From Daucus carota subsp. sativus (lineage: Eukaryota; Streptophyta; Magnoliopsida; Apiales; Apiaceae), in contig NC_030387.2 of the NCBI RefSeq assembly GCF_001625215.2, forward strand, positions 5,856,501-5,920,500: 64,000 nt of DNA, given 5' to 3'. This document shows positions 1 to 64,000 of the stretch, piece by piece; position 1 is the stretch's first letter, and the number at the start of each line of letters is the position of its first letter. The position numbers and the translations under genes are program-made. The notes beneath the pieces were generated by a model. The model saw nothing but the letters and a program-made list of their open reading frames with translations. It had not been told where the DNA came from and ran no database searches.

Positions 1-741
1 TTGGAAAAGCATATGGAACAACTTGAGGGTCGGCTGATACCCCATTTTGTTACAAGCGCAAAGAAACCACGTCATCCACTTGATCGCGTTAGGAGTGATC
101 TGCATCGGGGAGCATTTATATTCATACTTGCAGAGATGGCGAAAAAACAAATGCCACCTAGGATTCCACCCGGATCTCAAGTGTTCCATCCACACTGGAA
201 CAAACCCGTCAGCCGGCCGGTGATAGATCCTCTCTTCGGGCTCCGGCCACCGCCATTCGACCGTATCCGGAAGCTGAAATGAGACCCGGATCAATCGATC
301 CTGAACCTTCCAAGGCAATTCCCTAAAAGAACTCCTAACAGGATACGGAGCCCGGGCAACAGCATATGTACGAAACTCCTCGTCGAATTTCTTCTTATCA
401 TAAGGGCCTAGAGGACCGTTGGGGTGCTTAAATTTATAAAAAGACGCAATTCCCCGATAAAACTCCCTCTCATCCGCTAGAGGGGCCTTGGTGATGAAGT
501 AAGACTTCGTACCCATCCACATGCCTTCCGGGGTCATGATCACCTGCTTCCCCTCGGTCTTGGATACCTTCTGGAACTCAGAGACAACCCCGGATGAAGC
601 TACCTCCCTCTCAGCCATCCTTTCACGAGCACGGTCTGCTAGTGATTGGCGCTCGTCGGTCTCACTATCACTTGAATATTGCCCGGGCACCCCAGAAAAA
701 GCTACAATATCTCGCCTGGCCCTCTTATGGATCCGGACCAT
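1..741 (-). CDS. Antisense ORF of a Tat/Retand-like Ty3/gypsy element, gypsy-type transposase-like domain, partial
   Basis: Read on the minus strand, an ORF opens with ATG at 741 and stays open for 247 codons to the left edge. A later in-frame ATG lies at 617. The N-terminal part is hydrophilic. The C-terminal part has the aromatic-rich pattern of the plant 'putative gypsy type transposon' domain (PF04195-like), with segments such as FFRHLCKYEY and ITPNAIKWMTWFL. The polypurine tract, TATA box and poly(A) signal of the adjoining LTR all point to the plus strand, so this ORF is antisense to its element. Some plant Tat-lineage elements are known to carry such an ORF between pol and the 3' LTR. 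Its function is unknown. The alternative, a gag gene of a minus-strand element, is less likely because no primer-binding site lies next to the LTR on that side. The family call is from recognition, not from a search. Confidence 0.65.
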   Translation of the reverse strand, partial: MVRIHKRARRDIVAFSGVPGQYSSDSETDERQSLADRARERMAEREVASSGVVSEFQKVSKTEGKQVIMTPEGMWMGTKSYFITKAPLADEREFYRGIASFYKFKHPNGPLGPYDKKKFDEEFRTYAVARAPYPVRSSFRELPWKVQDRLIRVSFQLPDTVEWRWPEPEERIYHRPADGFVPVWMEHLRSGWNPRWHLFFRHLCKYEYKCSPMQITPNAIKWMTWFLCACNKMGYQPTLKLFHMLFQ

Positions 742-1650
742 AAACCTAAAGGAAAATGAGAACCCGGGTCAATTCAACATTCAACCAATTTTATTACCAA
801 TTTTATACAGGTCCGGATCCGCTCCTAAGTCTATGTGAAAAGCAACAAGTCAAAGAATTCCGGAGTTCGAAGACATCTACCCGGGTCCCCCTCCTCTTTC
901 AAAGTATACGGAGAAGAGGTTACCCGGGTCTTGAACTCGTAACTACATCACCGAGAAGAAATTTACAAGCATTAAGAAACAACCCGAACCCGGAGTCAAA
1001 CAACGTACCCGGGTCAGCATCATCTACCATATATACACGAGCTACAAACACCCCAAAACAGCTATCCTAACCTACCCAACCCGGGCACAGATACCCTACC
1101 CGGGTTCCGTTCAAAACCCCGAGAATTCCTAAAGCCACAAACAGTTTCTAAATTATTTCAAATCAAAACTGAAGATCAAACACAAAGCCCCCTAATATAT
1201 ACACATATACATACATATACACCAAGGAACATTCAAACCAAATTCATCCAAAAAACCCAGATTTCCAAATCCCAAAAACCAACTGAGTACAAATACCAAA
1301 CCACAACAAATCACAGGAAAAAGCCTATAAACTCACATCAGTCACATACATTACCAAAACACAAATTATACGATTCAAAAAACAGCGGTCCTCACACATT
1401 GACACGAGAAGCAAAAACTTCGAAAATATCACATGCAAGGACTAATGAGAAAGCTTCAAAACACGGAAAATAAAGGAAAGCGGTCGAAACTTACTTAACG
1501 CCGAGAACGAAAGGAAGATGAAGAAGCGACGACGATGTTGAACTCCGGCGATAGACGACGAGCAACAACACAACCCAAACAGTTCTTAAGAGGAAATAAA
1601 GGAAACAAGAGTAAAAAGTGAAGGTATGGGGGTGGTGTCCTTCTTATAGC
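742..1650 (-). promoter_or_regulatory. Putative promoter, 5' UTR and 5' UTR intron of the antisense ORF
   Basis: On the minus strand a TATA-like gctataagaa lies at 1650-1641. About 150 bases further on is a strong donor (gtaagtttcg) at 1494. A pyrimidine-rich acceptor ending cctttag lies at 746, directly before the ATG at 741. This makes a plausible 5' UTR with an intron of about 750 bp. The stretch has many cccgggt-type GC-rich motifs. This is inferred from consensus sites only. Confidence 0.4.
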
Positions 1651-2114
1651 CCCAGGCTATGACCACGTGGCGGCCTTCCATTCGAGGAAAATCAAAAATT
1701 ACAGCTGTAATTATTAAACTCCCTCAAAAGGCGCACCAGTTCAACTTCCCAGACACAAGACTCTTCGAATTCCACATATTTCAAACGTTCCGCCATCCCT
1801 CAACCGACCCGGGCGTCTCCCCCTACCCGGATCCGCCAACGAAGAAATACAGAGGACAACAAGACCCATCAAGCCCAGATCCGTCAGCAAACTTTACTCT
1901 TACCCGGATCTGCCCGGGCAGGGGGGAGCAACAACAAAATCTCTAACCCTACCCGGGTCTACCCGAACAGGAGGACGTCAGCAAAGACTCCGCTCTAGCC
2001 CGGGTCCGTCCAGGCCGGGGGGCAAGCATAAACACCGACCACACCCGGGTCCACTCAATCGAGGAAGCAAAAGCAAAACATTCTACTCTACTCCCTCACA
2101 TAGAAAATCTATAT

Positions 2115-2130
2115 AAGGGAGTGGGGGGCA
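2115..2130 (+). other. Polypurine tract of the LTR retrotransposon
   Basis: The run aagggagtggggggca lies three bases before the inferred 5' end of the LTR. That is where the plus-strand primer of an LTR retrotransposon should be. It shows that the element reads on the plus strand and that the following LTR is the 3' one. Confidence 0.6.
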
Positions 2131-2132
2131 AA

Positions 2133-2956
2133 TGATAGGGAATAACCCGGTCAGGACAAACCCGGATCCTGATAGGGTATAACCCGATCAAGACACACCC
2201 GGGTAGCCACCAACAACACAGTCGACCCCTCGATCCCTCCAGGATACACCACCCGGGTATGACATTGAACCCGGGCATATCCTAAAACGTACCCCCGACC
2301 GGGATCCATGCATGTACCAGCCGACACTTGCTGCACAAGGCACAGACTGACACGATAAAGACAAACGTAACGGTCAACTACTGGCGATAGAGACAAGCCA
2401 GGGAACATTCCAAAATGCTACTTCTACGCCGACACCTGGACACGTGTAGGGGATCAAACCCCTACACGTGTAGGACCAGGATCCAGGTACGCACCCTTGA
2501 ACCCTAATCCTTGGCCTATAAATAGACCAAGGATCAAGGGTTTAAGGGTTAACTCAACTTCACTCTACACTCATTCTCACACACACTTACACTCAGCATA
2601 TATTCAAACACCCTCAGCCACCAGCCACCAGCAACCACCAACCAAACACCTTCACCACCACACATAGATAGCACTTTCTCTAATCTTTATCCTTCCGAAA
2701 CCTACGCTTACTCTCACGCCGGAGGCGCTTTGGGGCAAAACCCCCCGCCGGCGTTGTTTTGTAGGCCCCCATCCAGCAGCTACACCACGGAACCACCAGT
2801 CACGGCGGAGGAAGGACCGGGATCGGAGATTGGCGTTATCATCTAGTATAGAGTATAAGAAATGGAACCGAGAGGATGAAATAAACTTCATAAGAATTGC
2901 TTATTCTTTTCATTCTTTATGAATTCATTCACTTAAACCAAATACGGGGTCTCACA
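2133..2956 (+). mobile_element. 3' LTR of a Ty3/gypsy retrotransposon
   Basis: The LTR starts with TGATAGGG after the polypurine tract and ends with GGTCTCACA, so it has TG...CA ends and is about 824 bp long. It contains a TATA box (tataaata, 2517-2524) and a plant-like poly(A) signal (aataaa, 2880-2885) in the plus direction. No tRNA primer-binding site follows it, which fits a 3' LTR. The upstream LTR and pol genes lie outside the window, so the two LTRs cannot be compared to date the insertion. The exact boundaries are inferred. Confidence 0.6.
2440..2471 (+). promoter_or_regulatory. Perfect 13-bp inverted repeat with two G-box/ABRE cores in the LTR promoter
   Basis: The sequence acacgtgtagggg (2440-2452) is followed by a six-base loop and its exact reverse complement (2459-2471). 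Each arm holds ACACGTGT, a G-box/ABRE core bound by bZIP and bHLH factors in plants. The TATA box lies 46 bases downstream. The position suggests an enhancer of LTR transcription, perhaps stress- or ABA-responsive; that part is inference. Confidence 0.55.
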
Positions 2957-3646
2957 AAATTTCAATAGCTTCGATTTCACCAATATTTTTGAATTCTAAT
3001 GTATAATATTTTGGACTAGAATTATATATAAATATTATCAATAAATATAAATTTTAATATATAATTAATGATGGAATAACAATTTTTTATAACGAACTTA
3101 CAATTTTGTAAATGTCTCTCTACTTGTTTAAATGCGCAAAAAAGTAATTTAACAAAAACAAATTTATATCTCAATTAATAATTGAGTTTATGTTAAAACT
3201 AATTACACATTTAGTTCTTAATATATCCTATTAAAAAAAATGAATATATCAATTTTCTTATATTAAGAAATAAAAGTATATTTTCCATAAGGTTGGCTAT
3301 TTTACGAGTCAAATAAATTATTCTGCATGAATTTGTCACATTTTTTATTGAGTAATGTTAAGGGCATCGAAATAACTACCAAAAAAGATGTTATATATTT
3401 AATTTCATATTTTTTAATTAATAGAAGTGTTTAAGATTTTATTTTATGTTGATCTGTGTCCTGGTTCGACTCTGAATCGTATCAATAACCACTCAAATTG
3501 TACCCCTATAAGGCATATTAGTCAAAAGAAATTAGTAGAATCTGACGAATAAAAATTTAACACATCATTCTTTTATATATTTTTTTGTGATATCTAGCAT
3601 TTTTTTTTTGTCATAATCTAGCATTATTTTTTATTTCAATAAAAAG
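2957..3646. other. AT-rich intergenic sequence, no gene seen
   Basis: This stretch has no long ORF, no terminal repeats and no recognisable protein similarity. It is the right flank of the LTR retrotransposon. Confidence 0.5.
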
Positions 3647-3648
3647 TA

Positions 3649-3894
3649 CTCCCTCCGTCCCCCTCATTTGTTTAAATTGGGACGGAAGCTCGGCATGCAT
3701 TCTAATGCTCTCGTAAAACGTAGTTTGATAAGTTTTTTTTTAACTTTTTTTTCTTTTGAATAAAATTTGATGTTTAAATTTTTATACAGAACAGAAAAAA
3801 ATTAAAAATAAGTTATAGAATTATGTTTTATATGCGTCTTAAAATGTATGTCGACGAGTGTGAAAAATTGTAAAGAAATGCGAGGCAGAGGGAG
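3649..3894. mobile_element. Stowaway-type MITE (Tc1/mariner), 246 bp
   Basis: The left end is ctccctccgtccccctcat and the right end, reversed, is ctccctctgcctcgcat. This is the classic Stowaway terminal repeat. It is flanked on both sides by the TA target dinucleotide (3647-3648 and 3895-3896). It has no coding capacity. Confidence 0.85.
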
Positions 3895-4449
3895 TAATTT
3901 AAAAGTAAACATGATGTTGAAAAGAAACATTAACCTTTGACAAAGCTGGTTGGGAGTTGGGACTTGGGAAGAGTTATGACCAAATCATTCAGTTATCTTT
4001 TGTCCGCGGATATAGTGCTGACGCTGACACGGACTCATTAAACAAGACCGATTGAACCGACTGAGACTGAGCATCCTATATTTGTTTCTCAGCGTTATCC
4101 AAGAAACATGAATAAAAAGTGGCGAGGAAAACAAAACACTACTACTGGTTTTGCTTGCTTACCTACTTTACTTATCTCTCCTTCTTTATAGAGCTGCGTG
4201 AAATCAAAATTCAGAAGAGTGAGAAGGCTGGGTAATTAGTATACACCGGTATGTGTTGATATCTTTGCCTGGGTTATACGTGGTCACTGTTAGGTTTATG
4301 CTACTGTAGTATCAACTGCTTGATTATTGTTCTGGTATTTGGTTAGGGTTTCACCTATTTTAGTATTATTATGATCCACGAATTAGTGATTAATATGATG
4401 GAACAACAGCTAATATATAGGCACATCCTGTAATATGTATGTTGTTTTA

Positions 4450-4940
4450 ATTTCACCCTTTTTACTTGAGACTAAACTCGTGTTTGTTTGTTGGGGGTGG
4501 GAATGGGGTGTACAAGGCGGGGATGGCTGGCTGCTGCCAATACTTGAAGAATTGATATGTATATCTGGACTTACATGTTATAGCAACTATCAGATACCTA
4601 TTTTGATTATCGCAATTATGCTCGTGTTGCTTGTTATTACTGAATGCCTTTTGAATTTGATACAAATGTTAAGCTTTATTTTTGTCATAACAAGCTGTTA
4701 AGTGTTATGTACATCCAAAATGTAGACACCACAACATGTTCATATATGAGCAATGGGCTTCTTCTGGGAGTGTATGCTGTTCGCAGGACGGCGAGTAGAA
4801 TTGAAATGTACATCTGGGGACATGTGTTAGATTTTTTGCCACTTCTGATGATAGGCATTGTGTTCTTTATTTTTGATTTATTTTCCCTATGCCCACACTG
4901 TCATCATGTGGAAAAACAGCAGCTATGGGAGTTACAGAAA
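4450..4940 (+). pseudogene. GTF3C5 5'-end fragment (copy A), upstream of COAD
   Basis: This stretch aligns by eye with the start of the second duplicated copy (8320-8800) and, more weakly, with 51480-51580 before the working GTF3C5 gene. Shared landmarks are gggagtgtatgctgttcgca and the start-codon context agctatgggagttacag (ATG at 4926 here). After the first four codons it diverges, so only the promoter/leader and the very start of exon 1 were copied. It lies just upstream of COAD and may have supplied part of the COAD promoter region. Confidence 0.6.
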
Positions 4941-5176
4941 TTAGAACAACTCAACCAGATGACTATATTGCAATCAGTAGCTAATAAAAAATGAGGGTTC
5001 ATTGACACAATAAACAATGGTCTTATATGGGGCCTTTTGCATGCACTTATTTTGAAAAAGTTGCCTAAAATATACAAGTCACACTTTAAATTTTGCATCT
5101 TGCTGAATTGGATCAATCTTGCACGCACGCCAGACGCCTAATACTGAGCTACTCTCTCTTGAAAAGAATTTTGGTG

Positions 5177-6984
5177 ATGGCGAAAACCGATGTGGATACA
5201 AGCACCAAAACATTAAGTGGTGTTGTTTATCCTGCAAATTCATATGGAGCTGTTGTTCTTGGTGGCACCTTTGATCGCTTACACGACGGTCACCGCCTCT
5301 TCCTCAAGGTCATTGTTATGATATAGAACATGTCCTTGTACATATACATATATGTATTTGATACATCAAACATTTGGGTTTCTACTTTAGCTATAAAATG
5401 ATTTTTGGGTGTTCGCAGTCTGCAGCCCAGCTGGCAAGGGATCGCATTGTTGTTGGAGTTTGTGATGGCCCTATGTTGACCAAAAAGCAGGTCTCTTTTA
5501 TATCCAAACCTTTTTTTTTAATTTTATTAATAATATTATTATACTCAACAGATTTTGTAAGGTTGAACAATCTAATAGTTAAATAAAATTATTATTGTAT
5601 ATATCTAGAAACAACATTGCCAGTTTATCAAGTCTCGATGTTATTAGTAATGGGGTGACCATTTCGTGTTAGATTGTATTTGGGTACATGTATTTCATTT
5701 CAAATGATGAATTTTAGATAATATGATTTGAGTTGTCATTTCAAATTCTCAACTCTATACTAGTATTTGAGCTTCTTGGATTTCAAATAAAATCTATGTC
5801 ACTATTCTTTTATTTATCTGAATGTCATTTGATTAAAACCAGAATTTCAAATGAAATCCATGTTCTTAAATAGGCCGTTAGGGGAATGTTCACATTGTTA
5901 AATTTTGATATCTATAATGTATTAGTATGAAGGAGTAATATTTTAAAATTGAATTATATTCATTTCCCAGCTCTTATCTATATGAAATTGAATCTGGCTA
6001 GTAGACATTATTTGAGTGGATTCCTTATTAATTTGCGGTCAAAAGGAAGGACATGCAGGTATTCCAAAGTGGGGTTCTTCTTGTACTTTAAACTAAAAGT
6101 GATGATGTTTGTATCCTATTTTGCAGTATTCTGATCTAATTGAGCCTATTGGCAAACGTATGCAAACCATTAAAGATTTTATTAAGGTACAAAGTCCTAT
6201 GAAATATTATGTTACATATTTTCACATTGCTCAATTTGTACTTTACTCCTGTTATTCTTTGAGTTACAGTCCATCAAGCCGGAGCTTGTAGTTCAAGTTG
6301 AGCCTATAACAGATCCATATGGACCTTCAATTGTTGACAAGAATTTGGATGCAATTGTTGTTAGGTATGCTCATTGCCAAAAATTCACACTTTTATATGT
6401 TAAATTTGAAGTCATCTTTATTAAATGGTCTAGAACACATTTCATGTCAATACATTTTTGACGTAGTAAATGTGTTGGTTTGTTAGTTGTTAACTTAATC
6501 GTGATCAGGTTCTTAGATTCATAATTAAACTGCACCCTATTTTACCCTTGTTTTGTACCTTCATGGTAGACCATCAGAATTTCTTTTGCCATTATAATTA
6601 TCGAAATCCTGCACCTAGATTTTAAACTTTTTGACTGGTTGTAAATCTTGTGTTTTGAATTGTTTTTCCTACAGCAAAGAGACATTACCTGGTGGGTTAT
6701 CAGTTAATAAAAAAAGAGCTGAGAAGAACCTTTTAGAATTGAAGGTACAAGATCTTAATTCTTATATGAACATAGAAATTTATCATATATAAAAAATTAT
6801 AGAAAAACATTGCTTTCAAACAATTAATAATTTTATTAGTTTGTACACAATAGACTTAATCATGAGATCTTCACAGGTTGAAGTTGTAGATCTAATTTCT
6901 GATAAATTTGGTGGAGACAAGTTAAGTTCTACTACGCTGAGGAGGCTTGATGCTGAGAAAGCTAAGAAGCCTCCACCAGAATAA
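5177..6984 (+). CDS. COAD: Phosphopantetheine adenylyltransferase (CoaD-type), six exons, intact
   Basis: This enzyme transfers AMP from ATP to 4'-phosphopantetheine, making dephospho-CoA, the fourth step of coenzyme A synthesis. The exons I read are 5177-5308, 5419-5490, 6127-6186, 6270-6364, 6675-6744 and 6877-6984. All have GT-AG borders and join in frame to give 178 aa, close to the usual plant length. The nucleotidyltransferase signature [15 protein letters not shown] is at residues 26-40; its HxGH motif is the ATP-binding core. The C-terminal LSSTTLRR matches the conserved S-S-T-x-L-R motif of the family. The start is the first in-frame ATG, 17 residues before the first conserved strand. 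The enzyme is expected in the cytosol, as no targeting peptide is visible. No breaks were found, so the gene looks functional. Confidence 0.93.
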
Positions 6985-8105
6985 CAGAGACATCAAATAT
7001 GTCTGAACAGAATAGTTGAAGCTCAATTTAGAACTAATGTTTATTTCTCCAAATAGTTATTGTCTTACACATTCTGAGAAATAGAAGTTTTAGCATTTCT
7101 ACCACGCACATTTTTCAAAGCTATTATGGAACAATTAGCTTAAATGCAAATTTCAAGTCTGTATGACACTGTTCTGTAAGATTGAAATGTTTACATTGAT
7201 TAAGCAATATCGGTGTAATACCATTCCTTCATTTTTTTTGCATATTTGTTGCTAGTACTTTCATTCTTGAGTGAGTGGGTGTCATTTTCGCTGGATGCTC
7301 TGTTGACAAACAAGAACAAGTTTCCCAATGTAATAATTTAATCAAAATAAAAATACAATTTTACAATGTGTCTCTGACATCCTCTCCTACACGAGCAATC
7401 GCCTCTACAAGGTACATCACTCTTTACCGATTATATTCATATATCTTGTTGTGCTGGAATGTGTGCATAAGTATTGATGTGATTGGATAAATATAGCCAT
7501 GACTTCTATCTGTGGATGCCTAAAAAATTCATAGTATGATGTATGAGTGTTTTTTGTATTGATACACTTCAAGTAGAAAAAGCCTGGGGCTCCACGAGTA
7601 TTTGCAGAGAATTCACATGCAATTGCAAGAGGATGGCTTTTAGTAAACATCACGCGTTTATTGTTGTTGTTGATGCCATGTATTGCTTGCTGTTGGGTAA
7701 ATAGTTTCATCTATTGATAATATCTCATGTCTACAATATAATTTCTCAATGCTTTTTATTGGACTTGCTACACAAATTTTCTATTCTGACTGGCATATAT
7801 TAATTTGTATTGTGATATCTGAATTTGGCAGGCAATTCAAACATTTTAACCAGTGTGAACTATTTACCGGTGACTAGGGAGGACAATCTTTTGCATTTGA
7901 TTTATGAATAACATGAATACTTGTACTTTTTAGTTTTTACAAGTAATAAATGCTGATTCGACTATTTATGGTAATATATAATTTATTTTTTTGGTAACTT
8001 GTAGCTGTGGGGTTGGTTATTAAGTCTTTTTTCATAAAGGCCCTTGCCGAATTGATGTTTTGAGGAACTGAGGTATGAGTTACTACTTACTGGCTCCACT
8101 TTTTA
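6985..8105. other. COAD 3' flank and intergenic DNA, no further gene seen
   Basis: The sequence after the COAD stop is AT-rich. It contains only short chance ORFs on both strands, with no recognisable domains. The first few hundred bases probably hold the COAD 3' UTR. Confidence 0.5.
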
Positions 8106-8296
8106 CTCCCTTTGGTCTATTTTATAAGGCGTTCACCTTTTTTGTCATGAGCCTTGACTCAATAGTGGAAGATAGTTTTTTTTTTTGTTTTTTCTTTTCC
8201 GAATAAAAATATATCTCTTAAATTTTTTTATTCAGGAAAAAAAAAAAGGTTAAACAATATCAATGTAAACTATCAAAGTCAAGGCTCCAGAAAGAG
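8106..8296. mobile_element. Stowaway-like MITE, 191 bp
   Basis: The left end ctccctttggtctatttta and the right end (reversed: ctctttctggagccttgac) form imperfect inverted repeats. TA lies on both sides (8104-8105 and 8297-8298). Shared inner blocks, such as gagccttgac near both ends, extend the hairpin. Confidence 0.6.
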
Positions 8297-9654
8297 TACT
8301 TCATAGTAAAGTGTTGTTTAAGTGTTGGGGGTTGGGAATGGAATGATGAAGGCAGGGATGGGGTGCCTTTCCTGATACTTATAGAATTTAAATGTATATC
8401 TCAACTAACATGTTTTAACAACTAACAGATGCCTATTTTGATTATAAGAATTATGCTCTGGTTTATTAATAAATGGCTTCTGAAACTGATTTAAATGTTT
8501 AGTCTTTATTTTCTTTATAGCAAACTGTTACTTTTGTGTTTGCAGAATCTCAGTGTACATCTAGATCTACATGTTTTAGCAAATCTAGACATCACTAAAC
8601 GTGTTCATATATGAGTATTATATTCGTGCTAGGAGTGTATGCTGTTCGCAGGACGAGTAGAATTGAAACGTAGACCTGGAAACATGTATTACCAACAGTT
8701 AGATGCCACTTCTGATCATAGTCATTGTGTTGTTTATTTCAAAATTGTTTTTCCCTATGCTGACATTGTGATAATGTGGAAAAATAGCAGCTATGGGAGT
8801 TACAGAGGATGGATCCATCTTAGGAGTTTCACCTAGTACTAAGCTATTTGCAGTTCACCACCCTGGTTACCCTTCAGGCACGTAGTTTACAACTAAACAA
8901 CTTAGAGTTTCGTTATCGTCCTGAAGATCCATATTCACATCCTGCCTTTGGAGAACTTTACCACTGTAATAGTTTTCTGCTCAAATATCAAAAAAGGAGC
9001 AGGAGAAACTTTAAGTGCCGTTGACGTGGAAAATACGTCCAAGTTCTTATTAGCAGATTCCAATAGTGAAGACCCCAAAACTAGCTCACCAGAATCCTCA
9101 GAAACAGAACATCTTGTTCAACTTAGAAGTGAGCCAGTTTGTACCTCTGCAACCGTTAAATAACTGGCATCTGAAGAAGTTAAAGGAAATATCTATGCTG
9201 ATATTGTTGCTCAAGTCTTGGAATCTTTATAATTCTGATGGTTAGAGTGAATTATGATAATTAATTATATTCTTCTCTTTTACCCATAAGGATCTTAGAT
9301 AATCTTTAGATGGTTCAACGAATTATATCTCTATATATGTGTTTCAGGGATGGCAGCTTACCAACATGTTCTTGCTGTTCATGCTGATCTTCCACGGAGG
9401 AAGAAGAGAAATTGGGCAGATGTGGATCCACAGTTTGCTGTGTATTATTTATTATTACAGGTTAGATATTTAATTTTCTATCTTCTTTATTGGGTACTTA
9501 CTTTAATATATATATAGGCTAGTGATCAAATACAAACTAACCTTAAAAAACTAAAAACCAGAACAATTTAGTGATATTCACTTTAAAAATTAGTGATTTC
9601 TGTTGCAAAAATTGGTGAAAGCCTTCAGAAATTGGCGAAAACCTCCAGATCTGT

Positions 9655-9785
9655 CGTTGTTGGCGGAGGTGGGGGCGGAGGTGGGGTTGGCGGTGGAGGT
9701 GGGGTTGAGATGGCGCACGGAGGTAGAGGTGGCGGTGGCTGAGGTCAGGAGAAGTTGGTGGCAGAGGTGGAGGTGGAGGAATTAG
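9655..9785 (+). repeat. GGNGGT-type purine-rich minisatellite inside the pseudogene
   Basis: A G-rich tract of ggaggtgg / ggcggtgg-like units lies in an insert that the intact GTF3C5 copy lacks. It has many runs of three or more G on the plus strand, so a G-quadruplex is possible. ORFs on either strand here are Gly/Pro-rich artefacts. Confidence 0.7.
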
Positions 9786-11854
9786 TGATATTCGCTTTAG
9801 ACATAAAACTCTATATATGTATACTTCTTTGAGAAACGTGGCCTTTTGAATATCGATCAAGAAGGTCTGGTGATATGAGTCCCGCCACTTCTCTCACCTA
9901 AAAATATGTCAGAGAAATTAGTGTAAGATTCTTTAGTTTTGATATTTTTTTTTATGGATCTTGCAGATGGTCTTTATGTCTAATCATAATTTTGTCATAG
10001 TTGGGTGGATTGGAAATTTAGTTGCTGTGTGGTGATAAATTTATATGGAGCATTCACTTTTAATGTGACAGGTATCATATATATATGTTAGCATTTCTAA
10101 AAATAATTTACAGCTGATTAAATTAGGAAGGATAAACCCAAAATTGAAATCAGTGAAAATTGTATAGGTTCTTTCATTTGCATGCCTTTGCAATTTCTTC
10201 TGTCTATTCGTGTATGTCCATTCTATAATAGCTATAAGAAGAGCAACCGAACCTTTGTTTTCATTAACTGGTGCATATGGTCGGTTATTGTATAATAGTG
10301 GTAATATATTTGTTCCCTTTTTCTTCTCATCTTAGTTTACACTATCAAGGGAAGTAACTTTGAACCAGAAGCAAGGGAGAGTCGGACAACACTGCTGGGA
10401 GGTACATCTCAGATTGTTAAGATATACATTTTCCTTGAGTACTTGCTTGCTTGAGCATTGATTGCAGATACTGCTGCCTTTTCTCTTTGGTTGTGTCCTA
10501 GTGCATTTTTCGATTGTTCACGTGTTTCAGTTAAGTATGCCACTTTAGCATGCAAGTACCTTATTTAGCCATTATTTGACCTGAATGTGGTGTTCTATTT
10601 GTCCTCTGGGTCCCAAATGAAATGTGGCATTTAGGTTTCCTTTTAGTGGTTGTGTCATGTCTGCTGGCCTGTGCATGGTTGCACAGTGATACGGAGCATG
10701 GATATAAAGGATTAATTATTTGTTATACTAGCTAGTATAACTAATAATTAGTTACTTATATCATTACCAAAATTTAGAATTAATGGTTTACTAGCTTATA
10801 CCATTGGACATGCTTTTGGGAGATGAATATTAGGCCGTGGTTAAAAATCAGGATTAGTGTTTTTTAGGATCTTACATTAGGATATCTATGCATACAATTG
10901 TAGGGTCATTGCCTGACCACAGCTAAAATATATAGTGATATTTTAACTGCCAAATTGCCTTACTTCTGCTGTAATCTATGTGGTAATTATTACTTTACAG
11001 AGAATTGATAATTACTCAGAATGAAATGGGGTTTAAGGCATTTACCTGGGGGGAGGGGGGCGCATAAATAGTTTTATATCTTCCAATACAGTTTTTCGTG
11101 CCCAAACACCCAAGTGAAGCAAGTTAATATATGTTTACGATTCTTACAGATTAAGCTTACCTTTCTTTGGCTTTTCTTTCTTGGGATCTTCGATCTGGAG
11201 TGCTTTCCTATCAAGCTTGATATCAGTTTATTAAAGATTATCCTTAGTCAAGAGTTTTTATGTAATTTACTGATGTGACCAACAATGAGGTGTGGATAAA
11301 ATCTTTGACTAGATTATAGTCATGTCTTATCAATCATACATGTTCCGAGAAAGGCGAATCGGGAGAAATACTTGGCAAAAATTTCTGAGCAGTGGCAGTG
11401 GCAATGGCAGATGGCTGTATGTACCAAGTTTGAAGAATGTCCTATATGGGAAAATGAATCACTGGCTGACCAATGACATGAAAAAGAACTGATTATTGGA
11501 GTGCTTAGAAAGTTTGAAAGTTTGAACTGATTATTCTCGTAAGCTATGAATAAGTATGAACTTTGATTAGTGACTACTGATTTAATGATTTTTATACCGA
11601 TATCCCCTCTGGTCCTTGTTTCAGGCTTCTTTAACGAGCAGCTTATTATTTTTTCCAGGGGACCATTTTTTAGGTATTCTGTTAGAAGAGGATATAATCC
11701 TCGTAAAGATGTAGAATCACGAGTATGAGTTTTTTGCCTAAATAAAGGGTAACACATCACAATCCTACTTTTTTGTAAATTAGAAATGGGGTCGCTTATA
11801 TCCTGTTAATATTTCCCTGAACTGTTATATTCTGTAAGAATGTTGAAAGATTTT

Positions 11855-12243
11855 GGGTGATGGTCCTGACTTTCACAATTTGTTAGAAGATGACCCCAAA
11901 TCTCAATTTTGTAGAAGATGTCCCCGACCTAACATTTTCCAATTCAAAACACTAGATTGTCTAGCGTCTATCCTCTTTTTCTTTTTAACGCTACACGATC
12001 TAGCGTTTTGTACCCCTAAACGCTATTCTATGTAGCGTCTTACGCCTAAAACGCTAGATTGTGTTGTGTTTTCTAAGGTTTTTCAGCATAAAACGCAACA
12101 CGATCCACCGTTTTCTTCTGAAATCAAAATGCCGGATTATCCGGTGTTACTAAGTGATATTTGGGGTCATTTCTTCCAAATCTGTTATTTTGGGCATCTC
12201 ATCTTAGTTTCCATGATGTTTGGGGCTATTTCTGAAAGATTTT
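11855..12243. mobile_element. 389-bp insertion in the GTF3C5 pseudogene, flanked by a 10-bp direct repeat
   Basis: The sequence gaaagatttt occurs at 11845-11854 and again at 12234-12243. The working gene has it once, and the insert is absent there. The insert has several aacgct / agcgtt motifs facing each other, as in subterminal repeats. I see no clear terminal inverted repeat. The long target duplication suggests a MULE-type nonautonomous element, but this is uncertain. Confidence 0.5.
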
Positions 12244-12435
12244 CGGTGTTATTCTCCTACAGGTGAATTAAGGTAATGTGAATCAATGTAATGGGAAATG
12301 GATATTGTATTGATCTCGTTGGTTCCTCTCTTAGTAACTTTTAGAATATATGATTGGTATAATTAAACCTTTGCTTGGCTATAAGTTATGATATATGTGT
12401 ACAGTTTATAGCTTCACATGATAAGAAGTCCTTTA

Positions 12436-12513
12436 CGGTAAGTGTAAAGTATGTCAACAAAGTTTCCTGTGCTTCGGTAAGTGTAAAGTATGTCAACAAA
12501 GTTTCCTGTGCTT
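12436..12513 (+). repeat. 39-bp tandem duplication
   Basis: Two adjacent identical copies of a 39-bp unit start with cggtaagtgtaaagtatgtc. The working GTF3C5 gene has a single similar copy near 55890, so the doubling happened after the gene was duplicated. Confidence 0.85.
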
Positions 12514-12904
12514 TTTTTCTTGACGGAAATTTCTGTACATTTGTCAGTTGTTATAGTCACTATTTTATAGGTTAAATATCAAGTAGGTGATTCATTGCAC
12601 TCCGATGACTCAAGTTGGTCACTGATTGTAAAAGTGACTCATTGTTGTCATTTATTTATTTAAAATGCATAGTCCGTCACAATCAACTATAAATCTAATG
12701 GTCCACCCTGATGACATGACTCAAACATATTAGCTAGCGCTTACGTGGAGTCCTTTCAAACTAACGGTTATATTTACAAACAGAGTATATACATACAGAT
12801 TTGAGAGGTTTAGGGTTCTTGATTTTGAACATCCAAATCTTGTGTGTTTTCATTGTTACTATAATTGTTTCCATACATAGTCTCTAAACAATTTTATATT
12901 CGAA

Positions 12905-13365
12905 AGTCTCATGTTAGTGAGTTCCGAAAGATCGTCTCAAGTTTCAAATAGCAATTATATTTGTGATTAATATTTGTGATTGCCGAAAAAAGGCAAAGAT
13001 GTACACCTCTTGATTTTTGAAAAATCCCGGATGAAGGTTTCATACATGTTGCCAATCTCAGGTAAGCTTGGCTAATTAATTGCAAGCAGTGAATTCGTGA
13101 TGTATTTTTTGCTTGGTTTTATAAAATGAAAAGAATTTATTGAATACAAGATAGTAGATGCGATTACTTTGAATGATTCGATGCTGAGATTGAAAGAAGG
13201 CAAGGTGATGTTCTAACCCAACTAAACAACCGAAGGATTTATGTAGAAGAAAAAATTGCTTTACTTGAAGAAAAAGTGTCCATGCTTGAAGATAGGCTTG
13301 CAGCAAAGAAAAAGAAGACCAAAGCTCTTAAGGCAACAAATGCTAAGTATGGATGGACGTACTGA
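12905..13365 (+). pseudogene. GRF-type zinc-finger / coiled-coil protein pseudogene
   Basis: Reading across breaks, the frame gives a short start (SSERSSQVSNSN), then a GRF-finger core (KAKMYTS, LKNPG, RFHTC) with two stops replacing conserved residues. A linker follows, then a clean coiled-coil tail from about 13180 (EEKIALLEEKVSMLEDRLAA, then KKKKTK) ending GWTY at a TGA (13363-13365). Small plant GRF-finger proteins have this order and are often linked to transposons. The stops at TS* and PG* and the frame jumps mean it is broken. Confidence 0.55.
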
Positions 13366-14830
13366 ATAGTGATAGGTGTTTTAATGGCTATGTTGTTGAT
13401 TGATTTGCAGAAATTAATATAGCGGCAATTAGTATCAATGAAATGCAGTTTGTATCAATGTATGTAATACAACAAGTAGCACATAATTGTTAATTGTAGC
13501 TGCAGTTAGTATCAATCTATGAATAACAACTTATTAAACTACAAGGCTTAACACATTGTATTTTCCTCCATACAAAGCCTTATATCCTTAAGCCACATAT
13601 ATTGTTTGTCAAAAGTATACATTTCCAAAAGCTAACAGAGTTAATATCTCTGGCCAAGCCTTACCTATGGAGATTCCTTGAGTTATTGGGGTTCTTTTTT
13701 TAAGTTCAGATAAAGTAGCATAAGAAAGTACTAGTAATAAAAGACTCTTGTGAACAGAGTTTAAAAGCGAACATTCCCAAAAGCTTAAACATGTTAATAT
13801 TCACAAGTCATACAAACTTCTTTTATTTTTCCTACGTGTTAATTATTAGTTATATAAAATATTTATGTTGATAATAATTGAAAAACATCATCTTTTCACT
13901 AGAAAACTCTTAAATAAGTTATGCATTCAACACATATTTAACTTGGGTTCAATATTATTAACATATTTTGTTGAATATCAGTTAAATTGTGTTAAAAGAG
14001 TACATAACCTAATTTAGCGGTGATGGAATTAAGATAAATGTATGATATAACAAAAATTTTAAGTTTCCATACCTAGTTGGATTTTTGCGAATTCCAGAAG
14101 AATAGTTTAAATGTCTCTATATATATTTATTCAACAAAATGATAACCAATGTTAAATACATGATATTGAATCCTAGTTATAAATTTATTGAATGCACAAT
14201 TTATTTATACGTTAGTTTGAAATTGATAATATTTTTCAGATCAATTTCAACATTAATACTTTATATAACTAAGAATTAACACATATGAAAAATAAAATAA
14301 ATATAATAAGTTAGTAAGTTTGTAACTTAAAAAGAGTTTTATTTGTATCCGTATTATATGTATCCATATCAAATAAAACTCTTTTTAAATTTCAAACATA
14401 TAATTTTTTTCAAACTTGCTGATAATGACTTTTATAAACTATTCATTTTGAAAATGACTGAAAGAACATTGTCATTTTACTAAAAAACACAAAAGTAAAT
14501 TATCGTATTTGTTTAATACATTTATAACTAATTATCATTATGGTGAAAATATCATACTTAAGCATGTTTAAATGTTCATTTGAATTTCACCATGCTCTAA
14601 TCATCTACACATATTTATGCAATATGCTTGAAATTTTGTTACATGACAAATTTTGCTTCTCTATTCTTACTCAAAACAAAATAATTTCTTAATTGATATT
14701 CTTGAGTAGTCATACACATATTATACCCTCAAACATTCTTTGCAAATCATATTTCTCATGTAATATACTCTAATAATTTGCATATACTCTGGAACATTTC
14801 CCCCCAAACTTTTCCTTACTGATAACAGAG
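13366..14830. other. AT-rich intergenic DNA with a dispersed repeat
   Basis: No gene is seen. The part around 13980-14180 resembles 30870-31170 (shared agtttaaatgtct and ttattcaacaaaatgataac), so it is a copy of a dispersed repeat family. Its type is not identified. Confidence 0.45.
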
Positions 14831-14832
14831 GT

Positions 14833-15452
14833 TACTGCATTTTGTACCCTTTGCCAAAAGCACTTAAGTACTTATACTTATATTCTTGGCAGTTCACCTT
14901 CCTAACTTCCAATTGACTTCAGGTTGCACCCCAAAAATGTTTTTCTGTTAAAATCGATTATATTCTAATTTAATAGTTTATATATTTAAAGTGAATTTTG
15001 ACACTACAATAATATCATAAAACTAATAAATTTAATTATGCTAATAAGCTAACTCTATAATTTATAAATAAAAATTAACAAATATACTTTATTAAAATTA
15101 TAAATATATAAAAGAATAAGAATAAATACAAAATTTTATTCTATTATTAGATGAGCAGCAAGTAAAAAAATAAAATATTATTTTATCAAGGGTTATGAAT
15201 CTTTAAATATTTGTTATTTACATTGTAATTTTAAAAGCATTATCATTAATTTATTTAATTTTCTCACTTTTTATTATAATATTAGAAAAACTAATTTTTA
15301 TTTAACGTTAACGGAATCAAGTTTGACGGAAAATGGTCTCACGGGTGCAAATTGAAGTGAATATAAAATTAAAAAGGTCAATTGCCAAAATATAGGTATG
15401 ACTACTTAAGCGTTTTTGGCGAAAACGAATAAGATGTAAAGTGTAGTAAGCT
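14833..15452. mobile_element. Nonautonomous DNA element with long diverged inverted ends (MULE-like)
   Basis: The left part (ttgccaaaagcacttaagta at about 14851, then the gcagttcacctt and caggttgcacc blocks) is matched in reverse by 15310-15430 (cgccaaaaacgcttaagtag, aattgacct and atttgcaccc on the minus strand). The inverted ends are about 110 bp long and roughly 70 percent alike by eye. The middle is AT-rich and non-coding. No target duplication was confirmed. Confidence 0.5.
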
Positions 15453-16550
15453 CTTGATAATATATTTTTTTTTGACAGAAAATCACTTGCCCCTAACCAG
15501 ATACACCTAGGAGTTTCATTCATTCAAAAAACTTATTATCTAATCGAAAGACATGAAAATATCTCCGAAAGTTTAGACAATAAAACTTCATGTCCGAAAA
15601 GAAAACATCCCAACTTGTAAGACCTGAAACAAATGCAATCCATTATTAACAAGAAAATAATAAATTTAATTATTAAAATCAGTATAAATTCTCAAAATAA
15701 GATAAATCCAAAATAATTTATAAGAAAAAAGATAAATAAAAAAGAAAACAGAAAAAAAATATCTAACCAAAGGGAAACCCTTTGGCTAGATATATAACAA
15801 CCCAAATAAATAATAAGAATATAATATAAGAATTAAAATATAAAACATCTTCAAAATAATATCTAAAATTTAAGAAAGAGATTCAATATAATAAACAAGC
15901 CAACAAAAAGGCAACAAATTACTGTAAATTAACTAGGCCAAAAATATACGACATCAATCATGACCGCCCAAAAATGGTATAATAAAAGTCATAAATCAGC
16001 ATGAAACATGATTAAAGCATTTAAGGCATATATAAGCAATTACTGAGAAACAAAATAAAATTCAAAATGAGCATCAATCAAGCGATTCAACTTACCATGA
16101 GTGTTATGAAACGCACATTATAAAGCGGAAGCGGGGGAAAAACGTACTGATTAGTGCTAAATCGGGTCATTATGCGTTTTATTGGATTAAGCGGGTCAAA
16201 ACCCGATTAAGTGGGCTTTGACCGATTAAGCGCCGCACTAAAACATTGAAAAAAAAAAGTAAAAAACACATAGAGCAGCTAATTCCCCAAAAGGCAAAAA
16301 CATTATAGAACTGAGAAGAGCAAGGAGCATCGACTGAAAGCTAGGGTTTTTGCAAATCGATTCTTCATCAGGTTCGTAATCTCCATCTACTATCAAATGA
16401 AATGTTCAAAGCTCAATGATTCATGTTTACCTTTGATTATATGGCATTTGTTCTTATATTCTAATCATATGTATGTATACTTGTATAGCAGTATAGAGTA
16501 TATACTATATATATACTAGTGTATTACTATTTAAGAATCAAGATTTAAGA
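15453..16550. other. AT-rich intergenic DNA, possible promoter region of the hAT relic
   Basis: No gene is seen. A short near-perfect hairpin (atctaaccaaaggg, loop aaa, reverse complement) lies at 15761-15791. Near 16150-16240 gcgggt and attaag motifs recur, as in subterminal transposon regions. A leader-like stretch (ctagggtttttgcaaatc) lies near 16340. Confidence 0.4.
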
Positions 16551-16553
16551 TGC

Positions 16554-17974
16554 TTGAATATGCCACTGGGAATCTTTGAATATGAATATGCCGTTATTGG
16601 AGGAATGGAAACGACGGGTTCTTTAGCCTCTTCGAATTCAGAAACAGTGGGTTCATTAGAGGTTGAGGCCGTTAAACGAAAATCTGATGATGTTGGATGG
16701 GATTATGGTGAATTAACAATACCAAATAATTATGATAAAATCAAATGCAAGTTGTGTCACAAATCATTTAGTGGAGGAATTTATCATTTGAAGCAACATA
16801 TATCCGGTCTTAGAGGTAATGTGAAGCCATGTCTGAAGTCTACTCCGTTGGATAAAACTAAATGCTTACAAGCTTTGGAGGGATAAAAAAAAGAAGACAA
16901 GATAAGAAAGAATGAATTGAGGAAGTTGCAATAAGTAAAGATAGTGATGATGTTGTTGAAATCGACAATGCAGGTTCTAAACCCGTGCGACCACTTGGAC
17001 CTATGGATCAGTTCGCACGCGCAATAGATCCGGATGCATCATTGAGGAAGACAAGACAACAAAATATTAAAGATGCACTTAGCCAAATTATAGACTCGAG
17101 GGCCAAGGACCGACTTGATAGTCCTTTACACTTAGCCGGCTACTTGTTAAATCCTTATTACTACTATCGAGATGACGAGGCACAGAAAGATCCGGCATGT
17201 ATGACAGCTATTTTAACATGTATTGAAGCATTCTTTTCGGATAATTTTCATGTCCAGCACCTGGTTTCTATTATTGAGTTGCTGAAATATATATAAAGGA
17301 ATGGAGGGAATGTTTGGAAAAAATTAGCCAAAATGGTTAGAATGACCAATGATGATACTTTTGATCTTGGTAAGTAAATATTTATTTGTTTCTAAATCTG
17401 AATATCTATCTTATCTGATCTTTCACTAATGCTTTCAATTCTCCTATTTTAGTTGGATGGTGGTCAAATTACGGTGCTGATGAAACTCCAAGTTTGCAAA
17501 TGATACAACTTCAAGTTCTTCGGGATGTGAAAGAAATTGGAGTACATTTGAGGGAGTTAGTTGGTTAAATGATTTAATGGAACTAATTTATTATATTAGT
17601 ATCTTATAATTATAACTTACAAGGATTAATTTATTTCTCTCTTATATTATTTTTACAGATTCATACCAAAAAGAGGAATAGATTAGATGCTGCAAGAATG
17701 AGCCATCTAGTATATGTGCAATTTAATTCAAAACTTTTCGACAAGAAAAAGAAAATGAAAGAAAAATGTGATGTATTAATAGCTAATGATGCTAGCATGG
17801 CTCAAGGATGGATAGTTGAAGGGGGTGATGATGAAGAAGAGCTTTCCCAGGATTCTAACATCACAAATGAGGAGATTGGTGAAGTAACTAGAAGGAATGT
17901 TCGAGAACTTGATGAAGATGATTTCGAATCAGAAGATGAAGCTAATGACGATGAAAATCTCACATTTGATTTTT
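16554..17974 (+). pseudogene. hAT transposase relic: BED finger plus C-terminal region, catalytic core deleted
   Basis: The first ORF (16554-16886) has a BED zinc finger: KIKCKLCHKSF with HLKQHISG downstream. After a stop and frame change, 16985-17296 starts with a hAT linker (RPLGPMDQFARAIDPD, LRKTRQQNI). It passes directly into sequence from the far side of the RNase H fold (AKDRLDSPLHLAGYLLNPYY), so the central catalytic part is missing. An exon from about 17452 has WWSNYGADETPSLQ, and 17660-17974 has KKRNRLDAARMSHLVYVQFN and a very acidic tail. These are hallmarks of the hAT dimerisation end. With stops and no catalytic residues it cannot transpose. Confidence 0.8.
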
Positions 17975-17976
17975 AG

Positions 17977-18700
17977 GATATGATCAACATGGATGGTGAA
18001 AGATTGTTGTGTCTCCTGATTGTAATTATATATGAAAAAAAAAATAATTTGTTGATATAGGTTATGTAGTTGAGCGGTTTGTTCTAGAAGGATGTTCCAT
18101 ATCAAAAGGGATTCACAAGAAGGGGGGGGGGAGGTGTTTTGGTGGGAAAGCACTTTTTAGAATGAAAAGCAAATGTGAAAGATATTTGAATTGAAGACAG
18201 AGATGGGTGGTGTTAGTATCCTGTTAAATCGGCCATCAGGTGATTTAAGTAATAGGTAAGTGGGAGTGGTTAAACATTGTAATTTATGGGTCTAAAATGG
18301 GCATCAAATGTAAGAAACTCGTTTTTGCCTTCAGCATTTATATGTTTATAGATATATTCATTTTACTCATTATTATGTAAATATTATTTTATTTATGTGG
18401 AATGCTATTCTGTCGTACAATGTAAATAAAAGATAAATTCAAATATGACACAAATCATGATCATATACGTCTTATGTATTAAAAAATGCAAACAAGAAAT
18501 CCTTCTAATATCACCGTGTCGTGTATAAAATTAGCAAACATTGTTTATTTGGATACCGCAAAATAGTTTACATTTTTTGAAGCAATACCGTAAGCCACTA
18601 GTAGAATCCACAATGAAGTCGGGAAAATTTCTATCTTGTACTTATCTTCGTACATGCACTGATTCATTCTTTTCAAGCCCCTCGATGGATCACGATTGTA
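17977..18700. other. Intergenic DNA, no gene seen
   Basis: This is AT-rich sequence downstream of the hAT relic. It has a run of ten G (18122-18131) and no recognisable coding signal. Confidence 0.5.
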
Positions 18701-18703
18701 TCA

Positions 18704-19085
18704 GGTACTAAAGCTTCTACCTGAGTATGGAGGAGAAAGGCCTACAGAAATGTCAGAGACCTATCCACCAAATTATACATCCGAGGGTAGCCTAATCGGA
18801 TCGGGTGGCCTAATCACATCACCTTCTTCAACCAGTTCTCTTACACTTCCAAAATCAGAGATTAAAGAAGTCGATAAGCCTTTAGCTGGGAAGAAAGTGT
18901 TGGTAGTGGGGGATGGCGAAGTGCTACAAAAAATAGCTAATGCGGCTCTTTCTGCACTCGGGGCATCCTTCGAACTCTCCAGTTAGTAATGGACAAGAGG
19001 CCCTCGAGGCTGTCTCCAAAGGCCTTGAAGATTAAAAGACATCCGAGTCTCTGCCCTATGATCTTGATCTTTTTGGAGCATATTC
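18704..19085 (+). pseudogene. Hybrid histidine kinase receiver-domain fragment
   Basis: An acceptor-like end (tgtatcag) precedes a frame with a Ser/Thr-rich linker, then PLAGKKVLVVGDGEVLQKIA, NAALSALGASFELS. After a frameshift it continues NGQEALEAVSKGLED and LPYDL. This is the start of a response-regulator receiver domain as in plant hybrid histidine kinases. The acidic pocket that should read VVDD or VVED reads VVGD, and the domain ends before the phospho-accepting Asp. It is a dead fragment; I cannot say which kinase it came from. Confidence 0.6.
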
Positions 19086-20138
19086 TTCATTGTTTACTAA
19101 ACAACACAAACATACGGGTGTTACATTCTACAAAAATTATTAGATGGATAAAGATAAAGATAATGGCTAATTTTGATATTTTATATTTTGACAATCATGG
19201 CAAATAAAATGAAACTTTATGCGAACACAAGATAATCAATTAGTCTTTATGTATATTCATAACAAATCAATATCTAAATACAAACAAGAATTCTAATATT
19301 GAACTAGAGCTTTCCTAGAGTAAAATCATATAAATTAAAATTGGTAAACATAATCCAAACCAATAGACATGGTATGTATTTCTGAAGTTGATTAAAAAAA
19401 ATAAGAAAACTTACCAATGATTCTACCAACAAAAGGAGGATGCTAAGAATGACGAGAAGAACCGACAATTCACTAAAACATTTATCATATTGGGCAAACA
19501 CTAATAAATCATGAAAAGATCAGAGTAGTGATATTTAGAAGATGAGATCGATGCTTAAAGTTTTGAACGACAAAACTGGTTAAGATGGATGATCGATAGA
19601 GGCGTGTGGCGGCGACTTGTTTGAGAAAAGGGTTTTGGTGTATGAATATAACTATGAAATTTGGGGAATCTATTTATAGCGTAGGTTTGTGAATTGGGCT
19701 CAACTTATGGATATGATAAAAAAATTTGGGCGAGTTTGTGGATATAGAAAATTGGGCTGGGCTTTTTAGTATAATATAGTTATTGATAATTGATAGTTTA
19801 CTATATTAATTATAATAATATATTTTGCATATGTCTCAATTGAAATATAAAATCTTGATATATAATATTTTAAATGATTATATATAATAAATATAAAGAT
19901 ACTTGATAATTTAAGACTATATATATAAGAAATTAAACCAATGGAAACCAAAATTGGTCTTAAAACTTAAATTCAAACCCATATTTTGAATACATTCATA
20001 TCAAATAATATTCGTATATGAATATCTATTATTTACATGTACCTTCTTATTTAGCAAAAAAATTAATTCTTCGTGCACTACGACTTCTCAGAACAAGAAC
20101 ATTTACACTCAAGAAAATGGACCTGATCAATGTGAGCG
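19086..20138. other. AT-rich intergenic DNA, no gene seen
   Basis: There are no ORFs with recognisable domains. A TATA-like box on the plus strand near 19670 (ctatttatag) has no gene attached. Confidence 0.45.
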
Positions 20139-20770
20139 TAGGGATGGGCGCGGGGGTATTTCGGGGTCGGGGAGTGCTATACCCGCCCCCGATCCCCGAA
20201 TTCCAAACCCATCCCCGACCCGACTCGAACCCGAACGGGGATTCTTTTCCTCCCCGATGTCCGCCCCGAACGGGGAACGGGGATCCCCGCGGGGATTCGG
20301 AGAATTTCATTTTTAAAAAAATAATGATTTCATAAAATACTTTTAATAAAAATACAAATTACTAACTCTTAATATACTAATAAAATGATATATCTCATAT
20401 TTTCAACATCAAATCATATTAAAATTGATTTATAATATATATAAAAGATAATTATAAAATTATAAAATATGTTATGTTATAATACAATTATAATCGACCA
20501 ATAAATAAAGATTATTTTTTAATTTTAAAAAAATTCTGAAAGGTATCTATTTTTAATTATTTATTAGTATAATAAATATAAACATATTATTATTTTTATA
20601 TATACACACAATCGGGGTCGGGGATCGGGTCGGGGAGACACGAAACCCCGACCCATCCCCGACCCCGTCCCGATCCCCGAATTTTTTATAAAACCTTCCC
20701 CGATCCCTGTTCCGACCCCGAAAAAATTCCACGAATCGGATCGGGGTCGAGCGGGGTGGGGTGAATGCCC
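20139..20770. mobile_element. Nonautonomous hAT-like element with GC-rich subterminal repeats (ccccgatc / gatcgggg)
   Basis: The element begins tagggatgggcg, a common hAT end in plants. It has dense GC-rich ends (cggggatc, ccccgacc in both orientations) around an AT-rich core. The right end near 20765 abuts REF6-like coding sequence (CCC AGA GCG, reading PRA). Only gagcg is shared between the flanks, so the 8-bp target duplication is decayed or my borders are off. It seems to have entered the REF6-like exon or come to rest beside it. The long ORFs here on both strands are repeat artefacts. Confidence 0.5.
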
Positions 20771-22346
20771 AGAGCGGTTGGCTTAGGCACGAATTTTTTC
20801 ATGCTTAGCTTTGGGGTTTTATGTTTTGCTTGTGCTGCCATCATAAAACCTACTGAAGTGGGAAAGCATAATCTCTTGTCAGCTGATTGTAGCAATATCA
20901 GAGGTAGTGGTGTTGTTTCTGACGTTGCTTCTTGTAATTGGTGGTCTCGTTCCCCAGGATATGCTAACAATGTTGTGCTGGATTTCGGCTTAGGTAATGA
21001 ATGGTAGACACTAGTTTAGAGATTTAAACTTTAGCAATCAATCTAATCTGTCTTAATTGAATTCTGGGCGGATGGAAGAATCCTGTAGTAGACCTCCAAA
21101 GGATACATCTTCACTTGCTCTTATAGCTTTGACCTATGAGGATGCTTCTGACTCACTTAAATCACTTAAGCAGAAACTGGATGCTCTTGGGGGAATGCAT
21201 ACGTTACTCCTTTGTCATCCAGGTACATTATTAGTTGTAATTGTTAGTACTTAATTATGTGATTCAAAGTAATTACTTGTGAAATGCATACTCCTTTACA
21301 ATTTGGTGCATACTGCAACCAAGTTATTAAAATTAACCTACTTAATAGCACAAACACTTATGCGGTTATGCCATCTCCCCTACCAGTCCTTTTATAACAT
21401 TTAGCTATGCATATTTTGCAGATTATCCCAAGTTTCTGGCTGAAACAAAACTAATGGCTGATGAACTGGGAGCTGATCGAATTCTGAGTGATATTTCCTT
21501 CAGGACAGCCACTGAAGAAGACAAGGAGAGAATCAAATCAGCTTTACATAGTGAGGGGTCCATTCATGGGAATGTTGACTGGGCTGCAAAGCTGGGGGCC
21601 AATCTTTCTTACAGTGCCCACCTAAGTCCAACATTAAAGAAGAAGACTATGGATGATCCTGAGCCGACCAAAAGAAGCAAAGATAAACGTATTATACAAT
21701 ACAAGAGGACTTTCAAAAATAAGCTCAAGGTAAAGCCTATCCAGGAGGAGACTCCTCTGCCTGAACAAAACCATGACCAGGGCACTGAGAAGCTAGATGT
21801 TAATATTGAAGATAAGTTGGAAGGTGGGCTGAGCACTAGACTCAGGCCAAGAACTAAAAAGCAGGTTCCAAAGGTCCCGAGACTTGTCAGGGAGAAACCT
21901 GAAGCAAAAAGTGCATTGATGAAGCAAACATCCAGTAGCAGAACAAAAACAGCTTCTGGGATCCAGGCTTCGGCCGGAAAAAGGTCCAAAAAATCACAGG
22001 TAGAGCATTCTTGTGACATTGAGGGCTGCCTGATGAAATTTTGGCTCCAAAAAAGAGCTGGGGCTCCCTAAGAAAAATTATCTGCTCAGTGAAGGGGTGT
22101 GAAAAGAAGTTGGCCTCGCACAAGTGTCTGATGCACCGTCAGAAAGTGCATCATGAGGACCATCCCCTAAAATGCACTTGGGAAAGCTGCACCCGGATGT
22201 TTAAATGGGCTTGGGCTCGGAAGGAACATATCAGAGTTCATACAGGTGTCCGTCCATATACCTGTGCTGAGACTGGCTGTGGAAAAACATTTCGTTTTGT
22301 GTCAGATTTCAGTCGCCACAAGAGGAAGACTAGACACTCAGGGTAG
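20771..22346 (+). pseudogene. REF6/ELF6-like histone demethylase, 3' part only (copy A), frameshifted
   Basis: REF6/ELF6 proteins remove H3K27 methylation with an N-terminal JmjC domain and find their sites with four C-terminal C2H2 fingers. Only the part after JmjC is here. Pieces are a C5HC2-like segment (SFGVLCFACAAIIKPTE, SADCS, RSPGYANN), then 21061-21221 (LKQKLDALGGMHTLLLCHP, ending at a GT donor), and 21421 onward (DYPKFLAETKLMADELG, DWAAKLGANLSYSAHLS). A Lys-rich linker follows. Finger 1 (about 22013-22075) is broken by extra bases. Fingers 2-4 are intact in another frame (22041-22346), with CTRMFKWAW, EHIRVHTG and FRFVSDFSRHKRKT. The JmjN/JmjC part is absent and an hAT-like element sits at the break. 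Confidence 0.85.
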
Positions 22347-23250
22347 CTCGAAGAATGAGCACCGAGAGGCAAGAAGAAACATAGAAATGAAGAAAGTTAA
22401 CATTATCTAAGAACCTCGTTGCTCATGTGCAAGAGGTAGGTGTAGTTTCTAGTTTAACATGTCCTCGGAATGTCTTTCATATTACAGTTGATTTAGCCTT
22501 TTTAATTTCAGAAACAGAGTTAGCAACCACATTGGAATGTGCACAATGTTGTCTTACATTAGATGGTCGAAATTTATGTATAATTCTGGAGTTTAGATCT
22601 CATATCTTGATATATCATAAATATGTATTTTACTTTATTTTGTTATCATGTCTATATACCATGGACTGTTTCTGTACAGGTTAAGCAGGTTTTAAGACAT
22701 TCACCCTGACATTCCGCAAGGAACTGCAGGAGGATCAGATATAGGCACTACTACATTCACTCATTTTTTTCTGCTATGCATTTCCCTGTTGTGTGATCAA
22801 TTTATTATCAGTGTCTTGCACCATAGTCACATATTTACGTGTAGATTTTTTATTTTTTATTGTAAAAAGCATGGTTGCTGAAATCGATAATCGGAACTAA
22901 TTGGTTGACCTGCCAATTCAAAATTAGTGAGAACTTATTGGAGATTTTTTCGACAAATTGGGAATTTTAAGTCAATCGAATGTAATCGATAAAATAGTTC
23001 TTCAAAATTAATCGGGGATCTTCAAAAAAATCGGGGATCTTGAAAATAGTGAGTAAAAGGAGAAAAGATAAGAACAAATTCTTTTTAAGAGAAAGTACAT
23101 TTATTATCCATGCATCTTTTATTTTAATTTTTATTGTCAGGATTTTCCTCTTCTACTTATATTCACACAAATACAATAAATACCCACAATAAAAGCAAAA
23201 GACAAGTATTTTGTTCTAGAGAGAGCAGAGCAGAAGTGTGTGAGCTTTTT
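22347..23250. other. REF6-like 3' flank and intergenic DNA
   Basis: 22690-22830 repeats at 26810-26960 (shared gacattccgcaaggaactgc and ctgctatgca). The duplicated block therefore includes the REF6 3' flank in both copies. From 22860 to 23250 I see nothing recognisable. Confidence 0.55.
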
Positions 23251-23279
23251 CAACTAAAATTGTGTGGGGTCTTTTTGAT

Positions 23280-24470
23280 GTGAAATATTTGGTGAGAATG
23301 GAGAGAATTAAAGAAAATCAAGAGCTTTCAAATGAGTTTAATCACCCTGTAAAAAATGAAATTAAGCCAGAAAGCCTAGAGCGGGGTTTAAGTGGTGAAG
23401 ATGAGGGTTCTGAGTTGGTGCTTGCTATCGAAACAGAGAGGGGTTTCGATAAAGGTGGGAACTTTGAGAAAGGAAATTGAGAATGATCAAAGTGGTTTTG
23501 GGGTATTTAGAGATGGTGATGAGTTTGGGAGTAAGTTGTGTGAGAATGAGAATCGATTCGGTGATCGTGATTGGAAAGGTTTTATTAATGATGAAGGGAA
23601 ATTCGAGGGGAGAAAAAGCGAAAAGTTAGGCGGTGTGGAAGGAAATGAAAGTAAGCAAATGAAGAAATGGGGGAAATGAAGGTAATTGTAGGCAAATGAA
23701 GGGGTAAATATAAGGATGGGAGTAAGTGGAGTGAGATTGAGAATGAAGGTGATCGTGAATTGAAGGGTATTAGAAATGAGGCAGAAATTGAAGAGAGAAA
23801 CTTTTAAAAGTGTACTGTTGAGGAAGGAAATGAAGGTGCTTTTAAGGAAATAAAGGAAGGGGATAAAGATGAGGGGAGTAATTGGAGTGAGATTGGGAAT
23901 GAAGGCGATGATCGTGATTTGAGGGGTATTGAAGATGAAATGGCAATCGAAGAGAGAAACCCTAAAAATCGTAGTCTTGTGGAAGAAAATGAAGTGCTTT
24001 GAAGGAAATAAAGGAATGGGATAGAGATCAGGAGGGGATTAAGTGGAGTGACATTGGGAATGAAGGTGGTGATCGTGATTTGGAGGGTATTAAAGATGAG
24101 ATGACAAACCCTAAAAATCTAAGTGTTGTGGAAGGAAATGAAGGTGCTTTGAAGGGAACAAAGGAAGGGGATGAAGATAAAGAGGGGAGTAAGTGGAGTG
24201 AGATTATGAATGAAGATGATGATCATGATTTGGAGGGTATTAAAGATGAGACGGAAATCAAAGAGAGAAACACTGAAAAGCGTAGTGATGTGGAAGAAGA
24301 TGAAGGTGGGAGGGAGATTAAGAATGAAGGCAGTGATCGTGATTTGAAGGGTGTTAAAGATGAGGCGAAAATCAAATAGAGAAATACGGAAAAACGTAGT
24401 ATGGTGGAAGAAAACGAAGGAGATTTTATGAAATAAAGGAGGGTAATGATGAGGAAGGGAGAAATTGGGG
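23280..24470 (+). other. Coding-like tandem repeats of about 150-160 bp, acidic (Glu/Asp/Lys-rich), function unknown
   Basis: Frames starting near 23262, 23392 and 23999 give hydrophilic, charged proteins. The repeated core reads like KWSEI, NEG, DRDLEGIKDE and GNEGALK. The DNA anchor tggagtga(g/c) recurs at about 23726, 23883, 24043 and 24193, so the unit is about 150-160 bp. A fifth, partial unit lies near 24305. A possible start is ATG 23299 (MERIKENQEL). Stops near 23480, 23677 and 23805 break the frame, so this is a decayed gene or a repeat that happens to be open. I recognise no family. The minus-strand ORFs across it are shadows. Confidence 0.5.
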
Positions 24471-24679
24471 TGAAATTGAGGATGTTGAAGAAATTTATAT
24501 TTGTGAAGTAAAGAATAGGAGGGCAAATAGGAGTACTTTGGTATTTGGTACTTCTGATGTTCGACTTTGGTATTTGGTAATTTTGATGTTCCACTGAAAT
24601 GGAGTTTTGCTTATTATAAAGGGTATTGATTGGCCTGAGTCTAGTGCACGGTCCACCTTCAAACCTCTCTTCCATATTG

Positions 24680-25494
24680 GCCCGTTTAAACGTCTTTGTG
24701 CAGCCTTCCCAAGGGCATTGTAGGGGACAGTCCTCACGATGCACCTTCTGATTGTGGATCCGATATTTGTGCGAGGCAAACTTCTTTCCGCACCCCTTTA
24801 TTGAGCAGATATTTTTGTCATGGAGCCCCAGCTCTTTTTTGGAGCCAAAGTTCATCATGCAGCCCTCCACAAGAATACTTTGCCTCTGCTTTTTTGGACC
24901 TTCTTCCCGCTGATGCCTGAATTCCAAAAGCCGATTATGCTTTGATACTCGATGTCTTCGGTTCATCTTTTTTTACAACTTTATGTGTAACATGTTTCGG
25001 GTCCTTCTTTGGAGGCTTTGACTTTCTTGGCCTGAGTCTAGTGCTCGGTCCACCTTCAAACCTCTCTTCCATATTAGCATCAAACTTTTCAGCGCCCTGG
25101 TCATGGTTCTGTTCAGGCGGAGGAGTCTGCTTGACCTTCAGCTTATTTTTGTAAGTCCTCTTGTACTGTATAATACAATTATCTTTAGGTGTCTTCACAA
25201 ATTCTTCAGCTACAAGAGACTTGCCCCTAAAGGTAGTCTCACTATTAGCCATACTCTTCCTCTTCAATGTGGCATTGCTACGCTTAGAGGACAACTCAGT
25301 AATATGACTTTTTGATGATTTGCTAGGCATTACATAAGTTTCTGGTTGCTTAGACGAATTTTGAGATACTTTATGTTGTTCATGGTCTGTGGCCTCAGCT
25401 GATTCTTTAACTTTACGAGACTTGTCTCTTTTGGTTGGCTCAGGATAATCCATGCGCTTCTTCTTTAATGTTGGACTTAGGTTGGCACTTTAAG
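24680..25494 (-). pseudogene. REF6/ELF6-like zinc-finger fragment (copy C), left arm of a palindrome
   Basis: Read on the minus strand from 25453 it gives MDYPEPTKRDKS, a Lys/Ser/Glu-rich linker, EERFEGGPSTRLRPRKSK, then the finger region (NFGSKKELGLHDKNICS, KFASHKYRIHNQKVHRED, LQCPWEGCTKTF). A stop follows SSIKA near 24935. The copy ends after CTKTFKRA. At 24620-24680 it is joined to a second copy of the NMEERFEGG segment, so the end is rearranged. It pairs with copy B on the plus strand. Confidence 0.8.
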
Positions 25495-26380
25495 TTGTTC
25501 ATGGTCTCAGCTGATTAAAGAGAACCTTAACCTTAGGCCATGAATAATCTTTCTTAAAGTGCCAACCTAAGTCCAACATTAATGAGGAAGAGTATGAATT
25601 ATCTTGAGCCAACCAAAAGAGGCAAGTCTCCTAGAGTTAATGAATCAGCTGAGGCAACAGACCATGAACAGCATAAAGTATCTCAAAATTTGTCTAAGCA
25701 ACAAGAAACTTATGTAATGCCCGACAAATCATCAGAAAGTCACATTATTGAGTTGGCCTCTGAGCTTAGCAATGCCACATTGAAGAGGAAGAGTATAGCT
25801 GATAGTGAGACTACCTATAGGGGCAAGTCTCCTGTAGTTGAAGAATCAGTGAAGACACCCAAAGATAAATGTATTATACAGTACAAGAGGACTTACAAAA
25901 AATAAGCTGAAGGTCAAGCAGACTCCTCCGCCTGAACAGAACCATGACCAGGGCGCTGAAAAGTTTGATGCTAATATGGAAGAGAGGTTTGAAGGTGGAC
26001 CGAGCACTAGACTCAGGCCAAGAAAGTTAAAGCCTCCAAAGAAGGACCCGAAACATGTTACACATAAAGTTGTAGAAAAAGATGAACTGAAGACATCGAG
26101 TATCAGAGCAAAATCGGCTTTTGGAATTCAGGCATCAGCTGGCAGAAGGTCCAGAAAAGCAGAGGCAAAGTATTCTTGTGGAGGGCTGCATGATGAACTT
26201 TGGCTCCAAAAAAGAGCTGGGGCTTCATGACAAAAATATCTGCTCGGTAAAGGGGTGCGAAAAAAAGTTTGCCTCGCACAAATATCTGATACACAATCAG
26301 AAGGTGCATCGTGAGGACCGTCCCCGTCCCCGTCCCCTACAATGCCCTTGGGAAGGCTGCACAAAGACGTTTAAATGGGC
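24680..26380. repeat. Large palindrome of REF6-like sequence (arms about 815 and 828 bp, spacer 58 bp)
   Basis: The plus-strand stretch 25553-26380 is the reverse complement of 24680-25494 with scattered mismatches and small indels. By eye identity is well above 90 percent. The arms meet at cttaaagtgccaacc around a 58-base spacer. A transcript through it would fold into one long hairpin matching the linker and fingers 1-3 of a REF6/ELF6 gene. Such inverted duplications can produce small RNAs in plants. Whether this one is transcribed is unknown. Confidence 0.85.
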
Positions 26381-26570
26381 TTGGGCTTGGGCTCGGACAG
26401 AACATATCAGAGTTCATACAGGTAACCGTCCATATACCTGTGCTGAGACTAGCTGTGGCCAAACGTTTCGTTTTGTGTCAAATTTGGGTCGCTACAAGAG
26501 GAAGGCTAGACCCTCAAGGAAGCTCGAAGAATCAGCAAACAAATGCAAGACGCAAGTTAACATTATATAA
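25553..26570 (+). pseudogene. REF6/ELF6-like zinc-finger fragment (copy B), right arm and finger tail
   Basis: ATG 25582 opens MRKSMNYLEPTKRGKS and a linker parallel to copies A and C. One extra A near 25905 (ACAAAAAATAAG) ends that frame. The frame resumes at 25976 (EERFEGGPSTRLRPRK) and shifts again at the first finger. From 26121 it reads MEFRHQLAEGPEK, then fingers KKFASHKYLIHNQKVHRED, CPWEGCTKTFKWAWA, EHIRVHTG and FRFVSNLGRYKRKARP. A doubled ccccgt unit at 26322-26336 and a doubled gggctt unit near 26377 add residues to fingers. The last finger has lost both zinc-binding His residues (RYKRKARP for RHKRKTGH). Confidence 0.8.
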
Positions 26571-27128
26571 GGACCTCATTGTTCATGTGCAAAGGTAATT
26601 TCAGGAATAAAGGAATGTGCACAATGTTGTCTTACATTTTAGATCAACCAAGTGATATTATAAAAGATGTATAATTCTGGACTTGAGCTCTCATTTCTTC
26701 GATATATTAAAATTTGTATTTTCGTTTTTGGTATCATGTCTATGTACCATGGACCTTTCGAAAACGGATAAGCAGGGTTTAAGTACCTCATCGCTTTACA
26801 GTTTCGACGTTTATCCTGACATTCCGCAAGGAACTGCAGGAGGATCAGATATGAGGAATCTGATTGCTACTGGGGACTATTAGGCACTACATTCACTCAT
26901 ATTTTTCTGCTATGCATCTTCCTGTTGTGTGATCACTTTATTATCAGTGCCTTGTAGTTGTAGTACATAAACATATTTTTTTTTCAAGAAAATAAATATA
27001 TGAGCTAGTGCAGGACTCCATTTTACATATAAAAGGAGAAAAGATAAGAACCAATTTTTGTTTTCTAATAAAAGAAAGTACATATATTACTCAAGAATTT
27101 TGGTGGTAGAGAGTTTAAAAATGTTTTG
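26571..27128. other. Duplicated REF6-like 3' flank, then intergenic DNA
   Basis: Up to about 26960 this matches the flank of copy A (22440-22830), including gacattccgcaaggaactgc. A short frame here (VYPDIPQGTAGGSDM) ends at a TAG near 26881; I do not take it as a gene. Confidence 0.55.
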
Positions 27129-29079
27129 TTAACCGAACTGTGAACTTTTTGCAGGCTCCCAGGGATACATTTAAGCAAAAGGGAGAAATTTATGATAAGC
27201 CTATAGACAAACAGAATGCAAGGTTACAATTAAATATATATCTTATTTTCTGGGTCTACTTATGAACTTTTTATTGAAGCTTAGTAGTTCTACTACTCAG
27301 CTTGATTCCATCTGGCCATACTGAACTATAATGCAACTATGCAAGTATATAACAGTCTCGCTTGATATTTAGAGTTTGTTAGTATAGTGTATAGTCATTG
27401 CAAAGGAAAAGCTGTAGCGACCCCAAATTTAGAGTTGAGCTTTATTTGTTTGCCGATTAGAGTAGTAAAACTTCTCTCCTTTTTTTTCACTGAATCCATT
27501 TTTCATAAGTATCCAGTCCGTATTCAACCAACACGGATATTGTTACTATCTGATCAAAAAGTGGATGCAGATATAAGGTTATGAAGGTGCTTTTTAATTA
27601 TTCATATTAATTTTGTTCGTTAATTGCAACTACTACAGATATTATTAATTATTAACTACAGATATTGGCCTGTTTGTAGTTCATCCTTTTGTCGGATATA
27701 ATTATAGTTATAGACATATATGCTTTACCCTTGTCACTTCAGTAGAGATTTTCTAATAAGCTTTTTGATTGCGCAATAGGGGGAGAAAGTATGTTCTTTC
27801 TAAATGAGAACTGGTTCATGCAAGTATGGGGAAAACTGTAAGTTTCATCATCCGAATCCTACAGCAGCGGGAGGAGGTGACACTACTTCGCAGAGGTAGG
27901 TCATCAACAAGAGCAATAAATGAGACTGCTTTTTTCAGGCCAGTTATCTATCTGCCATCCCCGTTCATGCTAGTTACCTATCCGCCAACCCCATGCAGGC
28001 GAATTATTTATCCACCAACGGCCAACCCCATCAACTCTTGAAAATGCAGAATGGAATGGATATCAGGTATTCCTTCACTTATGTGACAATCTTTGGAAAA
28101 TATAATATTGCGAGTCCAGGTATTTTCATAGGTTACTTAAGAGTTAAGATGATTGTTTTAATTCTTTATGTTGGTCTAAAATGTTATGAGTCCATGTTGG
28201 TACTAATATAATTGCACATAGCTGAGTGGTGAAAAATGTTATGATTATGGAAATTTTGTATTCACATCACTTCTTTTATGCAATATCTTTGAAGTATGCT
28301 GTAAATAGTAGCGGGAGGCATTAGCTGCAAATTCAAGCACGGATTATTTGGAGATACTTATAAGCAGGAGTGACAATTTAAAACTTTTTATATATATATA
28401 TTAAACAATTGTGATCCCTTTTTCTGCCTACTGTATTGTATTGACTCTGGTGCTTCTATATTTTTCTTTGAACACTTAAGGGGATTCTGCCTATTCCCCC
28501 AGCACCTTTGATGACCATTCCAGCAACTGGATCCAGCTTCTATGCACATTAACAGGGCCAGGTAAAAGTAGATGAATATCCTGAATGACCTGGACCGCTC
28601 GATTGCAGTTTCTACATGAGAACGGGGGATTGCAGGTTCAGATCTTCCTGCAGGTTCCACCACCCCATAAACCGAGACGGCTGTCACTCTTAGTGACCAA
28701 GGACTGCGTTTGCGTCCTGTAAGTCTTTCTTTCAATTATTACTAGATCGAGAACATGAACTTATTGTAGCTTTTAAAACAGTGTCACGGGCTTGCATTAC
28801 TAAGCAGTAACCATTTTGCATCATATTCAGATTTTATTTCTCTGGTACAACAAAATTAACTAGACCTTTTATTTTTTGTCTTTAAATGATTAAGGGCCAG
28901 AGTGTCTGCTCACACTTCAGCCGTTATGGAACTTGTAAGTTTGGATCGTCCTGTAAGTACGATTATTCAGTTGGTGGTACTGCACCTTCTCAGATGGAGC
29001 TGATCAAGGCCGTACCTTATAGTTTACCTGCTTTGCAGATGAACATGGGAAGTGGGAAACGGAGCTGTATCATACTGTA
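27129..29079 (+). pseudogene. CCCH zinc-finger protein of the plant ZFN type, degenerate
   Basis: Several exon-like pieces fit the plant family of proteins with repeated C-x8-C-x5-C-x3-H fingers. At 27779 the frame gives GEKVCSF, then a stop, then MRTGSCKYGENCKFHHPNP: a complete finger with one TAA inside. A Pro-rich linker follows (FRPVIYLPSPFM, about 27930). Near 28682 ALSDQGLRLRP-type sequence leads over an intron to 28895, GQSVCSHFSRYGTCKFGSSC with KYDYS. There the finger's final His has become Tyr. An earlier exon (27156, APRDTFKQKGEIYDKP) may belong to it. The stop inside one finger and the missing His in the other make a working protein unlikely. Confidence 0.65.
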
Positions 29080-29209
29080 GTTGTAGAAACTTATAGCGCA
29101 GTGATTACTACTACTTGCAAACTTTTTGTATTTTACCATAGGTTGAGTTTCTGACAAGAAGACTTTAATAAGATGTTATGATGTTTCCGTCGTATCAAGA
29201 CTATGGTTG

Positions 29210-29395
29210 CAGAGGCGGATCTTAGAAGGGGCAAGAGGGGGCAACTGACCCCCTTAATTTTTTTGTTTGTTAATATTATACATATTTTTAGGTTGTAAAA
29301 TTGAAATTGACCCCCCTTAATTTTTTTGTGACCCCTTTTAATTTTTTTTACAAAAAAATTGACCCCCCTTAACTTCATAGTCAGATCCGCCACTG
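29210..29395. mobile_element. hAT-type MITE, 186 bp, perfect 8-bp target duplication
   Basis: The ends are cagaggcggatct and agatccgccactg (imperfect inverted repeats). The flanks tatggttg (29202-29209 and 29396-29403) are identical, the 8-bp duplication typical of hAT. The inside has repeated gacccccctta blocks. Confidence 0.88.
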
Positions 29396-29499
29396 TATGG
29401 TTGCAGGATAATATATAGGATGGTTTATGTAACAGCATAAAGTGGCAGTCACGTGTGCGCTTGCCACTTTGTTCCGGTGAAAAGTATGATTTTCGGCAA

Positions 29500-29871
29500 C
29501 ATAATCAGAAGAATAATCTGCCTGTAGTCGACCAGACTGAAACTTGTCAACTTGTCCAAAGTTGCAATGTCGGGCAAAATTTCACCGATGCCTAATATAA
29601 GATCTGTAACGTCGAACAAAATTTCACCGATGCTTAATGCATGATCTATAGCGTCAGTTAAAGTTCAACCGTTGCAAAAGCACAAGCTAACATGTCGGCT
29701 ATTAGGACTGACGGTATAAGCTTTTTAAGCGTTGTCTAAACAGACAACTAATGCTTTACCGGGCTGGCATATATGACAATACGTGTCAGTTAAGTAGTCA
29801 CCCGACGCATATAATATGTTTAAGCGTCAGTTTTTAATACAACTAACGCATAAAATATTTTTGTATTAGTG
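29500..29871. mobile_element. CACTA element, one terminal region with subterminal repeats
   Basis: The right end reads ttttgtattagtg, the reverse of CACTAATACAAAA. Inside are repeated gcgtcagtt / aactgacgc-like and ttcaccgatgc motifs, as in CACTA subterminal regions. I found no matching left CACTA end, so this is probably a truncated copy. Confidence 0.6.
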
Positions 29872-31240
29872 GCTCTCAACATCAACAATATTTTTTAACT
29901 CTTGCAATCAAAATTAAAATACTTTTACGATATCATTTCATAAAAAAATTTAAATACTTCACATAAAAATATAAAAAGACATTCAATGCACATTTCCATT
30001 AAGCATATAAAGATCCAAAATTAACGAACAAAAATAAACACTTGAGCAGGAATACTTATTATAAATTAGAAAAATAAACTTGGAAGCTCTTTCACTCCTC
30101 TAAGATGATAACCTCAATGAAAAAAGCAACAAATAATTGTAATCATAGAACCAAATTTAATAATATGATGAGGTTCAAATCAAGTACAAAAGACAAAATT
30201 TCATACATATAATGTTTGATGACAAAATCACAAATAAGTAATTCAACAACCCGTTAGAATAAAATTCACATTAATTTCACTATCCATGTCATTGAACCCC
30301 AAAAAATAACTCCCTAAAAACAGATTGAATGCTACTATCCAAAAAGAATACAATATACCAACACAGATTTATAAAGTTATTACATAATCTTTATGGTGTG
30401 TAAATCTTTTAAAATTTCAATGATTTTGGAGGGATTTTTTATAAACATAAACTACATCAACAAATCACAAGAATCTATCATTTTTGCAAGTATAAAAAAA
30501 TCCATCAGGACATGAATATCATCATATTTTATTGAATTTTGGATGATATCCGTTGAAATTCATTGGATTTGTAAGGATAATTTAAAATTATGATTGGTAT
30601 TTAAGGATAATTTAAAATTATAACAAAATATCTCCAAAATTTTAATATATTAATATTTTTTAAATCCAAATTGAATAAACCTAAATTCTAAAATTTGAAA
30701 AAATGTTGAAAAAGTCAAATTGCATACGCCCTCTAAAATGTGTAGTCGGTGAGTGGGTATTTGGACCAATTTACGGGCCTTTATTTTATAAAAATACATT
30801 TTAACGAGACTAACTACTCTATTCAAATTAAAATATATATTTGAATATTATAATTTAAATTAGTTAAATTGTGTTGAAAAAGTACATAAACTAATTACCA
30901 ATGATAGAATTATGTTTCTATACCCTAGTTCGGTATTGATGAACCAAAATATAGTTTAAATGTCTATATAAATTTATTCAACAAAATGATAACTAGTGCT
31001 CAACACACGATGTTAAACCCCAGTAATTAGCCTAGTTCGATATTGATAAATTATGTTTCTATACCCTAGTTCAGTATTGATGAACCAAAATATAGTTTAA
31101 ATGTCTATATAAATTTATTCAACAGAATGATAACTAGTGCTCAACACATGATGTTAAACCCCAGTTATTAGCACAATTTGTTTGCACATTAATTTTAAAG
31201 TATTTTTGGCAACTAACTTATAACTAGTGAAAAGATTACA
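29872..31240. other. AT-rich DNA with dispersed repeats, no gene seen
   Basis: Apart from the tandem duplication at 30910-31168 and similarity to 13980-14180, no feature was recognised. Confidence 0.45.
30910..31168 (+). repeat. Tandem duplication, period about 141 bp
   Basis: The block starting ttatgtttctataccctag at 30910 recurs at 31051 and runs through aaccccagt in both copies with few changes. It belongs to the dispersed family also seen near 14000. Confidence 0.8.
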
Positions 31241-31529
31241 GGGTTCTAGTCGTCATTTCCCCCTCTTCAATCTTCATCCTTTTTAGTGATTAATCATCTT
31301 CGCTCTTCCATCTTCTCTTCTATTTATCAGTTTTATTAATAAAATCAAGATCTAACCCTTTTTGGGTGAGTTCTTGGTGAGTACCTTGTCATCAAAGTTG
31401 TGCTCATCTTTTTGGGATGTTTGTGTTTATTTTGATATTTTTGTGTGTTTTCTTATGATTCGGGAACGTTTCCAAGAAGGACTCACATGGTATTTTAGGT
31501 GATCTGTAAGGCTTGTATCAAATATGGCA

Positions 31530-32640
31530 TGGTGGTGAATATCGCAAGAGTTCACCTTTCACGACATAAAATTGTTCATGTTTTGGGTCATTAATTTGTT
31601 GATCCAATATTAGTTGATATAGCTGATAATTCTGAATATTGGGTTACAGATAGGGGTGATCACGGTGCGGGCGCTGCGGTTTTTCTCTAAAACCGCAAAC
31701 CAGATCGCACTTGCAGTTTAGTTGAAAATTTAAACCGCACCGCGCTAGGAGTATAACCGCGTAAACCACACCACAAAAATGCGGTGTGGTGTGGTGCGGT
31801 TTATGTGGTTTGCACATTTAAGAATAAATATTTTTAGTTTAAATTATAAAAAAGATTAAATAGACAATAAAAAAATTGCAATAACATTATACAATATTTA
31901 TCATTTCAGAGTTACAACAACTACTAAAAAATATAAACAAAAGTGTAAATAAAATAATAGTAAGTAGTAAGAGACATATAATAATAAAATCAAGTTCTAT
32001 GAAGTCGAATAACTATTTACATAATATTTTATTTATAAAAATATAAATAGGCTCACCAACTCCAATAAAGTGGGGATTCCATAGAAATAGATTCTTGAAA
32101 AATTTTAACTATACATTATAAATATTATACATGTATATAATATAATTTTATTTCATAATTACTACTAATATATTTATATATGTTATTATATTGCGGTGCG
32201 GTGCGGTGCGGTTTGAACCGCACTAGTAAAGTGTCAAACCGCAACCTGCACTGCACCGCGCGGTTTGTGAAAAATTCAAACTGCAACCGCACCACGAGAA
32301 TTAAAAACCGCGTTTTGCGGTGCGGTGTGATGCGGTGCGGACGGTTTATGCGGTTTGGGCGGTTTTTTGATCACCCCTAGTTACAGATGCTCCTGCTTAT
32401 GTGAGGGTCAATTGCGATGCTACTATGTTCACAATTGATTTAGGTTGGATTGCTCGAGATTTGATTTTAATACCTTTTGGATTAAAGAATTTAAATATTC
32501 TATGTGTTAAGCGATCTGAAAACAAAGCGGTTATATGTTTAACTCGTTTTGTTTCTTAATCAGGCTATAATTGACAAGTCGAAGGTTTGTCTCGGCTGGG
32601 TTTCAATTATTTATTAAATTTTTCGCTTTTCATCAAAAAA
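31530..32640 (+). pseudogene. LINE-type RNase H 3' fragment, split by an hAT insertion
   Basis: If 31651-32379 and one target copy are removed, the frame reads across the joint (NSEYWVTDAPAYVRVNCDAT). It has the opening strand of a retroelement RNase H (VRVNCD) and, after a deletion, its closing part (CVKRSENKAVICLTRFVS). The middle with the catalytic Glu and Asp is missing, and stops follow. The 3' end has a short A-rich run (about 32634). It is a dead LINE tail. Confidence 0.55.
31651..32379. mobile_element. Nonautonomous hAT element, 729 bp, with gcggtgcggt-rich ends
   Basis: The ends are taggggtgatca and tgatcacccct a, a perfect 12-bp inverted repeat. The 8-bp flanks gttacaga (31643-31650 and 32380-32387) are identical. 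Both subterminal regions are packed with gcggtgcggt / accgcaccgc motifs, likely transposase-binding repeats. The core is AT-rich and non-coding. An element of the same type and nearly the same length lies at 47410-48136. Confidence 0.92.
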
Positions 32641-32984
32641 AATTGGTGATGGCTTTTCCAATCATTTTCAACATGTATATTTTGTATAACTAGGATTAAC
32701 AAGTTTAGAAATTAAAATAAAAAATAAAAAATGTTTGTAAGTTTGTAGCTTAAAAAAATTATTTGATCTCATTTATATACTTTATCAGGTACTATACTTT
32801 TAGGCTATAATATTTTATAATTCAACCAAAAAAGTGAACATACATATACAAAAAAGATTTTCATGTACACCATTAGTTTATTTAGCTTTAATCATTAACA
32901 ACAAAATTAATGTATATTTCTAATTGTGTACTATTAACAAATTGCTACAATATTAATGTATTTTTTCCTATTGAACTCTTTATG

Positions 32985-33616
32985 CAGCAACGATACAGGT
33001 GGGCAGATGAAGAAGGTCCTACTATTTCTAATCTGTTTTGGAGAAAATATGCAGATCGAACCAAAGACAATATGTCAATAGAGCGCACAAAAGCCCTATA
33101 GAATGCTATCATTGACTTTCCAGGTCAAGGGGATTTACACGTGCATAAGTATAGCCAATGGTGGTGTAGTGCGGATATTTCGGCTCAGACGTGTGCTCAA
33201 TGGATAGAGGGTGAGTTTGTGCACGAAAGTGATATTGCCACGATAAATAGTTGCGGAGGTGCTGAGAAGGCCAAAGGTACATACAAGGGCGGTAGTATAT
33301 TCCAGAGGCAGCATATGGCTATCAAGGTAGCATATGGCTATCAAGGTATGTATGTATAGCTTCGATCTGTGTAACCACCATCACATGTTATTTATCAATT
33401 ATTGGAAATATGTTTGTACAGGAGTCTCAATCTCAGGGTACTATCAACTGGTTTGATGTGTACGTGGCTACTTGTGAAGGTCTACCTGATGTTGAGGAAG
33501 TAGCAGTAATAAAACTGAACTTTTATACACTTATTGTGTCAGAGTTAGTTACAGGTCATCATGGAATTGTTGGAACAAAATTGTTATTGCCTGTGGGAAA
33601 AGAAAATACAAACTGA
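32985..33616 (+). pseudogene. Remnant resembling the CACTA-linked plant transposase accessory protein
   Basis: Pieces in this stretch read QQRYRWADEEGPTISNLFWR, HVHKYSQWWCSADI, KGTYKGGSIFQRQHMAIK and, after an intron-like acceptor at 33420, GTINWFDVYVATCEG. The GGS-x-(9-10)-H pattern followed by W-x-V-Y-x-x-T is reminiscent of the En/Spm accessory transposase family in plants. Stops break it. It sits just inside a CACTA end (34015), which fits. Recognition is by pattern only. Confidence 0.35.
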
Positions 33617-33654
33617 AATTATATGCATGGTAAATTTGCAAAATAAATAAATAA

Positions 33655-34015
33655 ATTGGCATTATCGACCGCAAACAGTAGACAATGCTGGTGGCAAAAG
33701 GTCACCATTCGGTCGCTACAGTTAGCGAACAAAGTGTCGTAGCTCATCCGTCGCTACAGATAGCGACGCCAAACTGTAGCTAATATCGATCACTACTAAT
33801 AGCGACCATCGGTCGCAAATATCGGTGCCACATGAAATTCGATAATCTTGTGCTGACTCAGACTAGCGACAATTTCGGTCGCTAAAAGCCGTCGCTATAT
33901 AATCGGTCGCAAAAGACTGTCGGCAGAATGCATGCCACCGACCAGATTATATGCGACAGTTTTCAGTCACCGGATTCCGTCACCGCGGTTGCTAATAGAC
34001 CTTTTTCTTGTAGTG
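33655..34015. mobile_element. CACTA terminal region with GGTCGCTA-type subterminal repeats
   Basis: The right end reads cctttttcttgtagtg, the reverse of CACTACAAGAAAAAGG, a common CACTA end in plants. About twelve copies of variants of ggtcgcta / tagcgacc lie inside. The left end was not found, so the element's full extent is unknown. Confidence 0.7.
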
Positions 34016-34919
34016 ATGTAAGTTTTGTAATGAGCAAATTGTAAGATTATTTTTTATGATATATTTTTAATTTGCAAAATATGATTTTCAAGAATTTTAT
34101 TAAAATAATTATTTCTTTAATAAAAAAGGCTGATATTATGGAACATATCTTGCAAAAGACATTTTGCATATTATCTCCCAGAACCCCAATACGATGACTA
34201 CAACAATGATGATTATCATCTATAATTAATCTTTTAGTTAAAAATTTTGATAAAGAAAAAGAGGCCTCCGACTAATGCAGAATCCACTAGCTACGAAATC
34301 ATCTGATATTAACTTAGTTGTGCAGGATAGTAACATGCAACACTAATTTTTAATTATATATTTACCATCAACTTTTTCTCATTAGAATTCAAAATCCAAT
34401 TCATATATTTTAAATTCAACTATTTTAAATTGTTATCATATTTACTATTAATTCACAATAAATAATTTCGTATTGTAATGTAACCATTATTTTGTATTGT
34501 AATGTTACGATTATTCCACTGACAAATTATATTGCCAACAAAATGATTTGTTTTAATTTTTAAAACTCAAACAATTTAGGTAAATTGTTTAAATTTTAAA
34601 AGGAATTTTAAAAATTAAATAATTTTGTTGGCTATGTAATTTTGTTTGTGGGATGGTCCTACATTATAAAATTCTCATAAATTTTCATAGTTATATAATA
34701 ATTATTAATTTTAAATAAGAAAAATCATATGATAATAATCTTGATACTTTTGATCTCTAATACTTCTCATATTTCATTATAAAGGGATTCTGCTTATTAA
34801 TAAAGAATATAGATATGGATAATACGGATTTCGCTAATAATTTGTTATTTATTTGAATTTCGAAATATGATAAAATTTTTATTGAGTTCTTTTATGTATT
34901 AAATTATTTCAGTGTTAAA
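34016..34919. other. AT-rich intergenic DNA, no gene seen
   Basis: Low-complexity A/T sequence with no ORF of note and no terminal repeats recognised. Confidence 0.45.
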
Positions 34920-35320
34920 ACGTCAAAATAAATAGTTTTGTTGACAAAGTAACACACAACAATATCACTATCTGCTATAATATTAAATTTACTTCCCTGC
35001 GATACAATTATTATCATAAAATTATGTTCATCACATAATATTTAGAAATATCGAAAAGAATCTTTGGGCTTCACTTGCATCATCATTTTATAGTGGTTCC
35101 ACAATTCGCACTTAGCTCTTAGATATCAATCTTCAACTCTTGATTTTTTCTGCCAACTTACGCCGACAGATGGACTCTCCACCTTTCACTCTTTGTCTCG
35201 AAACCTAGCGAATCTTAAATTTCTCCACATATGACCAAACTGTAGGATGTGGCCTATTATTTTCAAGTACATTTTGTTTTGGATCATGTACGTCTCTCGA
35301 AGACAAGGCAACTTTCTTTT
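34920..35320 (+). repeat. Dispersed repeat, copy 1 of 2
   Basis: This stretch matches 44995-45425 over about 400 bp. Shared landmarks include ccgcacttagct-like blocks, tctccacatatgacca, and caagtacattttgtttt at the right end. I see no terminal repeats and cannot assign a class. Confidence 0.7.
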
Positions 35321-36673
35321 TGTGATGGATGTCTCATCATCAGGCCTATTCTATAGTGGATTGTCTTCTCTACTTAAACATGCTCCCCTCTTTCAGTTTT
35401 CTCACTACAACAAAAACAGCATCAGACAACGGTTTTTGCCCGTTGTCTGATACCCAAGAAAACCGTGGTCTATTGCGATGCCGTCTGATACGCGCCTCAG
35501 ACAACGGTACGAACCGTTGTGTGAGATAAAGAAACACATCGGTTTATGTTTAGCTGCGTGTTGTGTTATATCCAGAAACAACAACGGAATCATTTTACAA
35601 GGTGTTGTTATAAACATCTCACAACAACAGTCATATTTTGGATTTGTGTTGTTGTTAGGAGTTTCCACAACAGTTTATGGTTTTACTCACTTGTTAGTAA
35701 GAGTATCATACAAGAATTTTTGCGTGATAACAGCTCGTGTTTTACTAGCTTGTACAACGGTTTTAGAGAAATGGCCACTTGTGTAAGGCTCCATATAACA
35801 ATAGTTTGTATATTAGAACAATTGTGTGAAAGCTAATCTACAACGGTTTTTATTTCAGATGCCTCGAGTAATATTGCTTCAGACAATGGTTTGTGACTAC
35901 TATTTACTTATTTGTATATGTCTTAGACAACGATTTTATTCTTAATATTGTGTTGTTTGTCGGGCTTGGGACTACTGTTTTCTTTTTCTTTTCCTTTCGT
36001 ATTTAGTTATGTCAGACAATGGTTTTACATAGCCTAATTAAACTATGATCAAGAATATAATTAACAAGCCATAAATTAGTAATAAAAATTTTCATTACTA
36101 ACTATAGTAACAACATATAATCACGTACAAAATTGTCACAGCAGATCTAAAGAAACAATATCTTAAAGACAAATATGCACTTCTCTAACAATATCCACCA
36201 AAGCCAATTCTTTCTTGTCCTCATCTATGATAAGCTTCAGTTACTCTAAACCAGTAAGTGCTAGAACATCAAGTCCAACTACTCCAGGTACTAGAGGAGC
36301 AGTTGCCGCATCCCAGCCATCATCGACAATTAGCCCTATAAAAGCCAAAAAAAAAGTCATAAGTGAAATTAGATGGTGCACAGACACTTGACAACACTCT
36401 TAAACACAGACAAAATATGTTTAAACACCATAAACTAGCAGTTTTGTGGAGGAAATCAAACCATTATAAGTGGTTTAATTACCATAAACCAACAGGTTCT
36501 AAAACTTGATGAGGATAAGAATTAGGAGGCAAGCAAACATTCAAAAGCAAAGCATGCTTTTTGGACAATTTTAATTACTTTTATTTTATTTAAAAAGGAA
36601 AAAACAAGACTACACTTTGGTCTCTTGGCATATCAATTAAATGTAAGCAATATAGAACATATAAATAACTCAC

Positions 36674-37133
36674 CTGGATACTCCATATAGTATGACATAT
36701 CAGACAGAACCATCATGGCCAATCCATGTCTACCAACCCAATGCTGACCCATGTCAAAATAGACAAACATTGGATCCAGTATTATCCGCATTGTTGTACT
36801 CTCTTTCGCCAGTTCAACCATCCATTGCAGACATATTTGAACCCATACTTTTGGAGTCTTGACCTCTTCTCTGCAGAGGTAAGATATAACTATATGAAGA
36901 ATCATAAGCAGGCTTCAAAGAATGACATGTATGCATACTTTTATAGCTCTAAAAACTTAGAAATTATTTATAAGGATTGTTACCAGTTGCATGATCTTCG
37001 AAAATTCTGAAAGGAGAACTTTCTGACCAGCATCATCCAGAATTTTATGAAGCATTATATCCTGGAGGGCCACCAATGTGGTTTCAAGCATGTCAAGACC
37101 CGCCTGGTTTGCAAAGGAGAACACGGGAGATAT
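36674..37133 (-). pseudogene. Captured exons of an EFR3/SRL2-like ARM-repeat gene inside the CACTA
   Basis: On the minus strand, exon 37133-36984 is flanked by AG and GT and reads ISPVFSFANQAGLDMLETT, LVALQDIMLHKILDDAGQKV, LLSEFSKIM. Exon 36870-36674 reads EEVKTPKVWVQICLQWMVEL, AKESTTMRIILDPMFVYFD, WVGRHGLAMMVLSDMSYYME. These strings match my memory of plant ARM/HEAT-repeat proteins related to EFR3 (rice SRL2 type). The phases of the two exons do not join, so at least one exon between them is lost. A third open piece lies near 36250-36336 (DDGWDAATAPLVPG) and I do not recognise it. Splice sites are kept, so capture was from genomic DNA, not from mRNA. Confidence 0.65.
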
Positions 37134-38829
37134 CTATGCATGAAATTTTGCCGAAATATTACAATTTATGAGTGTTGTATGCTGACCTTTTTCAAAGAGA
37201 GAGGAGGATAACGAAAGCAACAGTAAATCTATCTGTCAAGGAAACACTCTAGCATACTTTAAAACTGCGAATAGAATTAATAATATTCAGCTACCAACAA
37301 GAAACTGATCCAGTTTATTGTCCATCTTTTAAGCGCAAAGTGATTAATAAAAGCTATCTTTTAAAAATTTATCTCTTGGCTGCAACACTCCTAGTCCACT
37401 CACAATAGACACTCATATAAAAACCCTGCTAAACAGAAAGTGAACCCACAACATACAGAAAACAAATACAACCTAAATATTTAGGCAAACATAGACTTGA
37501 GCACTTAGGACATAAAAGTAAGCAATAAAACAAGGAATATAAATAGCAGTATAGCACATGGAATAATACACATAGTGTTCTGTTTCAGTTGTATGATGAA
37601 GTGATAATGCATGGTAAAGTTGAGCAAACACCTAATGCTGGTGACATGCTTGTTTGGACAAATCAAGACACAAAATTAAAGTGAAGGAAATATACTTCTG
37701 TCATCTCCCTGTAACTGAGCCACGCAACCTCGATATCAACCTCTAACCAAAATTCAAACAAACTCAAGCCAAGCAACTGTCGAGAACTCAAATTCTCGAC
37801 TACTTAAACTCACAAACCACGATCTACAACATATTCATCAACAAACCTCAACAAAACACAAATCAAACACAAATCAAACAAAAAATTAACATCACAGATC
37901 TATTCAATCAAAAGGATACAGATTCATCAACGAAGTCTTCCCAATCCTAACAACACAAAAACAAAATCAAAATCAAACTAATTAAAACTCGAATTTATCA
38001 CAAACCAAAAAATAATCAAATAATTCGAAACATATTGTTGAATAACACAATAGGGCATGTATTATGAAACAGGGCAATTACAAGGAGAACATGTAGAAAA
38101 CCAACAACAAATCAATCATTACCATCCCATACAATCCCACACATAAAATCTAAGATTATAGTACAGTGCGTCATTTCTATTTGATGAGAGACAATATGAA
38201 AATTAGGGATCTGGGGAGAGGGAGGAGAGATGAAGAGTGTGTTGTGTATAGAACAAATCATAGTAGCTGGTACCCAATTGGAGGTGCTCTGCTGATTTTC
38301 TCTAATTGGAGGTGCTCTGCTGATTTGAGAGAAGAATAGATCTGCTAATTGGAGATGACGAAGAAGAAGAGAGATATAGAAAGGAAGGGGGGAAACGAAA
38401 ATTTCGGTTAAAGCAAAAGGGGGGAAATGAAATGGCTAATCTCCAAAGTTGAAATACAAAAATTCTATTACAAATAATAAAAATATTATATTTTAATATT
38501 TTGTATAATTGAATTTTGCGAAAAATTGAATTTTGTAAGTATTTATTTATAGTTGATTATCAAAATATCATAAAAAAATAGAATTTTAAATATATAATAA
38601 TTTAGTGATATAAAAAATAAATATTTTATAATTATCTTATACGATCTTTTAATAAATATACAGTACGACTATTGTGTCTAGTAAACAAAATAATTGATCC
38701 TAGTAATTGTTAAAGTAGAACTATAAGAAAATTAAAAAAATAATCTTCTAATTTTTTTAACAATAAAAAAGTATTTTTTGTCATTTTGTGTCCTAGTAAT
38801 TGTTGTATAATAAATTCTTATATCTTTGA

Positions 38830-40600
38830 TCAATTCTTATTTTTATACTTTTTATCCAAAAAAATATATTTATATTATGCATATATGCAAATATGTATTG
38901 TTCATTTGTAATGCCAAGACAATTTTGTAGTTCGACGTAAGTATTAATATGTGTTTTATGTTTACAAGAATCTTTGTTATGTATAAGATTACTCTATATT
39001 AATTTATAAATATTTTTTTCGATGATTTAACCATACGGATGTCAAGAACTAACAATATTAGTCATGTATAAAAAAAATCAAAAAAATTTATGTTCATTTT
39101 GTATGTTTTTTTAACAATACTAATCAAACATAAATTTTGTCTTATTATAAAAAGGTATTTTTGTCCTGTAATGTCCAACAGACAACGGTTTTTATATGCA
39201 CCGATGTTGTATCATTGTAAATGAGACAACTGTTACCCAAGTTATACCGTTGTAAGAGAAACCATTGTCTGAATTAGGCTCAAACAACCCTTCAGGGAAA
39301 TTCCGTTGTATATAAGTAATGTACACAACGGTTTATGAGAAGAAAACCGTTGTATTATAAATTTTCATTTTTATTAGTTAAAAATTCGCATTTCCTTGAT
39401 CAATTCTTGTTTTTGTAGTCTTTGTGATAAAAAATATATTTATATTATGCATATATGCAAATATGTATTGTTCATTTGTAATACCAAGACAATTTTGTAC
39501 TTCGGACGTAAGTATTAGTATGTGTTTTATGTTTATAATTTAGTAAGCACTCGATGAAATCTTTGTTATGTATAAGATTAGCTCTATATTGATTTATAAA
39601 GATTTGTTTTCGATGATCTAACCGTACAGATGTCGAGAACTAATTATATTAGTCATGTATAAAAAAAATCAAAAAATTTAATGATCATTTTGTATGTTTT
39701 TTTAACAATACTAATCAAACATAAATTTTGTCTTATTATAAAAAGTTATCTTTTGTCCTCTAGTGTCTAACAGACAACGGTTCTTATACACACTTATGTT
39801 GTATCATTGAAAGTGACACAACTGTTACGGAAGTTATACCGTTGTAAGAGAAATCATTGTTTAAATTAGGCTCAAACAACCCTTCAGGGAAAATCCGTTG
39901 TATAAAAGTAATTTAGACAACGATTTATGCGAAGGAAACCGTTGTATAATAAATTTTCATTTTTATTAGTTAAAAATTCGCATTTCCTTGATCAATTTTC
40001 TTTTGTAGTCTTTGTAATAAAAAATATATTTATATTATGCATATATGAAAATATGTATTGTTCATTTGTAATACCAAGACAATTTTGTACTTCGGACGTA
40101 AGTATTAGTATGTGTTTTATGTTTACAATTTAGAAAGTTCTCGATGGAGTCTTTGTTATGTATAAGATTAGCTCTATATTAATTTATAAATATTTTTTTC
40201 GATGATTTAACCATACGGATGTCGAGAACTAACATTATTAGTCATGTATAATAAAAATCAAAAAATTTTATGTTCATTTTGTATGTTTTTTTAACAATAC
40301 TAATCAAACATATATTTTGTCTTATTATAAAAAGGTATATTTTGTCCTGTAGTGTCTAACAGACAACGATTTTTATACGCACCTATGTTGTATCATTTTA
40401 AATGACACAACTGTTACGGAAGTTATACCGTTGTAAGAGAAACCATTGTCTAAATTAGGCTCAAACAACCTTTCAGGGAAAATCCGTTGTATAAAAGTAA
40501 TGTAGACAACGGTTTATGGGAAGGAAACTGTTGTATAATAAATTTTCATTTTTAAAAGTTAAAAATTCGCATTTCATTGATCAGTTCTTGATCTAATGCA
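38830..40600. repeat. Three tandem copies of a 570-590-bp block inside the CACTA
   Basis: The anchor atatatttatattatgcata occurs near 38864, 39434 and 40022. Each block ends with the same run of acaacggtt-type motifs (tataccgttgtaagagaaa and ggctcaaacaac). The copies are about 90 percent alike by eye. The multiplied part is the subterminal motif cluster, so the element gained extra potential transposase-binding sites. Confidence 0.88.
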
Positions 40601-41201
40601 AGACAAATCTATGACTTTAATGAAATTGAGTATTTTGTTATAATTTTGGCTAGGACTTTTAAATGTTTGCACTCTATTATGTACATTTATTTTCTTAAAA
40701 GTCATTCAGTCAGACAACATTTTATTAGTTAAAGTCTTGTCTATAAGGCCATGATACGATGCGAGCAAAAACACTTGTATGTTAGCTTCCCAGTCACACA
40801 ACACTATGTGGAACCCTTGTTTGAACTTCTCCAAAACAACACAACAAACAAAACACTTGTCTCATTACAACAACGGTTTTTTGAGATATTGTCTGAAGTT
40901 TCTTCACACATCGGCACTAAAAACAGTTGTTTATCGTGCATCATCACACAATACCACTATTAAGATACCATTGTCTGATTAAATTTGCTAGACAACAGTT
41001 TTTTAACCGTTGTAGGTCGCAGGTGTTAGACAATAGTTTTTCGAGGACGAAAATAAAGTGTTGTGTCTTTCCTTCGGCCAACACTTTTTCCAGCGTCCGT
41101 TGTCTGACGAGTGTTGTCTGATGCCAGTTTTGTTGTAGTGTCTTTACCCCCATTCTTCCCTCTCCCTTCTTGTTACTTTCTCTCTTCTCTCCTGTGAAAT
41201 A

Positions 41202-42302
41202 ATGGAGTACATTTGGGAGTTGCCTGATAACGGGTACATCAAGATTAACATTCATTGTGTTATCTTGGAGGTCCCTTTGCCTAATGGTAACAGGCTTGGG
41301 GTTGCTGCAATCATTCGAAATGATAAAGGTGAAATGCTTTGGGGTTGTCTAGGATCTCTGGCTGATTTCAATGAGGAACAAGCTAGTCTCATTGCTCTCC
41401 AAGCTGCTTGTATTCATGCTAACAAGAAAGACTGGCCTCTGGTGCATATCGAAACTGATAACTTCCGTGTTTACGAAACCCTTCGTCTTCAAGAGCAAAT
41501 CTTGCTTGAGGAGGATCAAGTGGAGGTCTACAGTCTTTTCAACACTCTGCATGCTAACAGCTTTAAGATTGGTAAGTCAAAGAAATGCATCACTCATGTT
41601 CCTATTCGTATGAATGCCTCAGCTGAGTATATGGCAAACTATGGCCTTGAAAACTTGAAGGAGCTTGTTGAGATTGCTAAACCTTTCGGCAATCTTGACT
41701 ACTTTCTGCAGAGGGACTTGGGTAATGTCCTTCCTCTTCCTATCATGGAGGTGGTTCAGAATTTTGGGGACGGGGAGGTGATTGATGGACCTCCGCCTCC
41801 CCCCTCTAAGAAGCGGAAGGTTTCCTCTTCGCAGGGTATTCGGTTTGGCCCTCAGTTACCCTTCGGCCTCCCTCTTGATCTGGGTGAAGTTTTCTCTGCT
41901 CCTGGTAACTTCTTTTGTCGTAATCTGAAGTGGGAGACTGGTGCTAGTGGGCATGTGAGAGACGATAAGGGCAAGGCGAAATTGATGCATGACTCTAGTT
42001 TCAATAACAGTGGTCTTCTCTCTCATGCGGCCATGCGTCTTTCGGATCTTGGTTTCAATTTGGACTCTATCCTTGGTGGAGGCGCTGTTCCGAATGATGT
42101 GCTGAAGTCTGCTATCATGGAAGCTTTGTCTGAACTTCTGCCATCAGGAAGTTTCTCCCGGCCTGCGAAGGGAGGTGGTGCTGATTCTGTGGACAAAAAG
42201 GCTGTTGTGCAGGTCTTGAAGCTGATGGAGCCAGGGAAAGACAAATCTCAAGTCGAAGTTAAAGAATTTGGTCCCTCAACTTCTGGGAGTTTATCAGACT
42301 AG
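41202..42302 (+). CDS. RNase H-like protein with nuclear localisation signal, intronless, probably LINE-derived
   Basis: An uninterrupted 366-codon ORF. Residues 1-150 resemble the RNase H fold of plant retroelements: YIKINIH, then GVAAIIRNDKGEMLWG, NEEQASLIALQAA, VHIETDN and ITHVPIRMNASAEYMANYG. The first catalytic Asp (normally V/N-x-D-G) is replaced (NIHC) and the last is Glu, so nuclease activity is doubtful. Residues 200-210 are PPPPPSKKRKV, very close to the SV40-type nuclear signal. Residues 215-366 match nothing I know; they end in an acidic, Ser-rich tail. No intron is visible, and an A-run lies 210 bases after the stop. That points to reverse transcription: either a nonautonomous LINE product or a retrocopy. 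The long open frame suggests it is young or under selection. Confidence 0.65.
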   Translation: MEYIWELPDNGYIKINIHCVILEVPLPNGNRLGVAAIIRNDKGEMLWGCLGSLADFNEEQASLIALQAACIHANKKDWPLVHIETDNFRVYETLRLQEQILLEEDQVEVYSLFNTLHANSFKIGKSKKCITHVPIRMNASAEYMANYGLENLKELVEIAKPFGNLDYFLQRDLGNVLPLPIMEVVQNFGDGEVIDGPPPPPSKKRKVSSSQGIRFGPQLPFGLPLDLGEVFSAPGNFFCRNLKWETGASGHVRDDKGKAKLMHDSSFNNSGLLSHAAMRLSDLGFNLDSILGGGAVPNDVLKSAIMEALSELLPSGSFSRPAKGGGADSVDKKAVVQVLKLMEPGKDKSQVEVKEFGPSTSGSLSD

Positions 42303-42526
42303 GAGTCTCCATGGTCTCATGTGGCATTAGTTATTCAGGGTCTCAGTTTTTCTTTCTCAGCGGCGTAGTATGTGCTCTCTTTTGCTGTAGTTGTTTTAGG
42401 TAGTTGGTTGGATTTCTGGTGGAATTCTCTTTTGTATCAGTACTTTGTCCCCCTTTTGGGTTCTCTGTAAGAAATTCTGAGACTTTATGATATATATATC
42501 CTGCTTTTCAAAAAAAAAAAAAAAAC
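42303..42526 (+). other. 3' UTR and poly(A) tail of the RNase H retro-element
   Basis: After the stop, a T/G-rich leader to the tail ends in tatatatatcctgcttttc and then a run of 15-16 A (about 42510-42525). This is the usual 3' end of plant LINEs and retrocopies. Confidence 0.6.
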
Positions 42527-42651
42527 TTTGTTATATTTGAACATAGAAGGAAGAGAATTCTAATCTCTCCCGTGTTGGAACCCATCCTTGTTTTCGGTAT
42601 CAATTTTTCAAACGCTTCTAGCAAGTCATATTAAAATCTTATGTTAATATA

Positions 42652-44270
42652 TTTTATGTTATGGTGATATTTAATACATATCAAAATCTTAATTTAATAT
42701 ATCGAATATAGTGAAGTATGATAAATATAATAATTCCTCCGTTTTAAATAACATTTTTTTATCTTGGTCAAATTATAGAGATTTTGACTAAAATTCACAA
42801 ATTTTATTATAAAAAAATCTGAAAAATACATCCAAAATTAATTATACACATTCATTATCTTATTATTAATTATAAAAAATATATAAATTTTGGTCAGAAT
42901 TTTAAATGAAGAAATTATATCAGATATCACTTTTTTTGTGACAATTTAGGCTTATCTGTTTTACAAATGTGTATATGTTCTAATATTTTTCACGATGACA
43001 CAGAGTCGAACTCGGGGGTCGTAACTCATTACATATCACTTAATAGTATCCTAGTAAAATGATATGCTAAAATATAATATATCATTTTATTTTTAATAAG
43101 ATCTAATTAAATATTGAAAATAATATCTAGTACGATCTTGTATATTTAATAAATGAAAAAATAACAAATCTCAATAAATACTAGCTAAAATAATGCCTAC
43201 ATATTGTAGTTACAACCTTCATCCGAACATCATTATCTCGTATATTTTCACCTAATTCATCTGATCTATAGACTTATAGATTTCCTTTGTCCATTGTCTT
43301 CATTTTCTTCCATGGATAGAAACCCAACTTGGGATAAAGATGTACCCAAAGGATCTTTACGTTGCTGTGATATCATTGTAGATGAAGATGGATAAGAAAA
43401 GAAGGAGCCCAATGATGATGAGGACGTGGAAGAGGAGTACGAAGTAACGATGATAATGGACGTGCGATTTTTTTCGTTACTTCGTACTCTTCTTCCACGA
43501 CCTCATCGTCATTGGGCTCCTTTTTTAATTCATCTTCATCTACAATGATATCGCAACAACATAAAGATCCTTCGAGTACATCTTTATCTCAAGTTGCGTT
43601 TCTATCCATGGAAGAAAATGAAGACAATGGACAGAAGGAAATCTATAAGACTATAAATCAAATCAATTAGGTGAAAATATACGAGATAATGATAATCGGG
43701 TGAAGGCTGCGGCAATATATAGGCATTTTTTAGCTAGTATTTATTGAAGATTTGATATTTTGCATTTATTAAATATACAAGATCGTACCAGATATTATTT
43801 TCAATATTCAATTAGATATTATTAGAAATAAAATGATATATTATATTTTAGTAAAATATCATTTTACCATACTAATAAGTGATATGTGATGAGTTAGGAG
43901 CCCCTAGGTTCGACTCTGTGTCATCCCGAGAAATATTGGAACATGTACTCATTTGTAAAATAGATAAGCCCAAATTGTCATAAAAAAAAAGGAATATGTG
44001 ATATAAATTCTTCATTTAAAACTTTGACCAAAATTTATATATTTTTTATAATTAATAATAAGATAATGAATGTGTATAATTAATTTTAGATGTATTTTTC
44101 ATATTTCTTAATAATAAAATTTGTCAATTTTAGTCAAAATCTCTATAAATTGACTAAGATAAAAAAAATGTTATTTAAAATGAAGGAATTATTATATTTA
44201 TCGTACTTCACTATATTCGATATATTAAATTAAGATTTTGATATGTATTAAATATCACCATAACATAAGA
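42652..44270. repeat. 1.6-kb foldback element (arms about 790 bp, 23-bp loop)
   Basis: The plus strand from 43474 to about 44270 is the reverse complement of about 42652-43450, with a modest number of mismatches. The inner ends meet at gaagtaacga (43441-43450) and tcgttacttc (43474-43483). The outer ends are at tatgttatggtgatatttaa. Inside the arms lies a Stowaway-like block (attcctccgttttaaataac). Near the centre there is a piece that looks coding (MDRNPTWDKDVPKGSLRCC, from 43315). The whole is one long hairpin and a likely source of siRNA. Confidence 0.85.
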
Positions 44271-44363
44271 TATTTGTATGATATGTTGAATTAAGATATA
44301 TTGAATTAAGATTTTGATATATATTGAAATGTCAACATTATATATGATAATGATATGCATTAA

Positions 44364-44774
44364 GGGGAGTGTTTTCAACTGTAATTTTATGGATTTTATC
44401 TATTTCATGGATTTTAATGGATTGTATCTCATTTTGATTTTATGCGGATTTTATATAAAATGCTGCAGAGTTGGTGCAAAGTCTTTAGAATTCTAAGCAT
44501 AATGTTTCAGAATCTCATGGATTTTGGTGTGGTGCTTCAAAATCTCACGGATTTTGATGGGATTTCAAATATCTTAAAATACACCGAACAATCTCACAAA
44601 ATCCATCATTTTATGAAATTCAAAAAAATCCATCAATATTTTGAATACTATCTGATTTTAATGGATTTTAAATAATTTCAATTAAATACCATAATATTTT
44701 TAAGTATAATTTAAAATCTTGATTGAATACCACAAGATTTTGTAGCATAACTTAAAATCTTAATTGAACACCCC
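44364..44774. mobile_element. Probable MITE, about 411 bp, PIF/Harbinger-like ends
   Basis: The left end is ggggagtgttttcaactg and the right end, reversed, is ggggtgttcaattaag, an imperfect inverted repeat. The inside is filled with atggatttta / taaaatccat units in both orientations. No clear 3-bp target duplication was found, so the class is uncertain. Confidence 0.5.
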
Positions 44775-44994
44775 AGAGACATTTGTAAAAATATGAGTTG
44801 AATATCCCTGCATTTCATCAATTAACTACGAAAATATTTTGTGCACAAATTTATGGTTTTCTCAGTTTCCAGTTTGATGTCTTCCTCTGCTAGCATATCT
44901 TTGATAGGGAGTTATACCTGTGACGTGGTGTTGAGTTTGATATCACTCTACACTTTTACACTATCTATTACAATTAGATATCACTCTGAAAATT

Positions 44995-45425
44995 AAAACA
45001 AATAATTTTATTGATAATTTAACGCAAACCAATATCGCTTTTATACCGTCTAATATAATATTAAATAGCTATTTACCTTGTTGTGATACAATAATTATCA
45101 TGAATATACATTCATTGCATAATATCTTTAAATATTTAATAATAACTAAAATATCTAGAAAAACGAAAAAGAATCATTTGGCTTCAATTGCATCACCATT
45201 TTTTGGTGGTTCTGCAATCCGCACTTAGCTCCAGATTCTTTTTCTATCAACTTAGGCCGCCGGATGGACTCTTCGGTCTTCACCTTATTCCACTCTTTGT
45301 CTCCAAACCTAGCGAACTCCAAAGATCGAATTTCTCCACATATGACCATTATTGTAGGATGTGGACTATCATTCCCAAGTACATTTTGTTTTGAATCCTC
45401 AGAATACAAGGCAACTTTACTACAT
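44995..45425 (+). repeat. Dispersed repeat, copy 2 of 2
   Basis: This is the second copy of the sequence at 34920-35320, in the same orientation. The two copies lie on either side of the CACTA, the RNase H ORF and the foldback element. Confidence 0.7.
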
Positions 45426-45540
45426 TTGGAGATTGAGGGAAGCGAAATCTGATGTCTTAATAAAAGATGCAGTAGCTTGGTTTCAGTTGGCCCCTGTTGG
45501 ATAGAGAGCCGTCAAATCAGAGTCGTTGGATGTTGAAACA

Positions 45541-45720
45541 TCCCCGCAATGAAACATTGCGGGGACTTAAGTACCCGCAATGAAACATTGCGGGGACTTA
45601 AGTACCCGCAATGAAACATTGCGGGGACTTAAGTACCCGCAATAAAACATTGCGGGATCTTTGTGTTCGCTATGTTTCACTGAGGGTCTTTGGTAACCGC
45701 AATGCTACATTGCGGGGATC
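45541..45720. repeat. Array of palindromic 31-bp units (ccccgcaatg-aaa-cattgcgggg)
   Basis: Three near-identical 31-bp units, a fourth with a slightly shortened end, then two degenerate ones follow one another from 45543. Each unit holds a perfect 10-bp inverted repeat around aaa, followed by acttaagt. A related single palindrome lies at 47288-47315 (ccccgcaacgagatattgcg). Each unit can form a small hairpin on either strand. It is not a CRISPR array: there are no unique spacers and the genome is a plant's. Confidence 0.88.
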
Positions 45721-46129
45721 TTTGTGAAAATCTTCACTTTTCTCCTGCCCTAAATACCATTCTACAAGTTTCTCTATTTTAATTAAAAAATTTACTTTAT
45801 AATTGAAATGAATTAATTCATTATATTGTTTATATCAAAATACATATTTTCTTTTAAATTTTAAATAATATAAACTATTTATTTATTATATTATTTATAT
45901 TAAAATTAATAATTTCATTTAAACTTTTAAGATATAAATTATTTGTATAAGATAAATATTTTTTAAAACATCTCGCAATAATTTGTAATTGAAATGAATT
46001 TATTTATTATATTATTTATATTAAAATAACTATTTTTCGTTTAAATTTTCATAATATAAACTATTTATTTATTATATTATCTAAATTAAAATAAATAATT
46101 ACATTTGAACTTTAATAATATAAACCAGC

Positions 46130-46172
46130 TAGTTGAGAAGCCGCGTGTTGCGGCGGCCTATAAAAATTATAT
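46130..46172 (-). mobile_element. Possible Helitron 3' end
   Basis: On the minus strand the stretch reads gccgccgcaacacgcggc, then ttctcaa, then ctag. A GC-rich hairpin followed seven bases later by CTAG is the usual Helitron 3' terminus. No 5' TC end was identified to the right, so the element's length is unknown. Confidence 0.4.
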
Positions 46173-46589
46173 TAATAATTCAATATTAATATTTGTAGAA
46201 TAAAAAAAATTTATGGCTGTCTATAAAAACTATATTAACGTTTCAAAATTAATATTTTTAGGATAAAATAAATTTTATATTATAAAAATCTTGATGTAAT
46301 ACCAATACTAATATATAAAACTGCAAAAATTGGATTATAATTCATGGTGGAAAAATGAAAATAAATTTATACAGGTAATTAACAATTTGAAACACGACGA
46401 ATCTTAATTTTATTTGTGTTTTTTTTGGAAAAGTAATCATGTTCTTACATTGTCACCTTCCGCCAATTTTTTTGGATTGATTGTGCACAAAAACATCTAA
46501 CTTAAATCCGCGAGATGTAGTATTGAGAGAGAGGAGGTTGTGTTTAGATGATCCAGAACCTTACGATCTATAGGGGTATTTATAAGTGC

Positions 46590-47110
46590 GGAGAGACCTA
46601 CACGCCCATCGCTTCTCCACCATATTTTTCTGTATACAAAGTAAATCATATAAAAATTAACAACAACAAATATGTCCGATGAACAAAACAGATATTATAA
46701 AAAAAATAACCAACAAACATACATCAGTAATAGTTAATTTATTGATATCATCCATCAATATCATGTCAAGACTAAAAGGTAGTTCTAATTTTTGATATTT
46801 TTCATCCAAAAATTCCGAAAATTAAGGAAATAGAACGGAGCGATGTGAGAGGCGCCACCTACACGCCCCTCGCTTCTCCACTATATTTTCCTGTATACAA
46901 AGTAAATCATATAAAAATTAACAACAACAAACATGTCCGATGAACAAAACAAATTTTATAAAAGAATAACCAACAAACAAACATCACTAATAGTTAATTT
47001 ATTGATATCATCCATCAATATCACGTCAACACTATATTCTTTTCTCGTGTTTCAATTTGTCGACTCCCACATAGCGATCTATAACTATCTTTACTTGCAA
47101 CAACCTTTAT
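46590..47110 (+). repeat. Tandem duplication of about 260 bp, with a third partial copy
   Basis: The block with cctacacgccc, tcgcttctcca and caaagtaaatcatataaaaa starts near 46598 and recurs near 46857. It runs through the same atgtccgatgaacaaaac in both. A third shortened copy (gaggcgccacctacgcccc) lies at about 47169-47240. Confidence 0.8.
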
Positions 47111-47409
47111 TTTTTTAATACTATATAAACAGCCTTCACTTATCGTTGCAGAAGAACGGCAACACCGAGAGGCGCCACCTACGCCCCTCGCCTCTCCTTT
47201 ATATAAGTATATTGACTGATCGCTTCTCCTTTGTATAAGTATATTAACTGATGATTGATTGATTACATGATCAAAAAGTTTTTAAACCTCCCCGCAACGA
47301 GATATTGCGTGGATTTGAAACTGATTTTAGTTTCGCTCTTTTCAATTGGACCGTTTCACTGATTAGGTTTGAACACAGTTTCAATTCACACAGTTGCAAG
47401 CGCGTCATT

Positions 47410-48136
47410 TAGGGATGTTCATCAAACCGCCGACACCGCATAAACCGCCCGCACCGCTCCGCACCACACAGCAGAATGCGATTTTTCTATTTCGTGGTGC
47501 GGTTGCGGGTTGAAAGTTTAACAATCCGTGCGGTGCGGTGCGGGTTGCGGTTTGACATTATACGAGCGCGGTTTAAACCGCACCGCACCACAATTTTGTA
47601 ATATATAAAATATATCACATGTAATTATAAATATTTATATTATATAGATAGATTATTTATTATGATGTTATCTCCTATGTGTGTATGTATATGTTCAAAT
47701 TACTCAACTTAATTTTAATAATTTTACAATACAAATTAAGGTTAGTTTTAAGACGACAAATTAAATATTATAATTATATTTGTTTCTATAAAACAACTTT
47801 TTAGTGTTGAAATCTTTTCATCTTCATCATTATCATACTCATATTTTAGTTTATATTTCTTTTGATGAGTAACTCTAAATTAGTGTGTGTGTGTATTATA
47901 AAATTAAAAGTACACATAATTTCAAATTATATTTATATTGTCATTAGAAAGTATAATTTTTTTGAATTTATAACCCACGCAAACCGCATGAACCGCACCG
48001 CAATTTTGTGGTGTGATTTACGCGATTTTTATATCACGCGGTGCGGTTGCGGTTTACGAATTTCCCCAAACCATATACGCGGGTTGATTTGCGGTTGTAT
48101 GAAAAAACCGCACCGCCCGCACCGCGAACAGCCCCA
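47410..48136. mobile_element. Nonautonomous hAT element, 727 bp, same type as 31651-32379
   Basis: The ends are tagggatgttc and gaacagcccca (imperfect inverted repeats). The flanks are gcgtcatt (47402-47409) and gcgccatt (48137-48144), an 8-bp target duplication with one change. The ends carry the same gcggtgcggt / accgcaccgc motifs as the element at 31651, and the core is AT-rich. The decayed duplication suggests it is older than that one. Confidence 0.82.
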
Positions 48137-48189
48137 GCGCCATTAGCTCGACATTACGATTAACTCGATTAACATTACGATTAACTCGA

Positions 48190-48440
48190 TTCCCGGTTCT
48201 CCCTCTCTCAGGCACTGCTCTCGCTTTCTCAATTTCCCCATAGTAATCTCTCTCCCTCTCCCTCTCCCTCCCGCTCTCTCCCTCCGCCCCGCCCTCTCTC
48301 TCTCTCGCCCTCTCTTTCTCTCCCGCTCCCGCTCCCCTCCCTCCCTCTCTCTCTCTCTCGCCCTCTCTCCCCTCCCCCCCTCTCTCTCTCTCGCGCTCTC
48401 TCCCCCTCTCCCTCCCGCTCTCCCCCCCCCCCCTCTCGCC
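48190..48440 (+). repeat. Polypyrimidine (CT-rich) tract, about 200-250 bp
   Basis: This is almost pure C/T sequence made of ctctcc, ctcccg and ctctct units. The minus-strand Arg/Glu/Gly ORF across it is an artefact of GA repeats. Such mirror-like tracts can form triplex DNA. It lies where a gene's 5' leader could be, but I cannot identify the gene. A smaller tract lies at 49325-49358. Confidence 0.85.
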
Positions 48441-50997
48441 TATTACTGACAACTAGTAATTTTTTTGTTCTGTTTTGTTTTTCCTATATAATTATGCCTT
48501 TTTTACTTGAATTCGACTGTTCTGTTTTTGAAACTTGTTCGTTTGTATGATCTGCAGGAACTATATATTGCTCGTCGCTTTTTTCTAATCGAGCACCACC
48601 TCGAAAAATTGTCGTCTTCAAGTATGTAAAGTAGCTGTTTGATGAAAGTTCAGTTTGAATTGTTGCTGCGTTTTATTATATTTATCACTGTTTGTTGCTT
48701 TATCAGAGAATGTGTGTTGATTCAGATTAATTGATACATACTTTAATATTCTGTGAATGATACCCAATTAGTGCAAGTCTGGTAATATCTTTATATAAGT
48801 TTATTTGTGCAAGTCTGGTGAGTTGTTTTGTTAATGGCGGTCAGGAGTTTAATAACATACACAACTTGGAAAGTAAGTTGTACTCACTTGATAGGATTTA
48901 TTCATTCGATGATATATATGCAAGTTATAGCTAATTGTTTCATAGATATGAGTTGTTATTATTTAAAAGAAATACTCTTCATACCCAGATCTTCTTCTTG
49001 GTATTACTAACAGAACACCTTAGCATTCTTTATGCTAGTACACTACCACCAGATAATGCCTCATTTGCAATGCCATAATTTCTTATATGTGTTCACCATC
49101 ACTTCGTGGTATTTTTTACAACCTGTTGTGAGAATTTTAGTTGTCATGACACTTAATGTATCTGCTATTTACATCTCCAATTGAAGGGAAATAGGTGAAA
49201 ATATGGTTTTTAACATTGAAAAGGATTTGGCATGGATAATAGAATTTTTATAAGTTCATCTTCTATAAATTAAAAAATAAGTGGCGACAAGAAAATAGGT
49301 CTGCTGAAGAAGATTCCAGATGATCTCTCTCTCCCTCCCTCCCTCTCTCTCTCTCTTGATAGAAATAGTATACAAATGGTCATTTTCACTAGCCAAAGAC
49401 TTGCGGAATCTATTTTGCCTATTTTATTAAGCGACTAAGACATTGCTGAATTTTTCAGAACATTCCTGGTGTTAGAGCATATTATACTATTAATTCCACT
49501 AAACCAAAATTTATAAAACACTAAATGCTGGAAGACTGAGTCCAGCTTTGTTTCGACTTCACTAAAAAAATTAACCTTGCCAAATGTTTTATCCTATATC
49601 TGTAAATGTGGTCAGAAGAGCAGGTTTATGTCAACTTTCATTTTAACATTCCGTACAAGTACAAATGATATGTAGTAGCCTTCTGATGGAATTTAGAAGT
49701 ATACATCTCACAGTTGTTTTGTATTATTGATTTATGATAGGTTGACAAAATTTATTCCCATGATATTGTGAGGGAAAGATTTTAAGTACTCATGCCACAC
49801 TTCTGGCATCTATATTATATTTTATTGTTTATACTAGAAGCGAGAAATGAAAAATAATAGTCATGTGCTCCACTCACATTGCACAGAAACTCTGTGATCT
49901 TAGCACCATATCTACCTAAATTTTTTTTAACAAAATGGTTATATGGAGATCTCTACAACGCTGTTTCTATAGCAAATTGTTTGCTCATCCGCCCTTTTAG
50001 TAGATTTGATTTATGATACAATCCACCTGTGCTACCGCATTTTACATATTAAATCATGTTTAGTTGTATACTATATTTGTTTTGTTTAGACACTGTAGGG
50101 ATTGCTCTGCAATTGGTTAGATTTGTCATTTATGTGAATTTTCTCACTAGTGTGGATAAACACCTGCATTTTCATCTTAATGCAACTTCACAGTAATTCT
50201 AACTAAAAGAAACACACGGCATCTGTTTGTATATATATAATAACAATTTGGTAAGTTGAATAGGTAGTCCTTTTTTCTATGTTGTCGCATTTTGCCCATA
50301 AATAGTAAATATTTATTGAGCACACATAAATTAACAAGTTACTTGTCTACTTACCATTTTGATTTGACTATTGTCAACTCCAAGCTTCTTTATAATATCC
50401 AGAGCTGCAACTATTGTACCTCCTACAAATTATATATGAAGTATCAAAACAAGAAATGGCAGTAAATTTTGTAAATATTATGTAAAATATGTCAAATAGT
50501 CTTCTAGTACCAACTGCTTAGCTCTAGTTGTTAAAGTCATAAATTTATGTTGAATTATTTAAACTCCTGGCACAGTTTGGCAGGATGGGCTGAAACACTT
50601 TTCTTTTCCTTGAAGAGTCAAGTTACGGGGTTTTCTTTTATTTCACACAACCGCATGTTCTGTTTCTTTAATATGCTTTGCTTCTCTCCCTCTGGCTTGG
50701 CACCCTGTTTTGTTCAATTCTAAATAATTTTTCTATGGGCACGGGCACAAAAGCACCTGTTTATAAAAATCTTTAGACATCGCATATATGTTTTATTTCT
50801 TCTGCGGTGTTTAAACCATAAACTTATTGGGGGGCTAGGAAGTTGTGGGATACACGCTGTGTGAGGCTGTGAGCATATATCTGGGCACATTAAACCCGTG
50901 AATAGTTTGATATTTTCTGGTTTTCCATCTCTAGCATCTTTAAATATAAAGCAGAGGATTTCCTTTTGGGGGTTAAAAATCTTATTTTAATGTACAG
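48441..50997. other. Unresolved region, possible decayed or unrecognised multi-exon gene
   Basis: The sequence has intron-like texture with acceptor/donor pairs (for example near 48558 and 48620, framing ELYIARRFFLIEHHLEKL). I cannot build a continuous reading frame or name a family. Confidence 0.25.
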
Positions 50998-51066
50998 GGA
51001 GAAAAGGGGGCACAAATTCTTCTTGTCCCAGACTTAGTTGATTTTCTCCAATCAGCGCTCAACAAG
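50998..51066 (+). other. Orphan exon-like segment (23 codons)
   Basis: The segment lies between an AG acceptor (tgtacag) and a GT donor (aacaag|gtatt). It is a whole number of codons and reads GEKGAQILLVPDLVDFLQSA, LNK. It looks like protein-coding sequence, but I do not recognise the protein. It may belong to a gene fragment upstream of GTF3C5. Confidence 0.3.
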
Positions 51067-51567
51067 GTATTGAAATCTTACAAAAACTGTATTTAATAAA
51101 ATTAAGTTGTCTGTCTGGTGTGCAAGTTCATCTTGGTTTACTCAGTGTTGAGTGTTGACAAACTGATTTGAAACTGGGCCACATTTATTTTAACCTGCAT
51201 CCATTGCTCATATTCATAATTAGAGCATCTAGTTATCTACAATGCTAAAACTATAAATGGTTCACTATAATGATTGGCTATCATGAATATGTAAAATTTT
51301 ATCATGAATATGAATATAGTATATCATATATGAATTTGATATATGCTCCAACGGGATGATGTATAATTAATATTATATAAAAGTATACATAAGACAATGT
51401 GAGTTTTCTCTGCTGTTATTGAGTCACCAATTACTAGAATTTCACTGGCCGTCATCACAGCAGCTGGCAACGGTTTTATGCCACTGCTCATCACAGGCAT
51501 TGTGTTGCTTATCTTAGATTTGTTTTTCCATTTGCTCACATTGGCATCATTTGGATGAACAGAAGCT

Positions 51568-54500
51568 ATGGGAGTTATAGAGGATGGATCTATCTCAGGA
51601 TTTTTACCTAGTACTAAGCTATTTGCAGTTCACTACCCTGGTTACCCTTCATCAGTTACACGAGCTGTGGAAACGCTTGGTGGGACTGATGGTATTGTCA
51701 AGGTATGAAACCTCTATGCTACATATTCTTTGGTATATAAGTAGCTCTGAGATTCCTGTTCATACTTCTAGTTTCAACCACAAGTTAATTCTACCCGAGG
51801 TTGGTTTTGCCAAGTTGCTATAATGAAATCAAAGCAAACATTGACTTTGTTATTATGTTTCCTTCTATGAAAGCTCAGACAATTTATGATTCATCTACTA
51901 AATGGTTCTTCCTCACGGATGTGTTTATGCATGCATAACTATCTAATTGTGGTTGGTCTTGTGAGAGAATAGTAGTGGACTAGTGGTTGTTTCCGTGAGA
52001 TGCATAAGTATCTAATTGTTGATTTCACTCGGAGGGGATTCCTTTTCCACTATATTAATATTTATCTGTCTGTAACACACACAATTGATACTTTATTTAT
52101 CTTTAAGAATTAAGAGTTAAAGGTTTTATTGGCAATATATAAGAGGAACACAAGTTAGATAGACTAGTCCTTTAAGAGAAATGAAATAGGTAAGATGTTA
52201 AACCCTGTGACATTGCTTATATAATTGTCATTGAATAAAATGTCTTTTTGGTTTCAAGAAGTTCATCAAACAAACCTTTTCACCATCACATGCCAGTTTT
52301 ACCGTGGATTTACTGCAGGCACGTAGTTCACAACCAAACAAGTTAGAGCTTCGTTATCGTCCTGAAGATCCATATTCACATCCTGCCTTTGGAGAAATTT
52401 ACCACTGTAATAGTTTTCTGCTCAAAATATCAAAAGGAGCTGGGGAAACTTTAAGTCAAGACCCCGAAATTAGCTTCCCAGAATCCTCAGAAACAGAACA
52501 TATTGTTCAACTTAGAACTGAGCCAGTTTCTACTTCTGCAACCGTTAAATCACTGGCATCCGAAGAAGTTCAAGGAAATATTTGTGCTGAAATTGTTGCT
52601 CAAGTCTCGGAATCTTATCATTTTAATGGTTAGAGCAAATGATGATAATTTTTTTTTTTTTTGCTCTTTTCCTCATAAGGATCTTGGTTAATCTTAAATG
52701 GTTCCTTTAAATTTATATCCCCTATATATGTGTTTCAGGAATGGCAGACTACCAACATGTTCTTGCTGTTCATGCTGATGTTTCACGGAGGAAGAAGAGA
52801 AATTGGGCAGATGTGGACCCACAATTTGGTCCGTGTTATTAAAGATTTGATATTTGATTTCTTTTTCTTCTTTATTGGGTACATACTTTAATATAAATAC
52901 ACTTCTTAGAGAAGCGTGGTCTTTTGGATGTCGATCAAGAAGATCTGATGATATTAGTCCCGCCACTTTTCTCGCCTAAAGATATGCCGGAGAAATTAGT
53001 GTAAGATACTTTAGTTTTTGTACTTTTTTTATGAATCTTGCAGATGGTCTTATGTCTTATCACATTTTGTCATAGTCGGGTGGATTGGAAATTTAGTTGC
53101 TATGTGCACACCTTTGCAATTTCTTGTCTATCTGTGTATGGTCCATTCTATGATAGCTGTATGGAGAGTAACCCAAGGCTTTGTTCTCATTAACTGGTGC
53201 ATATGATCGGTTAATGCATAATACTAGTCTCACTTTTTTTGTTCCCTGTTTTTTTTTATCTTAGTTTAAAACCATCAATGGAAGTGACTTTGAAGCAGAA
53301 GCAAGAGACAGTTGTACAACACCGCTGGGAGGTACTTTTCAGATTGTTAAGATATACATTTTCCTTGAGCACTTGCTTGCTTGAGCATTAATTTGCAGAT
53401 ATTGGTTTCCTATTAGTGGTTGTATGCTGGCCTGTGCGTTGCACATTGATAGGGAGCATGGATATAAATAATTAATTATTAGTTATACTATAGATTAATA
53501 ACTATGTCTTTGTATTAGGGTCATGTTCAAGAGAGAACCATTAGAGAGAGAACTCATAGAACCATTACCTTATTTCTAGTGTTAGTTAGGGTTCAGCAGC
53601 AGAACTTCACATGCAAGAAATGTCAATATCTATGTATTATATTTTAAAATTATTTTTGAACACACACAACGATGAAAAAACATGAAAAAAAAAATGTATT
53701 TAGATTTAGATCTAAAAAATCTATTTAAAATTTAGGGTTCTGCAGCAGAACCTTAGTGGTTCTATGGTTCTATTTTAAGAACTGGTTCTCTCTTGAGCGC
53801 GACCCCTTTGTATTATTAACTAACATTTATAATTAATGGCATACTAGCTTATACTAGCGTATACCACGGGACATGCTCTTAGTAGATGAATATTAGGTCG
53901 TAATTACAAATTGGTATTAGTGATTTTTTTAGGATTTTACATTAGGATATCTCTATTCATACAATTGTAATCGTTATTATCAAAGTTGAATTATATGAAC
54001 CAAAATTGAGGATTGATTGTGTTTGCTGTTGATTGTCTGCGGATCCCATTGTTTTTGCCCTTTTTCCTACCTTGTTCTACAGTAAGTTGTAGCAGAGGCA
54101 TAATCTTGGGATTTGTGTCACCAAACCTGCAAAAACCATCGAGAAATCACAATTGCCCCGCCCTGCCATACATCAGCTGACAAAATCATGTCCTTTCTTT
54201 TCCTGGAAAGTTCTTTAACAAGCCCTACTTAGATAGTTTGCGGATTGTCCTACATCACATATAACATCTGGTTGAGCTATGTATTTCTGTTTTAGATAAC
54301 ACATAGTGACCTCAAATTTTAGCTGTCTTATTTATCCAACTGCGGGCTCTTTTGTTAGTTGTGGTAAAATTTATAATTGTGGCCCAAAATTTTTTGTTTT
54401 TAGTCAAACTACAAGATATGTCAGTGTAATTTTTCTTCAATTATTTTATGTGTTTTAGACATTTACTTCTCTGGTTCACTTTAAGCACCAAGGTTATCTT

Positions 54501-57500
54501 TCTTTACCATCCATTATTAAACTCATTATATTTGTGAGAGTTTAATGTCTGATACATTACATTTTTGTTCTATGCAGATGGAAATAGAGCCAGGTCTTGC
54601 CTTGGACTTCAACAGTGATATCCTGATCTTATCTGATACATACCTCTGCTGTGACTTCACTGTTTATGTTTGTTCTTTCTGCTCTCTCTGTCACTTTACC
54701 TGACCTCAGGTAAAATATATAGTAATATTATCACTGCCACATTGCCTGACCTCTGCTGAAATCTGTGTAGTAATTATAACTTTACTGAGGATAGATTATA
54801 GCTTGGTAAGAAATGGGGTTTATGGCATTTACTCGGGGAAGGGCGGCATAATAGTTTTATTTCTTCCAAAGTTCCAATACAGTTTTTCATGCCCAAACAA
54901 CCAAGTGGAGCAAGTTAAAATATGTTTACGTTCCTTACAGATTAAGCTTACATTTCTCTCGATTTTCTTTTTGGGATTTTAATATGAGTGCTTTTCTAGC
55001 AAGCTTGACATTAATTTTACATTAAAAATTACCCTTAGCCATGAGTTTTTATGTAATTCGCTGATGTGACTAACAATGAGGCGTGGACAAAATCTTGACT
55101 AGATTGTAGTCAGGTCCTAGCTTGGCATAAATCTAGCTTCCTTACGTGTTAGACTTGGTTCTTCCTTTTTTTCCTATACTTGACGATCATACATGTTCCG
55201 AGAAAGGCAATTTGGGAAAAATACTTGGCAAAAAGTTCAGAGCAGTGGCTGTGGCAGACTGCTGTATGTAATTTGTTTGATGAACGTCCTATATGGAAAA
55301 AAGAATCACTTGCTGAGCAGTTACATGATAAAGGACTGATTATTGGAGACAACATGCTTAGAAGGTGATCTGGATCATCCTATATGAATAAGTATGATCA
55401 TTGATTACTGAATAGTAACACTGATATTCTATCTGGTCCTTGTTTCCTGTTTCAGGCTTCTTTACCGAGCAGCTTATTATTTTTCCAATGGACCATTTCT
55501 TAGGTTTTACATCAGAAGAGGATATGATCCTCGTAAAGATGTAGAATCACGAGTGTGAGTGTTATGCTTAAATAAAGAGTAACATATCACAACCCCACTT
55601 TATTCGGTCATTGTTTATCTATGTTTGTAAATTTGAAATGAGGCCTCTTTATCTTGTTAATATATTCCTGAACTGTTGTATTCTGCAAGAATGTTGAAAG
55701 ATTCTTAAGATTTTTGGTGTTATCATCCTGTAGGTGAATTAATGTAATGGGGAAATCGATATTGTGTTGAAATCATTAGTTCCTCTCGTAATTTTTTTAT
55801 ATGATTGATATACTTAAGGCTTTACTTGGCTATAGGTTTTGATATATATGTGTACAATTTATGGCCTCACGTGATAAGTCCTTTATGTGAAGCGTCAAGT
55901 ATGTCAAACAAAGTTTTCTGTACATTTCTTAGTTATAGTCTGTATTTTATAGAGCTGAACATTACATTATGACGGTGAATTGGTATGAACTATATGGTAG
56001 AAAACACATTACAACTAATTCCTTAAGAATGTATGTGACAGTATGTTCAAATTCAAAATGAGTCTGGACTACTGTTTCCAAACTTGTTCTTACGTATATA
56101 TGTTGTGTTTTGCAGATATCAAAGGATAGATTTTCGAGTGCCACCATCGTTAAGAAGCTATTGTGATGCCAACGCAACGTAAGGAACACAGATAGATTAT
56201 ACCCTTTGACATTAGAAAGAGTAATAAGATAGTTCTACTCTGCTAATTAATCGTCTTGTTAACTTTTATATTTAGTATGTGACTTTGATCATTAAACATA
56301 AACATCAATCCATGTTATTAACCTCTCCTTGATGATTTTTAATCTCTGAAGCTGAATGAGTATAGGCTCAAAAATGGAAAATCTCATCTTTAACTTCGCC
56401 ATGGGTTTAGATGGGTCGCTTATTTTTTACATTGAGGAACTAGTGAAATGAACCAAAGCAGATCAACAACTTACAACTTACGAGTTACAACTGAGTCGAT
56501 GTAATAAAAATGGGTTACACGTTTGAAATTTTTGGAGAACTCATTTTGTCGTGAGGTATAGCATTTTTTGTTTAATCTAGTATTGATCAGTTTCACCACA
56601 AGGTTGAAAGTTCTTAGAGAGTGAAAACTTCAAGTGATGGTCTTTCTTTTTATTAAATGACACAAATACTGCAGAAACATGGAAGGGGATAGATATACTA
56701 TAAAAGTTAATACATATGCTAATATAAATCATAATGAGGCAGTGTGTATGATTTACTCTTGCAGAGCACAAATTGCTCCTAGACTGTCCACATTCAGTAA
56801 TAATTAATGATTTGGAAGTTTAATGTTCATGCTTACGGTTTATGGATAGTTGTGATCTCTTTGTTATTATAACCCACTTTCTCATATTTTGTGCAGGCTG
56901 AAGCATAGATGGAGTGATATACGTTCCTTTCAGGTTTTTCCATACAAATGTCAAACTTCATTGCAACTTTATGAACTTTCTGATGATTACATACAGAAAG
57001 AAATCAGAAATGCTTCAGCCCAACCAACTTGCAGTGTGAGTAATACTTATTAGTTCTTTACAAAAAATTCTAACCCAAGTCCTGACTGCATCTGCTCCTA
57101 ACTTATTTGTCTGAAACTTTTGTTAAGTTATTTGATGTATAATGTATTAACTTTTCTTAGTTATTTGATGTATAATGTATTCCTGTATCCAAATATTAGC
57201 CGGTAATAATTTTTTTACCAAGTTTGGTCTTATTCACAAACTTTATATTATTTATATTTTACATGGTATCAGTTCTTTTGATGTCTTATTTTTGTGATTC
57301 CAATACTACTCTAGCAAATAAATATTTGTAAGATGATGGACGTTTATTACAAGTATTAGACAGTCAAGCTTGACTAACGCGTGTGAGTGTGTTAGCTAGG
57401 GGTGCGTGTATAAGAGTAAACTCATAGACAAATTACAGTAAGAAGCAGGTTGAATTGTGACTCCAAACTTCTAAAAGAGCTGTTAATTGTTTACTTTTGT

Positions 57501-60066
57501 CCACTTATGGTTTGGGTGAGTACCGGTTTGACTTGTGCTTTTATTATTATTTTTTTATCCAAATATATTCTCTTCTTTCTGTGCAGTTTTAAATATTTTC
57601 CATAGGTCGTCTGTTAGCAATAAATTAAAGTCAGACGCAGTTTGTTGTATACATAATTATACTATTGATTTGCAGTTGGCCACTGGATGGTTCTCGTCAC
57701 GTGTGCTTGATACATTGAGGTTCCGAGTTGCAGTTAGGTTTTTGGAAATTTATCCTAAAGAGGGGGCAGAATTGTTACTTAAAAATGCCTCTACCCGATT
57801 CGAGAAGTCAAGGAAGATGCAGTTTATTGTAAAAGATCAGAGATCCAATGACGGTTGTAAAGAAGTTGAAAAAGGTTTAGTACAAACTACTAAATATCTT
57901 TACTTGTTTCGTTATAAATATATATTTGCAACTGAACCTATACATAAATGTCTCCCCCTACCCTAAATTCTTAAATATCCCTAAGCGTTATAACTGAATA
58001 TGCATTTCTATAATATTTTATTCTTTCGAAACATTTTATATGTGATGCAAAATTTTGATTCGGAAGTATAATTTATCATTTAATTTGTACTGCTCTCCCA
58101 GTTTTTTTTTTTTTTTTTTCTGTTAGCTGCTTCTCCCTGTCTAGGGTTGCAGATTGATCTATTTTCCTCGTTCATATCACGTGTGTTACTTACGATATTA
58201 CTTTTAGATTTTTTTCCTTTGCAAATTTGTGATTCGATGCTTATTATATTATCTTAAACCAATATTCTGAACAATCTGATGTTTTATTCACAAATGTGTA
58301 ATATATTGCTGTAAACCTCCAGAGTATTTTATTTCTTGGGGACTCTGTATTCTAAGATATTGTAAGAATTGGTTTGATGTTGCAGAAGGTATTGATGATG
58401 AAGAAAAGGAATTAAATGACGGTGACGAGGACGAAGATGAGGAAGAATACGATGATGATGAAATCGAAGATGACATAGCTGAAGACGAGTTCAATACATA
58501 TGATGAACTTGACTTGGTAAACCAGAGTCTCATTGTGTTAGCTTCCAAAAGTTTAAAATCAGTTCTTCATATCGGAGTCAGTCTTGATTCATTTATTATG
58601 CCTTCTCTTTTACTAATATATGTTTTATTCCCTTTTACAGGCCGGCGACTCTTCTCTGCAACCATCTTCATGTATCCTTGATGAAACTATATACTAGTTA
58701 TGATTTATTTACTGCATGTGTTAATAAAAATATCTAACTGAGCAGCATTTTCCAGTTGAGGAAATAAAACATTTTTGTCATTGTACCCTTGCTTTTAGGT
58801 CTCTGATGCCATAGGAGCTGTACGGTCGTCGGCCGGTATTGATAATTTATATTCCCTGATTTAAAGGAATTGGTTGAGTTCAAAGCCGTCCTGAATCGCA
58901 ACAATGCATAAAACCCTGTCAGTGGAGAACCAACCACATCGGCAAAGGGATAACCCATTTGAAAAATAGATTGTTGGTACACTTTTTTTCACACCCTCAA
59001 CCTCTTGATAACTTTCAAAGGACACAGAAGTAACCGCTAGGCCAAAGCCGTTTGCTTATGGTAAGCCTCTTGCTAGGCCAGGCTCAGTCTAAGTTTTAAT
59101 ACACAAAAGAGGCTTTTGGGAAGTGGTAGACAAAATAAGTTCAAATTAATTGAGAGTGGTTTCTCCTTACTTGCGGTGGTTATATGGATTGTAAAAAATC
59201 TGTAGATAGTTCGATAAAGAGCTGCAATAATCCATATAATATCTTTTAAACCTCGTTGTCAGTATAATGATACACTTCTGGCTTCTGTCAAGTATTCTTA
59301 TAATTTGTGTTTGTGACTAGCGGTAAATATTGATATGGTTTATTGTTTTTGAATCCTACAATCAAGTCAATTAGATGCTCTCTTTTGTATATTTATCAAA
59401 CAGAAATGTTTAGCGTTTGCTCTATATTAACAGTTGGCTGAGGCTTGAGAGTAAGTGGAAATTTTTTAGGTTCTGGAAACTATGGCATAGGGAATGGTCT
59501 CTGTATTTCAGTGTGATTGTGTAGAAAGTTCGGGCATGGATGTATCTTGTTTTCAACGGGCCCAGGAAACTGCTTAGTCTACCATGAGTCAAGTGAGATA
59601 TCCCTCTGGTACAGTTTCCAGTTATGTACCTTTGGTTTTGAGGGATTTGGAGTTAATGGAGGTTCTTAGTATTAGTTAATTGTCCAGCCATTTCTTATAG
59701 CACTTTCTGGGTTTAGCCTCATCATAAATTTTCTTCATTTTGTGGTCGTATCTCATTCCTACAGTTAATTCATGTACCACATTGCGTTTAATAGTCAATT
59801 TATCAAGCAATTGTTTATAGATAATGCTGAAATTTATTGTGCTGTAGTCAGGATTTAAGGTTTACAGATCATGTGAGAATTCCTATATGTTTCTAGATAC
59901 AGGCCAGCAGAACATTTCAAAGAACTATTTGCAGGAGCTCTTTGGTAGTTTTCCAATTAGTGATGCTGGTGGCAGTGTATTGGCAGACACTGCTAATAGC
60001 GATGATGAGTACCCGATATATGAACAATATAGTGATATAAATTACTCGACTGATGATGAATACTGA
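51568..60066 (+). CDS. GTF3C5: General transcription factor 3C polypeptide 5 (TFIIIC subunit), 14 exons, intact
   Basis: TFIIIC binds the A and B boxes of tRNA genes and brings in TFIIIB and RNA polymerase III; this subunit contacts the A-box side. Exons I read: 51568-51702, 52319-52628, 52739-52828, 52910-53000, 53265-53331, 54578-54617, 55193-55364, 55456-55554, 56116-56178, 56897-57035, 57676-57874, 58386-58516, 58641-58671, 59903-60066. They join in frame to 576 aa without a stop. Landmarks: FAVHYPGYPSSVTRAVETLGG (N-terminus), LELRYRPEDPYSHPAFGE, WQTAVCNLFDERPIW, AAYYFSNGPFLRFYIRRGYD, YQRIDFRVPPSLRSYCDANA, TLRFRVAVRFLEIYP, then a Glu/Asp-rich segment in exon 12, as in the family. Intron 6 has AT-AC ends; all others I modelled are GT-AG. 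The start is the first ATG, shared with both duplicated copies. Exons 6 and 13 are the least certain. Confidence 0.9.
53518..53805. mobile_element. MULE-type MITE in GTF3C5 intron 5, 288 bp
   Basis: The ends gggtcatgttcaagagagaa and (reversed) gggtcgcgctcaagagagaa form inverted repeats. The flanks ctttgtatta (53508-53517 and 53806-53815) are identical over 10 bp, close to the 9-bp duplication of Mutator-like elements. The pseudogene copy B lacks it, so it arrived after the duplication or was lost there. It carries two ggttc(a/t)gcagcagaac-type blocks in opposite halves. Confidence 0.85.
54618..55192 (+). other. AT-AC (U12-type) intron of GTF3C5
   Basis: Exon 6 ends DFNS plus one base, followed by atatcctgat, which fits the minor-spliceosome donor consensus ATATCCT. 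Exon 7 starts after gatcatac. A branch-site-like tcctatacttgac lies about 10-20 bases upstream. Joining G to AT gives Asp and restores the frame (DFNSDVPRKAIWEKYL). No GT-AG choice near these borders keeps both the frame and the similarity. In copy B the acceptor side survives (catac, 11335-11339) but the donor side is deleted. Confidence 0.7.
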
Positions 60067-61300
60067 ATATTCATACACTGAAGTGTTTCTGTCGAGGCGT
60101 ATTTCTGTAAGTTCTCTATATTCTTTCACTTTATTGATCATTGCCTACTCTACCTACCATTATAGATTTATAAAATTATGAGGCTCACAGTGTTGGCTTG
60201 ACATATTGGAGACGCTCTTTAGAATAACATAGAGAGTAACTAGGTCTAGTATTTAAAAAAATAAGCTCCAAATATAAAACCAAAAGTGTTTATGAGCATG
60301 CTCTTTCTAAATGTTGATAATTGAAAATATTCACACGCCTACTTTCCCTTTAACAAGGCTAAAATCCTCAGCTTCCTCTGAAGGGGGCAGAGGAAGATAA
60401 ACAAAAAGCTCCTGGTTGAGCATGCTTTTTAATTTTTATCCTAGTAGTCAAAAGATATTTGGTATAGTAGTATACTAGTATCTACCACTGCTTGACTTGT
60501 GTACACTGCTCAATCTACATGCCTGTAGCTCAACCTCAAAATAACGTGTGTTTGTCATTACGGAACTCCAATTCAGTACCATAATTAACATGTACTGCCA
60601 TTGACGATAAGCTTTTATCTTTCAACCTCCTTTACCTAAATCGTATATGTTCTTGGTCAATAGCCAAAACTCTAGTATCTACCCATATCAACAACCGTGA
60701 ACACATGAAGCTGAATTAACTTTCTTAACTTTTCTGTGGAAAAAGAAATGGAATGATATTATACTCTAATCAAATCTGTATGCTATGACTGCTTTCCCAT
60801 ACTGTGTAGTGTTCTTCGTCTATTATTCTAAAAACCATAGCCATCATTATTACACCAAGCACTCACTCTCCTTGTCCAGAAATCTGCGTAATTATTTCAT
60901 GCACTAAAAGCACAATTTGTCCTTGATGTAATACAGCATCTTTAACATGGGAGTTTCTACTGAAGACCTTAATACCATCTATACGTGTATACGAGATCTT
61001 GACAAGCCTGGTAAGTGACATACTGCATGTCTGTATATGTACTGAGCTGATAAGTATACATGTATGTATTTTAGGCAACTGATTTATATGTACACGCATC
61101 TTGCAGCTGATACTGTAGACGGTTTACAGCAAGTCAGCCCCTGGACTTGATCAATACAAAGCTTGATATGGCATTCGGCATTAATGTTATTTATCTTGTC
61201 TAAAATTGCTGGTGACAAATATAAAAACTAGTATAATTTGTAGTTTTTCTTGTTCTCAATAGCAACTTTAACTTTACTCGGTTTATACGCGAAGCATTGT
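60067..61300. other. GTF3C5 3' UTR and intergenic DNA
   Basis: The first part is the GTF3C5 3' end. A 78-codon minus-strand ORF (61099-60863, with YTRIDGIKVFSRNSHVKDAV and QGQIVLLVHEIITQ) looks somewhat protein-like. It is isolated and has no family I can name. Nothing else was seen. Confidence 0.4.
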
Positions 61301-61301
61301 T

Positions 61302-63665
61302 TTTTTTTTTGCTAAATATTAAAATTGTATTAATCTGAAAAGATTACAAGGATAGGGTCCAACCCTTCATAAAAGAGGGGACTATAATACGAAGACCAGT
61401 ACAGACACTAGTACAAGCATTAAGCTACCAAACTACAGTTTGATGCAAAGATAAGCTAGTAAATTAAATCAGTAGAGAATGGCTACAAAGGAAGGGTCCC
61501 GTTTAATTCTAGCTCTAAAAGCAGCACATGAATAAAGTTTCTCTCGAACAATCTGCTTGATCTTAATAATCATACTGGAAGGATTGCATCTGGTGTCACG
61601 GTGAATACAATTATTTCTTTCAGTCCAAATAGCATAAAAGACAGCCGAGATGAATAAATAACCAATATGCTTCTCAAAATCGTTCGATTCAGCGTCAAGA
61701 AATCGTCCACTAATAAAGTTGTCCCAAATCGAGGGCACTTTGAAGGGGCATGCATTAAGAACAATTCTACTGTAGGCACAGTGAGAAAACAGATGAGAAT
61801 GTGTTTCCAGGTGAGTAGCACAAAGAACACACATTAGGTCAGTGTATAGACCGAATCTCAGCATACGATCCTTAGTGAACACACGTTTTTGCAGAACAAG
61901 CCAAGCGTTAATTGCATACCTAATGTGAAACTCGTGCCAAACAAAGTCCAACCAAACAGGAGCGGTGTTGTGTTGCACTAGGCTCTTATGAATAGAAGAT
62001 ACTGAAGCATCACTATCATTATTCCATAGAATAGCATCATGGCCTGAAGGAGTGATATTCTGACAGAGAAGTCTGAGGTGAATGACGGAGATGAAGCTGC
62101 AATCTCCCAGGTTCAATTGGCCATTCTAAATAATTGTACTCAGCTTCTTAGCATGCAACGGGGATTGCATAGCAGACCTAAGACTCGCATTAAACTGATG
62201 TAATAAGGGAGTACCATTACACCAAGGATCATGCCAAAGAGAAAAGTTGGATTGGGAGCCAACTTTATAATGAAGGTGTTGAAGAGCAATAGGCCGTAAA
62301 CGAAGAATACATCTCCAGCACCAAGAGCATTTAGATGGAATTTTTAGGGTCCAGAAATGTTTTTTATCAAGCTCATAAGCATTAAGCCAGGAAATCCAAA
62401 TTGATGGTGCCTGATTAATGATTCTCCAGATTTGAAATAAAGCCGCACCGTCCTTCCATTTCCTGATGTGTTTGAAACCAAGGCCACCTTCATGCTTAGG
62501 GAAGCAACATTTCTTCCAAGCCACTTTAAAGTTGCAAGAACCCGAACTCGTACCCTTCCAAAGAAAAGTGGAGAGGATAGAGTGGATTTTCTTGATAACA
62601 AGAACCGGGAGGAAAATAATTGAAGTCCAAAATTCTTGGATGCTGAAAAGAACATGACGAAGCAGTTGAATTCTACCAGCTAAACTCAAGAATCTACAAG
62701 TCCGGAGATGGACTCTTCTACAAAGCTTATCAATAAACGGTGCACACTGTCTAGCATTTAAACTTCCAGAAATAAGAGGTATGCCCAAATATAAAATTGG
62801 CAGAGTACCTTCAGAAAATCCCGAAGCAGAGAGAGCAAAATCTTTTAAAGTGCTGTCAACATTGCCAAAGAAGCAATGACACTTAGATAAATTAAACTGC
62901 AGAACTAAGATGCTAGAGAACAAAGAAATGCCCTTGAGGAGTAGAGAAATTGAGTCCTGATTTCTGTGACAAAACTGTAAAAGGTCATCCGCAAATACAG
63001 GGTGAGTAAGTTGAAGCTTTGTAGTGCGCCAGTGATACTGAAAGTCCCCTTCACTAATGGATTGTTTCATACATGCATTAAGAACTTCCATAGCTAGGAC
63101 GAATAGACAGGGGGAAAGAGGGTCCCCCAGTCTAAGTCCAGATTTGGCATCAAAGTAACCTTCCAGTGAACCATTGATTTTCACAGAGTATTTGCAAGAA
63201 CTAATACAAACTTTCAACCACGCGAAATAAAACGAGGAGGGAAATTCATAAGATGAAGAGTCTACCATAAAAAAGACCAATTAAGACTATCAAAAGCCTT
63301 TCTAATGTCAAGTTTACAAGCAAATTTTGGAGCTCCACTCTGCAGATGATAGTCTCTACAAAGAAACTGAGCAAGCATAATGTTATGTCCCATTTTACGA
63401 CCCGGGATAAAGGCACCTTGATTTGCAGAAACTAAACTCCCCATGATAGGTTTAAGCCTGGCAGCAAGCATTTTTGCTTTAGGGTAGAATTCAAGGGTAA
63501 CATCATCTGGACCCGGACTCTTGCCTTTACCCATGGACTAGAGTGAGAAAAACATCAATCTCAGTAAAAGGTTGCATAATTTCAGAGGCCTGTTCAGTAG
63601 AGAGTTTTGGCAAATCGAAGTAAAAGGTTGCATAATTTCAGAGGCTTGTTCAGTAAAAGGTTGCA
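61302..63665 (-). mobile_element. L1-type LINE, 5'-truncated and internally deleted
   Basis: On the minus strand, 63534-63262 opens KGKSPGPDDVTLEFYPK, the usual start of a plant LINE reverse transcriptase. It then jumps to KMLAARLKPIMGSLVSANQG, so about one motif block is missing. After a frameshift, 63280-62126 has GLRLGDPLSPCLFVLAMEVL and the catalytic FADD (PVFADDLLQF), then YLGIPLISG and the connection region. 62116-61469 holds the zinc-binding RT end (WLVLQKRVFTKDRM, CVLCATHLETHSHLFSHC). The A-tail is the T-run at 61302-61312 on the plus strand. Endonuclease and ORF1 are absent. A 57-bp direct repeat lies at its broken 5' end (63563-63660). It is inactive. Confidence 0.88.
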
Positions 63666-64000
63666 TTTTTTTTCCCTTTTCCTTTCCTTGCGGAGCGCTG
63701 ACCAAATACAAGATCAAATTACTATTAGGATATCATGAAACATGAATAGAAGTCAATAATGTCATGGTACCCGTGGAAAACCAATTTTAGAAGTGTATTT
63801 GTAATTTGGTTGGATACATTCTTTTGTTTACTATTATCATCAAATCTGTTCCAATTTTCAAACTATAGTAATATGAGCCGTTTATTTTAATATTAAAAAT
63901 ATATTATATGAATATTTAAGGTTCGATTTCTATTAATGAAATATAGAATTTAAATGTCAATGTACCATTTTTTTGAAAATATAAATATATATTAAATTTT
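63666..64000. other. AT-rich intergenic DNA, no gene seen
   Basis: No ORF or repeat was recognised up to the right edge of the window. Confidence 0.5.

Follow-up and report, generated by a model that had tools for sequence, protein, structure and literature searches.

A head-to-head palindrome of REF6-derived pseudogene sequence in carrot as a candidate locus of self-directed silencing

In plants, siRNAs are known to arise from inverted gene duplications, as the original prediction for the carrot locus described here had assumed and as VIM4-VIM2, PAI4-PAI1, a rice pseudogene pair, IR71/IR2039, and Mu killer exemplify. In Arabidopsis Cvi, VIM4 and VIM2 lie head to head over about 6.4 kb around a 50-bp non-palindromic centre, and siRNAs as well as trans cleavage of VIM1 mRNA have been reported (PMC13213937). 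A rice inverted pseudogene pair carries small RNAs on its stem, and none were detected from the parent gene (PMC2708354). The Arabidopsis inverted repeats IR71 and IR2039 are rich in 21-nt siRNAs and methylated (PMC5910406). For Mu killer of maize, short antisense transcripts have been favoured as an alternative to a long hairpin (PMC3440606).

The locus analyzed here lies in a window of 64,000 nt (the whole stretch of Daucus carota subsp. sativus DNA that was analyzed; NC_030387.2, positions 5,856,501 to 5,920,500). It resembles VIM4-VIM2 in being a long head-to-head palindrome with a centre of about 50 bp in a chromatin-regulator gene family, across which read-through would give a hairpin, but the VIM pair shares 99.86% identity and has siRNAs and trans-cleavage on record, whereas the carrot arms are decayed and 94% identical. 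Like the rice pair, it comprises a pair of pseudogene copies that derive from a single parent, face each other, and are predicted to form a hairpin (PMC2708354); the rice pair has a 185-nt duplex, a 1,283-nt loop, and small-RNA reads, whereas the carrot stem is about four times longer, has a tiny loop, and is a prediction from the DNA sequence. As in PAI4-PAI1, one gene has been duplicated in inverted orientation beside itself (as described in PMC13213937). PAI4-PAI1 silences endogenous homologues via non-CG methylation, whereas close intact homologues were not found here among the database proteins compared. The locus shares with IR71 and IR2039 the character of an endogenous inverted repeat able to feed several Dicer-like enzymes, although the processing and methylation documented there would have to be supposed here (PMC5910406). 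It also resembles Mu killer, a partial inverted gene duplication for which a read-through hairpin from a flanking gene has been proposed, but Mu killer silences an active transposon (PMC3440606). Among the matches listed from the open literature, outside of which most subscription papers lie, none was recognisably about a REF6-derived hairpin.

A comparison of the window with itself by blastn showed that 24680-26380 matches its own reverse complement with 91.1% identity over 1722 columns (E=0). Together with a global alignment of the arms, it confirmed almost to the base the predicted geometry of arms of about 815 and 828 bp around a 58-bp spacer (Table 1). The two arms share 766 identities and differ by 49 substitutions, 33 of which are transitions, and 13 gap columns, which amounts to 94.0% identity when the 815 ungapped columns are counted; the longest uninterrupted matches between them are 130, 70, 46, and 44 bp. 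An assembly artefact was judged unlikely, given the 49 arm differences and a public contig, encoding P0016, that spans the left-arm flank and the 52-bp scar (24858-24226, 210/211 residues); P0016 stops short of the palindrome centre, which is carried by this assembly alone. The left-end scar itself is real.

Table 1. Features of the palindrome and its surroundings (window coordinates)
Feature	Position	Strand	Description
Copy 1	20771..22818	+	5'-truncated, frameshifted REF6-like fragment; apparent intron sequence kept; downstream sequence included
Minisatellite	23512..24484	.	Units roughly 115-160 bp; adjoins left arm
Left-arm scar	24630..24681 (52 bp)	-	Displaced duplicate of 25027-25078, 96%, at outer end of left arm
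Left arm	24680..25494 (815 bp)	-	Inverted copy of linker and zinc-finger region; new stop codon, shared 5-bp frameshift deletion
Spacer	25495..25552 (58 bp)	.	Partly palindromic itself; 27 nt at centre of predicted fold
Whole right copy	25546..26954	+	Homology to copy 1 (21601-22818), interrupted, extends past both arm ends
Right arm	25553..26380 (828 bp)	+	Sense copy; +1 A frameshift, shared 5-bp deletion, 12-bp insertion

The expectation that read-through RNA would form a single long hairpin stands as well, since 786 of the 815 bases of the left arm find a partner in the right arm in the predicted fold. In this fold, the stem is extended into the spacer by 13 bp beyond a 5-nt bulge, and the 27 nt that remain form only a few weak pairs. 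The predicted RNA energy of 24600-26600 was -1539 kcal/mol versus -537 to -557 kcal/mol for six mononucleotide shuffles, and that of 20800-22800, which covers the neighbouring direct copy, was -548.5 kcal/mol. The locus has the long near-perfect inverted repeat and short spacer looked for in a hairpin siRNA locus (815/828 bp, 94.0%, 58 bp), and perfectly paired stretches of 21-24 nt are present in the stem. Along the arm alignment, 253 of 808 windows of 21 nt are without any difference and 651 have two or fewer, and 224 of 805 windows of 24 nt are without difference. For a plus-strand transcript, 22 of the 49 arm differences are G:U-compatible versus 11 for a minus-strand transcript; this may be a slight tilt towards kept pairing, and selection for pairing was not accepted.

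The zinc fingers of the right copy gave structures of Arabidopsis REF6 as the best solved match (PDB 6a57, E 1.4e-42; 6jnl, E 8.2e-41). The Pfam hits to C2H2 fingers in the right copy and copy 1 were weak, every one below Pfam's own cut-offs, and the two left-arm ORFs scanned gave no such hit. JmjN and JmjC domains were absent from the 20 ORFs scanned (19 of the 75 stop-to-stop ORFs of at least 90 aa, plus one of 80 aa). By homology, the arms are REF6-like linker and zinc-finger sequence. An intact ORF across the linker and four fingers is absent, as all three copies are frameshifted, and the left arm additionally has a new stop and ends inside the fingers. The zinc ligands, with positions inferred from the C2H2 pattern, are not intact in the right copy: in both the right copy and P0001, one ligand His has moved by one residue (QHQRVH to HNQKVH), and the two expected zinc-binding His of the last finger are replaced by Y and P. 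A coding role of the arms was ruled out by the shared and private frameshifts.

The damage also bears on the order of events. Five base pairs present in copy 1 are missing from both arms, and because the finger start of the undamaged P0002 (C-D-V-E-G-C) agrees with the state in copy 1, this difference is a deletion in the arms. The private breaks are the +1 A and +12 bp of the right arm and a TAA in the left arm. As both arms share the frameshifting deletion, the source was probably a pseudogene already when it was inverted, with the frame lost before inversion. A clear third-position excess of arm-arm substitutions was seen neither in the left ORF (36 of the 49; codon positions 1/2/3 = 8/18/10) nor in the finger part (9 of the 49; 3/2/4). 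Divergence is uneven, with 30 substitutions in the inner 300 bp versus 19 in the other 515 (Fisher p=0.0004, with the cut chosen after seeing the profile), a pattern that might reflect a more complicated origin or gene conversion affecting the outer part. When polarised against copy 1, eight of the 49 changes are left-derived, six right-derived, and two ambiguous, while six fall at unreliably aligned columns and 27 have no copy 1 base. The right-arm linker contains an internal direct repeat (25576-25648 and 25777-25849, 201 bp apart, 77%) that is also present in the left arm (by alignment), P0017, and P0019; copy 1 has a single unit.

A third copy in direct orientation had been placed at 20771-22346 and proposed as a further target. 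The copy exists, aligning to the right copy at 77% over 783 columns (25860-26597 with 21678-22438, self-blastn), with further matching pieces of the right copy at 25546-25625 and 26612-26954; it is itself frameshifted, and the 5' part of the gene is missing from it. Its ORFs at 21349-22068 and 22023-22343 are in different frames. Upstream of these are coding pieces separated by apparent introns, and, by reading, we take these pieces to be the REF6 region after the catalytic domains; the 5' limit (~20771) and the introns were read from the sequence and are approximate. Immediately upstream of copy 1 lies CGGGG-rich simple sequence, and downstream its homology to the right copy stops at 22818. 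The match of the left arm to copy 1 is confined within the arm. Since only the right copy matches copy 1 beyond the arm ends, the left arm is taken as the secondary, inverted copy.

Database searches returned protein matches for the right-copy finger ORF (n = 16), the left-arm linker ORF (n = 6), and the copy 1 ORF (n = 6), amounting to 25 proteins overall. Twelve of these (P0001 and P0015-P0025) were chosen as near the locus and mapped back by tblastn, with P0002-P0014 left unmapped; a precomputed Pfam domain is absent from the former and present in the latter. At least six of the 12 mapped proteins are visibly decayed. P0016 carries the scar, P0018 ends at the +A frameshift of the right arm, P0020 has the frameshift of copy 1, P0021 contains an inverted junction, and, by reading, P0001 and P0015 have changed Cys/His residues, P0015 also with a change of frame. 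The remaining six (P0017, P0019, and P0022-P0025), each a short ORF from a contig of 803-1437 bp, could represent either pseudogenes or exons of functional genes.

For the left-arm flank, the right copy, and copy 1, closely matching sequences occur in public contigs. P0020 matches copy 1 at 21454-22068 in 198/205 residues and has the same end point, P0018 fits the inner part of the right arm (98/103 residues), and P0001 fits the right-copy fingers (113 identities over 125 columns). Both P0018 and P0001 may derive from a sister copy or represent the right arm of a different accession. In P0021, REF6-linker residues in sense orientation give way to a 27-residue stretch that matches 22355-22275 on the minus strand (19/27 identical), which suggests another inverted REF6-fragment junction elsewhere. 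When two non-plant contig collections (viral and genome) were scanned with the finger ORF, 4 and 32 pattern matches were obtained, with no confirmed relative among them.

The REF6 fragments sit between direct-orientation copies of a gene region at 8693-12470 and 51468-55921, with a related piece at 4463-4938; the copy at 51468-55921 codes for the N-terminal domain of Tau95 (TFIIIC; PF17682, E 1.5e-12). At 38812-40590 there is a tandem array whose units measure about 570-590 bp and are 89-90% alike, and LINE-type reverse transcriptase remains (RVT_1, zf-RVT) lie at 61472-63280. A second palindrome at 42649-44273 is about 89% identical over 1646 columns, its innermost arms are 9 nt apart, and the region 42500-44500 has a predicted energy of -1082 kcal/mol. 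Within the palindrome are a CTCCGT stretch that resembles the ends of Stowaway MITEs and, by reading, short gene-like stretches.

We interpret the locus as a head-to-head palindrome of REF6-derived pseudogene sequence whose likely effect is self-directed silencing of a decayed family and not control of a working REF6, a reading to which we assign a probability of roughly 0.55. A 5'-truncated REF6-like fragment would first have been duplicated in direct orientation, giving copy 1 and the right copy, and the frame would then have been lost in the lineage of the right copy. An inverted duplicate of part of the right copy would next have arisen alongside it, with fold-back or template switching as the probable mechanism, and the displaced 52-bp scar at the left end and the partly palindromic spacer would be its traces. 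Any transcript across 24680-26380 is predicted to fold into a stem of about 815 bp, which Dicer-like enzymes would cut into siRNAs of 21-24 nt. These siRNAs would chiefly match the arms and sister fragments, and the likely outcome would therefore be silencing of these sequences, not of a working REF6. Several points count against this reading: the locus may be inert; P0017, P0019, and P0022-P0025 may be exons of working genes; and a single inversion event gives no account of the excess divergence in the inner 300 bp. In hpRNA transgenes, self-methylation is also reported to be prevented when the two arms differ by substitutions (PMC9263138), and the 6% arm differences may thus lower self-methylation compared with perfect arms, which counts against the self-methylation step.

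An inert palindrome, untranscribed or already silenced and left behind by repeat turnover in a transposon-rich region, is rather unlikely, yet it survives best among the alternatives. The same window holds the second long palindrome, LINE-type reverse transcriptase ORFs, and tandem arrays, and an Rfam search of the window gave no match at gathering score. In one report on hpRNA transgenes, these methylate and silence themselves, and mismatches between the arms prevent such self-silencing (PMC9263138). Inertness is harder to reconcile with the capacity of long near-perfect inverted repeats with short spacers to yield small RNAs in plants, and with the close counterparts of the left-arm flank and right copy in public contigs.

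The original prediction had named an H3K27 demethylase of the REF6/ELF6 type as the likely target, whose mRNA hairpin siRNAs would cut in trans as a form of natural RNAi. The architecture is that of the Arabidopsis Cvi VIM4-VIM2 inverted repeat (PMC13213937) and the finger sequence is still recognisably REF6, but the VIM4 and VIM2 copies are 99.86% identical versus 94% for the arms here. The claim was found to be unsupported, as the arms derive from a decayed copy and the right-copy fingers are 95% identical to the decayed P0001 versus 55-70% to the undamaged relatives aligned. The fingers of Arabidopsis REF6, P0002, P0004, and P0005 are mutually 85-97% identical, and those of the right copy are 66-70% identical to these, with 67% to Arabidopsis REF6. 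The fingers of P0003 are 76% identical to Arabidopsis REF6 and 69% to the right copy; for P0006-P0014, the corresponding values are 63-76% and 55-61%. If the host REF6 is conserved as usual, the arms would be far from it. In the linker, P0017, the nearest possibly intact relative, is 63-65% identical to the arms.

Copy 1 is the nearest possible target seen, and it is broken. Perfect 21-mer matches to it number 9 of 808 for the right arm and 17 of 795 for the left arm, rising to 116 of 808 and 128 of 795 within two mismatches. Targeting of copy 1 to some extent is possible, and copy 1 yields no intact protein. Given their apparent decay, the arms seem unlikely to restrain a working gene; trans-silencing would become plausible if their similarity to the parent gene greatly exceeded that to copy 1. 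RNAi against REF6 is thus possible but unlikely, and self-directed siRNAs or inertness are likelier. Its most far-reaching form, in which a natural RNAi locus from a burst of REF6 fragments lowers a REF6/ELF6-type H3K27 demethylase in trans and hairpin dose or methylation tunes Polycomb memory, flowering, or heat response, is highly improbable.

A young MIRNA gene arising by inverted duplication of its target, the classic model of MIRNA origin reportedly put forward by Allen et al. in 2004, is scarcely credible here, as arms of more than 800 bp with perfect runs of up to 130 bp suit siRNA-type dicing over the release of one precise duplex, and the Rfam search gave no family match at gathering score.

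If the hairpin is expressed, the palindrome of REF6-derived pseudogene sequence would provide a natural test of the level of decay at which a gene-derived inverted repeat no longer acts on its parent but only on itself. If the parent gene is hit, the locus would be a structural variant linked to H3K27 demethylation, parallel to the VIM case for DNA methylation. If it is inert, it would show by example how long palindromes arise from duplicated pieces of genes.
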